64,000 bases of DNA, taken from contig NBAY01000077.1 of the NCBI GenBank assembly GCA_002794775.1, forward strand, positions 1 to 64,000, written 5' to 3'. Positions 1 through 64,000 of the stretch are shown piece after piece. The notes beneath the pieces were generated by a model. The model was not told the origin of the DNA, did no database searches, and was given only the letters and a program-made list of their open reading frames with translations. Source of the DNA: Porodaedalea pini (lineage: Eukaryota > Basidiomycota > Agaricomycetes > Hymenochaetales > Hymenochaetaceae). Both the position numbers and the translations under genes were made by a program. How positions within the stretch are numbered: position 1 is the first letter of the stretch; each line of letters opens with the position of its first letter.

Positions 1-506
1 GTGCACACCGGCGGCAGCGAAACCCACCTGTGCCCCAGCGACCTCCAGTGATACGTTCATACTCAGCAATTTCGAGGAAAGCGTGGAAGAGCCATGGAGA
101 ATCTTCTGCACGAGGCGTGCCTGCACCTTGCCATGGAGCGTTTGCAATTGAAGATAGTTCGCGGAGCACAGGGTAGCGACAGCGGTGTCCAAGTCATATG
201 AATGGTTGCTGAAGCTGAGCGTGCCGGTGTATAAGTATCCTAAGGTAAAGTGCAGTGCTGGAGGAGTGAAGGGAGGCGAGGGAAGGCGAAGGGTCGTGAG
301 CTCGCTGGGGGCACAATAGGTGCTGGGCGGAACGAGAAATAGCGCGCTTGGAAACTGGTAGTGCATGAACATAAACGATAGCTAGCAACTATTAGTCTCA
401 AGGACAGATGGTAGGTTCTGCGCTCGTGCTCACCTTTATATTCCCAAACCTTCGAGTCCGCGTTGCTGCCTTTGTTCATCGTTCGCAATTCCAACACCGA
501 CTGCAT
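1..506 (-). pseudogene. Partial second copy of BTB-domain gene, internally deleted
   Basis: Bases 1-303 align without large gaps to 44052-44363, and 317-506 align to about 44897-45063. This is therefore a second copy of the BTB-domain gene described at 42127-45063, reading on the minus strand and cut by the window edge. Relative to that copy, about 535 bp are missing between the two blocks, which removes the start of the BTB domain. Translation starts at 506 in the same N-terminal context (MNKGSNADSKVWEYK against MDEGSNADSEVWGHK) and then runs through the retained first intron (donor GTGAGCACGAGCG). The product cannot be functional. The identification rests on nucleotide similarity within the window. 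Confidence 0.8.
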
Positions 507-640
507 CCTTGAAACCTCCTAGTTGCGAAGGCCTTCTCAATTGTGACTGCGTCTGAGCTTTTGGAGCGGCAGGAGCTGGCGACTGAGAACGAGGTGAAGA
601 CACTGCGGATGTGGCTTGAGGAGGGCCCTTGGCCTAAGCA
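507..640. other. Unrecognised segment between two duplicated blocks
   Basis: This stretch has no counterpart at the equivalent place near 45064-45321, although the sequence resumes similarity on both sides. It reads open on the plus strand from about 543 (ELLERQELATENEVKTLRMW and onward) and could be a captured exon fragment. I do not recognise the protein. Confidence 0.3.
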
Positions 641-1052
641 GACTTATGAGGGAGCGAAGCGAGTGTCTTTGCTGCCTCCCGCTGAGCTGGAGATCACATG
701 TTGGCACTGTCGTCAACTCTGCTTTCGACCGATTTTTAATTCAACCAGGTCACTTTATTTTACCAAAAATACATAGACAGATATCGAATTGTCTGAAGTT
801 TTTTTACATGCTTCAAGCTTGCGATTTGGATGGTTGAATAAAATTAAATATGCCAATGAAGAAAGTGAGCACTGTACAGCCACAAAAGCTGTGAGTCGGT
901 CCATAGCCACAGCTCAATTTAGTAGAAAAGGGGTCCAAAATTAACATATATGGTATGCCATCAGCTTATAAAAGCTGACAAAAACCCGAATTGGGGACTT
1001 TATCTTTGCCCACAACAAAAGACGATACTTCGTAAACTCAGTAATCGTAACA
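641..1052. repeat. Duplicated non-coding block, copy 1 (partner 45322-45752)
   Basis: Roughly 410 bp align to 45322-45752 with about 90% identity by eye. Similarity stops abruptly after GTAAACTCAGTAATCGTAACA in both copies (1032-1052 and 45732-45752). The right-hand neighbours then differ completely: an AT-hook gene here, a chromovirus gag fragment there. No coding capacity was recognised. The common end could be the terminus of a mobile element. Confidence 0.7.
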
Positions 1053-1105
1053 CTACTGTCGGCTTAGCTTTTGCCAGAGTCTTTTTGCCCCATTTGCCCT
1101 GCACG

Positions 1106-2138
1106 TTAGAATCCTATCCAGCCAGAATATCTGAGTTGAAATAGCTGGCGATGAAACACAATTGAATAAACCTCTGGGAGATCTCTGATGATGATCTTTG
1201 AATCACTTTTGGTTTTCATCTTTTTAGCCACTTGCTCCTTGCGGTGTTTGCGGACCTCTGCGAAGACCTTATCCAATGTACTCTGATTATCTAGATACTC
1301 CGGAAGGTATTTGTTTGGGCCTTCTTTGATACACCATGGGCCCTCAACTCCAAGACGCATGATGATGCAGGAGCCCCCTCTCACCTTTACAACCTCAACC
1401 AACAAATCATTTAATAGCATGTCAGAGCACAAGATCAGCTCCTGTCTGCCAATGCCGTCCGAAACCAAGACCTTTACTTCAATCACGTCTCTGTCTGCCC
1501 TGTCTGTGGCTGGTGTTGACGTAACCATCCCTCGTGCCTTGGCTGTTCCAAGGGAAGGAATACTCCAGTTGGCAGGGCCATCTGATATACATGTAAGACC
1601 ATGTTTATGATGTAAAAATATCTCTTACCCGGCGAAAAAAAGCTGCCATCGGATGGGAAGTCAGGAACTTCCTCATAAGTTCTGTCTAACTGTAGAGTTT
1701 CATCAGCAGGGCCATTATAACCCCCGGCTTGTGCCACATCAAGGACTGAGATTTCTGCTACAGCAGCTGGATTGACATTGATGTCATTGTCATCATCATC
1801 ATCGTTGCTGTTGTAATCCTGTTTGCAACAGTTTCAAAGGAAGAGAGTAAAAGCAGAATGTCAGTACAAGTAAGCATAGATTCTCAAGACATCCAAGTCA
1901 CCTTTCTGGCATGCTTTTTCTGCAGCCTCCTGGTCAGTTTAGCATTTGAATTGAAAGGCGTTCGAGGTGCAGGGGTTTGTGGGGACTTGCAAATGGCTAG
2001 TTTTGCTTTGGGGCTTGTGGCTGCTTCTGTGATCTTTCTTGGTCGGCCATGGGGACGCTTGGGTGCATTTTTGATAGTCTTGGCTTCCTCAGCCGCTTTG
2101 GCCTTTTTGGAGGGGATTTTGGTACATTGAGGAGGCAT
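1106..2138 (-). CDS. Uncharacterised AT-hook protein, three exons
   Basis: A spliced model joins exon 2138-1902, exon 1818-1629 and exon 1581-1106, giving about 300 aa in one frame. Intron 1 (1901-1819) has a GTGACT donor and a CAG acceptor. Intron 2 (1628-1582) has a GTAAGA donor and a TATATCAG acceptor and splits an Asp codon. The N-terminus is Lys/Pro-rich with an AT-hook core (RPHGRPRKI, residues 28-36), which in known proteins binds the minor groove of AT-rich DNA. The middle is acidic (NDDDDDND). I recognise no fold in the C-terminal 150 residues. It faces away from the coiled-coil gene at 8828. Before chromovirus 1 inserted, the two start codons were about 300 bp apart, which suggests a shared divergent promoter. 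No stop interrupts the spliced frame. Function unknown; nuclear location inferred. Confidence 0.6.
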
Positions 2139-2346
2139 AAGAGAAAAAAATCCACGTGGAAAAGTGAATATGCAATGCTTAGATTATGGCATTTGGCTAG
2201 TGCTCTGGGTGTATAAGGTCAGAAACTGTAAAAGGCAAGTCCTAGCACACTTCTTCATCCCAGCTGTACAGTAAGGTGTTGGGGGCCCACCAGATAGAGA
2301 TCAGTCCACATGACAATAGCTGAAATATATGTAAGCTCACATCCAC

Positions 2347-2351
2347 CCTGT
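2347..2351. repeat. Target-site duplication CCTGT, left
   Basis: CCTGT directly precedes the 5' LTR of chromovirus 1 and is repeated directly after its 3' LTR at 8742-8746. A 5-bp duplication is usual for Ty3 integrases. Confidence 0.95.
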
Positions 2352-2837
2352 TGTTAGGACTTGAACTTTTACCTTTTCTTTTATTTTCCCTTTTACCATT
2401 TCCTTTCTTTTAACCACTCCTTTCCATTATATTTAACCTTCATTCATAATCATTTCCCATTCTTATGTCATACACGATCATTCCCACACTCACTTAGTAT
2501 GACCCAACCTTCATTCATTCTATTCCTAGTTATGTAAACTATACAGTACTTAGATAATACAATCCCACAGACAATGCTATATAGAGGAAGGTGGAATTGC
2601 AGAAGCCCCCTGTTCTGCTTTTCCTCTTACCTCTACGTCATCCAGGTGAGAACCACCCCCCTTGTATTAGTTAGACTTGTATTAATCCTCTTACCTCTAT
2701 GTCATCCAGTCTGAGAAAACCTGCTGCCTGAACTTCGCATTCGAGATACAGCCCATCCCAGATAACATCCACATCACTGTCAGGTGCCGCACATTGAGGT
2801 TGCCTAGTCTGAGTTCCACCCAGACTTCTGCCTAACA
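2352..2837 (+). repeat. 5' LTR of chromovirus 1
   Basis: 486 bp, TGTTAG...CTAACA. A TATATA box lies at 2578-2583. GTTCTGCTTTT at 2612-2622, 34 bp downstream of the box, is the likely transcription start and is complementary to the primer site just behind the LTR. Compared with the 3' LTR, all 14 substitutions fall in CpG or inferred ancestral CpG sites. Confidence 0.95.
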
Positions 2838-2838
2838 T

Positions 2839-2849
2839 AAAAGCAGAAC
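2839..2849 (+). promoter_or_regulatory. Self-priming site of chromovirus 1
   Basis: AAAAGCAGAAC, one base after the LTR, is the exact reverse complement of GTTCTGCTTTT at 2612-2622 inside the LTR. Tf1 and sushi elements prime reverse transcription from the folded 5' end of their own mRNA rather than from a tRNA. The layout here fits that mechanism. Confidence 0.75.
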
Positions 2850-3236
2850 CCCACCCAGGCTCATCCCCAGTGTACGTCTTCACTGTCGACTCGCCTTCAC
2901 TCAGTCTAGAGGAGCGCTCCCCTCGACGGACTTGATGTGTAAACCCCCTAAACGACAACCCTCAACCCTGCCCGGACGTTTTCGAATGTTCGTGTATTAT
3001 GTAAACTTCACAAACCGACTTTTCCCGACCCTGGCTCTCCGCATCTCCCTTTGGTGGAGGAGCCACTTAACCTGGATGTGGGTGACGTTATGTGTACAGT
3101 CGTCGACGTTGTTGTCGATTGTTATCACTGCCGCGTCCTTCCGTCTCATCATTAACTTCGCCGATGAACCCGTCCAACGTTGGTGTAACCCTGGATCAAA
3201 CATGCAACCCATCCCTGTTCCTCCACTGTCGTCAAG

Positions 3237-4628
3237 ATAGATCTCACCGATGAACAGCAATGGGCCCTTCCTGCATCGGCACGTTGGAATCCAGACCAAG
3301 CAGGCTATGTCGCGACCAACAACAGCAGCGTTGTACACGATATCTGGTGGAGTGACGTCCAGCACAGCTGGTATTCATCAGACGAACAAGGAAGGAGAGC
3401 AAGGTGGCCCCTGGCTGCTCCATCATCACCAGCACCATCAACGTCCACAGTCCTTCTGCCTCTGACTCCAGGCCCTTACCGTGAGACTCGTAGAGACCCT
3501 TCACCGCCAACCCCCCCTGAACCTTCAACGCCCACACCCGAACCCACAATGTCGACAGGGGGCTTCACCCAGCAGCAGATGGAGCAGATCGCAGTGATCG
3601 TTGCAGGTGCCTTCGCCCATCAGGCGAACAACGCCCCGGTACCGGTTGCAGCAGCTAATCCCCCAACCCCCAACATCAACATCGCCTGGCCATGTGAATT
3701 CACTGGTGGCAACGACTACCTGGACTTCAAATGTGAGGTCCTCCTCTTTGTCTCGGCAAACCCGAGCCGGTACCCGACATCCGAGAGCAAGATCTATGTT
3801 GCTCTCTCCTACCTAAAAGGGGGCAATGCAGTGACATGGGCGCAAAATTATGTGGAGGAGTCAATGACAGCGGGAATCATGACCTTCACTGACAGTTGGA
3901 CAAGGTTCCAAGAGTGCCTAGACGCCTCGTTCGATGACCCGAACTGGAAGGAAAAAGCACTAGCGGAATTCCGAACCAAGGTTTAGAAGGACCTCACCGC
4001 CGATGAGTTTTTCCAGAAGCTCAATGTCGTCATCACGAGAGCAGGACTGACGGACAACAGCATCATCTGCAACCGTCTAAAGCGTGCGATGAACATCGAG
4101 GTGGTCCGAGGGGTGTTGAGGTCGACACCGGTCCTGACGACGTACGATGACTGGAAGAAGAAGGCCATCAAGATCGATTGTGGTGAACAACAGATCCGCA
4201 CGATACAACGAGGTCGTGCATTCCCACTTCTGCCATGCCAGCAACAACAGGCACCCCCGGCTCATCGACAGATCCCAGCCCCCCACGTTGACAAATGTGA
4301 CATGATGGGCATTACTTTTGGAGGTGCTGGCCAGCCGATGGACGTCTCAATGAACGAGGCCCAATGGAGGAGGGCATGCTGGATCTGTGGTAAACTTGGC
4401 CACTTCAAGGACACATGCCCACAAGGGAGGACGATCGTGCAGCATATGCTGCAGATGATGGCACCCGGCAAACGTCGCCTCCTCGCTGATGAGCTAGGTG
4501 CAATGAAGGAATCGGCCTTCGAGGAAGTCGTAGACACTCGAAAGATGACGGTGGAGGACTATGTGGAGGAAGAAGGCGATGACAAAGAGGTTGTTGACTC
4601 GCAGGGTTTTGCAAGTGGTCAGGCGTAG
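3237..4628 (+). pseudogene. Gag of chromovirus 1, interrupted
   Basis: The frame can be read back to at least 3237 (IDLTDEQQWAL). The Met-initiated open part runs 3549-3986. A TAG at 3984-3986 (after EFRTKV, Gln in related copies) breaks it, and the frame continues 3987-4628. The capsid-like region (EFTGGNDYLDFK to LDASFDDPN) is followed by a CCHC zinc knuckle C-x2-C-x4-H-x4-C (CWICGKLGHFKDTC, near 4378-4419), which binds the genomic RNA. It aligns closely with the intact gag of chromovirus 2 (15229-16551). The pol frame starts in the -1 frame just past the stop at 4626-4628. Confidence 0.9.
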
Positions 4629-7600
4629 CCATCGGGGCAACTGACCGGGAAGAGCAAGGGGTTTTGGATTCGGACTTGATAAAATATAGTCAACCGTCTG
4701 TACAATACTTAGATGCAAACGACATCAATGACTTTCCCGATTATGAAGCCCCCACCGATGTGAACAAGAATGAGGAGTATGAACAGCTGTTCATGAGAGG
4801 AACTGGTGGACGCCAGCTGGACCTTCTCCTGAACGTCGGACACAGCGTAGTGGGTGAAGTGAGGGAGGTGGATGCGCACGCCCTCGTAGATTCGTGGTGC
4901 ACAGGGTCGTGCATCGACGTAAGGTTCATCAAAAGGTACGGGTTAGAGACGAAACATTATATCCAACCCCTTGTGGTGCTCAATGCCGACAGTACGCACA
5001 ATGAGGCCGGGTTGATCGAGAAGTACGTCGATGTTGAACTTACAATCGGCCACCATACGGAACAGATCGTCCTTGCAGTAACCTCACTGGCATTGTCTAA
5101 CATATTCCTAGGGTACGACTGGCTTTGATGTTACAATCCTGAGGTCGACTGGAAGACGGGTACGCTTGACTTCACCCGCTGTCCAAGCAAATGTGCGGTC
5201 AAGAGGGTTATGGAAGAAGACATGCGGAGGGTGGAAAAGGCCATGGAAGAGATGAGGAGGGTGAGAGAGGTGCGAATGGACAAGACGTCCTGGCCCACAT
5301 ATCTCGACAACTACACTGACATCTTCAGTGAGAAAGGCTTTGAAAAGCTGCCAGAACATTGACCCTGGGACCACGTCATCGACTTGAAACCCAACTTCAA
5401 ACCTAGCGATTGCAAGATCTATCCGCTCACACCAACTGAGCAACAATCGCTAAAGGACTTCCTCGACGAGAACTTGAAGTCTGGTCGTATCCGATGATCA
5501 ATATCGCCCATGGCATCGCCCTTCTTCTTCATCAAGAAGGCCAACAAGTCGCTACGCCCGATCCAGGATTACCGTAAACTCAATGACAGTACAATCAAGA
5601 ACAAGTATCCCCTCCCTCTCATCGACGAACTTGTCGACAAGGTCAAGAAAGTGAAGTACATCACTAAGCTTGACCTTCACTGGGGATACTACAACATCCA
5701 GATCCGCGAAGGCGATGAGTGGAAGGCAGCCTTTTGCATGAATATGGGTCTCTTTGAACCAACGGTCATGTTCTTTGGTCTTTTCAACGCACCAGCAATG
5801 TTCCAAGCCTTCATCAACCACATCTTCAAGGGACTAATCTATGATAACCTGATCATCATCTATCTTGATGACATCCTCATTCTTTCACAAACTCTTGAGG
5901 AACATATCGAGACGTCGAGGCACGTCCTTCAGATCTTGCGAGAGAACGGCCTGTACCTGAAGCCAGAAAAATGCGAGTTCAACGCTAAGACCATGAAATA
6001 CCTCGGACACATCATTGGCAATGGTGAAATCAGGGCTGATCCAGTGAAGACAGAGGCGATCGCAGACTGGCCAGTCCCACGAAACCTCAAACAGCTGCAA
6101 CAATTCCTCAGCATGGGCAACTGGCTGCGACAATTCATCAAGGACTACAGCAAGGTAGTCCATCCACTGATGTCGCTGACAGGCAAGAAGGACTGGGTAT
6201 GGGAGACCGAACAGCAGGAAGTGTTCGAGGAGTTGAGATGATGTCTCTGCTCACCTCCAGTCCTGGCCATCGCAAACGATGAGGGCCCTTTCCGCATTGA
6301 AGCAGACTCATCAAACTTCGCTCTTGGAGGAGTGTTGTTGCAGAAGCAGGAAGGCAAGTGGAGGGTAGTCGCCTACAGGTCAGAAGCACTCCTGCCGGCG
6401 GAATGAAACTATGAGATCTACAACAAGGAGATGCTTGCGATCATTTCGGCACTCAAGGAGTGGAGGCAATACCTCCTCAGTGCCCATCACCCTATCGAGA
6501 TCTGGTCTGATCATGCCAACCTCACCTACTTCAGGTCGGCACAAAAGCTGAGCTATTGACAAGCTCGCTGGTGGACAGAGCTCGAAGAATTCGACTTCCA
6601 CCTCGAGCACAAGTCGGGGAAGATGATGGGCAAGGCAGACTTACTGTTGTGTAAGGCAGGCTACGACGAGGGCAAGGATGACAATGATGGCATTGTGTTC
6701 ATCAAGGAGAAGTGGCTGAATCGTGGAGTGGTGAGGACATTGCGTGATGAGGTGTTGGACAGAGTGGGTGAAGCGCAGAGGGCACAACACGAGTCGGAGA
6801 GGCTGACAGGGATGACAGAGGTCGATGGGTTATGGTGGATGAGAGGCAAGGTGTACGTGCCGTCGTCAATAAAGGAGGCCATATTGCGGGAATGTCACGA
6901 CTTGGTACTGGCTGGACACCCAGGAGCATCGAAAATGGTGGAGCTCATCCATCGAGACTTCTGGTGGACATTGATGTTCTCCAACATCCGAGCGTATGTC
7001 CAAGGGTGTGATCGCTGTCAGTGAACAAAGGCTCTGAGGGCGTTGAAGTCAAGGCCACTCCACCCAAATGCAATCCCTGAAGGCCCCTGGGAAATCATCA
7101 CAGTCGATCTCATCGGAGAGCTCCCGGACTCCAAGGGGCACAACGCGATCTGCGTCTTCATTGATAGGTTCTCGAAACAGATGCACGCAGTCCTGACGAT
7201 GACAAAGTTGTCGGCGGAAGGCATGGCTCAGCTGTACTGCAACCACGTCTTCTGCCTCCACGGCTTGCCAAAAAAGATCATCCATGACCGAGGCATGCAG
7301 TTCGATGTGTCGATGATGAAGGAACTGTACAAACTCCTACACATCGAAGGCAACCCATTGATGGCGTATCACCCACAGACCGATGGTCAAACGGAATGCG
7401 TTAACCAGGAGCTCGAACAGTACCTTCGACTCTTCGTTAACCATCGTCAATCGGACTGGAAGGATTGGCTCCCTCTTGCGGAGTTCGCATACAACAACCA
7501 CGAACACTCAGCAATGAAAATGTCCCCCTTCTATGCGAACACAGGATGTCACCCCTTGAGCTTTGACACAACACGAACCTCGTCTGCCAACATCTCGGCA

Positions 7601-8253
7601 GAAGAATTTGCAAAGCATATCAAGGAGACTCATCGCGTTGCAAAGGACAACTTGGTCAAGGCGGCGGATGACATGAAGCGCTACCATGACCAGACAGCAG
7701 GGACTTCGGTGGAGTACAAGGCTGGAGACAAGGTTTTCCTCGACGGATGCAAACATCAGCACAGATTCACCGATGAAGAAACTCACTGACAAATGGTATG
7801 GTCCCTTCAAGATCATTGACAAGGTGGGAGCTAGTGCATACAAACTCAGGCTCCCCAAGTGATGGAAAAAGGTCCACCCGGTCTTCAACGAGGCCCTGCT
7901 AAAGCCCACCATCGAACCATCCTTCGAGAGCCAGAAACAACCAGCACCGCCGCCGCCTGACATTGTCGACAATGAGGAGGAGTACGAGATCGAGGAAGTT
8001 CTAGACTCGCGTCTGCACCGAGGGAAGCTACAGTACCTTGTCAAGTGGGTTGGCTACAACGAACTGACTTGGCAGCCCGAGATGGACTTTGGTGAAAACG
8101 CAAAGGAGGCGATCGCTGAATTCTATCGAAAACACCCCAGCACCCCTTGAAAACTCGACATTCCTCGCCAACGACTTCGCCCACACTTCGTCAACACCGA
8201 ACCAGACGACCTCGATCTTGGTTGGTCAGGACGCCCAACCTTGAAGGGGGGGT
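4629..8253 (+). pseudogene. Pol of chromovirus 1 (PR-RT-RNaseH-IN-chromodomain), degenerate
   Basis: Protease spans about 4664-5128, where the active-site triad reads D-S-W in place of D-S-G (near 4888). Reverse transcriptase runs about 5510-6240 with YLDD intact (near 5861). Then come RNase H, an integrase HHCC zinc-binding region (HDLVLAGHPG to CDRCQ, 6896-7020), an integrase core (VDLIGE, IHDRG, QTECVNQE; about 7100-7400) and a chromodomain (EEYEIEEVLDSRLHRGKLQY, 7978-8140). In-frame stops include TGA at about 5126, 5360, 5496, 6239, 6404, 6557, 7021, 7860 and 8149, most where Arg CGA is expected. The stretch 6044-6794 is almost identical to chromovirus 3, including its stops. The protein could not be made. 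Confidence 0.9.
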
Positions 8254-8255
8254 AA

Positions 8256-8741
8256 TGTTAGGACTCGAACTTTTACCTTTTCTTTTATTTTCCCTTTTAC
8301 CATTTCCTTTCTTTTAACTGCTCCTTTCCATTATATTTAACCTTTGTTCATAATCATTTCCCATTCTTATGTCATACATGATCATTCCCACACTCACTTA
8401 GTATGACCCAACCTTCATTCATTCTATTCCTAGTTATGTAAACTATACAGTACTTAGATAATACAATCCCACAGACAATGCTATATAGAGGAAGGTGGAA
8501 TTGCAGAAGCCCCCTGTTCTGCTTTTCCTCTTACCTCTACGTCATCCAGGTGAGAACCACCCCCCTTGTATTAGTTAGACTTGTATTAATCCTCTTACCT
8601 CTATGTCGTCCAGTCTGAGAAAACCTGCTGCCTGAACTTCACATTTGAGATACAGCCCATCCCAGATAACGTCCGCATCACTGTCAGGTGCCGCACGTTG
8701 AGGTTGCCTAGTCTGAGTTCCACCCAGACTTCCACCTAACA
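8256..8741 (+). repeat. 3' LTR of chromovirus 1
   Basis: 486 bp, same length as the 5' LTR with no indels between them. Preceded by the polypurine tract (AAGGGGGGG) and TAA. Followed by the target duplication CCTGT at 8742-8746. Confidence 0.95.
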
Positions 8742-8746
8742 CCTGT
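8742..8746. repeat. Target-site duplication CCTGT, right
   Basis: Matches 2347-2351 exactly and marks the insertion site of chromovirus 1. Confidence 0.95.
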
Positions 8747-8827
8747 CCTCTCATATCACTCATGCCATGCAGTTGTGTTGTCTCGGACATATCCCCTTGT
8801 TGCACCACACTAGATCTCGATCACAAC

Positions 8828-9789
8828 ATGGAGAGCCATAAGGAGGAAGAGGACCAGCTAAGTAGCAGCACAAGTGGGTCAGTGTCCCTTGATCTCTTTG
8901 AATCGTTAACATCAGACAGTAAGTCAGAGCAAGTCGCTTTCTTTTTTTACCCCTTTCAATTTATCTTTGGTTTGCAGCTTCTGCAGGGATCTTTTTCCAG
9001 ATGATGGCAAAGACGGCAGCAGCTGAAGCCGCCTCATCAAAAGAAAAAGGCAAATCCTTAGAAATCCAACACGAGAAAGAGACCCACATGGGACAGTGGC
9101 TGACAGCAGGGAGGAAGCAAAAGCAGGGTATGAAAACATGGCGAGAGGAGTTATCTGCACAGATTGATGAGAAGATTGCACTGAAAGTTGCAGAAGAAGT
9201 GGAGCAGCAGCAGGCAGAATGGGAGCAGCAGCAGGCAGAATGGGAGTGGCACCAGGCGGAGAGCCTTACGGAAGTCGATTGAAAGCTAGACTATGTTCAG
9301 TCTTCAGTGGACATTAAGCAAGAATTGCATGATGCAAGAGCTGTTGCAATGCAAAATCATATCCATGTGCTGGAGCGAGCTCTTATATTGAATGTAAGCA
9401 GGTCCCTATTTTGGCCATTGATAAGCAAACTTACTGGGATTAATTTTACCATCAGTCAGTGGAGGTGCATAATGCTATACTGGGCCAACACCTCCTCGAC
9501 TATGGGCGCTGTCATTTCTATGATGGAATGTATTTTTTCCTCAATGACTACCTATGATACTGGTATAGCCCTCTCCACACTTCCATATTCAATGTACCAG
9601 CCAAAGAGAGTATTGTCTTGCCGAGCTCCTGTGTGTCAGTTGTGTCTGCTAGCAACACCCCGACCTCAGAATACACACAGCTTCCAGTAGAGCAGGGGTC
9701 AGAGTTGTTGGTGTTGATTAAAAAGAAAGCTTTGAGACAGGCAAAGGCAAAGGCGAGAGATGAGGCAAATGTGCTTGTGAAGGAGGCTG
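8828..9789 (+). pseudogene. Uncharacterised coiled-coil protein gene, stop-containing and LTR-truncated
   Basis: The gene starts MESHKEEEDQ at 8828. Introns at 8919-8977 (GTAAGTC...TTTGCAG) and 9394-9455 (GTAAGCA...CATCAG) restore one frame. The product is rich in Gln, Glu and Lys, with a direct repeat (EQQQAEW) and heptad-like spacing, so a coiled coil is likely. TGA at 9280-9282 and 9555-9557 interrupt the frame, and both could derive from CGA. At 9790 the family B LTR begins and supplies the apparent stop codon (GTG TAG). The true C-terminus is therefore lost. It is divergent from the AT-hook gene at 1106-2138. Function unknown. Confidence 0.6.
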
Positions 9790-10627
9790 TGTAGCGATTA
9801 ACCATCGCCTATGAGCTGGCTGAGTCTTTCTCCCTTCACTTACACTACTCCTTTGACTCCCTTTACCGGCCACCAAACATTACCATTTATTCATTCATAA
9901 TCAGCGGATGACTCTTTATTATAATTCTTGGTATGGATGCAATCGGACAGACAGATGTCATACGAACTCGATCAGCACATGGATGAATGACTCTTGTGGG
10001 CACAGGTAGAAGGAATTAGGCGAGTAGGACAAGGACATTGGATACGGGTGTGCAGTGGTGGGAGACGAGAGAGCAGGTTGGGCACTACAACATCATTCCA
10101 CGACGATTGGCTGCGTGATGTGCACAGGCTGATCACCAACTCACCTTCACATCTGTTCACACAGACTCAGCCAAGTCTTGCACCACTTTCTCTGCTTCAG
10201 TTTAGTATAAATTTGTGGTAGTTTGTAGAGAGACATAGAGATAGAGATAGGGAGATATGAGACAAGTACAGAGACAGACAGTCCCCTCTCCACCTCTAGA
10301 CCACAATCTACTACATGCATTACTACGCACTACTCACCCGACTCTCATTCTGAAAACAGTATACACTGACTCTGTCACCGACTCTCAGAACTCCATCACC
10401 CAATCACTGAACGCCCTTGGCTGCTGCCACAAGTGCTGATTCTACCTGCCCGAGTCTCAGTCCAACTGGAATCCCGCAGGTATCTGTATCACTGAGTCTT
10501 CATATCTCAAACCTTGCTCTACTTAGGTTGTCCCTCTCGGTATACTGAGTCACCGCAGTCCCCCTTGGGTCGATCATGAGCTGTAGCCCAAATCACCCTT
10601 TGGATTAGAAGAGTCTGCACCCCTACA
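9790..10627 (+). repeat. Probable 5' LTR of long gypsy element, family B
   Basis: Begins TGTAGCG and ends CCCTACA, a TGTAG/CTACA inverted terminus, just before the primer site TGGAGCCCACCG. A TATAAAT box is at about 10205. The left boundary is inferred from the TG start, the short inverted repeat and the abrupt end of the coiled-coil reading frame. The matching 3' LTR is not in the window. No gene is seen inside. Confidence 0.6.
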
Positions 10628-10630
10628 CAT

Positions 10631-10642
10631 TGGAGCCCACCG
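10631..10642 (+). promoter_or_regulatory. Primer-binding site, family B
   Basis: TGGAGCCCACCG. The same 12 bases follow the LTR at 59907 and, with one change (TGGAGCCCACTG), the giant element LTR on the minus strand at 31416-31427. A conserved site directly behind three unrelated LTRs is the expected place for tRNA priming. I cannot name the tRNA. Confidence 0.7.
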
Positions 10643-11138
10643 TGAGGGGGACAAGGTGCCTTGCCTAAGTATCAGGTCAATGTCTGAAGCTCCTCGGTGC
10701 TCTATGTGCATACAAGCAAAGGTTCAGGAAGAACCAAGCAACCCACCACTACCACCCAGAGGATGAGGCCGAGGAAGACCAAGAAGATGTCCACTGACCA
10801 CAGCCACCCCTCAGATCTTACACGCTCCCAGAGAAGCATCCTCATCACCATTTTGCTGATCGGGAACCACCAACCCAGAAAACACACTTCAGGACACCAA
10901 GCAACAACAGCCACCCTCAGTAACCAAACCAGGACTCACACAAGAACGAGGACAACCAGTCGAACCTAGAAGGATCCTACCTGATCTCATCGAAACACTG
11001 ATATCACTTTGTATCCCAGGAAGCTTCATAACTGGCAACAGGTCGCATTTCAGCATCACCAGTACACCACTCAGTCAGCAGATTCAAAGACCCAGGGGAA
11101 CACCCAAAAGCGAGGAAAGGAACCCAGGCCTTGAAGGA

Positions 11139-11143
11139 TACAG
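11139..11143. repeat. Target-site duplication TACAG, left
   Basis: TACAG precedes the left LTR of chromovirus 2 and recurs at 17453-17457. Removing the element and one copy restores the family B reading frame. Confidence 0.95.
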
Positions 11144-11602
11144 TGTTAGGCAGGAGCCCGGGAGACGACTCGGACTGGGCAGGCCTCAGCTGACTGTCGT
11201 CTGGGACGTGCTATACTCGAGTGGGTACCTGGGACACGCTGTACTCAGGCTAGGTCATCACGGAGGTAAGAGGATTAATACAATGTACTCTACTACAGGA
11301 GGGGGGACACGGTCTCACCTAGGTCGTCACGGAGGTAAGAGGAAAAGCAGAACAGGTGTTCAGATGCGATTCCTCTTCCTTATATACAATGATCACCTCG
11401 TGAGAACCGGTTGCCCTATTGTCTAGGATTACATAAAGAGAGCAGAATGGAACGAATGAAGGTCATGTGAAAGGGGTGTGGGAAGTGATTAGAAAGATGA
11501 TTAAAGATAATGAAAAGGAGCGATTAAAAAGAAAAGGAAAAGGAAAAGGAAAAGGAAAAGGAAAAGGAAAAATAAAGAAAAGGGGAAGTTTGAGTTCTAA
11601 CA
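11144..11602 (-). repeat. 3' LTR of chromovirus 2
   Basis: TGTTAG...TAACA on the plus strand, carrying a (GGAAAA) microsatellite near 11535-11572. The flanking CCCCCCC at 11606-11612 is the polypurine tract read on the minus strand. Confidence 0.95.
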
Positions 11603-13915
11603 TTACCCCCCCTTCAAGGCTGGGCGTCCCGACCAGCCATGATCGTGGTCGTCAGGCTCAGTGTTGACGAAGAGCGGGCGAAGTTGTGAGTGAGGAATGT
11701 CGAGTTTGCGAGGGGCACCAGGGTGTTTGAGGTAGAACTCAGCGATCACCTCCTTTGCGTTCTCGCCGAAGTCCGTCTCTGGTTGCCAGGTCAGTTCGTT
11801 GTACCCGACCCACTTGACGAGGTACTGTAGTTTACCTCGGTGCAGACGTGAGTCAATGACCTCCTCGACCTCATATTCTTCCTCGTTGTCGACGATTTCC
11901 GGTGGCGGCGGTGGCGGCTGTCTCTGGCTTTCGAAGGACGGTTTGATGGCAGGTTTGAGTAGAGCCTCATTGAAGATGGGGTGGACCTTCTTCCATCGCT
12001 TTGGGAGTTTGAGCTTGTACGCGCTCGCTCCAATCTTGTCAACGATGTCGAAGGGACCATACCATTTGTCGGCGAGTTTCTTCGTGGGCGAGTCGGTGCT
12101 GATTTTGCGCCCATCGAGGAAAACCTTATCGCCAGCCTTGTACTCAACCGATGCTCCTGCCGTTCGGTCATGGTAGCATTTCATGTCTTCAGCCGCCTTG
12201 ACCAGATTGTCTTTAGCCATGCGGTGAGTCTCCTTGATGTGCTTCGCAAATTCTTCCGCTGACATGTTGGCAGAGGAAGTTCGTATGGTGTCGAAGCTCA
12301 TAGGGTGACGTCCGGTGTTCACATAGAGGGGTGACATCTTCGTCGCTGAGTGTTCGCGGTTATTGTAAGTGAACTCTGTGAGGGGGAGCCAGTCTTTCCA
12401 ATCCGATTGCCGATGGTCAACAAAGAGCCGGAGATACTGTTCGAGCTCTTGGTTGACATGTTCCATCTGACCATCCATTTGTGGGTGGTATGCTGTTGAA
12501 GGGTTGCCTTCGATGTGCAGGAGTTTGTACAGCTCTTTCATCATCGACGCATCAAACTGCGTGCCTCTGTTGTGGATGATCTTTTTCGGTAGTCCGTGGA
12601 GGCGGAAGACGTGGTCGCGGTACAACTGGGCCATGCCTTCTGCTGACAATTTCGTCGTTGTCAGGATCGCGTGCATCTGCTTCGAGAACCTGTCCACAAA
12701 GACGCAGATCGCGTTGTGTCCTTTGGAGTCTGGGAGTTCTCCAATTAGGTCGACTGTGACGATTTCCCAAGGGCCTTCAGGGACAGCATTTGGATGGAGT
12801 GGTCTCGACCTCGACGCTCTTAAGGCTTTTGTCCGTTGACAACGGTCACATCCTCGGACGTATACTCGGATGTCAGAGAACATCGACGCCCACCAGAAAT
12901 CGCGACGGACGAGCTCTACTGTCTTTGATGCTCCCGGATGACCAGCCAGGACCGAGTCGTGGCATTCTCGTAACACAGCCTCCTTCATCATCGATGGAAT
13001 GTATACCTTGCCTTTCATTTGCCACAACCCATCTACTTCCGTCATGTTCGTTGGCCTCTCCGACTTGTCCTGCGCCCTCTGTGCTTCACCCACTCGTTCC
13101 ACCACCTCATCGCGCGATGTCTGCACTACTCCATGGTTCAGCCACTTGTCCTTGATGAACACGACGCCGTCGTTGTCATCCTTGCCCTGATTATACCCCG
13201 CCATGCGCGATAGCAGGTCAGCCTTGCCCATCGTCTTCCCCGATTTGTGTTCGAGATGGAAGTCAAATTCTTCAAGTTTGGTCCGCCAGCGAGCTTGACG
13301 ATAGCTCAGCTTCTGTGCTGACCTGAAGTAGGTAAGGTTGGCGTGATCGGACCAGATTTCGATCTTGTGGCGAGTGCTGAGGAGGTATTGTCGCCACTCC
13401 TTGAGCGCCAAAATGATCGCGAGCATCTCCTTGTCGTAGATCTCGTAGTTTTGTTCCGCCGGTTCGAGTGCCTCTGACCTGTAGGCGATCACCCTCCACT
13501 TTCCTTCCTGCTTCTGCAACAACACACCGCTGAGTGCAAAGTTTGACGAGTCCGCCTCTACGCAGAAAGGGCCCTCGTCGTTGGTGATGGCTAGGACTGG
13601 AGGTGAGCAAAGACGTCGTCTCAGCTCCTCGAATGCTTCCTGCTGTTCGGTCTCCCATACCCAGTCCTTCTTGCCTGTTAATGACGTCAACGGTCGGACC
13701 ACCTTGCTGTAGTCCTTAATAAACCGTCTCAGCCAGTTTCCCATGCCAAGGAACTGTTGCAGCTCCTTGAGGTTTCGTGGGACAGGCCAGTTCGCAATCG
13801 CCTCTGTCTTCGCCGGGTCAGCCCTGATCTCGCCATTGCCAATGATGTGACCGAGGTACTTGACAACTTTGGCATCGAATTCGCACTTCTCCGGTTTCAG
13901 GTACAGGCTGTTTTC
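11603..13915 (-). CDS. Chromovirus 2 pol, C-terminal part (RT thumb, RNase H, integrase, chromodomain)
   Basis: Open for 713 codons from the Met at 13744, and in frame back to 13915, where a TGA separates it from the N-terminal half. Numbering from that Met, RNase H lies at about residues 55-180 (EADSSNFALSG). The integrase zinc region has H262, H269, C299 and C302. The integrase core has D332 (VDLIGE) and E428. The second catalytic position reads I-H-N-R-G (residue 392), where chromovirus 1 has I-H-D-R-G, a change explained by one CpG transition. A chromodomain near 630-685 (EEYEVEEVIDSR to WQPETDF) would bind methylated histone H3 and steer integration to heterochromatin. The first stop and the Asp-to-Asn change argue against current activity. 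Confidence 0.93.
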   Translation of the reverse strand, partial: ENSLYLKPEKCEFDAKVVKYLGHIIGNGEIRADPAKTEAIANWPVPRNLKELQQFLGMGNWLRRFIKDYSKVVRPLTSLTGKKDWVWETEQQEAFEELRRRLCSPPVLAITNDEGPFCVEADSSNFALSGVLLQKQEGKWRVIAYRSEALEPAEQNYEIYDKEMLAIILALKEWRQYLLSTRHKIEIWSDHANLTYFRSAQKLSYRQARWRTKLEEFDFHLEHKSGKTMGKADLLSRMAGYNQGKDDNDGVVFIKDKWLNHGVVQTSRDEVVERVGEAQRAQDKSERPTNMTEVDGLWQMKGKVYIPSMMKEAVLRECHDSVLAGHPGASKTVELVRRDFWWASMFSDIRVYVRGCDRCQRTKALRASRSRPLHPNAVPEGPWEIVTVDLIGELPDSKGHNAICVFVDRFSKQMHAILTTTKLSAEGMAQLYRDHVFRLHGLPKKIIHNRGTQFDASMMKELYKLLHIEGNPSTAYHPQMDGQMEHVNQELEQYLRLFVDHRQSDWKDWLPLTEFTYNNREHSATKMSPLYVNTGRHPMSFDTIRTSSANMSAEEFAKHIKETHRMAKDNLVKAAEDMKCYHDRTAGASVEYKAGDKVFLDGRKISTDSPTKKLADKWYGPFDIVDKIGASAYKLKLPKRWKKVHPIFNEALLKPAIKPSFESQRQPPPPPPEIVDNEEEYEVEEVIDSRLHRGKLQYLVKWVGYNELTWQPETDFGENAKEVIAEFYLKHPGAPRKLDIPHSQLRPLFVNTEPDDHDHGWSGRPALKGG

Positions 13916-15220
13916 TCAGAGGATCTGGAGTACACGTCTTGACGTGTCGATATGCTCCTCAATGGTTTCCGAGAGGATCAGGATGTCATCGAGGTATACA
14001 ATGATCAGGTTAGCGTAGATCAGGTCCTTGAAGATGTGGTTGACAAAAGCCTGGAATGTGGCCGGCGCATTGCAAAGGCCAAAGAACATGACCGTCGGTT
14101 CAAAGAGGCCCATGTTCGTGCGAAACGCTGCTTTCCATTCGTCACCCTCACGGATCCGGATATTGTAGTACCCCCAGCGAAGGTCAAGCTTAGTGATGTA
14201 CTTCGCTTTCTTGACCTTGTCGACAAGTTCGTCGATGAGAGGGAGGGGATACTTGTTCTTGATTGTACCATCATTGAGCTTACGGTAATCCTGGATTGGG
14301 CGTAGCGATTTGTCGGCTTTCTTAATGAAGAAGAAAGGTGACGCCATGGGCGATATCGATTGTCGGATGTGACCAGACTTCAAGTTCTCGTCGAGGAAGT
14401 CCTTGAGTGACTGTTGCTCCGTTGGCGTGAGCGGGTAGATCTTACAGTCGCTCGGTTTGAAGTCGGGCTTCAAGTCGATGACATGGTCCCAGGGTCGGTG
14501 TTCTGGCAGCTTCTCGAAGCCTTTTTCGCTGAAAATGTCGGCGTAGTCATTGAGGTATGTGGGCCAGGACGCCTTGTCCATTCGTATCTCACTCACCCTC
14601 CTCATCTGTTCCACCACCTTCTTCACCTTGCCTAGGTCCTCCACTGGCTCCCTCTCGATCGTACATTCCTCTGGACAGCGAGTGAATTCGATCAAACCCG
14701 TTTTCCAGTCGACCTCAGGGTTATGATGTCGAAGCCAGTCGTACCCCAGGAATATGTTTGACGACACTAGGGACGTCACCGCAAGGACAATCCTTTCCTT
14801 GTGGTGGCCAATCATGAGCTCGACGTCAACATATTCTTCAATCAACCCAGCCTCGTTGTGCGTGCCATCGGCGTTGAGTACTGCAAGGGGTCTGATGTAA
14901 CGCCTTGTCTCCAGCCCATACCATTCAACGAACCTCACATCAATGCACGATCCTGTACACCCCGAGTCCACAAGGGCATGCGCATCTACCTCTCTCACTT
15001 CGCCTGCTACGCTGTGTCCGACATTCAGGAGAAGGTCCAGCTGGCATCCGCCAGTTCCTCTCATGAACAGCTGCTTGTACTCCTCATTTTTATTCACACC
15101 GGTGGGGACTTCATAACTGGGAAAACCATCAACGTCGTTGGCGTCTACGTATTGTACAGACGGTTGGTTATATTTTAACAAATCCGGATTCGGAGTCCCT
15201 TGTTCTTCTCGGTCAGTCAC
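13916..15220 (-). CDS. Chromovirus 2 pol, N-terminal part (protease, reverse transcriptase)
   Basis: 434 codons. Aspartic protease active site D85-S-G (ALVDSGCTG). Reverse transcriptase fingers/palm follow, with [20 protein letters not shown] and the catalytic Y-L-D-D at residues 409-412. The frame ends at TGA 13918-13916 within RVLQIL*ENSLYLKPEKC. The codon is CGA (Arg) in related copies, so this is one nonsense change within a single gag-pol polyprotein. Pol lies in the -1 frame relative to gag, whose stop is at 15231-15229, which suggests -1 frameshifting or re-initiation. Confidence 0.93.
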
Positions 15221-15228
15221 CCCGATGG

Positions 15229-16551
15229 CTACGCCTGACCACTCGCAAAATCCTGCAAGTCAATGACCTCTTTGTCATTGTCTTCTTCCTCCCCATATTC
15301 CTCCACGGTTGACCTTCGAGTGTCTACGACTTCCTCGAATGCCAATTCCTTCATTGCGCCGAGTTCATCAGCAAGGACATGACGTTCGCCTGGCACCATC
15401 AGTTCCAGCATGCGCTGGATGATTGGTTTCGCCTGTGGGCACTTGTCCTTAAAGTGGCCCAGCCCACCGCAGATCCAGCACGCACATCGTCGTTGCGCCT
15501 CGTTCATCAAGACGTCCATCGGTTGACCAGCGCCTCCAAAGGTGATGCCGGTCGTGTCACACTTGTCAACGTGTGGGGCTGCTATCTGTCGGCGTGCAGG
15601 AGGCCCTTGTTGGGGCGTTGGGCGGGGCGTGAATGGCAATGTCCTGCCTCGTTGGATTGCGCGAATCTGTTGTTCACCCTGGTCGATCTCAACAGCTTTC
15701 TTCTTCCACGCTTCATACGTTGTTGGCACAGGCGTCGACCTCAACACACCACAGACCACCTCGATGTTCATCGCGTGCTTCAGACGGTCGCAGATGACGC
15801 TGTCGTCCTTCAGCTCCACTGCCTTGATGATCACATCGAGATCCTGGAAGAACTCGTTGGCAGAGAGATCCTTCTGGATCTTGTCTCGGAACTTCTTCAA
15901 CGCCTTCTCCTTCCTGTTCGGGTCATCGAAGGAGGCATCCAGTCGTTCCTGAAACTTGGTCCAGTCATCCGTGAAGCTCACAACGCCACTCGTTGTGAAT
16001 TCCTGGACGTAGTTTTGCGCCCACGTTGACGCGTTGCCACCCTTGAGGTAAGAGAGGGCAACATAGATTTTGCTCGACGATGAGGGGTACCTCATGGGGT
16101 TCGCTGAGACAAAGAGAAGGACTTCGCGCTTGAAGTTGAGGTAGTCATCGCCGCCAGCGAATTCGTGTGGCCGGGCGACGTCAATTGAGGGAGCTGGGGC
16201 TTGGGCCGTAGGGGCATTTGTTGCCGCACGGGTGAAGGCAGCCGCTACGATCGCCGCGATCTCCTGTTGCTGCCTTTGGGTAAAGCCCTCTGACATCGCT
16301 GGTACGGGCGTGTGCATTAGGCGTTCAGGGGGCGTCGGCGGCGACGAGTCTCTGCGGGGCATTCGGTACCCTCCTGGTTCACTGGGAAGGATGACCGACG
16401 ATGTCGAAACGGTAGGGGACGATGGGGTGCGAGGGGTTCGAGGCGCCCACCGAGTTCTTTCGCCTGATGGGTCAGTTGAGTACCAGGTGTGTCTAATGTC
16501 ACTCCACCAGAGGTTATGGGTGATGTGGTTTCTATCGTCGGCTACGTACAA
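15229..16551 (-). CDS. Chromovirus 2 gag
   Basis: 440 codons from Met 16551, with similarity extending upstream to about 16620 (IDLTEEQQWALP) across an in-frame TGA near 16560 (DTE*QLYVADD). A Pro/Ser-rich N-terminal part is followed by a retrotransposon capsid domain at about residues 125-285 ([44 protein letters not shown]). A CCHC knuckle lies at C358-C361-H366-C371. Gag packages the RNA in cytoplasmic particles. Fragments of the same gag occur at 3237-4628, 32360-32709 and 45753-46131. Confidence 0.93.
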
Positions 16552-16993
16552 CTGTCATTCGGTGTCGTAGCGCGACAAATGAGGGAGAGCCCACTGCTGT
16601 TCCTCAGTAAGATCTATGTTGACTAGACCGGAGGGGGAACGGGGAGGGGCTGGTTGTCCGGATGAACGTTACGCTGGCGAAGGACAGGTTCGTCGGCGAA
16701 TTTGATGACCAAACGGAAGGAGGCGGCTGAGATTACAATCGATGATGACGTCGACGACTGTACACGGTATGTTACCCATGTCCAGGTCAGATGGTTCCTC
16801 CACCAAAGAGAAAGATGGAGGGCCAGGGTGGGATAGGATTACTTAATACACAAACATTCGAAAACGCCCGGGCAGGGTTGAGGGTTGTCATTCAGGGGGT
16901 TTGCACGTCAAGTCCGTCAAGGGGAGTGCTCCTCTAGACCGAGTGAAGGCGAGTCGACAGCGACGACGTATGCTGGGGATGAGCCTGGGTGAG

Positions 16994-17004
16994 GTTCTGC
17001 TTTT
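16994..17004 (-). promoter_or_regulatory. Self-priming site of chromovirus 2
   Basis: On the minus strand this reads AAAAGCAGAAC, one base inside the 5' LTR. Its complement lies within the LTR at 17205-17215, about 33 bp downstream of a TATATA box (17243-17248, minus strand). The arrangement is the same as in chromovirus 1. Confidence 0.75.
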
Positions 17005-17005
17005 A

Positions 17006-17452
17006 TGTTAGGCGGGAGCCCAGGAGACGACTCGGACTGGGCAGGCCTCGGCTGACTGTCATCTGGGACATGCTATACTCGAGTGGGTACCTGGGACACG
17101 CTGTACTCAGGCTAGGTCGTCACGGAGGTAAGAGGATTAATACAATGTACTCTACTACAGGAGGGGGGACACGGTCTCACCTAGGTCGTCACGGAGGTAA
17201 GAGGAAAAGCAGAACAGGTGTTCAGATGCGATTCCTCTTCCTTATATACAGTGATCACCTCGTGAGAACCGGTTGCCCTATTGTCTAGGATTACATAAAG
17301 AGAGCAGAATGGAACGAATGAAGGTCATGTGAAAGGGGTGTGGGAAGTGATTAGAAAGATGATTAAAGATAATGAAAAGGAGCGATTAAAAAGAAAAGGA
17401 AAAGGAAAAGGAAAAGGAAAAATAAAGAAAAGGGGAAGTTCGAGTTCTAACA
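17006..17452 (-). repeat. 5' LTR of chromovirus 2
   Basis: 447 bp; the minus-strand transcript starts inside it. Followed on the plus strand by the target duplication TACAG (17453-17457). Confidence 0.95.
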
Positions 17453-20429
17453 TACAGGAGTCCAACAAGGGAACAAAGTCGCTCCAGATCTGAAGAAGTG
17501 GTCAGGAGACTGGTATCGCCAGGACCACGAGAATCGGCAACACCATATTGAAACCAGTCACTCGGATCATTGTCACCCACAAGACCAGGGTCACCACTTA
17601 ATTGGGGCAGACAAGCCATCAGAAGATGGATCGACGAACCTCTGATTCAAACAGGAGGACCAATAGAAGTACCAACAGAATGAAACTCCAAACCTGAGAA
17701 TCCTACCCCCAACCAAGAAGAAAAATCAACCCCGGAATCACCACAGAATTGATCCAAAACATCAGAGGAAGAACATGTCTCACCACCACCACCACCAACT
17801 CCAGAAGGATCAATACCTGTTGCGATATCAAGGATCGTGGACCCATACCTGGAAACTTGCCCTTCGACTCCAGAACAGCTGAGAAGGACACCAACTCCAC
17901 TCTCACATGTACCCACACCGGCTCCACCAACTTTCCATATTGTGGCACCACCAATAGTCAGAGCAGTCATGGCTAATTCTACCACACAAGGATCGAGCCA
18001 AGGACCTTCACAAGCCCCACCAACAGCACCACCAATGCAACCCATACCCAATGTAGCCAATCCTCTTCCAGACCTTGCCGAGTCCAGAAATCTCCCAATC
18101 ACCAGACCAAATCCTCTGGTCCCAGGAGCAACAATGCCGAATAGACATGACAAATGAGCACCAGCAATGAACGCCAATGTAGAACCAGAAGGGATCCCAC
18201 AATTCTTTGAAGAGGTTAACATCTTAGGATCAAATGCAGGGATCACCGATCTACAGAAAATCAATTGGGCATGTTACTATGCACCGGTATGCAAGGAATT
18301 ACTATGGTCGACTCTCCCACAGGCACAACAAAATGATTTTGTGTCATTCAAAACAGCTGCCCTAGGCTTTTATCTGGCAGCAATGATAAGATACACTTAC
18401 GGAGATCTAATCAATTTCATCACTGAAAATTCCAACAAGGTTTTGATGAGCACGGCTGCCCTGGGAGAATACCATCAAAGCTTTATGCATATTATGTCAT
18501 ATCTGGTTCAAGAAGGAATCATTTCAGATCTAGATCAAAAGCGGTTCTATCGAGAAGGTCTAAACCAGCTCACCAATCAGCATCTTGAACAACAACTTTG
18601 GTTGGTTGACTTTTGACACCCAGTGGGCATTCCTTGGGATATACCAGTACTATACAACAAACTCGACCGACTTATAGCAGGAGGAGTCCTAGTAACTGGT
18701 CCTGGTGCGCAGCAAGGATATGCAGTACCGCAGTATGGAACATTCAGGATACCTGCAGTGCCTCCATATCTTACTCAGCAACACGTCACTGCAGCATCTG
18801 GACCGTACGCACCAACCCCCATCAAACAAGAGGACTCAGAACTGAGCCTGCTCACATGCATGGTATCAGACTTACAAGCTGAGATATGGGATCTCTGGGG
18901 TGAAAGGAAGGAGGATTATTGAAGGCGAGACTACGAGGATCAGTATGCTCAAGATCGGCTATATGCCCCTAATGAACCACAGGAGTACCAGTGACCTGAC
19001 GATTATGGACGACCACGTGAAGAATACAGGGCATCACTGAGAGGCCCACCTCCAGTCAGAAGTATGCAGGTAAGGAATACAGGACCCTGAACATGTGCAA
19101 TGTGCCACAGCACTGCACACCTATTCAGGGACTGTACAATCAGGGACACATTGCTGAACCGGCGACTACTGGCCTTGGATGTGCAAGGATTTGTTGTGAT
19201 GCCAGGAGGAACATGACTACCACTGGGACCTCAAGGCTCTTCTCTACTGGATCGGATGAACTTGTACTACTGAGACCACCTGAACGAAGTCCCTCCGGGT
19301 ACAACTATTCCTATCAACATGACAGCGCTATGAGATCCACCACTGCACCAAATGGCAAACTTGTTTGATATGTACTATCCCGCCATATCAGGACCAAGTA
19401 TGTATACGCCAACCCAGCCATGTAAGGAGGAGGCCCACATCGAAGAAATCTAGGACGAATATGTAGGGGAAGGGAGGAAGGTTTGGTTCAACGATACGGG
19501 CAATTCTCACAGGCAGCAGAGACGATTGGTGAGACTGGCAAATATAGGAAAAGCCAACTTTCCTTCACCTAAGTGCACAATGAAACCAACGAAAGAACGA
19601 GAAGGACGTGAACCAGCTATGGACTTGGGCGTACTGGAAACAGAAACAGATAAAGGAAAGGAGAAAGTATCAGCCGAGCCCAGAGCAATCGAAGAATCGG
19701 TACCCAACTCAATTCCACCGAGTGAGCCTACACAAGTACATGTAGCACCACCATGGGAAATGATGGAACTGAAGCCTGGACATCCCAACACTGGGGTAGA
19801 TGTACAGAAGCCACAGTTCAAATACAACACACCAGCTAACAACCCCACAATGGTCAATGCGGTGTTTCGCCGATTCTTGGACTCCACAATATCCTTATCA
19901 GGTCAAGAATTGTTGGCAACCTCGCCAGAGGTCAGACAAAAGTGCAAGGAGATGATGACGGCGAAGCAGAGTCCGATAAGCCATGACAAAGAAGGTGCGG
20001 CAATGTATTCAATGGGACCCAGACCAGGCTCACCGGTTGAATCACAGGAAAATGAACCAATCACACCAGCAAGCATTCCAATCCGAATCATTGACGTATG
20101 GTTAGACAGAAAGATTGAGGTTGAAGGACTGCTTGACATGGGAGCTTTGTTTATAGGGCTTTCTCGGGATATATGGAAACACCTAGGATCGCCGACTCTA
20201 AATAACGAATGGATCACTATAGAAACAGCAGACACGTCTAGGACCCAATCGCTCGGACTAATACCACGACTCAGGATAGGACTCAGAGGATTCTTGGTAC
20301 TCATACAAGCACAAGTCGTACACCCAGCACTGTTCAACATCCTACTGGGCCGACCGTTTCTCGCACATTGCAAGGCTCGACTTGTGGATATAGACATCGA
20401 CGATCAGGTACTAGAACTTATCCACCCAG

Positions 20430-21359
20430 TGTAGATCCTGACTTAGGGGTGTCTGGGATCAGCGGTCCTTTTGGGGACGTGATCGTGTGTTCTGGGAGGT
20501 TAGGGGTTGACTGCGGTATGATCAATCAATGTACCGGTACACGTCGGTATGGCTCGGTACATGCCAGTACGTGTCAATATCAAAACTTAGGTCAGAAACT
20601 CCAGTCAAGTATATGCTGGACCGGTACGGAGGTGGAACATGCAGATATCCGACACTGGTATGATGTGAATACTGTGACATCGAGGTTCGAAGTAAAGAGA
20701 AAGAGACGAGAGACGGTTTTGAGACACAAGAGATGAAGACTAAGATGGGATGACTACGAAGTTTACAAGAACTAAGGCGAATCGCACTCAAGTACCCTGT
20801 CTGAGGGACACTCTGCAGTAGAACTGACTTGCCTTCTACCTATGACATGGGATGCCTATTTGTACTAAGTCCAAAGATCTATCTACAGTTAATAATTTCC
20901 ATACAGGCATAATGTGCATATCAGTTGAAACATAGAGGAGTTGAAAGGAACAGTCATAGGTCATAGAAGTGCACTTAGAAAACATAGAAATCAGAAGAAC
21001 ATAGGGAAAACATAAATCATAAAGAGGAAAAACATCCACATCATGTCCGACCATACCGGAGCTCCACCAGAACTCAGATTGTCCAATCGGTACGTGGCTC
21101 CCATCATCGGACAGCAGTCTGGTATGTGTCTTGGCTGTATGCTCCATGTGACCGCGTCCCTGATCATCCAGTTAAGATCTCCAGTACATTCCGGTCTGCT
21201 TTTGGAGATCTTGTAACGTGTTGCTGATGCGATCATGAGGTTCTGATTCAAAACTGGACTGATTGGGTTCCGTCCGGTACTGATCGGTACACGTCAGAAT
21301 CGGTTCTCGAATGCTTCTGAATTGATTAGCAGTGATGGGACGATCGTCACAGCTCTACA
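20430..21359 (-). repeat. 3' LTR of giant gypsy element
   Basis: 930 bp. On the minus strand it reads TGTAGAGC...GATCTACA. It pairs with 31430-32359 at the same length. A block of about 390 bp (20840-21230 against 31840-32230) appears identical, while the outer parts differ mostly by CpG-type transitions. Contains several CGGTAC/GGTACG-rich stretches. Confidence 0.85.
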
Positions 21360-21476
21360 TCTCCCAGGGCATTTAAATTGTGACTGTCCCCAGTCACACC
21401 TTCTCTTCACTTGATACACGTGAGAAGCTTGAATGCTAATCACACGTGTTGGGACATGTGAGAGGGCATTGGGGAA

Positions 21477-23680
21477 GTGGTCATACTGACAGGTTTTTCT
21501 TCTGCTTCCTCCTGCCATGTCATCTCTGCACCGCAACAACAGCAACAGCAACAGCAACAACACGCTGCCACCCTGACTTGTGCACAAGGCCTCCCGTATA
21601 CCGGGGTACGTCGAGTGTGGGAAGATCCAACGAGGGGCGCACTCAATCAAGGGCCAGCTGGTCAAAATCGACCAGTACATGCGACACCACCTGGTGTGGT
21701 ATGTCCGGAGTCGTGAGGAACTTTTGGCGGGTGGTCCAGGTTGTGAACACGGGGATCGGTGGATGTGGGCTGAGTGGTCATATGGCATCAAGGTGAGTCC
21801 ACGAAACGAGATCAAGCGCATGTACCACGCTGACCGTACTGATACAGCGTACCTTGGAGAGCTACTACCAGCTCTACTGGGACTGTGTGGTGCCAGGGAA
21901 TCACCACTGGGTCGCATCCAACCTGCGCACATACCTCCTGGTTGCACAGGTCTGGAAGGAGATGCGGTGGGCACTGGGAGGGCTCAACCAGCTCACCACT
22001 GACCACCTCTACACCCAGTTCTTTGCTGATCACAAGACGGTGAACCTCACCAAATACCGGGGTGAGGAATTCATCATACCAGACGTGGACTGGCCAGATG
22101 ACGTACTGTACGTTGGAGGGGAGCTTGAGCAGATACTTGTGCCTGACAGGTACGGGTATAAATTTGTCTACCCTGTGGAGCGCGAGGTGCAACTGTGCTT
22201 CGCCCGGGTTCCGTCAGCTGTACTGGAGGTCAAAGCGTTCGCCGAACATCTCGAAACACCTGGTCCATCCGATGTTGAGGAGCACAAGAGCGAGGAGGAA
22301 GAGGAGCTCGCCATCCCTCGTACCAATGGTGCCACATCTGTGCAACAGCAACAGCAGACCGGACTGTGCAAAGTCAAAGGGAGTGAGGAGGAGCTCGCCA
22401 TCCCATGTACCGATGGGATGCTGTCTGCCCAACACCAACAGCAGCCGGGCCCACACGAGGAGTGGCAGTGTACCACTGTTGAGGATGTGCCCGAGGATGA
22501 TGAGTCAGATGTGGAGGAGATCCCTCCTCCCTATGTTCACGTACTGCGCTCAGTACCATGCCCGAATCTGGCGCAACAGCAACAGCAACAGCAGCAATGG
22601 GCTGCTGCAGGCACCCTGCTTGGGGATGAGCTCCCCACTTATGTGCTGGGGGGCTTGTTCTATGAGATGCAGGTTGTGGCAGAGATGGAGGCGGAGCAGC
22701 GGGCATGAGACAAGGCTGGTCTCGCTGCCATGTTAGCTGCTCAAGATCGGGCGAGGGGGGAAGCCGAGGAAGCACGTCGGCTGCGTGATCAGAACACACA
22801 CGCCGCTCGGGCGGAGCGTCGCTGGGATCAGGCAGTCGAGGAGGCAGAAGAGCCTCCCATTCAAGTCGATCCGGACTGGGAGCCGGCATATGGAGGAGCT
22901 GGTGGTTCGACATACCGCCACACAGATGAAGGACGTACCGACGGTTCGTTGGGTCCGGCGGTCACCGTGTTTGACAGGGTCGAGCTGATCAACCCAGTGA
23001 CCGGTCATCTATGCTGGGTGGGCCCGCTGCCGGTCCCTCTCGAGGAGATGTGTGCCAACTGCGTGCGTCGTGGGAAGGTGTGCAAGGGGCAGCCCAGTAG
23101 GGCTTGCTTCCTCTGCATGGTCGTCTGGCGGACGGGGTGCTCGCTGGCCACCCAGGGACACGCAAAGGAGGTTCAGGGTGGAAAGACGAGCGGAAAGCAG
23201 AAACACGCCGCTCGTGACGAGGACGTACCGCACGCTGTGCCAGTACCACCGTGGAAATGGCAGCAGCAACAGCAACAGCAGTCTGCCATGTCTGCGCCAC
23301 CTGCGCTGGTCTCCCTGATCGTGGTGGACACGCCGTCCCTGCCGCCTTGTGTACCAAGGCCAGCTGCCGCACACGTACCACGGCAGCAGAAGCAACAACA
23401 GACGAGGCGTGCTGCCTCGCTGCCCGTTGCTGGGCCTAGCCGGTTTGCCAGCACATACGAGGACTCGTGCGAGCTCATCTCAGAGCACGACTCTGAGGAC
23501 GAGTTCGACCACATTGTCATGGAGCTCGTCTGTGATGTCTGCGAGCTCGAGCGCGGCTTGCGTCGTCTCGCTGCGGAGACGACTTGTCAGGCGGCCGAAG
23601 CGGCCTCGATCCGCACGTGTCTTGTGGTGCTGGAGAAGGGGAAGTGGGGAGCTAGGGAGCGGGAGGACATGTCGGTATGA
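21477..23680 (+). pseudogene. Antisense polyQ, Cys-rich cargo gene in giant gypsy element
   Basis: Lies on the strand opposite the host element, between its integrase remnant and 3' LTR. The convincing frame begins in the exon at about 21580-21792 (GQLVKIDQYMRHHLVWYVRSR), crosses an intron 21793-21847 (GTGAGTCC...GATACAG) and continues (RTLESYYQLYWDCVVPG) to 22705, where a TGA replaces a likely CGA. It then reopens to 23680. It has three polyGln runs (about 22340, 22575 and 23262) and several acidic tracts. A Cys cluster C-x2-C-x5-C-x6-C-x2-C-x6-C lies near 23050-23150 (CANCVRRGKVC then CFLCMVVWRTGC), possibly a zinc-binding motif. The N-terminal exon is uncertain because a polyQ stretch at 21520-21560 sits in another frame. 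I do not recognise the function. The gene may be captured cargo. Confidence 0.55.
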
Positions 23681-23967
23681 CTTGGTCCTTCGAAAAAAGA
23701 AAAGAAAAAGAGAAAAGAGAAAAATAATACAAATCGTAATAATTTTATTTGTATATATTTTTTGAAATTTTAGATTTTTTTTTTTTCTTTGTGTTTTCTT
23801 TTATTTTTGGTGTGATATGAACGAAGGAAAGAAGAACAAGATCATCCTTGAGTGTCCATTTGTGAATTTATTAATGTACTGAAAGGGGAATTGAAGAGAG
23901 ACCAAATAATTAATAATTTGTGAAGCAAGAAAGTGTTCCGTACAAAGGAATATAGACGGTTCCATGG
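23681..23967. other. AT-rich spacer with A/T homopolymers
   Basis: Contains A-rich and T-rich runs (about 23690-23810) between the converging ends of the antisense cargo gene and the integrase remnant. They could serve as 3' end signals. No coding region seen. Confidence 0.4.
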
Positions 23968-24616
23968 TTAAAACATAATTGGAGCGTAATTGATTAAAAG
24001 ATAATATAATAAGGAGGCGTTGGTATGTGTCGGTACGCATGCTCGTGCCACTTGGATGTGTTTCCCGTCGGCTGCCTTGATCAAGGCTTCCTGGACGTCG
24101 TAATGCCACCGTTCAACGATCCCGTTGGCTTGAGAATTATACGCTGAGATCTTGATGTGTGAAATGTGGTACCAATCCCGCAACCAATCAAGTGCAGCGA
24201 TAAACGGAGTACCGTTGTCAGTAACGAGTTCGGGACACGCGCCGTACTGACACAGTAATTCCTGAAAAATGATCTGCCTGATCATATGACCAGTCTGCTT
24301 TCGCGACAGTCGGAACTCCAGGTAACTGGACAATGAGCACCGTGCATGCACGATGTAGTGAAAGCCTCCTGAAGCGGGCATGTGCTTTGTGTCGATGTGG
24401 ATCTGGGCAAACAGCATTGGTACGTCCAGTACTGATGGTGGTATCGACACTTTTGTAGTCTGGCGCACCTGACAGATATGACAAGTATGCACAAAATATT
24501 TGACGTCTTCTGAAATCGACGGCCACCAAAACTGATCCAGCAATCGAGCACGTACCGAGTACACTCCCTTGTGTCCGAGATCGTCGTGAACCTGCTGAAC
24601 AAGTGACCAGCAGCAT
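23968..24616 (-). pseudogene. Integrase remnant of giant gypsy element
   Basis: The zinc-binding start (VHDDLGHKG at about 24600, then HTCHICQ) is followed by a core with catalytic residues D58 (IHIDTKHM), D116 (VTDNGTPF) and E151 (GIVERWHYD), numbered in the 198-codon open part from 24564. The D-x34-E spacing is normal for the family. The frame ends soon after ALIKAADGKHIQVARA, well before the usual length, so the C-terminal third is missing. It strand-joins cDNA into the genome in intact relatives. Confidence 0.85.
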
Positions 24617-24957
24617 TCCGGTTCAACAACCAGCTGGGGATGTTCTCATCTGGTTTTTCGCCAAAGCCGTCCAGCTTGCACGAAGAATCTGGAGGTGTAC
24701 TGGACAAATGAGGGGAAACACTTCTTGTCGATCTCTGAGGGCTTCCTACCATGTTCAAGGAGGTACCGGACCAACTCTAATCACTTATCTTGTGACTTTA
24801 CCAAATCTGAGGCCAGGAATCACTGCCCCTGAGGATCTGTGGCTGTACCGGTCCCATCATCGACGTCAGTACTCAAAACCGCTCCATACAAAAACGCGTA
24901 CGCTGCATCGATCCATTCCTCATAGTCGTCCTCCTCCTGGGGGTCCTCTGGCACAGC

Positions 24958-26310
24958 TCACCTTCTCGATAGCCCGTCAGTACATGTAAATTCCACGGCC
25001 GGTACGTGGCGAAGCTTGAAGTCGAAAAGGAGAATTCCTGCGATCCACCGGTTTATTGTTGCGTTTGGCTGTAAATCCAGATTGTTAATCATCCCTTTGA
25101 CGTACACTGCATCCATTTTGACCACCAGAAGCTTGACTCTGTAAATGAACAACCTCACCGCCCTCAGCGCCCTAAACAACCCAAACAACTCGATCTTTGG
25201 CTGGGAGTATGTCGCCTGTACCAAATTCCAGTTGATCGACCCAAATCGATTAGTCCTTCTCTGTCCGTCCAGGTGATCCTGGCCTAACATCCACCCTACT
25301 CCGATGATCGACAAATCCACCACTAAGATAACTGCTCTGTCCGATCCGTAGTCAATTGTGCACAATTCCGGGCAATCGATGACCGCTTCTTTCAAAATAT
25401 CCATCGAATCCTGCTCTTCCAGTCCCCAATTGAATATGTTGTTTTTACATGTAAGTCGGGTCAACGGTCGAGCTTTCTTTGCGAAATCTTTGATAAACAC
25501 CCTCAACACACCAACCGTACCGAGAAATCCCTTTACTTCTGTGACCGTTCGACACAGGGGCCAATCCCGCACCTTCTGAACCTTTGAATCATCTGGTTTG
25601 CGTCCTTGGTACGTGAGTTTATTCCCCAAAAATATCGCCGAATCGGTACACGCCTGGAATTTCTTCCCAGAAAATGTACCGCCCACTTTCCTCATCCTCT
25701 GCAGCACTCAGTTCACGTTGCACAAGTGTTTGTAGACGAACTGGCAGATGCCCAGGTTCTCGGGAATCGTTTCGAACCCTCTGTCGGTACACTCATACCG
25801 TGTAAACCCTCCTTGCGTAATCACATCGTCCACAAATGGCTGTGCCACCTTAGGAATCTCGTCGCTGAGAATAAACGTGACATCTCCATGGAGAATCTGC
25901 AGCAAATTCATGTATCCCATCGGTAACACCTTCAGTTGAAACGTACTGAGCAGGGTCTGGAACGTCGTTAAGTCTCGGGACCGCTCATTGAGGATCCGCT
26001 GGTCGAACGCTACAGTGAGATCGAGTACCATGTAGCACGCGCACCCGCTGCACGCGTCCACTAGTGTCTTGATGTCCGGCGGTACGGCCGAATCTCGGAT
26101 GGTCACTCCGTTCAGATCCTGCAAGTCGATAACGAACTGTAGGGACACTCCATCTTTCTTCACCACACAAAACCACCTCGAGCGGTAGGAGGAGTTCGAC
26201 GGTTCGATAACTCCGGCGGCGATCTTCTCCCTGAGTATGTTTAACATCTTTTCGAGTATCCCAGGGGGGATCAGTATGTTCTTCCGCACCCATGGTACGT
26301 GCGCTGAAAG
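24958..26310 (-). pseudogene. Reverse transcriptase and RNase H of giant gypsy element, 3' part of RT
   Basis: Two adjoining open stretches, 26289-25708 and 25707-24958, read through one stop. The RT part has NSSYRSRWFCVVKKDG, LQDLNGVTIRDS and the catalytic F-V-D-D (QPFVDDVITQ), where the related element at 63.8 kb has Y-A-D-D. The second part has the RT thumb/connection and an RNase H-like region ending in the conserved TCTDGLSRR. The frame starts at HVPWVRKN near 26310, right after the inserted LTR-like segment. Upstream sequence resumes at 28219. Confidence 0.85.
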
Positions 26311-28218
26311 GTGACTGTATGGGTCTACAGGCAGACTCGGACCTGGTTGAGTTCGGCCACTGGGGGTTCACTCTAATGTGTCTGATGGAGGGGATAGTGT
26401 CAGGAAGTGTGGGGAAGTGTAATAGAATACTCGGGGCTAGGTGTCGACTCGAGGACGCGAGTACAAAGGACAACCGGCAAAACGTGCCTAAATGTGGTCG
26501 GAGAACAAAGAGCAACTACGATCTTGACAACCCGGGCTCGGAAACTCGCCAGTGAAGACAGGAATCGATACTATTCGTCGAGACGATTCTGAATCTGAAA
26601 AGACCTCGAGACGCGATGCAGAATTGACGGAGATATAGCAGTTGCACTGGTTGCGGCTGGCGGAACGCACGGAACTCCCGGAACCAAAAGCTATTTTCGT
26701 AGCTCTACGACGCGGGCTCGGAATCGTGCAAGAAAAGACAGTGTTCGAAAGCGATTTTCGACGAGATTAAGAATCTGAAGAGAGCTCGAGAAACGGATAA
26801 GAACTGAGGGCGATATAGCGAAAGCAAGATTTGGCCGAAAACGGGACTCGAGACGGAACGGACGGAACGGACGGAACGGACGGAACGACACTGAACGGCG
26901 ACGGAGACGAGAACTAAAGACTGGGACTGACTCAGGGGAACTAAACTTCCATTTTTGAGACATTTACATGAGTGTTTAAATAACCAACAGAGGGTTGAGC
27001 CTCTGAGCGGCGTACAAAGGACACAAAGACAGACCGGAGGCTCTAGCCAAACAACACCAAATAGCCAGAACTCGGAGCCGTAACTCGAGAAAATGAGTAA
27101 TTAAGCTTCAGGAGGCTCGGAACAATACCAGATGTGACCCAAAACGGACTTCGGTGGCTCACCGGTGCAGAACCAAGCTGTATGCATCGAGTTAATACTG
27201 CCAAACACTGAAACTGTCCTGAAATGCGTCGGGGATACTTGTAAGACTGTCCTGAGTCGAGTCGAACCTAATAGAGCCGATTCCAAGGCCAGCGGCATCG
27301 GGATCTCCACAGCGCCACCATTGGTATGTGTACCGGTGTAGAGTTCCGGCGAGCGGCCAACCACTGCAGATCCCTCTAGAGGCCATCCGTTGCACATTCC
27401 AACAGCTATTGACATGTACCGGACTCAGAATGATTTGCCCGACGCATACCAGACACAGGATGATTTGCCCGACATCACATCAGCAGATCACTAGGAAGAT
27501 CCCCCTGGCAATTCGGGATGTACCGGAAAGCTTATGTCATCGGAGTCAGTTGGGATGCATACCGGAGATCTGCCCGATGATGGGTGACGACTCACCGATT
27601 GGAGGATCTCAGTTCCGGTGGAGCTGTGATATGGCCGGATGATGGACTGATGCAAATGGGGAAGTTGTTGCATGGACAGGTTTTCTTTTGAATTTCTATG
27701 TTTCCCTTACATTCCAAATGTTTTCTCTCCGATGCTCTATGTTTCACCCGGTATGCACATTATACTCACTTTGGAATAATTTTCCTGTAGATAGATCTCT
27801 TGCACCTTGTATTTAGGGACTTCCCTGTCGTAGGTAGCAAGGGAGGAAATACTACTGCAGAGTTCCCCTCAGATAGGGCAGCTTCCATGCGTGCAGTTAG
27901 TCTCCGCAACAGTTAGTTTCGTGGCAACCTCGTCTTCAGTCTCATCTCTTGTCTTGTTTTCATTCTTGTCTCTGCTATTGCTATTGTCTCGCACCAGATT
28001 TGATATCTCGCTCATTCTGGCTCTGTACCAACACTCACATCGCGTCCAGAGCACCTTTCAATATCGACGCATACCGACACATACCGACACGTACCAACGC
28101 GTACCGACGTGTACCGAGATTTTTCCCACGCTCATACTGAGCTTATATTTACTTCATAACTCAACGGAAACACGTCCCCAAATGAACTACCGATCCTAAA
28201 CAACCCATACACAGGATC
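26311..28218 (-). repeat. LTR-like insertion inside giant element pol
   Basis: It interrupts pol between TYFDPV (28220) and HVPWVRKN (26310), two segments adjacent in the related element at 63.3 kb. Read on the minus strand, the first 600 bp start TGTAGATCCTG and resemble the plus-strand reading of the giant element LTR (shared TCTGAGGG...ACTCTGCAGTAG and CCATCATCGG...CAG blocks). The insert is thus in opposite orientation to its host. The remainder (26311-27590) is GC-rich non-coding DNA with repeated CGTTCCGTC units near 26840-26890, as in the LTR at 59.4 kb. No convincing gene. Exact ends uncertain on the low-coordinate side. Confidence 0.55.
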
Positions 28219-31200
28219 TACACTGGATCGAAATACGTTGGGTCCAAGGTCCCCCTCTCCGTCTCTGACCACGCAAATGCCCCTTCCTGCAACATGATAA
28301 GATTCACCACCAACTTCTTCTCTTCATCCCACAGAAATCCGCCTGGATCCAATTCCATCGCATCCAACCTTTCCTGCATAAACTTTCCTGTCGGTATGAA
28401 CGGTACTGGTTTCATCGGCAACTTTGGCATGTCCACCAACGGGTTGGGATGTCGCCTTCGAACTATACAAAACTCCTCCGGTAACACTCCCAGTACGGGA
28501 TGGACCTTCTGCGCCACCCACTTGTACACCAAAACACTCCTTTCATCCTCTGTTGAATCCAACACCACCGATCCAAAAGTGTCCGAAGAAGCGTCCAATG
28601 CAACGGTATAAGGGGACAAAAGAAAATTCAATCTCTGTGAATAAATAAATGGAGCTGGGGTATTTAAGGTAAAACTCGGAGAGATGTAACGGGAGATAGA
28701 CGAATCGGATTGGTTTAAAACAATAGAAGACATTTGTTGAAAGCTGTAAACAGGTTGAGCGAATTGAGAATTATTTTTGGTCAGAGAAAGGGTTGGACGA
28801 CGAGATAAATAATCAGGGTCATCAAAACACAAAGATAAAACATCCGCACATGAACTCGGTACACGTACTGACGGATCCACTCCACGGCACGTCTTGCATA
28901 CTGTCGGTTTCCATGTGTCTTGCCAGCACTGATGCGTCAGTTCCTCGACTTGTGAAAACCCGATTCCGGAGCGCGCCAGAACGCCCAGATACCGGTCGAT
29001 ACCTTGCTCCTGTGATTCCGATCCCAGGGATCCATGATGGTTATATGCTGATCGCCCAACAAGAAATCCTTCATTTTGCATTCGGTAAGAGCAAAAAACG
29101 GTCGTCCCAGCAATACTTCGAACGGCGCCACCGAAACCACCTGAACCTGCAACTTTAAATCCACACCTGCTACCCTAAATCTGGTGTCTCGAATCCTTCC
29201 CAATGTTGACGATTTCCCCATGTCTGTGGCTTCGAGCATCATTGCGTGATCTGGGTCCAAATGGATTCCTAACTTCTCCCACACATCTTCCTGAATGATA
29301 CACACCACCGCCCCTTGATCGAGTATGGCTTCTGCTTCGACGGTATCCTCAATCAGTACCTTAATTACGTGGATGGGAAGCACGTCATGTGCCACCGGTC
29401 CCAACTCCAAGAGTACCGGGGCCAACGACTCTGGCACTGCTCGGTACTCCGTGACTTTGCTCCCTTCCTGGTCTGACTCGACGAGATTGACGTTACCAAC
29501 CGCGTACCGCTTCGCAGACGTCAGCTCCTTCATCTGCCGCCTCATATCTGAAGACAGAGCAAGGAGTTCCCACTGTGTCACCGTCACCGCCAAATCTAAC
29601 ATCCTCGACAACACCTTCTGAACTGTTGCCAGATCCTCGATCGGAGTGATGTACCGGAACTGTGGCTAGTTTCCGCCCAAATTTGTCGTTGATTTACTTT
29701 CCTGGGGAAGGTTTGGGTTCCCCACTGGCTTTGGTACACTTGATTTCGCATTTGAGGTCGTTGGTATGTTCGCTGGACCAGGTTTTGGTCATACCAGTAT
29801 CTCGACCCCATCAAACTTGGCTTTCTTCACCACCAATGCTCGCTTCTTTGCCTCGTTCAGCAACGTCTCGTACTGTGCCACCTCCATCTCTTCATCTGAT
29901 ACTTCCTCTGCAATCTCTGCCATCATTGCTGGGCCTTCCGACCCTTCGGTACTCATTGCTGTCGACGTCGCTACCTTGATGAGATTTACCAAGGCTGTAC
30001 TGGTCTCCTGATGCAGTGAGTCTATCTTCTCCATTAAATTTTTACCAACCGCCGTGCTCGGTATGAACCCTCCATTTGGTAGTGTCACCTTCCCATTCGT
30101 ATCCCTCACACACTTTCCTGCCTGGATATACTCCAGCACCTTCAGGCACGACCTAATGTAGTGACTCGTGTCCCCATAGAACGCACACCCGGGACTCCTT
30201 TGGGATGTCGCCACTGGTGGCAGTCTTCGCCCGAGGGACTGTACCTGAACCTGAATGTTCTTGACCGCTTCCCACACCGTTCCGATATCCACTTCTTCTG
30301 ACTTTACTTTTGACTGTCCCGCTGGGTCGGGCGCTCAAGTTATCGGTACGTCGTCAAATACCGTACCGGCCAAGATGTAGTCGGCATGCTTCACCACCAA
30401 GTCAATCATATACGGTTTGCCCAGGGATGGATCGGGCTCCTTCGTCTCTAGGCGTTGCTGCAACCTGTCCTTCAGTTTGCCCGTAAAGGCTCAGACAAAC
30501 GTGCCTGCTGCTTCCTCTGCTGAAACGATCGAGTTACGCTCCAAATACTTCGATCTCACCAAGAATTCTCTCTTATACTCTCTGAAATCTTCTGTTGACT
30601 GTATCCCCTTACTCTTCCAGCCCTCGACAAGCCTATCGAGGTCTTCCCAGGTGAAGTGTACGCCGGGTAAAACACTATAATCGCCTCCTTCACCTTCGTC
30701 CAATCGCTCGCTCCTGTACCGTCACCATCAGTGGTATCCCACAGCTTAGCTATGGAACTTGAAGCGTAATACTTCACGTACCGGATCTTCGCCGTGTCAT
30801 CCAAGTTGCAGTTGGTCACGATATATTCAATATCCTCGAAGTACCGAGGAAGGTCTAACGGGTTGTGTCCATTGAAGAAGGGAGCGTCTCTAGCTCCGCG
30901 ATGTGGAGGACAGTTTGCCATAATTCTAACTGGGGTTACTGGCTGTACCGAGGCTACTACAGTCAATGTCCACGGCTGCGTAGCCTGTGTGTTAACTGAG
31001 TTTGATGGAACAGATGATGTACCAATGGGTGAAGATGTCTTTCCCAGTACAGACAAACTAGGATCTGGTAAGATGAGCTGAGCGGTATCGTCTGGGTTGT
31101 CGCTTTTGAGCTTGGTTAGTGGCAACAAGCTAGTCAACGGGGCAGAGGGGACTGTCGATGGGACTGCGGACGAGCTGATTAATGAGAAGGGAGACCGCGC

Positions 31201-31400
31201 TCCGGAGTTGAATGATGTGTTAAGATGTTCTATGTCTGAATCAAAATAACACTCTACGGACTCAGAATCCAAATCCATAGCATGCTCTTTGGTACGGTGT
31301 CTATGCTGCCAAGCATTAGCGATTCGATATGGATGAGGGGGTTCAATAGTCTGCTGAGATGTCCCATGTGACGAACGTGGTGGACATGAGGATCGCAACA
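28219..31400 (-). pseudogene. Gag-protease region of giant gypsy element
   Basis: Minus-strand order: gag (about 31400-30556, with DAPFFNGHNPLDLPRYFEDI); a knuckle region near 30190-30150 reading C-AF-Y-GDTS-H-YIRS-C, in which the second Cys has become Tyr; then the segment 29614-28937 with protease-like AILDQGAVVCIIQEDVW and VLLGRPFFAL; then a linker into RT (29081-28219) ending LDPTYFDPV. It aligns piece by piece with 60730-63350. Several stops and frame changes interrupt it. Confidence 0.8.
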
Positions 31401-31415
31401 CGTTTAACCCCCTCG

Positions 31416-31427
31416 CAGTGGGCTCCA
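31416..31427 (-). promoter_or_regulatory. Primer-binding site of giant element
   Basis: Minus-strand TGGAGCCCACTG, two bases after the 5' LTR end (GATCTACA), matching the sites at 10631 and 59907. Confidence 0.7.
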
Positions 31428-31429
31428 CT

Positions 31430-32359
31430 TGTAGATCCTGACTTAGGGGTGTCTGGGATCAGTGGTCCTTTTGGAGACATGATCGTGTGTTCTGGGAGGT
31501 TAGGGGTTGACTGTGGTATGATCAATCGACATACCGGTACGTGTTGGCATGGCTCGGTACATGCCAGTACGTGTCAATATCAAAACTTAGGTCAGAAACT
31601 CTGGTCAAGTATATGCTGGACCGGTACAGAGGTGGAATGCACAGATATCCAACACCGGTACGATGTGAATACTGTGACGTCAAGGTTCGAAGTAAAGAGC
31701 AAGAGACGAGAGACGGTTTTGAGACACAAGAGATGAAGACTAAGATGGGATGACTACGAAGTTTACAAGAACTAAGGCGAATCACACTCAAGTACCTTGT
31801 CTGAGGGACACTCTGCAGTAGAACTAACTTGCCTTCTACCTATGACATGGGATGCCTATTTGTACTAAGTCCAAAGATCTATCTACAGTTAATAATTTCC
31901 ATACAGGCATAATGTGCATATCAGTTGAAACATAGAGGAGTTGAAAGGAACAGTCATAGGTCATAGAAGTGCACTTAGAAAACATAGAAATCAGAAGAAC
32001 ATAGGGAAAACATAAATCATAAAGAGGAAAAACATCCACATCATGTCCGACCATACCGGAGCTCCACCAGAACTCAGATTGTCCAATCGGTACGTGGCTC
32101 CCATCATCGGACAGCAGTCTGGTATGTGTCTTGGCTGTATGCTCCATGTGACCGCGTCCCTGATCATCCAGTTAAGATCTCCAGTACATTCCGGTCTGCT
32201 TTTGGAGATCTTGTAACGTGTTGCTGATGCGATCGCAAGGTTCTGATTTGAAACCAGACCGATCAGGTTCCATCCGGTACTGATCGGTATGCGTCGGAAT
32301 CACTTCTCGAACGCTTCTGAATCGATCGGCGGTGACGGGACGATCGTCATGGCTCTACA
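31430..32359 (-). repeat. 5' LTR of giant gypsy element
   Basis: 930 bp, partner of 20430-21359. On the minus strand it starts TGTAGAGCC at 32359 and ends GATCTACA at 31430 beside the primer site, which fixes element polarity. Confidence 0.85.
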
Positions 32360-32709
32360 ATGAGATTCCAGGAACACCTGGACGCATCATTCGACGACCC
32401 AAACCAGAAGGAGAAGGCACTAGCAAAGTTCCGAATGAAGGTTCAGAAGGACCTCACCGCTGACGAGTTCTTCCAGGACCTCGATGTCATCATCACAAGA
32501 GTGGGGCTGACAGACGACAGCATCATCTGTGACCGTCTAAAGCATGCAATGAACATCGAGGTGGTACGAGGAGTGCTGAGGTCGACGCCGGTCCCAACAA
32601 CATATGATGCCTGGAAAAAGAAGGCCATCGAGATCGACTGAGGTGAGCAACAAATCTGGGCAATCCAGTGAGGTCGCACATTCCCACTTCCACCGCACCA
32701 GCAGCAGCA
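32360..32709 (+). pseudogene. Chromovirus gag fragment
   Basis: [23 protein letters not shown] and [20 protein letters not shown] align with residues 199-283 of chromovirus 2 gag. Stops at about 32639 (EID*GEQQ) and 32669 (IQ*GRTF). It is cut on the left by the giant element LTR and on the right by the fold-back element, with no LTR of its own. Confidence 0.9.
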
Positions 32710-32889
32710 ACTTGAGGTAGTGGGCCATTGGGATGGCAAGCTACGATTACTGTTTTCTGTGTCCTTTATTTTATACGAGAGAACTAAAGCTTGAAAATTA
32801 TACTAAAACATTATACTTATTAATGAATTATTCATTATTCAGTAAACAGTAATCGTAGCTTGCCATCCCAATGGCCCACTACCTCAAGT
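32710..32889. mobile_element. 180-bp fold-back element with perfect 46-bp inverted arms
   Basis: 32710-32755 (ACTTGAGGTAGTGGGCCATT...) is the exact reverse complement of 32844-32889. The AT-rich core is 88 bp. Within the arms, TACGATTACTGTTT/AAACAGTAATCGTA begins and ends with TA, so a smaller Tc1/mariner-like MITE of 116 bp (32742-32857) could be nested inside flanking arms. No flanking duplication was found for the larger unit. It separates a gag fragment from an RPB1 fragment. Confidence 0.7.
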
Positions 32890-33225
32890 ACCATCCTCAC
32901 CATACACGAATTGAATCAGGTCACCCAGTGAGTTTCGGACAGTCCTGTCGTAGCAGACAGCCACATCTTTGAGTGCCTTTACAAGTCGACGTTGAGTGTA
33001 ACCAGTCTTGGCCATCTTGACAGCGCGCCTCGGGTTGAAGTCATCCTTTGTAAAGTGAGGTAGTGTGCGATGCCTGAAGCCAGACAGGATTCGCTTCCCT
33101 TCAACGGACTGCTGACCAACACAGATGGATGTCTGCGAAATGTTAATGAATGAACCCTTCGAACCCACGACAACCATCTCTTTGACATTGTTGTCATCCT
33201 TCAGGTTCTTCTCTGTGTATTGACC
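32890..33225 (-). pseudogene. RPB1: Second captured fragment of RPB1 (RNA polymerase II largest subunit)
   Basis: Reads [38 protein letters not shown], then [19 protein letters not shown] and [14 protein letters not shown], all RPB1 core residues, and aligns to 40784-41210. Relative to that copy, an in-frame 93-bp segment is missing (the part encoding the FVENSYLRG to EGLID stretch) at a GCG microhomology. It lacks the 1-bp deletion seen near 41063, so neither copy derives from the other in its present form. Ends are sharp: the fold-back element on one side, GTAAACTCAGTAATCGTAA on the other. Confidence 0.9.
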
Positions 33226-33244
33226 GTAAACTCAGTAATCGTAA
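33226..33244. repeat. 19-bp breakpoint motif, third copy
   Basis: GTAAACTCAGTAATCGTAA, identical to 1032-1050 and 45732-45750. Here it directly abuts the broken RPB1 fragment. Confidence 0.8.
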
Positions 33245-33627
33245 TGCAAAGGATATTGGTAAAATAGGAAAGAACAATTAAAATCCATCATTCATAAACT
33301 GGTAGACTTACACATGCAGTGTAGTTACAAGTTCAAGTTCTCTATAAATTACAACAACAGGACTCATACAGGTGTAGTACATTCCCAGGCTGGCTGGAAT
33401 CACATACATAATATTATCCGAACAAAGAATAATAGGAACAAAAAGCACACACTTAGAGGCCAATTTACGAACAAATGTTCCATCCAAGTGAAACACAAGT
33501 AAAAACTTGAGTACAGTTCAAGGAATGGAGGCAAGGAAACAGGGAATTGAAGGTGCCTAAGTCATATGAGCTAAAGCACCAGCAATGCAAAAGCCACATA
33601 CCAGACATCAGTCACAATAATGGATCG
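33245..33627. other. Non-coding spacer
   Basis: AT-rich sequence with no gene or repeat that I can support. It may hold the 3' end signals of the minus-strand gene at 33628-34736. Confidence 0.4.
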
Positions 33628-34736
33628 CTAAGCTGATGCTGTGCTGGTCGCGATCAATTTGTGATAGGTAAGCGGTGAAGTGTCTGGTGTCATATCTTCA
33701 TCTGTCGCATCTTCGTCCATCACGTCTTCGTCCACTGCATCTTCATCCATCGCGTTTTCGTCCATCGCATCTTCATCTATCGCACGTCCGTAATTACAAG
33801 CTTCGGCAAGATAACGAACGGGATAAGAAGGTTTGAGATCACGAATCCTCCTGACGAGAATGTCAAGCTTCTTCATCAATTCTACGGAGAGACCGGTACA
33901 CCATAAACCTTGCATCGCAATCACGTGCTCAACATGCGCCATGACCTTATCATCGCCCTGTTGTGCGTATTTACGAAATGGTGCAAAAATCAGCAACGAC
34001 AAGGTCTCCTGTGATATATCATCATTCGGGAAGACCTGATGGGCGTGCTCTAGGAGAGTGAAGCGATCCTCTGCATCTTTGGTCTCTAGGTTGCTTAACT
34101 TCAGGCCAAGGGCTACGTTTTCCACATCATTCGCCCACTTCTCCAACTGCTGACAGAAACGATTCGATAACGATCTCAACTCTAGCAACCCCATCTTGTG
34201 TTTTGATTCTTCATCGCATTCCAAGAGTTCCCAAAGCTTCCACGTGAGTTCCCTGGGACTGATGTCTCCGTGGGAATCTTTCACCTCATCAATGTTGTAA
34301 TCGTGATTTGTCTCTGCATGGAGACTCGTAAGCATCTGGCGGCTCTGAGATGAACGAGATGTCACAAAACAGTGGACCGCTTCATAGATAGTATGCAATG
34401 CCTGCTTGATTTCTGTCAGCTTTAGCTCCATTGCGCTACCTCGAAATACCTGGGAATTGATATATATGAAACCCGTTCTTATGTTGAGAAAAAAGAAACA
34501 ACACCTACAGTATTTAAATAGGCCTCAAATCCGTTCGCCATAGCCACCTGATCACGAAGATTCTCCTCCTCTTGAGTTACTTGATGCAAATCAAGTATGT
34601 ATTGTTGGGTTTGAATTTCCACAACGTCCCTTAAGCGTCCCAGGGTGTCCGAAAGAGCTCCGTCTCGGTGAGCGTCCTTTTCCTTTGCTTCTTGATGTGC
34701 TGCCACTCCACCTTCAGATTCAATAGACGTTCCCAT
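33628..34736 (-). CDS. Uncharacterised acidic-tailed protein, two exons, intact
   Basis: Exon 34736-34509 (76 codons, MGTSIESEGGVAAHQ) and exon 34449-33628 join across an intron with GTAGGT donor and TTCCCAG acceptor, phase 0, giving 349 aa with no stop. The N-terminal third is Gln/Glu-rich (EIQTQQYILDLHQVTQEEENL) and probably coiled coil. The middle is helical and Leu-rich. The C-terminus has a degenerate repeat of A-x-DED-AMDE type (residues about 305-330), strongly acidic. No domain recognised. One of the few undamaged genes here, in tandem with the gene at 35207-36456. Confidence 0.6.
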
Positions 34737-35206
34737 ATAGTGGTCTGATCATCCATGTCAGAGTGTGGGCACTATAAAGCAGAGCTGAGCAACATCACCT
34801 GCTCAATGGGCAGTGGCCAGTCTGGCAAGGTCCAGATGAAGCGCACTCATCACACCTGGCACTAGATCACGCTGGTCAGCAACAAAACGAATAAACAGCA
34901 GTTCAGTCACTGCTTACACTTGTGTGGCAAAATTGGTGTAGAGGGTGTAACATCAGACGACATTGGTGATGTGGAGATGATATAGTTGGGAGACAAAGGC
35001 ACCTCACATGAACCCCATTTCTCCTTGGGGCTTTATATGCCTGGTTAGATACATTTTCTTTCATTCATCTGACTAATTAATCCCACAGTGCCGAACCTAC
35101 TGGTCAGGGTCGGCAAACTTAGCGCAGAGTACAGGAGCACAGGAACGATACACAAATGATACAAAGGTTATTTTCTAATTATCCATCGCCTGGCTGCTAC
35201 CCTTAT
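34737..35206. other. Intergenic region between two tandem genes
   Basis: No reading frame or repeat of note. It would contain the promoter of the 34736 gene and the 3' region of the 35207 gene, both on the minus strand. Confidence 0.4.
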
Positions 35207-36456
35207 CTATGTGCCTTCGCTTCCACTCTGTGACGTGCTTGCAATAGGCCGTTTTGAAGAGCCAGGAGGTGACTCATCAGAAAGACAGCGCTTTTGGGGC
35301 GATCCCTGCTGGGATGAACTGGGTGCAGAAGGTGCAGTCTGTAGAGAAATCGGCACTACCTCAGGAGTCATGAATTTTGGTGAAACCAATGCAGATACGT
35401 TCCCCTTCTTCTTCTTCTGACCCTTTATACGCTGCCTGTCAAGTTTCGTGACGTCAAAATAGTCTTCTTGGTCGTTTTCTGTATTCGTGTACCAATCCTC
35501 AAAGTGTTTGGCCATATCCTGGAGACTAATTTTGTGTGCTTCGGTTATGGTTATGCTGCTTGTAACATAAACCATTCCTGCTGTAACATCTTTGTAACTC
35601 TTTGGATGAGCAGCTTTATTCCCGACATCTCAGATGGTGTTCTTCGAGATCATCACAAAATTTGCCAGTATCGATGCACTCTGTTCCCCTTTCGGGAAAA
35701 CTGTGAGGAACCGGTTTAGGGCAGTCTGCTGCACCTCCCATACAGAACGGTTAGCTGGATCGACCTTCTTTCCCTCATTCTGCTGTTGGTCCATTTCATT
35801 CAGTAGGCTGGTAACGGTGATCCAAGCTTCAGTTGCCTCTTTTAGGAACTCCATCATTACTTCCATCAGCGACGGGTCATCGCCTTCGGTGACTTTACCG
35901 AGTGCAACAAGCAAGGTGGCCACGCGATTGGCCAAGGTTGATAGCACCACCTCCCCATGGTGGTTGATGGATTCCTTGATAAGCAGGAGGCGTTCATCAC
36001 TATCCTTTGTTACTAGGGGTTCTTTGTCGTAGGTTTTTTCTATGGCGACAGCACAGGCTGCCTCGTACGTCATCCTCCGACATTTGTCGAGTACGGATCG
36101 ACAACCGATCTGATACCTTTTTGTGAGGTCCTAGGAAGAGATAGGTAATGATAAATCACTGCAATTATTCAAAAATATATAACCGGGCTGGGACTCACAT
36201 CATTAACAAGGTCATAAAGTTTGTGGACCTGGTCGTCAAGGGATTTGCTGATGCTCGATATATTTGCAGACTGATTGAGCAGCAATTTCCGATCCGATTG
36301 TATGTTGACCAGCACATGATGAAGGTGCTGGACCACATCAAGGAACTTTGTAGAAAAATCTACCACGCCTTCATCCTGCAACCTATTCTTGTAGTTTATT
36401 GCCGCCCAGACAAGCTCGTTGTAGTTCGCCACCCACTGCGGTGACGTCTCTGCCAT
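35207..36456 (-). CDS. Uncharacterised helical protein, two exons, one in-frame TGA
   Basis: Exon 36456-36199 (MAETSPQWVANYNELVW) and exon 36130-35207 join across a GTGAGT...TTCCTAG intron to about 393 codons. TGA at 35632-35630 (ISKNTI*DVGNK) breaks the frame and would be Arg if CGA. Alternatively the protein stops there at about 252 aa. Residues before the stop are mainly helical with Leu/Val spacing. The tail (KGQKKKKGN, then Ser/Pro-rich SAPSSSQQGSP and SKRPI) looks disordered and nuclear-targeting. No family recognised. Confidence 0.5.
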
Positions 36457-36940
36457 AAAGCTAGTTCAACATTTAGTGCAATAGATAACATTTTTTGCTT
36501 ACCATCAAAATTGTGGAGGGCGAGCCTAGTATACACTGACAAAATGAGTCAATTATTGGTGTCAAATGCACAAGCCACTTACAAGCCGAGTCCTCAACCA
36601 TGTGTCCTGACATTGTGGCAGTTGAAGATGAACGACGATGGACACCTATTGATCTTCTCATGGGCACGAGAAGACAGCTCACTAAGCTGAACTCTATGTA
36701 TGTACAAATTAGGAAATTCATAATTGACTCCTGCTGTGCCTCCACCTGATCCATGGTAGGGTCTCGACCCGTCATGTACACACTGGGGAGCTGTCAGTGA
36801 TGACTCATGGTGATTTCTTCCTCCAGAAGCATTTTCTACTTGCATGGTTTGGAGGACAATGATATTCGCATCTGCTTGCACTTGTCTAGTACCAACATCA
36901 GGAAAACAGCAAAAACCCATAGTTGGCTATAGTGGTATAT
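36457..36940 (-). other. Possible upstream exon region, unsupported
   Basis: Overlapping open stretches exist on the minus strand (36781-36473, 36920-36594), but no splice model joined them convincingly to the gene at 36456. No function suggested. Confidence 0.25.
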
Positions 36941-36965
36941 AGTTATATAGCAGGGTATAGCATGC

Positions 36966-37150
36966 CATAGTCATGTAAAGTTGCATAGCACATAGTGATA
37001 GAGTACTATAAAGTACATATAGTTTTATATAGCTCATAGCCTCTCATAGTCATGTAAAGTTGTATAGCACATAGTGATAGAGCACTGTATAGTATATATA
37101 GCTTTATATAGCTCATAGCCTCTCATAGTCACATAAAGCTGCATAGTGTA
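36966..37150. repeat. 79-bp AT-rich tandem repeat, about 2.3 units
   Basis: Units start at 36966, 37045 and 37124 with CATAGTCA(T/C), a spacing of exactly 79 bp. Each contains CATAGTGATAGAG and TTTATATAGCTCATAGCCTCT. Similar TATAG-rich motifs extend to about 37230. Such arrays occur near ends of fungal DNA transposons, but I see no termini. Confidence 0.75.
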
Positions 37151-37461
37151 GAGCTATGTAGAGACCATAGACCCTCATAGTTCTATAAAGTTACATATTA
37201 TTTAGCAGTTTAGTATCCATAGTCACATATATATCAGAGTAGCACCCATCTAATTGTTACGCTTGCAGCGAATGTCGGGGTGTTGCGTAACAGTACTCTG
37301 CCAGCAGCCAACTTTGTCCGTAAATGCTAGATTGGTCGAACGTTCTAATCTGCACTTTGTATTGAACATCAATTATACAGCATCATGTACTGCATCATTT
37401 TTTTAATCCCGAGGTGACTGAGATGGCATGTAGAACTACTAAAATGAGTGAAAACATCAAT

Positions 37462-38400
37462 TCATGTGGCATCCCCGGCCGCTGCCCTTGCTCTCTTTTT
37501 CTTCTTTTTCTTGTTCTCTAACTCCCCGCCTTCTAATCCCTTTTTTGTCGCTCTTGAACTATCATCACCCAAGGCACTAAAGGGCCGCTTCGCTCCGTTA
37601 CTCTGAAGCGTCTTCCGAGGCTCCATATCAGAATTTTCTGGCATCACTGCCAAAGCCGTACTCAATAAAACATTTGCTTCCTGCAGGACGTTCCCGTTTC
37701 CGTTGCTTTGTGATCGTGTGTCGTCCTTAGCGGGTGGTCCAACGACCGCAGATGAAACTTCGGTTTCCTTCAGAGCTACTGCAGAAGGCTGACTGAGCGG
37801 CATTATGAGAGTCGGTTCTGACAGAATAGCTCTGTACGTTTTGCGAGGTTCTGTGGAGGATAGATGAGTATCATCGGAGGGAACAGTCAGGTCTGACGCG
37901 ACTCACGAGCACGTAAGAGTAATGCTTTTGGCGTCGTCGTTGCTGCATCATGTACAAGATTTTGTGCAAGTCCAAGAAGCGCGACCCTGGAGCCGCACTT
38001 TGTCAAATCACATAAAATGAATAAAAACAACACACGCACAAGTTTCCGACATCCCGGGGCGCACGGAGATACTGGTCGGTATCCACGCCTCCACTCACAA
38101 TCAGGCCCTTGCCCTTGCCCTTGGTGACGCGAGTGAGCTCGCGCGCAGCAGCACACCAGTTCCTCCGGTTGTTATCTCCTTGCAAAGCGCCGGTGTAATT
38201 TATCTCGAACACGGCGACATTCTTGATGGCAGTGCGGGCCAGCGTGTGTTTCAGACGAAAGGGGAGCCGAGGAGCACTGAGGGGAAGGGATATGATGCGG
38301 ACAGTTAGAGGAGAAGGCTGCGTGTGAGTAAGGCAGGCATTTTGCGAGGCAAGTTTGGCTAGTTGGGTGAAGCGCGAGAATGTCGTATGACGAGAGCAGC
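37462..38400 (-). pseudogene. RPP1: 3' half of RPP1 (RNase P/MRP p30 subunit), captured
   Basis: Minus-strand reading gives CLTHTQPSPLTVRIISLPL, KHTLARTAIKNVAVFEINYT, CAAARELTRVTKGKG, LRAPRDVGN, then across an intron (donor GTGCGT at about 38047, acceptor CCAG at about 37989) VALLGLAQNLVHDA and LLLRA. A second intron (GTGAGTCG...CCACAG) leads to RKTYRAILSEPTLIMPL and a Lys-rich tail (ENKKKKKKRARAA), stop 37464-37462. These are the C-terminal features of the RNase P/MRP protein that processes tRNA and rRNA precursors in the nucleolus. The first ~100 residues are missing; sequence upstream is PRP8. Remarkably, the fragment itself is open and keeps its native stop. Confidence 0.85.
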
Positions 38401-40027
38401 GACGCGTTACCAGTTCGCTTCCTTCCTCTTCATTGAATATTCCGACCAAACACGAGCCGATTCTAAAAACTCCGCTTCCCAAGGTTGAAGATATCGATAC
38501 AAGTTGGGAATGAGCTGCTCATCCTCATGGGTCATACCAGCGTGGAAGTGAGTTACTGTATTTGAAGGCATGAGTTACAGTTATCGTCAGAAATGCTTCA
38601 GTAAGGAGATATACACACCTCCCACATCGGTCTGCTTGGACCATCGGAGATCGCTCTGAGAAATAAGCACATGACCCATAGACAACATTCCAAGACCACC
38701 GAGTTCCTATACGACAACAGTTCAGCGAGACGTGATATACAAAAGAGTTGCGATGTTTACTTTGGGGGTGTAGAAGACGACCGGAGGGAAACACGAAGGC
38801 ATCTTACTGTTCAAGCCAATCTTGACACGAGTCTGAATTTTGTTCTCAGCCTTCACCAAAGCATCAAGCAACTCGTTTGTGTAGATGACAGCCTCCTGAT
38901 AATAAGTCATCAGACCAATGATCGCAGTGTTCCATTTGTTGACAATCTCGGAAAAGGTGGTAGAGCCTGAGCTCATGCGGACCTGGCGTATACGATTGTT
39001 AAACTGTTGAACACCTATGAAATTCCTCAGCATTACATATTCCATGGCAGCTTTAAAACTCTTACCTTCGTCGGAGACGCAGAAAAAGGCTTGTGCATTA
39101 CGCTCCTTCGACTGCTCGTTGGTCAAATTCCACACCCCGTCCTTGAGCGAGAACTGCTCTCCACTCATCGTCCGAATCTTCGGCAGAACGCGCACCTCGA
39201 AGCCGCTCATCGAGAAGAGTAGCTGAGGGTTGTTTTTGGAGTAGACACTAACAAACGTATCTTCCCATTCAATCGTCGTCAAAGAACGAGGCAGGCTCTG
39301 CTTCACCTTCCAGAACACATCTCGACCTAGATTGATGTCGTGCTTAATCAGGCGCATACGGCAATCCTGCGGCTAACATCTCCTGTTGTTATACCCAATA
39401 ACGTTGTTGTTTGTCGGATCCAGATTCGCGCTGAGGTAACGTTGTATAAGGTCGCGTGATTCCTCGGCGGTAAAGCGGAATAAAATATGCAAACGATCAA
39501 CATAACGAGAATAAAGACGGACTGGATGGCGAGTCTCGGTCGCAGAATCACGTTACTGCAGGAGATTGTTGGGCAGTTGTGGGGGAGCCGCCATTTCACT
39601 TGCGCGTTGCAAGCCGAGGATGAGAAGATCGAGGACAAGACCATAGTATTGGAAGACAAAGGCAGAGAACTGCAGACCGCGGATCATCACGTATGTGTTC
39701 GTATGTGCCATATCTTTGTAGGTGAGAACACAGTTATTCTTCGCTGTGATATAGTCCACAAGATTATGATCGAGAATACGACGAAGCAGACGGCTGAGAA
39801 GGGTGAGTTCAATCTTTTCGTAGACTTTCGAAAGTACGGTCTCCATCGTCACTACGCATTCGCCCTCGCTCGTCACCCAGATGTCCGTCAAGTTATTGAT
39901 ACCCTGGCAACAGTTGTACACCAGAAGGGGAGGAGGTTCAGTGTCCGCGCCTGTCAGCCTCAAAGAATAAGAACTGGTCAAGATATGTGTCTGTAATCTT
40001 CTCAACGGGTTCGATGTCGTAGCAAAG
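38401..40027 (-). pseudogene. PRP8: Internal fragment of PRP8 (spliceosomal U5 core protein), captured
   Basis: Reads [16 protein letters not shown], then [98 protein letters not shown] and [13 protein letters not shown], in the order found in PRP8, the U5 snRNP protein at the spliceosome active site. A deletion after FFEADRR shifts the frame (39950 region). TAA follows NNLLQ (39553 region) and TAG follows NNRRC (39380 region). At least one intron is retained near 38660-38730. Both ends of the gene are missing: the upstream neighbour is RPB1 and the downstream neighbour RPP1, all in one orientation. Confidence 0.93.
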
Positions 40028-42126
<2,099 letters not shown>

Positions 42127-45063
42127 CCTCGCCGGAGAAGACTTCTTCTCATCAACTGCAGGGGACTTCTTCGTTGCTGTCTTCTTCCCTTCAGCTGCTG
42201 CTACAGATTCAGTTGATCGAATTAAATTCGCCGACGGTAACTTTTAAATGACGGACGTCTTGTTCGCTGTTGTTTTCTTAGATACTGTAGTAATGGACGA
42301 CACCTTCCACGTGCGTGATGCCGCGTTTACCGTACTAATTGGCGCCGCACTCGTTTCAGAGACGCGACGCGGCCGTCCTTTCGGTAGCGCAGGCGCAGGC
42401 GTTTTAGGAGATCTTGAGGTTCCAGTGCTGCGGATCGAGGTCGTTGACGTGGTCGAGACTTTCCTCGACCAAGTAACAGAGTCCCGCGGAGTCATATTCT
42501 CGCGAGGCGTCTTGAACGTAGACTCACGTGTTGAAGCCCCGCTCCTGCTGCTGGACATTGACACATTTGAGAGCGAGGATGTCGGTCGCGAGGGCGGATG
42601 AGGTGGACGGAGAGTACCTTGCTGGCCTGCAGTGGCGGCATTTCTGCGGATAGTCGATGCATGTGAACGAGTAGATGAAACAGAGGCGGCGACAGATTTT
42701 GGTCTTTGCACGGAGACGACATTTGGGAGTTTTACACTCGTAACACTCACGGCGTCACCTGCGTCTTTCCCAGTTGTGTGTGGAGAGCGAGAAGCTACAC
42801 CGGGCCATCGAGAAACCACGGAAGATGATGCGGTAGAGTGCGCAAGGGACGAGGTCGAGCCCTTTAGTCGCGGGCCTTCTTGTTCGTCACCCTCTCCATC
42901 CACGTCCATACCTGAAGTGTACGAGAGTGCACTCTGCGCCCCATGGACGCTTGGACTCGTACTACGCGGGGTGGACGGCGCAAACTTCGAGTCTGGCCGG
43001 CTTACGCTCACGCTCCGTCACAGTCGTAAGACACGATGACGTTCGGCTGGTCGTCGACGCAACGCTGCGCGCTATGCTTCGGACAGATGCGCTAGACGAG
43101 GTGACAGCTGCATTCCCGCGAGCAAGGTTCTTGTTCAGCACGCTCGTACGAAGAGAATGTGACGTGCTCATGCTATCGCGCTCAGTGGTGTCTTCGACCC
43201 TGCTGAGAGTAGGGCGAAAGTCTGCTCGCATAAGCGGCCCACGCACCGTGTTGGAGTTGCTCGTCGTTGGCGTTAGAAATTGATCTCTGTAGATCGTTAT
43301 TAGCAAAGTCCTTTTCCTTGAGAAGCTCGGACATACCATCGCTGGTCTCCTTGATCGCCCAACTTTCCAGTGCATCGAAGCCACCCTCGTTCCGGATACC
43401 GACCCAGCGCCTTCGAAGCAGATTCATACGAGTCTGTTCAACTTGCATACGGATGTGGGAAATGCTTGATAAGAGGGTCTCCCTTGGTTCCGTAGGGTGC
43501 TGACGGAGAAGAATTGCGGAAACGAGAGTCTGCGAAGGAATGAGCACAACAATAAACCCGATTATATTTTAATACTCACCTGATAGAGCATGCCAGCATT
43601 CGACTCCGCCATACCCCTCCGCACAGCCTCCATAACCCACTCAACGCGCTCCCCATCCTCAAACCGTCCTAGCGCATCATTCTCCATAATCTCAACCCAC
43701 TCGCGCGCTCATTGAAACACTTCTTCGCCTCGTTGCAAAGCAGCGCATCCACAAACCCCCTTGCTCTCATAACCATTTCTCTCACACCCTCTACCCAGGC
43801 TTCGCGCACAGAGTTGAGCTTCGCTAAAGCCGCATGCCCAGCGAAGAGCAAAGGAAACGCATGCTGAGGGAGGACACACTTCTTCAGGCCGGTCATCAAC
43901 CCGTCTTTCGTCTTCTGCGGGAGTGCAGCGAAGTCCGGCGAGCACCAGCCCTCTCCGAAAAGACAAACAAGGGCGCGCTGCGCGCCGTGCTCAAGGTATG
44001 TGTTCTGCACGTCTGGACGCACGGAAAACACGAGCATACGCGGTGCGCGACGTGCACACTGGCGGTAGCGACACCCACCTGTGCCCCAGCGACCTCCAGT
44101 GATACGTTCATACTCAGAAATTTCGAGGAAAGCATGGAAGAGCCCATGGAGCATCTCCTGCACGAGGCGTGCCTGCACATTGTCATGGAGCGTTTGTGAT
44201 TGAAGATAGTTCGCGGAGCACAGAATAGCGAAGGTGGTGTCCAAGCCATATGAATGGTTGCTGAAGCTGAGCGTGCCGGTGTATGAGCATCCTAAGGTAA
44301 ACTGCAGTGCTGGAGGAGTGAAGGGAGGCCAGGGAAGGCGAAGGGTCGTGAGCTCGCCGGGGGGAGGGGTATTCTTGAGACCATAGGTGATGAGCTGATC
44401 GTAGAAATACGGCGCACGCGTAACAAGAACGAATCGATGCGAGCAGAAGACGGCGGTCGTCTCTTCTTCATTGGAAGGAGCACCTATTGTTGGCATATCG
44501 CTGTGTAATTCAATGCGAGCATCAGAATACAGACGAGACCTCCACATGAAGACAAGGTCCTTCCGAAGCTTGTCGACGCGCGCCTCTTCCACATCGGCGT
44601 CGCCTTCCGGGCCCTTCTCGGTCGCATTGAACAAAAACTCAAGTGCATCCCCAAATCCCTTTCCTGTTTAGAGCTACTCGAGCTCATTGGCGAATAACGC
44701 GGGATTATGGTTGAGAGATATGCGCGTGAGGGAGCCGATTACAGAGAGCGCAGAGGAGATAGGCCGGAACTGGGAAGTGAAGTGGAGCGCATGGAAGCCG
44801 GGTAGGGGAACTCAACGCCAAGGTTGAAAGAGAGTGCAGATGTCGTCGGCATTGGAAGAGACGGTGTCGGAGAAGCAGCGAAAGGAAGTAGGGACGCGAT
44901 AGGTGCTGGGCGGAATGAGAAATAGCGTGCTCGGAAACTTGGTGGTGCACGAGCATAAATGATAGCTAGTGTCTGTTAGTCTCAAGGACAGGTGATAGGT
45001 TCTGCGCTTGTGCTCACCTTTATGTCCCCAAACCTCCGAGTCCGCGTTGCTGCCTTCGTCCAT
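42127..45063 (-). pseudogene. BTB/POZ-domain protein gene fused at its 3' end to RPB1
   Basis: Starts MDEGSNADSEVWGHK at 45063, with a first intron beginning GTGAGCACAAG. The main open stretch 44634-43669 contains a BTB-like domain (FMWRSRLYSDARIELHSD, FCSHRFVLVTRAPYFYDQLI, TLGCSYTGTLSF). Continuation pieces at 43547-43182 and 43011-42244 contain RRRWVGIRNEGGFDALESW and a long Ser/Thr-rich, basic tail. A TAA at 42246-42244 interrupts the Lys-rich end. The frame then continues (KKTATKKSPAVDEKKSSPAR) straight into RPB1 sequence at 42126. Other stops and frame changes exist between 44634 and 44956. BTB domains mediate dimerisation or cullin binding; the specific role is unknown. A second copy lies at 1-506. 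Confidence 0.75.
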
Positions 45064-45321
45064 CGCGTCCTCATCCAGTAGATCCCAGATGACGTCTGGG
45101 AAGCTATCTATCGTGCGATGAAAGAGCGATTGGAGGTCCTCTTGCCATGATGTCGTCGACCTCTTCGTTGCCTCGAGCAGTGCGTGTGGGCAGGCAGGCA
45201 GCTATGACGAGACGGCTACCATGAGAAGCAGTGATGTAGTGTGATTTTAAAAAAAGCAGAGCAAGCCCGAGAGAAAAGTGAAGGAGACAAATCAGAGTGT
45301 GCCTCCTGCTGAGGATCACAT
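45064..45321. other. Upstream region of BTB gene copy
   Basis: Not shared with the copy at 507-640. No gene recognised. It may hold the original BTB promoter. Confidence 0.35.
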
Positions 45322-45752
45322 GAGGGAGTGAAGCGAGTGTCTTTGCTGCAGCGAAACAGACTCGTCGACGACATGCCTCCCGCTGGTTGGAGATCACATG
45401 TTGGCACTGTCGTCAACTTTGCTTTCAACCGATTTTTAATTCAACCGGGCCACTTTATTTTACAAAAAATACATAGGCAGATAGATAATTGTCTGAAGTT
45501 TTTTTACATGGTTCAAGCTTGAGATTTGGATGGTTGCATAAAATTAAATATGTCAATGAAGAAAGTGAGCACTGTACAGCCACAAAAGCTGTGAGTCGGT
45601 CCATAGCCACCGCTCAATTTAGCAGAAAAGGGGTCCAAAATTAACATATATGGTATGCCATCAGCTTATAAAAGCTGACAAAAACCCAAATCGGGCTCCC
45701 TAACTTTGCCCACAACAAAAGACGATACTTCGTAAACTCAGTAATCGTAACA
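45322..45752. repeat. Duplicated non-coding block, copy 2 (partner 641-1052)
   Basis: Aligns to 641-1052 and ends at the same GTAAACTCAGTAATCGTAAC. It contains an extra segment of about 25 bp near 45350. The chromovirus 3 fragment starts immediately after. Confidence 0.7.
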
Positions 45753-48700
45753 GGCACCCCCAGCTCGCCGTCAGATCACAGCCCCCCACGTCAACAAATG
45801 TGATGCGACTGGCATCACTTTCGGAGGTGCCGGCTAGCCGATGGACATCTCAATGAATGAGGTGCAATGCCGACGTGCGTGCTGGATCTGCGGCCAGCTG
45901 GGTCACTTCAAGAACAAGTGCCTGCAAGGACAGGGAATTGTGCAGCATATGCTGCAGATGATGGCGCCTGGCGAACGTCGCCTCCTCACCGACAAGCTAG
46001 GCACAATGAAGGAATCAGCATTCAAGGAAGTCATAGACACTCGAAGGTTGACAGTGGAGGACTATGTGGAAGAGGAGGGAGATGACGAAGAGGTCGTTGA
46101 CTCACAGGGTTTTGCGAGTGGTCAGGTGTAGCCATCAGGGCGACTGACCGAGAAGAACAAGGGACTTCAAATCCAGATCCACTAAAATATAACCAACCAT
46201 CTGTACAATACATAGATACAAACAACGTTGATGGTTTTCCCAATTACAAAGCCCCCACCGGTGTGAACGAGAATAGCGAGTATGAGCAACTGTTCATGAG
46301 GGGAACTGGGGGACGCCAGCTGGACCTCCTCCTGAATGTCGGATGTACAGTGGAGGGTGAAATAAGGGAGGTGGACACGCATGCCCTCATGGATTTGGGG
46401 TGTATGGGATTGTGCATTGATGTGAGGTTCATCGAGCACTATGGGTTGGAAACCAAGTGCTACATCAGACCCCTTGCGGTGCTCAATGCAGATGGCACAC
46501 ACAATGAGGCTGGTCTGATCGAGAGATACGTCAACGTTGAGCTAATGATTGGACATCACAAGGAAAGGATAGTCCTTGCGGTGACATCCCTGGTGTCGTC
46601 AAACATCTTCCTGGGCTACGACTGGCTTCGACGCCACAACCCAGAAGTCGACTGGAAGACGGGTTTGATTGAATTCACCCGCTGTCCAGAAGAATGTGCA
46701 ATCAAGAAGGAGGTTGTGGAAGAGATGAGGAGGGTGAGAGAGGTGTGAATGAACAAGGCGTCCTGGCCTGCATACCTCAATGACTTTGCTGATGTTTTCA
46801 GTGAGAAAGGCTTTAAAAAGCTACCAGAACATCGCCCCTGGGATCACATCATTGACTTGAAACCTGACTTCAAGCCTAGTGACTGCAAGATCTATCCACT
46901 GACACCGATAGAACAGGAGTTGCTGAAGGATTTCCTTGAGGAAAACCTGAAGTCAGGTCGCATACAAAAGTCAATTTCACCGATGGCATCACCCTTCTTC
47001 TTCATCAAGAAGGCTGACAAGTCTCTACACCCGATTCAGGACTACCAGAAGCTTAACGAGGGGACAATCAAGAACAAGTACCCTCTCCCCCTCATCAATG
47101 AACTTGTCGACAAGGTCAAGAAGGTGAAGTTCATCACTAAGCTTGACCTTCACTGGGGATACTACAACGTCCAGATCCGTGAAGGTGATGAGTGGAAGGC
47201 AGCATTCTGCACGAACATGGGTCTCTTCAAACCGACAGTCATGTTCTTCGGTCTTTGCAATGTGCCGGTGACGTTCCAGGCTTTTGTCAACCACATCTTC
47301 AAGGGATTGATCTATGATAACTTGATCATCATCTACCTCGATGACATACTGATTCTCTTGCAAACTCTTGAGGAACATATTGAGACGTCGAGACGCGTCC
47401 TTCAGATCTTGCAAGAGAACGGCCTGTACCTGAAACTGGAGAAGTGTGAGTTCAATGCCAAGGTCGTGAAGTACCTTGGTCACATCATCAGTAATGGCGA
47501 AATCAGGGCTGACCCGGTGAAGACAGAGGCGATCGCAGACTGGCCAGTCCCACGAAACCTCAAACAGCTGCAACAATTCCTCAGCATGGGCAACTGGCTG
47601 CGACAATTCATCAAGGACTACAGCAAGGTAGTCCATCCACTGATGTCGCTGACAGGCAAGAAGGACTGGGTATGGGAGACCGAACAGCAGGAAGTGTTCG
47701 AGGAGTTGAGATGATGTCTCTGCTCACCTCCAGTCCTGGCCATCGCAAACGATGAGGGCCCTTTCCGCATTGAAGCAGACTCATCAAACTTCGCTCTTGG
47801 AGGAGTGTTGTTGCAGAAGCAGGAAGGCAAGTGGAGGGTAGTCGCCTACAGGTCAGAAGCACTCCTGCCGGCGGAATGAAAACTATGAGATCTACAACAA
47901 GGAGATGCTTGCGATCATTTCGGCACTCAAGGAGTGGAGGCAATACCTCCTCAGTGCCCATCACCCTATCGAGATCTGGTCTGATCATGCCAACCTCACC
48001 TACTTCAGGTCGGCACAAAAGCTGAGCTATTGACAAGCTCGCTGGTGGACAGAGCTCGAAGAATTCGACTTCCACCTCGAGCACAAGTCGGGGAAGATGA
48101 TGGGCAAGGCAGACTTACTGTTGTGTAAGGCAGGCTACGACGAGGGCAAGGATGACAATGATGGCATTGTGTTCATCAAGGAGAAGTGGCTGAATCGTGG
48201 AGTGGTGAGGACATTGCGTGATGAGGTGTTGGAACAGAGTGGGTGAAGCGCAGAGGGCACAACACGAGTTGGAGAGGCCGACAGGGATGACGGAGGTCGA
48301 CGGTTTGTGGCAGATGAAGGGCAAGGTATACGTCCCGTCAATGATAAAGGAATCTGTGTTGCAGGAGTGTCACGACTTGGTACTGGCTGGGCATCCAGGA
48401 GCATCAAAAACGGTGGAGCTGGTCCATCGAGACTTCTGGTGGGTGTCGATATTCTCTGACGTCTGAGCGTATGTCCAAGGGTGTGATCACTGTCAGCAAA
48501 CAAAGGCTCTGAGGGCATCGAGGTCAAGGCCACTTCACCCGAACGCAGTCCCTGAAGGTCCTTGGGAAATTGTCACGGTCGATCTCATCAGGGAACTCCC
48601 AGACTCAAAAGGACACAATGCAATCTGCATCTTCATGGATAGATTCTCGAAGCAGATGCATGCAATCCCAACGACAATGAAATTGTCAGTGGAAGATATG

Positions 48701-49726
48701 GCCCAACTGTATTGCAACCACATTTTCCATCTCCATGGCTTGCCGAAGAAGATCATCCATGACTGCGGCACACAGTTTGACGCATCAATGATGAAAGAGT
48801 TGTGCAAACTCTTACACATTGAAGGAAACCCGTCAATGGCATACCACCCACAAACGGACAGTCAAACGGAATGTGTCAACCAAGAACTCAAACAGTACCT
48901 TCGACTCTTCGTTGACCATCGACAATCAGACTGGAAAGACTGGCTCCCTCTTGCAGAGTTCACATACAACAACTGTGAACATTCAGCAACAAAGATGTCT
49001 CCCTTCTATGTGAACACCAGACGTCACCCAATGAGCTTTGACACAGTATGAACTTCCTCTGCCAACATATCAGCGGAAGAATTCGCAAAGCACATCAAGG
49101 AGACTCATCATGTCACAAAGGACAACCTGATCAAGGCAGCTGAAGACATGAAGCGTTACCATGACCAAACAGCAGGGACATTGGTGGAGTACCAGTCCAG
49201 CGACAAGGTCTTCCTTGATGGTCGGAACATCAGCACAGACGCACCAACAAAGAAGCTAGCTGACAAGTGGTACGGACCCTTCAAAATCGTCGACAAGGTG
49301 GGCGTGAGCGTGTACAAGCTCAAACTCCCCAAGTGATGGAAGAAAGTCCACCCCATCTTCAACGAAGCCCTGTTGAAACCCGCCGTCAAACCGTCTTTCG
49401 AAAGCCAGAAACAACCTCCACCGCCGCCACCTGACATCGTTGACAATGAGGAAGAATACGAGGTTCAGGAGATCATCGACTCACATCTTCACTGAAGGAA
49501 ACTACAGTACCTGGTCAAGTGGGTCAGGTACAACAAACCGACTTGGCAGCTGGAGACAGACTTTGGTGAGAACGCAAAGAAGGCAATCGCTGATTTCTAT
49601 CGAAAACATCCTGGCGCTCCTCGAAAACTCGACATTCCACGCCAACAACTTTGCCCACTCTTTGTTGACACCGAGCCAAATGACCATGATCTTGGTTGGT
49701 CGGGATGCCCAACCTTGAGGGGGGGG
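45753..49726 (+). pseudogene. Chromovirus 3 gag (3' part) and pol, degenerate
   Basis: The gag tail has knuckle CWICGQLGHFKNKC (about 45879-45920) and stops at 46131. Pol follows in the -1 frame: protease (active site D-L-G near 46393 in place of D-S-G), reverse transcriptase 46749-47714 with YLDD, RNase H, integrase (IHDCGTQF with the Asp kept, QTECVNQE) and chromodomain (EEYEVQEIIDSHLH, 49450-49600). Stops include about 46746, 47712, 47876, 48032, 48465, 49049, 49334 and 49493, and frameshifts occur near 47880 and 48233. Bases 47517-48269 are nearly identical to chromovirus 1. Confidence 0.9.
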
Positions 49727-49729
49727 TAA

Positions 49730-50176
49730 TGTCAGGACTCGAACCTTTCCTTTCTTTTATTTTTTCCTTTTTATCATTTCTTTTCCTTTCCTTTAATCAA
49801 TCCTTTTCATTATAATTAATTGTCTTTTCAATCATTTCCCACACTCCTTTCACATGACCTTCATTCGTTCCATTCCGCTCCCTTTATGTAATCCTAGATA
49901 ATGGGGCAACCAGTTCTCACAAGGTGATCATTGTATACAAGGAAGAGGAATCGCATCCGAACACCTGTTCTGCTTTTCCTCTTACCTCCGCGATGACCTA
50001 GGTGAGACCATGTCCCCCCTCCTGTAGTAGTGTATATTGTATTAATCCTCTTACCTCCACGACGACCTAGCCTGAGTATAGCATGTCCTGAGTCTCCACT
50101 CAAGTATAGCATGTCCCAGACGACAGTCAGCCGAGGCCTGCCCAGTCCAAGTCGTCTCCCAGACTCCCGCCTAACA
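49730..50176 (+). repeat. 3' LTR of chromovirus 3
   Basis: 447 bp, TGTCAGG...CTAACA, preceded by a polypurine tract (GAGGGGGGGG). Its reverse complement aligns with the LTRs at 11144 and 17006. Confidence 0.93.
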
Positions 50177-53100
50177 ATCACTAGTCCATTCCTGAGGTGC
50201 AACATGACCAAAGCGGGGAAGGAGATGCGTGCTACGATGTAGTTCTGATATAGGAATAATGCTGTACTCTCTACCGCCATCAAGAGTGAAAGATCTAGAG
50301 ACTCTATACATTCTGTAATTGATGTCTGGCTGTGCAGGAAACTTTGAAAACCATTCAACATAAGCCAAATGTTTAGGTATACTTGCTTGCAGTGTGATGT
50401 CTGGAAACAATGAAGACAGTGCCATTTTCATCAGTGAAAACACAGCACGGACTTGAACAACTCGGAAAGCTATATGCCAGTGATAGAGGTCAGACAAAGT
50501 TAAAAGAAGTAAACCAAAAATCTTTACCTTGAATTTCATTCCCAGCATGAATGCGGGCAAGTGCTGTGTCAAAGCGGCCATGTACTAATCTGCCTTGAGT
50601 GTCATGCCATGCTGGTTTCACATGCATTGAATCCACAGTAGTCGACCCATGAACATCTTCATTCCAGAATTTTATTGTGTGCCAAACTGGGAGGGGTCGG
50701 AATACTATGACTATCTCATCTGCTGCAAGCTCAACAGCCCCTCTCCACAGGTTAGGCTGAGTCTTTGAAACAACATACCAAGCAAGTGCAGTGCAGAAGT
50801 TGATGGCACCATACTCAGCGACAAGAGTGTCAAGCTGGACACCTTTTTGCATAGGATGCTTTGACATTTTAAGATAAAGGTCAGAAGCAAGATTGGGTGA
50901 ACGCCAAGGAGGAGGGGGAGGAGGGTCATCTGAATGCCATGCAATGCTAGTATCAAGTGCAAACACTTTCTCTTTTCGCTCTAGCCAGAGAGTCATCTGT
51001 GGGAGCTCGTCCTTGTGATTTGTGGCCGCATATGCATCTTTCACAAGGTCAATGTGCAACTGCTCCGTGAACTGTGTATTGTAGTTGTCCATAGTTCTTA
51101 GAAGTTTAATACATGCCTCGTAATGTTTCATCCAATGGCATTTAATGAAGTTGAAGTGGTTACGAATGCTGAGATCGATGAAAATATCTTTGTTGTCATG
51201 AAAACAACAGAGCGCATCATGAAGTAGAGATAATGTTTCACTAGTATGGATGGGATACTGTGCAAGGTATGTAAAATCAAGGAGCGCATGCGTTGCATGG
51301 ACAAGTCGAGTAGCTGATCTGTTATCAGGTAGGCGGATGTCGACAAGTAAACCAATGAGAAATTGACACATTTGACTGTGTTCTGTTCCACTGACTCTTG
51401 AGAGCTTTGTGATCCCTCTGTGAAAAACACAGATGCTGTGATTTGGAGGGATGCGTCGGCACTGTGCATCCAGCTCATCTGCACCTATAGCACTTGTTAT
51501 CCAAGAAACAAGATGCTAGATAACACCTTGATATAGTTGGTGGAGAATATCCACTGCGATACAGCAATATACATCAAAATATGGAAGATTGACCCAGAAG
51601 GGATGTTGAATCAGCTTCATGTGCATTTCTGCACATGCTCAGGCATAATTAGATGGATCTTCAGAGTCGAGAATAGCAAGAGCTTCAAGAGCATCATCAA
51701 TGTTGTGGGGTGCATGAGTATGTTCCACACTGGCCCCAAGTTCATCATGTGGACATTGACAAGTTGGGCAATCTCCAGTAATGGTCCCGGTCACTGCAAC
51801 TTGTTCTTGGTTGTCGAGAGCAAGTGCAGCTATGATAGGATGACAATGTCGCTGAAGTCTATCACCACTGATCATGTGGATACCATCGGAGCCAGCTTTC
51901 TCCAATGAACAGAATATAAAATGCAGACATGCGTGCAGGAGGTTGGCGAGTGTGCAACACCGAGCCACTGTAGTGCTCAATTCACGCTTAGGCATCAGCT
52001 GTCCCAGCATACCACCTGCTTTATTTATTATTATATACAGATACAAACCCCATAAACACGGTCAAGCACTTCGTTTCATCACTATATATCTTACACTTCG
52101 CATTTCACATGCTCAAATGGTCACACTCGCCCATTTGAGCATCAATATACCTTTGAAGTTCTCATATTATCCCTTAGTAACCTCATAAATACGTTCGAAT
52201 ACTTTCATACACCCATTCTAACACTCATACCACTTCCTATTCACACTCGAACACTTTGTTTCCTTTATATTCATCCCATATCCCACTATATATGCACTTG
52301 AGGACTCTATCCACTTCATATTCACTTGTTCAAACATTTGTAGCACAGCCGGATCATGCAGTTGGGCTCAGGGAATGCATTGGGTTCCAGCCTGGGTCAC
52401 CCAAACAGTCCTCGGGCCGTCAACGTTCAATGTATCACGCTCAAACGACCGGATTCCATCATTTTCCATGTTCTCCATGTGGCTCGAGCATTATTTATCA
52501 TTGTCTATCACTCCCATGATGTGCATTCGTTGCCATCATGCCCTTGGGGATGTTTGAGGGCATTCAAATGGAGTTGTTCAGAGCACACATGATAAGTTTC
52601 TTGGTTTCATTGGTCTTCTCGTTGATGTCAAACCATTATTCCCCTTCGAGTTCATGATTTATCATGTTCTTGAGTCATTCCATCCCTAACATATGACTAT
52701 TCTGACTCGAACATGCACTGCACACACTTTCCTACCTCCGTATGTACGTTCGACTTCAGTACCGAGCTCGTTTCGCCTACAGTATAAATAGTGCACACCT
52801 TTGTACTTGTTCTGCAGAGGGAATACAGCCCCAGTTCATGCCACAGTACACATTTTGAGTTCCACAAGTCATTTGGACCTTCAGATCATCTCTGCTCAGT
52901 TCTATCAAACTTCCTCAACTGCTTGAACAGCACGTTCGATTCCGCACATATGCTTGAAGCCAATATTCCAAGGGTTCGAATGCCAGACACACCCAACAGG
53001 GTATTGTATCTGCATACGCCCATCACCCCACACATTCACTACTTACTAAAAAGCTGCTCAAGCATATTGGAGTACGCATGAACACTCTCGAGCACGTTTT

Positions 53101-54915
53101 CGAGCACGTTCGAACACTCAAGAAGTGCCAACCGGAGATTCAAATCACCCGAAGCAGTTTGATACAGCCCCGCACCTACCTCAACTTCAGACTTCAACCA
53201 TTCAAGTCACAAGGTCTGCGTTGGGAGCTCAATTCTAACGAATTTGAGCACTTTGGCAAAGCCTCTGGACCAGTAGAGCCACTGTTTCGAACATTCGATC
53301 ACTCCATTTCTATTTGGTTGTCCCTCCTTGACTATCAAGCCACTGCAGTCTCCCATGGGAAGAACATAGATTCACCCTCGAGTCAACCGTTTGGTCTACA
53401 AAAGAGTCTGCATTGTGATACCACGTTGTTTGTTATGTGGTCAAGCCGTGTCATAGGAAGATATGCAAGCAGAATCTGCATGTGCTGCGAAGGCTTCTTG
53501 CAGATATCCTTCGGAATGTTGCCAATGGTGAGGTACACAGGGTACGCAGACTTGTTGCAGAATAGAGTGATCTGTGTCTTGTCGAGTGATACTGTGAATC
53601 ACTTTAGATGAAGCATGCACAAGCATAGGAAAAGAAAAGAAAATACCTGTGTGCTCCACCACCATTGTGCGGTATGCATGTCGTGATACACTTGAATCTT
53701 TTTCTCCTCGTGGACATAATGGCGCTCCGGAATAATAATGAGCTGAGATGCAAACTCGGGAGCACCGAACAATGCTCTGATGCATTGCAGAACATCTCAG
53801 CAAAACATATCGAATACTTGGCCAGCAACGACCATTTCATGACGCTCAAACTTAGGCCGCCGGCTCAGGATGTGATTGTCTATGATAGCATTGAGTTGTT
53901 GTGCGTTACCATACAAAAGACCTAACAATTCCGTGACCTTGAATCGGAAGTATATGATGATGGTCAAGCCGCATGCACAAGCATAAGTTACAAATACATA
54001 AACATAAGTTATTTGGACATATAACTTGGTCGAACAGAAGCTGTACCCCTTCTATTTGTAGAAGCTCATCTAGAGCTGTTGAACCTGGTCCACACATTTT
54101 CACCCAATGCGCAACTAACCAGTCGCATCTCGAAGTGAATGGAGAGTATGGCCCCACATTCAGCGAAATGGCCTGTATGTCTTGCACATATCAATGGAAC
54201 ACAGCATCACCATTGCAAGCGTGACAGTCACCTCCTTCAGGTCCATTATCTTCCTCTCCATACACCTGACCAGCTGCATTTCCTGGATAACAAATGACAA
54301 CAACTGGCTAATACCAGAGCTGGTCTTTGGCAGCACAACACTGTATGAGAAGCATGTGTACGAGATCATTTTGCTCTGCATTGTTGGGTTTGTCCTTGTC
54401 AACAGTATGTGGACCTTGCTCCTGCGATCAATTGGGCTCCCACATAGCCTCCCCAATGTTGCCATCTAACTCCAGGTCAAATTCTGAGACAGATTCTTCA
54501 GTACTGTCATCACTACCACTGTAATAAACATGGAATATGAGTTTTGGCTGCATTTGTGGCTGCTAAGACATCACTACATGTACCTTTCAAAGTCCTGAGA
54601 ATCGACGTCTGTCGCATCCTCCTGCAAATCTGCTCCTTCCTCATTTGTGAGCCCAAAATCATCCTCATCGTAGTCAGCTGGATCTCCAAAAAAAATCACC
54701 ATTAAAAAGATGGGCTGCTTCACTGCCTTTGCTGCTTTTGTCATTGTCTGAATTGCTGTTGACATCATTCTGCAGATCTCCAACAAAATTGAGGTACAAC
54801 CAACAACATGCTGAGTGTCTCGGCCTTTCTCACTGGTGGCATCTAAGCTCTGCTTTGGCGATACTGCAACCTGGGCACACACAGACCGGCATGGATGAAG
54901 ACAACTGTTGAGCAA
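50177..54915 (-). pseudogene. Plavaka-type (CACTA-like) transposase gene, interrupted
   Basis: Minus-strand pieces in order: an acidic N-terminal part (54915-54574, uncertain), GPYSPFTSRCDWLVAHWVK (about 54150), PERHYVHEEKKIQVYHDMHT with WWWST (about 53690), KPSQHMQILLAYLPMTRLDH (about 53440), then after an insertion TLANLLHACLHF, HQLYQGVI, RRIPPNHSICVFHRGITKLSR, GTEHSQMCQFLIGLLVDIRLPD, LLDFTYLAQYPIHT, DNYNTQFTEQLHIDLVKDAY and FPQMTLWLERKE-like residues. After one more intron (GTAAAG...ATAG near 50466-50524) comes a C-terminus ending [12 protein letters not shown] recognise these blocks from the Plavaka transposases of basidiomycetes. Stops and frameshifts are present, and the C-terminus is cut by the chromovirus 3 LTR at 50176. 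Confidence 0.8.
52045..53430 (+). repeat. Insertion inside Plavaka gene, probable solo LTR
   Basis: About 1.39 kb without homology to the transposase separates TRLDHITN from KAGGMLGQ, which are adjacent in Plavaka proteins. Only TTT is shared at both edges. A TATAAATAG box at about 52784 and no coding capacity suggest an LTR in plus orientation, but no partner LTR exists in the window. Repeated CACTCGAACACTT-like words are scattered through it. Confidence 0.45.
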
Positions 54916-55249
54916 AGGTCAGCAAGCACTATGCTGCACTGTAAAGGACCACAAAATTTGCTGTCATCTAATCAAAAAGCAAAAAATCAGCATACATATA
55001 CTATTGAGTGACATGTATGGGTGCTGCGGCAAGAGCATTACTGCCAAAGTCAAAGTGAGGTGAGTGTGGAGATGACTGTTGAGCAAAAGTCGGCAAGTGC
55101 TATGCTGCACTGTAAAGGACCACAAAAATTGCTCTCGTCTAATCAAAAAAAACAAAAAATCAGCATACACACTTTACTGCATGACACGTACTGGTGCTGT
55201 GGCGAGAGAATTCCCACTGAAGTCAAGGTGAGGTGAGCCATGGAGACTG
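54908..55249. repeat. 171-bp direct tandem duplication
   Basis: Two units start with TTGAGCAAA(A/G)GTC at 54908 and 55079. Both contain TGCTGCACTGTAAAGGACCAC and AATCAGCATACA. They lie just upstream of the Plavaka coding region and may be subterminal transposon repeats. Confidence 0.7.
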
Positions 55250-55278
55250 TGTAGTCGCCACACTTATAGACAGCAGCA

Positions 55279-55709
55279 GATCACTATGCAGCAGCCCGCT
55301 GATGTCTATGCCCTCGAGCTAGCTCTGAGCTGGCTCTGCAGGGACTTTCAGTGGTTTGTTGGTCATTGATGTCAGTGGTGGAAGTGGAGGTGGAAGTAGA
55401 GACAAGCATCAGCTGCACATCAGGCAGAAGTGTTTCCAAATGTGGAAGTCACATGAACTCACAACTAATTATTAAATTAGGGAGTTATAATTATCACCTT
55501 AACTCTCTCACCATCCCCCATCATCCATGTCGCCCCTCTCTGTCCTCCCTTGCTATCTCATCACCATCTCAACACTGATCAGACCTCGTTGTCTCACCTA
55601 GATGCCAGAAGACCATATCCACCTTCATTGTACACCAACCAAAAGACCTGCAGAGCTGGCTTAGAGCTAGCTCGAGGGCAGATGAAGACAGGCTGCTGAA
55701 TAGTGATCC
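55279..55709. repeat. Inverted repeat pair flanking 300 bp, possible MITE
   Basis: 55279-55342 (GATCACTATGCAGCAG...CTCTGCAGG) and 55647-55709 are imperfect reverse complements over about 63 bp, sharing CCCTCGAGCTAGCTCT. The 304-bp interior is non-coding. No clear flanking duplication. Confidence 0.6.
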
Positions 55710-56022
55710 ATCAATGTCTTTAGCACAGTGACCGCTTGGTTGCTGTGCTTATGAGTGAAAATTATCGTTACCTATACCTCATTGGAGCTTTTCATACCTG
55801 CTGACTTACCATTTGTCTTCCAGCTGAGTGCATCCATACTACCTTTTGTGATTCTGGACAATTTTATTGCTTACACTACATTGCCGCATTAGCAACCAGC
55901 TCTTTCCTACTAGCCTGCGTATCGACCAAAGGCTTATATCTCATTTCTCCTTCTGGTAAATTGATGATTTTTTCTAATGTTATTACCATTCACTGATTTC
56001 TACTTTCATACCATATACTAGC
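55710..56022. other. Upstream region of the 56023 gene
   Basis: Non-coding, T-rich. No promoter element identified with confidence. Confidence 0.35.
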
Positions 56023-58302
56023 ATGTCTAACTCTTGGGGTGCCAAAACTACGTGGGACGGTGAGGAATTGCCCCTATCTCATCTCACAAAGATGCATGAC
56101 CTTTGTGAGTCCCCACATTGTGTTGCTTCTTTTTCGCAGCAATTAAAATAAGTGATTCTAGCTCTGGGTATCCCAGTCCATGCTTTAGATGCAAGGGTGC
56201 TGGCTTATATGGATTACCAGGACCAGATCATCAGTACTCTGAATGCAGACTGGGTGCCAGAATATCCAATCATTACTGATGCTGGTGTTCTAAAACATGA
56301 CAATGGTCTTTGGGGTGGCTACAAATATTCTCAATGGCCTCAATTCTTCTCTAAACATGCCTTCCATCATACCTGCATCCCGTTCCATAAAGATCTGGAT
56401 ACCTGGATCGCTTTTGGTGAAGATCTCATGTGGTACAAGCTTTGTGACTTTGATTTTGTTGATGATAGTGACATGGATCTGTGTACCGACGAGACAATCA
56501 GACTTCTGAGTACAGACCTAGTTGACAAACTCAAAGTCCTACTGGACTCAGAGGCAGCTGCAGTGCACTCCGTCGGACAAAAGGCCAATATAGACGGGAT
56601 GCGAAAGGTGTACAATCATTGCCTAAGTAGTGCGCGAACTGCACTTAACAATCTTCGTCTACAAAAATCATCTTTTCATGCCATCCTCTTTACCATTTGC
56701 GATGTCCAGCAAGCCATTCTCAAACTGTGCAGCTTACATATGTACCTGGATGAAGTTGTGAAACACATGAAGACTCCCAACAAGATGTGGCAGGTGCAGA
56801 GCTTTCTTCTTCCCATTCACAGTGCTTTTACCACTGAACCTGCTGTCGCTGAGAACTTGTATTGGCTCGGTATCCCCATGTGGTACATTTCTGCAGAGAA
56901 AGCAGTAACTCCCAACATGAAGATTTTTGATGTGCAAAATTGTGTTCCTTGGATGACTCACATGTCAAAGGAATACATTAAGTACAAAGGGAGCTTACTC
57001 CTGTTTGGTTTGAACTTCGATCTCAAGCTGCGTATGCGTGACATGGCTGCGAGTCAGCTTATGAACAACAATCATATGTCCCACCTTCTCAACCAGATGT
57101 ACAACTTTCAATTCTTCGCTCCTCCACCGAAGCCCTTCAGCCATTCACATGCAATGCCTGCAGCCAGTACCAGCAATCATAATGACATTATCCCATCCCT
57201 TCCAGCTCCTGCACAGCCATCACCAGCAACATTGAAATGGAAGAAAGGAGGAATGAGGCGTAAAATAAGCAATGAGCCGAGTGTGAACTACACTCATGTG
57301 CTGTATGTTCCAAAAGGTGTTGACAGAACACCTGACCTACCTCCTGTTTGCTCCACAGTCTGTGAGGCACTTAAAGATCTGGGTACAGTTGGTGATGAGA
57401 GCTCACCAGCTGCTCTGTATCCTCTTCCACCACCTTTCTTCCTTGTACATGAGTCCCCTGAGAAATCAGCAGACTTGTATCTCAACTATATTTGCATCCG
57501 CCCTGTTTTATTCGACATTCTGATCAATGGAGGACTCTTCGACAAGACCGTATGGTGGAAGCTGTGGGATTGGAGGAATATATTGCACAGAGACTATAAG
57601 AAGTCCATGCCACTTCCACCTAATACCGTCTCTCCTTTCATCGAAGGCATGTACAAATCCCTGCCTGAAGGATCTTGTTCGCTAGACACTTTGCAGGCAT
57701 CGCATTATGCAGTGGATGTGAGCAACTTGCCTCTTGCGAAATGGCAGCATGTTGCAGTGAACGCAGCGATGAAGGTGACATTTGGCGTCAAATGAAAATT
57801 AGACCCATTTGATTGTTTGGTTGTGCAGGAGTGGTGAGGGAAGTCTGTCTCCACAGCTGGCATTCTGAATGACAAGGTCTTGAGACTGGAGGTACAGTGG
57901 GAGCTCATGGAGACCTTGTTTTGCTATGAGCTTTATGCTCTGGATCAGGCGATTCTGCCTCGCTCCCAAATGAGCACCAACGAGCACAGGAGTTGTAATG
58001 CACTTCTGAGCCATGTTTACATGGGCATGATGGATGGCTCTACCACTGTCATTCCTGACATGTCAAAAGTGCAAACAGACTATTGGGGGGATGATGTTCT
58101 GGTCCACGATGCAGTGAAAGCCTTCCATGACATTTTGAGAAAGTGGCCAAACTGTCCAAAGGCCTTGAGTCAGGATATGGAACTGCACGCTAGAGAATTT
58201 GCAATTATGGTCCGATTCTACACAAAAACTTTTGTCTGTTTTTTTAATTGCATACCCTCCATGCATTGTAAACCTCCAGCCTCACTGACGAAACATAGAT
58301 AG
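56023..58302 (+). pseudogene. Uncharacterised large basidiomycete protein, two in-frame stops
   Basis: Starts MSNSWGAKTTWDGEE at 56023. TAA at 56149 interrupts after FSQQLK. The main open part 56152-57795 (547 codons) follows, then TGA at 57793-57795 (GVK*KLDPFD) and a further open run to 58302. Total about 760 codons. Readable features: VLAYMDYQDQIISTLNADWVP, WGGYKYSQWPQFF, a helical middle, a Pro/Ser-rich linker (residues about 325-370 of the main part) and a C-terminal region ending in YWGDDVLVHDAVKAF. I associate this layout with a large family of uncharacterised Agaricomycete proteins but cannot give a function. Intronless as read. Confidence 0.5.
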
Positions 58303-58808
58303 CACATAGTTTATTATCGGATGAATACCCTTGTTTATTATCGGATAAATACCCTATATTGTAGAACACATACATACTAATGTTGCAGTTTATATGTCAG
58401 TCTTACTTCACTGTCCCAGAATTATTTCAGAGCATTCCAGCAATAATTAGATGGAACACTGTTAATTTCTTCTTGTGCTATTTCTTTCCAATGTGGGCTA
58501 GTGCAACTCTTACATTGTGATGAACTTGGCTAATTATGACAGGAAACATGAGGCGAAAGACTTCGTTGACTCATGTTCTGTGGTTTACTTTACAGTGTAA
58601 GTTCTGGTGTTACGACATACTATTCAATTTGTTTGACATTGATTTTGTCTAGATTTCCCACAGATATACCTATTGACCCAGCGGTCCCTGCATAGGCGTA
58701 TGAGAACAACACAGTGACAAATTTCAACTGGAAGCCGCCCTTGATGATCACAGCATGTCTTCTGTTTCTTCATATACTTACTGCTGTTCATAGATGACTT
58801 GTGCATGA
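58303..58808. other. Non-coding spacer
   Basis: A short direct repeat (TTTATTATCGGAT near 58310-58350). Otherwise nothing I can support. Confidence 0.4.
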
Positions 58809-59904
58809 TGTAACACCAACTGGTTTGTTGGGCATGGAATGAGCAGAACGCACGCGGTGTACGTCACAAAGTCGAAGAGCCTCAACTCGGCAATCGAACG
58901 AAGCAGTACACCCGGATCGGTGGAGATTACCCGAACACGGAACGCACGCAACGACCGGATCGCACACATCAGCTACTCGGACCGACCCCAATGCACTTAT
59001 CTGTGCGCATGTCCTCTCGACCCTGCCAAAGGTTCGTTCATTTGCCTTTGTCTAAACGAACATGCGCCAGCCCGGCATTGGTCGTTCTGGCTCCGTACAA
59101 AGGATCCCAAAGCTCACTGATGCTACGCCAAGTCAACACGTGCCGTCCCCGCCTTTCAGTAGTTTGGATTGTGGAGCCGCTCAAAGGAACACTCAGGAGG
59201 CTCAGTGGTAGGACAATAGAGGACTCGTCTTATTTTATTTCACCTTTCATGTTTACGCAGGACACTTGTTTAGTATTTATAGAGCGCCGAATGTTGTAGA
59301 TAGAACAGCAATTCCACCCCCGAGTTTCGATGCCTAACTTTGTGTGATATCTCTCAGGAAGGTCTCTAGGTACTCCTCAGAGCCTTAGTGACTTGAATCG
59401 CTCACCTCGACTTCGTTTTATTTGCGTTGTGCTCGTTGCACTCGTTCCATCCGTTCCGTCTTCACCTCGTTCCGCTTTGTTCTCATTACCTCGACTTCGC
59501 TCCCTCTCGTCTCTTATCTTCTGATTTAGGTCCCGTATCTCGCCCCACTCTCTAGTACTCCAGACAACGTCTGTTAAGCGTAGGGACTAGCCGTCCATCC
59601 CGAGGACAATCCCGCTCCGAGAAATCGCACTAGTATTAGCGCGTCTCCGTACCTTCCGACACAGCCACCAACAATCCCCCACACATCTCGAGCGCTCTGC
59701 TGGTGCTACACTTCAAACACTTCCCTACTAGTACGCTTTGCCGATTCCGTTGCCCCTGACACACCGGAACACACGCAACCCGAACCCTGCGATCTGGAAC
59801 CCACGGGACTTGACCGGAATGAGGGTATTGACCCACTAGACACATCTCCCTTGAACTCATTCATCTGATTCCCATTCACTAACAACCGGAACTCAGTATT
59901 ATCA
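58809..59904 (+). repeat. Probable 5' LTR of gypsy element D
   Basis: The right end ATTATCA is fixed by the primer site two bases later. The left end is a best guess (TGTAACACC at 58809). It contains a TATTTATAG box near 59270 and GTTCCG-rich repeats. No gene inside. Confidence 0.5.
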
Positions 59905-59906
59905 AG

Positions 59907-59918
59907 TGGAGCCCACCG
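59907..59918 (+). promoter_or_regulatory. Primer-binding site, element D
   Basis: TGGAGCCCACCG, identical to 10631-10642. Confidence 0.7.
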
Positions 59919-59934
59919 CGAGGGGGTTTCAATC

Positions 59935-61515
59935 GTGTCACGTTCAGGTCGCCCACCGAATAAGTGGATTCTAGCCAGGCTGGAACGTGAAGCCAGAGAA
60001 GCACAGATTCAATCAACAGACTCAGGTGAAGAAGAAACCATTGACCGCATCTTATCATCCAATCCACACAGGTCAGAGGATCTCGACGATCACTCCCCTT
60101 CACCTCCATCTTCAGCAGTCCAAGCCTCGGTATCAGAAGACTCATCAAACTTTCCGTCATCGTTTCCGTCTACAATCTCATCCCCGTTCTCGTTTCTCGG
60201 CTCGAATTTACCGCCGACATCAGCAGAACCATCCACTCCACAGTCCACCTCAGAATCCCGATCCCCGACCGATTCCCAGCAGCCCACCTCGCCGCCAGGA
60301 AGCCCTACTCTTTGTCTATCGCATCTACAGTTTCCTTCATCCAGTCCCGCTGCGGTATTCTCTTCCCCAGTCGTTCTGTCCGTTCTGTCCGATCCGTCCG
60401 TTCTGTCCGATCCGTCCGATCCGTCCGATCCGTCCGTTCCGTCCGATCCGTCCGTTCCGTCCGATCCGTCCGATCCGTCCGATCCGTCTGTTCCGTCCGA
60501 TCCGTCCGTTCCGTCCGATCCGTCCGTTCCGTCCGATCCGTCCGTTCCGTCCGATCCGTCCGTTCCGTCCGATCCGTCCGTTCCGTCCGATCCGTCCGTT
60601 CCGTCCGATCCGTCTGTTCCGCTAGCAGCTCCTTTAGCGTCCGGAACTCTTGCCACTCACCAACGTCTTACCTCATTGTTAACTCCTCAGATCTTACGCT
60701 CGTCCCTCCACACCATCTATCAGCCACCAATGGCGATGAGAGCACCACGACGTGGGCAGTGTGATGCCCCGCACTTCGACGGTTCCAATGCCAGGGACCT
60801 ACCCTGTTACTTCGAGGATATTGAGTTCCTCGCCGATGATCTCAATTGGGATGACGGATCGAAAGCCAAATATGCCAGGTACTACGCCTCGGCAGAAGTC
60901 GCTGAACTCTGGGAAACCTTGGACGAGTTCAAAGCCAACCCAATCGTATGGAACGACATCAAGAAAGCAACCACCGGACTATACCCGAGCCTCGGAGCAG
61001 GACGACGCTACTCCCGTGCCGAGTTCGAGCAAATGGTCGTTGACTGAGCCGAACAAGGGATTCGCTCTCGCGAAGATCTGGGACAGTATAAGCAAGATTT
61101 CATAGTTCGATCTGACTATCTTATCGTGAAAGATAAGCTCACCAAGCCAGAATCCCAGCACGTGTTCCTGAGAGGAATCACTGGCGACTTATGTACAGCG
61201 CTTCTTCGGCGCTTAGAGATCAAGGAGTCCGATCACGAAGAAGGCGACCCCTACAAAATCGAAACTATCATCCAGCACGCCGACTTCATCCTCGGAGGAG
61301 CGTCATTCAGTGGCTCGATGGCTCAGGTGCCACGTACCTCGACTTCCAGCAGCTTGATTACCGTCAAAAAGGAGGAGGTCGATCTCAGCACAGTCATGGA
61401 AACACTCAAGAGCTTCCAAGTCCAGCTCGACGCCATGGGACGAGGATCAGGTACGACTAGAAGCAACACACCAGTCTCGATGTCACCAGCAGCACCTGTA
61501 CCTTTGCAGCCATGA
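59935..61515 (+). pseudogene. Gag of gypsy element D
   Basis: Opens MSRSGRPPNKW (GTG at 59935) for 370 codons to a TGA at 61045-61047 (VVD*AEQG), then continues in the same frame (61048-61515). The Ser/Pro-rich N-terminus holds a (DPSVPS) repeat. The capsid-like part (DAPHFDGSNARDLPCYFEDI) is homologous to the giant element gag. A second TGA at 61513-61515 (PLQP*NPGC) precedes a CCHC knuckle CTFCGELSHFIRSC (about 61528-61569). Both stops are TGA where Arg CGA is plausible. Confidence 0.8.
60376..60623 (+). repeat. Coding minisatellite of CCGTCCGATC/CCGTCCGTTC units
   Basis: About 27 nine-base units alternating GATCCGTCC and GTTCCGTCC encode (DPSVPS)n. Because 9 is a multiple of 3 and the units lack stops, other frames are also open over this stretch. 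Confidence 0.9.
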
Positions 61516-62820
61516 AACCCAGGGTGCACGTTCTGTGGGGAGCTAAGCCATTTCATTCGATCTTGCCCAAAAGTCCTTGAATATATCCAGAATGGCAAGT
61601 ATGCATGCAACGCGGAAGGACGAGTTACCCTGGCCAACGGGAGCTTCATCCCGAGCACAGTCCCTGGACGAACAATCATGGAACGTATCGATGGATTCCT
61701 AGGAAAAGATCAAGTCACGCATACAGTCAACTTAGTCGAAGTCGCTGACTCTGAAACTACATTCCCCGAACCTGTTCTCGTGGCCTCAGCGACAATTGAA
61801 GAGATCCCAGAAGACGAATACGAGGTAGAGAGACTCGAGGTATTGCTAGGAGAAGCAAGGAGGAGGACCAGTGCGGCGCGAAAAGCTAAGTTCGACGGAG
61901 TACAAGTTCCCCCTAAACCGACTGCGCCCCCTAGAACAGAACCCAAGACAACTCCAGTCCCCGCAGCAAAGCCAGAGGCCTCGACCCGCCCAGCAAAGCT
62001 GCAGCCCGCTGACGCACCCAAGACGTCATCTACGCAGCTGCAGTACTGCTACGTGTCCCCAGTCAAAGACGCTGCGGTCGTGCAGACAGTCCTCACTCGC
62101 TCTCTCGACTCGAACATCACCATCTTGCAACGAGAACTGTTAGCTCTGGCCCCCGACATACAAAAACAGATGAAAGACCTTACCATGACAAAGCGTTTGA
62201 CAGTAGGAGACGTCCATCTGGTCGGGGCAGGCGGAATGAGCGCAATGAGCGCAACGCACGGAACGCCCGGAACGCCCGGAACCGGCCACCCTGGCTCGTC
62301 CTGGTCCACCGACGGCCTCGTCGCACACAGCGCATGCCCAGATCATGATGTAGGACCAGCTGCCGAAGAATGTCTGCTGCTATGGACAGTTAAGGCAAAT
62401 TTTGCGGACGCATTGGAAGTCAAATGTATTCTCGACCAAGGTGCCGTTGTTTGCCTCATTCACGAAGACGTATGGGAGAAATTAGGTATCCATCTATGTG
62501 CTGACCAGTCAATGACTCTCGAGTCTGCCGATACAGGTCGTTCCTCTACATTGGGGATGATCCAGAATGTCAAAGTATCCGTTGCTGGCGTCGACGTTTC
62601 GCTCCAAGCACAGGTAGTTCGAAACGCTCCCTTCGAGGCCCTACTTGGTCAACCATTCTTTGCCATCACTGAGTGTGAAACGAAGGACTTCCTCTCAGGA
62701 GACCAGCATATCATGCTCACCAATCCATCCGAATGCTGGCGAAAATGCAAGGTCGCAACTGGGGTCCGTACCATCACTCGCTTCAATAAGCAGTCGGGTT
62801 TTCAGTGGTCGAGGAACTGA
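61516..62820 (+). CDS. Gag tail and protease region of gypsy element D
   Basis: Open from the zinc knuckle through 61678-62820 (380 codons in the Met-initiated part). A Pro/Ala-rich linker follows the knuckle. Then comes a helical block (RSLDSNITILQRELLALAPD) shared with the giant element and family B. Then a retropepsin-like domain with D-Q-G-A (KCILDQGAVVCLIHEDVW, about 62410-62470) and a hydrophobic-G motif (ALLGQPFFAITEC). A run of GTPGTPG-type residues near 62260 comes from short ACGCCCGGA repeats. The protease would cut the polyprotein. Confidence 0.8.
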   Translation, partial: NPGCTFCGELSHFIRSCPKVLEYIQNGKYACNAEGRVTLANGSFIPSTVPGRTIMERIDGFLGKDQVTHTVNLVEVADSETTFPEPVLVASATIEEIPEDEYEVERLEVLLGEARRRTSAARKAKFDGVQVPPKPTAPPRTEPKTTPVPAAKPEASTRPAKLQPADAPKTSSTQLQYCYVSPVKDAAVVQTVLTRSLDSNITILQRELLALAPDIQKQMKDLTMTKRLTVGDVHLVGAGGMSAMSATHGTPGTPGTGHPGSSWSTDGLVAHSACPDHDVGPAAEECLLLWTVKANFADALEVKCILDQGAVVCLIHEDVWEKLGIHLCADQSMTLESADTGRSSTLGMIQNVKVSVAGVDVSLQAQVVRNAPFEALLGQPFFAITECETKDFLSGDQHIMLTNPSECWRKCKVATGVRTITRFNKQSGFQWSRN

Positions 62821-64000
62821 TGTCCCAGCATCAGAGAGACGACGAACAGCTCGCTATATGCGCTCCCAAAACTTCACATTCAGTATTTTCAATCTTAGAC
62901 TCTACGATTCTGGTTTCTATTTATGAACAATGCCATCGCCACCTTTTCTTTTCGCCAGATAACTTATCCCTCGATGTCAACAAAGCTCAATACGACTTGT
63001 GCATCCTCGAAACCCCAGACGGCACTGATCCCACAGTTCTGGCCTACAAGAAAGTTGTCAATAAGGTTTGCCCCGTCGCTGGAATGCTCCCGAGGAATTC
63101 AGGATCATGCGACGCAAGCATCCCAGCCCACTAGAAGAGATGCCAGTACTCCCTACCAAACCTTTTGCTTTTGCACCAACTGGCAAGTTTACGCAGGAAT
63201 GAGCTGACACTTTCGACATTGATCCCTGCGAATTTCTGTGGCCCAAGGAACAGAAGCTAGTCATCAACTTAATCATGTTACAAGAAGGGGCGCTAGCCTG
63301 GGTAGAGACTGATCGAGGAGCATTGGACCCACGTTGGTTCGACCCAGTACGCATTCCGACAGTTCCGCACGTTCCGTGGGTCCACAGGAACATTCCCATT
63401 CTGCCGGGAATTCGAGAAGCGACGATCAAGCTTTTACACGAGAAGATCGACGCCGGAGTTTACGAGCCCTTGAACTCATCTTACCGATCATGGATGTTTT
63501 CGGTTATGAAGAAGGACAGAGTCTCGCTTCGCTTCGTCCACGATCTGCAAGATCTCAATAGAATTATGATACGCGACGCGGCTGTACCCCCGAACGTCGA
63601 CATGCTTGCCGAGCAATTTGGTGGCTGAGCCTGCTACACTGAACTGGATCTCTTCGTTGCATTCAACCAGCGAACCTTGCACAAAAGCTCCCAGGATCTG
63701 ACTACCTTCCAGACGCCCCTAGGAACGTTTCGTCTCACCGTACTCCCCATGGGGTACACGAATTCGCTTCAAATTCTTCACAACGACCTCACGTTCATTC
63801 TGCAAGATGAGATCCCGGAAGTTACGACCCCCTACGCTGACGACGTTATGGCCAGAGGACCAAAGACGCAGTACGAACTCCCCGATGGATCATATGAAAC
63901 AATCCCTGAGAACCCAGGGATTCGATGCTTCATCTGGGAGCATCTCCAGGATGTCAACCAAATCCTTCAACAAGTCAAAGTTGTGGGAGGAACTTTCTCA
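62821..64000 (+). pseudogene. Reverse transcriptase start of gypsy element D, cut by window end
   Basis: After the TGA at 62818-62820 the frame shifts (62805-63134) and resumes at 63275 (MLQEGALAWVETDRGALDPRWFDPV). It continues HVPWVHRNIPILPG, NSSYRSWMFSVMKKD, LQDLNRIMIRDAAVPP, a TGA at 63626-63628, then LTVLPMGYTNSLQIL and the catalytic Y-A-D-D (about 63832). The window ends within the RT palm or thumb. It provides the template for recognising the gap in the giant element at 26311-28218. Confidence 0.85.

Follow-up and report, generated by a model that had tools for sequence, protein, structure and literature searches.

A chimera of four host genes as the probable cargo of a non-autonomous Helitron2-like element in Porodaedalea pini

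The capture of genes by rolling-circle elements is already known. For the three described systems closest to the locus studied here, what follows refers to the sections of each paper that were available. The FoHeli elements of Fusarium oxysporum, of non-canonical Helitron2 type (PMC5148889), carry inverted repeats placed asymmetrically, the one at the 3' side lying about 20-40 bp inside the end, include non-autonomous members and, in some subgroups, have an antisense transposase. According to the same sections, Helitron2 elements insert after a T (TTTT|T or C) and Helentrons at TT, and gene capture is of no great importance in FoHeli, with 27 putative events. For the HELPO1 and HELPO2 Helitrons of the basidiomycete Pleurotus ostreatus, the sections of PMC4289320 describe gene-like cargo downstream, canonical 3'-CT(A/T)G ends and intact elements devoid of P. 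ostreatus gene fragments, and discuss a read-through model. Helraiser/Helibat of bats (PMC4778049) has canonical Helitron1 ends (5'-TC, CTAG-3') and a 3' hairpin terminator, whose bypass takes flanking DNA along to another site; the paper also cites maize for the capture of several genes. The family described below resembles FoHeli in its asymmetric repeats, non-canonical ends, non-autonomous members and antisense enzyme genes, HELPO1/HELPO2 in its downstream gene-like cargo, and Helraiser in its 3' hairpin and apparently displaced flanking DNA. Unlike FoHeli, it has end sequences of its own, and its high-copy cargo comes from no fewer than five, and probably six, host genes. Literature searches that covered a minority of the subscription journals were directed at Helitrons with captured RPB1 or PRP8 and at gene capture by Helitron2 in Basidiomycota; judged by title and opening lines of the abstract, none of the papers listed describes this family.

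The window, that is the whole stretch of DNA analysed, is 64,000 nucleotides long (C77:1-64000), and the genome searched comprises 53.27 Mb in 201 contigs. The preliminary description had reported pieces of four host genes fused in a single orientation, in the order BTB - RPB1 - PRP8 - RPP1. Pfam searches on stop-to-stop pieces confirm this order, with a BTB domain within 43669-44667, RNA_pol_Rpb1 domains 3, 4, 5 and 6 in order from 41960 to 40260, the PRP8 domains RRM_4 and U5_2-snRNA_bdg from 40086 to 38722, and RNase_P_p30 (RPP1) in 38003-38518, all on the minus strand. The span first given, 37462-45063, does take in all four genes, but the mobile unit is larger and extends from 32710 to 45750. 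No tRNA genes were found in the window. The features of the unit and its flanks are the following:

45751..46503, plus strand: Gypsy gag/pol flank on the 5' side, by homology to Gypsy
32710..45750, minus strand: whole inserted unit, 13,041 bp, with Gypsy gag on both sides
45717..45750, minus strand: 5' terminus, TTACGATTACTGAGTTTACGAAGTATCGTCTTTT
42127..45250, minus strand: BTB gene piece, its extent toward the 5' end being approximate
40027..42126, minus strand: internal RPB1 piece, domains 3-6, frame broken
38415..40026, minus strand: PRP8 piece (RRM_4, U5_2-snRNA_bdg), frame broken
37242..38414, minus strand: 3' half of RPP1, its stop included, plus some 220 bp of the flank beyond it
36896..37241, minus strand: AT-rich segment (346 bp) containing tandem repeats of 79 bp; the copy on contig C25 has its right end here too
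33245..36895, minus strand: repeat B, probable flanking DNA carried along, seen at other loci
33223..33244, minus strand: second, internal 5' terminus of about 21 nt, belonging to a 535-bp mini-element (33244-32710)
32890..33226, minus strand: second, shorter RPB1 piece inside the mini-element
32710..32889, minus strand: 180-bp foldback at the 3' end, from the fold of the L025 copy and a genome search
32363..32709, plus strand: Gypsy gag flank on the 3' side, by homology to Gypsy

The three joints, which had been set near 42126, 40027 and 38405, were correctly placed, since the match to an intact-looking RPB1 locus (L023) ends at 42126 and 40027 and that to the apparent RPP1 donor (L040) starts at 38414. 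Twenty regions were retrieved, and exclusion of L022 (the other half of the C25 copy) and of the donors L023 and L040 left 17 loci. The BTB/RPB1 joint is crossed in all 17 of these non-donor loci, the RPB1/PRP8 joint in 9 and the PRP8/RPP1 joint in one, the C25 copy, which is 99.4% identical to the window over 5,967 columns spanning all three joints. Although the region is highly repetitive, which could favour false joins in the assembly, this recurrence at independent loci leaves an artefact with practically no probability, and the preliminary description had already remarked that three independent false joins would be required. Genome searches gave at least 44 rows for the RPB1 piece, at least 56 for the PRP8 piece and at least 70 for the BTB piece, split copies and donors counted, these being lower bounds as 40 candidates were scored per search. 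A functional fusion gene built from four host genes would agree with the single orientation of all parts, but it is extremely improbable given the stops and frameshifts that disrupt the reading frames of the RPB1 and PRP8 pieces. Among the 17 RPB1 copies, 13 frameshifting indels are common to at least two copies and 12 are single, and the common ones indicate that already-broken copies were being copied. Introns are retained, as established for RPB1 by alignment to L023 and judged by eye for PRP8, and retroprocessing is therefore rejected, as it had been from the outset.

Alignment of the fragments to donor-like loci, envisaged in the preliminary description, showed for both RPB1 and RPP1 that the donor-like locus extends beyond the captured part. 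The RPB1 locus L023, on contig C5, has domain 1 upstream and domains 3-7 in one open frame of 1207 aa, domain 7 and a weak match to the C-terminal repeat lying downstream of the captured part; it is 93.5% identical to window 42126-40027, the match stopping at both joints. RNase_P_p30 occurs at three genomic places, namely the RPP1 locus L040 on contig C71, the window copy and C25. L040 matches window 38414-37242 at 93.2%, and its RNase_P_p30 match is longer (81-197 of 214) than that of the window (109-197). Our guess for the PRP8 donor is C12:645994-649381, which is 93% identical to the window piece and has PROCN rows adjoining; it is outscored by four further PROCN rows, of which three lie on C3 and one on C196, each containing 5 to 11 stops. 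For BTB, the locus that we would guess to be the donor from its identity is C15:21299-24451 (93%, the others except C25 reaching at most 91%). PROCN, a PRP8 domain outside the piece present in the window, gave 116 rows genome-wide, which means that larger PRP8 pieces are amplified in other family members.

The joints are nested in a way that orders the lineages. The RPB1 piece ends at L023 position 5812 where PRP8 follows, at position 5926 in L032-L035 and L037, where NOT1 follows, and at about position 6106 in L036, L039 and L041, where a CAP-Gly gene follows. Pfam detected NOT1 (CNOT1) domains in L033 and L037 and also in L024, there after PRP8, while the CAP-Gly match in L036 lies under the Pfam cut-off (23.7 versus 26.5 bits). 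The captures appear to have been stepwise and on the 3' side, with BTB-RPB1 earliest, then PRP8, NOT1 or the CAP-Gly gene depending on the lineage, and RPP1 latest. The 5' part is old and retained, and the 3' part was swapped out several times, the family having sampled at least five and probably six host genes.

The copies share common outer ends, which the preliminary description had proposed to look for in the genome. The 34-nt 5' end has 107 genomic matches with at most three mismatches, and its reversed control has none; eleven 5' ends, that of the window unit among them, start with TTACGATTACTGAG and lie behind different left flanks. The two foldback arms gave 95 and 97 matches (192 in all), with none for the control, and the foldback terminates lineages with unrelated preceding sequence (L024/L025 and L036/L041). 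The two ends have in common an inverted repeat of 11 nt, set 1 nt in from the 5' end and 32 nt in from the 3' end; 11 of 20,000 shuffles reach as much. The 180-bp foldback, as folded in the L025 copy, gives z -13.5 (0/200 shuffles), and the terminal 42 nt at the 3' end give z -2.6 (3/200 shuffles). A hairpin at the 5' end is not significant (z -0.57, 42/200 shuffles folding equally well), which we do not regard as decisive because the available sections of PMC5148889 attribute a hairpin at each end to some of the Helitron2 elements. The ends were paired among 100 of the 107 5' ends and 100 of the 192 arms, the latter grouped into 73 foldbacks. A foldback is found within 15 kb downstream of 57 of the 100 listed 5' ends, and the distance is 7-8 kb for 23 of the listed ends, with recurring lengths such as 7,720, 7,907 and 6,210. 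It is found within 15 kb upstream, the wrong side, for 23 of the 100, which counts against a Helitron2-like reading. This position, closing lineages that are otherwise unrelated just before it, and the downstream bias argue against the foldback being an independent MITE, though part of the foldbacks may stand alone. CpG-site C-to-T or G-to-A changes make up 44 of the 52 mismatches in 39 listed variant 5' ends, as expected for methylation-linked decay. Another copy of the 5' terminus lies at window 1017-1050 (minus strand), near the left end of the contig, where window 673-1052 matches 45374-45752 at 94%.

The unit is inserted in a Gypsy element, whose gag homology breaks off at 45751 and picks up again at 32709. 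Once joined, the flanks align across the join, as an empty site would, to two other Gypsy copies of the window (293 columns, 79.5%, 2 gap positions; 296 columns, 75.7%, 5 gap positions), and from this continuity the length of the unit is 13,041 bp. Position 36896, where many repeats stop, had been considered as its right end and is ruled out by the Gypsy flank at 32709. No target duplication was seen at the site of the window unit, one T being common to both ends and ambiguous between element and target, nor at that of the L025 copy, inserted within the RPB1 piece of another copy; both sites have an empty-site relative. With this T assigned to the target, the two sites read T|T and T|C, with no run of T. 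The window holds at least three Gypsy-type copies (3189-7789, 11603-16554 and 46101-47714), the one at 46101 being split by the 13-kb unit. It also contains an 18-bp tandem array (13.6 copies, 60378-60621) in an ORF judged by eye to be similar to a retroelement gag, and an ORF (50490-51515, minus strand) with a DUF6830 match just under the Pfam cut-off, possibly part of another DNA transposon.

Downstream of the AT-rich segment, the unit contains repeat B, in which none of the four ORFs tested gave a Pfam match, and the mini-element, made up in order of its 5' terminus of about 21 nt, the short RPB1 piece and the foldback. The apparent sharp start of repeat B at 36896 turned out to be produced by the query. 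In L041 a different sequence lies upstream of the point corresponding to 36895, and at C42 and C75 another 5' terminus comes immediately after repeat B. At C42 the order is element, B, element, all on one strand, the same kind of order with other elements. The C25 copy ends at 36896 too, beside different DNA, and its left border (window 45364) adjoins a 68-bp imperfect inverted duplication (L022:2400-2600). Its right end differs from the foldback and it has no canonical 5' end, both of which count against a Helitron2-like reading.

The three components, repeat B, four-gene element and mini-element, could each have entered the Gypsy element in separate events, and the C25 copy, which ends at 36896, suggests that the four-gene element could have moved independently of B. 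The 13-kb unit, however, is bordered precisely by a 5' terminus on one side and a 3' foldback on the other, with one Gypsy gag on either side and B absent outside, so that we find separate entries rather unlikely. Most simply, the four-gene element would have lain in B upstream of the mini-element, and one replication would have overrun its own end to the mini-element's foldback; a flank of 3.65 kb plus the mini-element in the window copy is as predicted by terminator read-through. Concerning the element class, the preliminary description had left the choice between Helitron- and Pack-type capture. The ends, the foldback, the lack of duplication, the introns and the Rep/helicase linkage described below fit the former and not the latter. 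In favour of a cut-and-paste DNA transposon, bounded by terminal inverted repeats, as the capturing element, one may point to the foldback arms, which are long inverted repeats, and to some foldbacks at places with no listed 5' end nearby; yet the outer ends are unlike each other and have in common only the offset 11-nt repeat, and target duplication is absent at the two sites with an empty relative, which makes this mode of capture unlikely. Canonical Helitron1 ends (5'-TC, 3'-CTRR, insertion between A and T) are absent, the ends reading TTACG... and ...CTCAAGT. Two Helitron2-type traits are present, namely the inverted repeat in its asymmetric placement, terminal on the 5' side and internal on the 3' side, and the hairpin at the 3' end; the 5' hairpin, which is not universal among members, is absent. 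As no 5' hairpin was found and the target shows no clear run of T, we file the family as Helitron2-like rather than as proven Helitron2. We consider it quite probable, from sequence features, that the chimera is the cargo of a non-autonomous Helitron2-like rolling-circle element.

A genome profile search gave no Rep or PIF1 rows within the window unit, and 10 Helitron_like_N and 14 PIF1 rows genome-wide, grouped into 13 clusters. At nine of the 13 clusters, one of the listed 5' ends lies in antisense on the helicase side, at a distance of 8.3-16.0 kb, and in eight of these nine a PRP8 PROCN domain lies in between on the strand of the 5' end. As a control, the sense arrangement has a 5' end within 16 kb at one of the 13 clusters, C62:204020, which has one in both arrangements and counts against a Helitron2-like reading. 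The clusters with no listed antisense 5' end are C77, C105, C5:73439 and C59. The last two, which lack Rep, may be host PIF1 genes; that C77 and C105 have none listed within 16 kb in antisense also counts against this reading. Among the matches listed, a foldback lies on the Rep side within 0.9 kb at both C79 and C77 and 3.6 kb away at C62, and none lies within 4 kb past the Rep side for C54, C5, C37, C128, C159, C156, C62:248181 and C105. Both ends, Rep and helicase coincide by coordinates at C79:17099-29591 (12.5 kb), which we therefore propose as a candidate helper, with one stop in its Rep stretch.

In the mechanism that we propose, rolling-circle replication would begin at the fixed 5' terminus and normally halt at the 3' foldback. 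A missed stop, or a switch of template, would cause other DNA to be carried along and the 3' part to be replaced, the 5' part being kept. Repeated rounds could have led from BTB-RPB1, with its one ancestral joint, to BTB-RPB1-PRP8 and then to BTB-RPB1-PRP8-RPP1 ending in the AT-rich segment. At the source locus, the four-gene element would have lain within repeat B, upstream of the mini-element; one round would have overrun its own end and 3.65 kb of B until the foldback of the mini-element halted it, and the resulting 13 kb would have inserted after a T in Gypsy gag. The enzyme would be supplied in trans by relatives with antisense Rep/helicase between the same kind of ends.

PRP8, RPB1, NOT1 and RPP1 are essential genes. 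A speculative and improbable idea, which we put forward for testing, is that the retained pieces of this essential RNA machinery shield the family from silencing, because silencing aimed at the element would hit single-copy, indispensable host genes and so be restrained. The CpG-type decay of the 5' ends (44/52 mismatches) mildly counts against full escape from silencing, and no precedent for such a shield was found among the titles and abstract starts of the papers listed. If the idea were true, the 8 of 13 Rep/helicase clusters with a PRP8 domain adjoining in antisense would be shielded helpers.

In their available sections, the two fungal Helitron papers (PMC4289320, PMC5148889) report little host gene capture. 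Here, nested lineages with stacked host gene pieces coexist in one genome with donor-like RPB1 and RPP1 loci. What is new is a Helitron2-like family in a fungus, in which several host genes were captured step by step and one product looks like the result of read-through. Since the sequence displays the order of capture, the joints and this apparent product together with the terminator downstream of it, the read-through and template-switch models become directly testable in this family.
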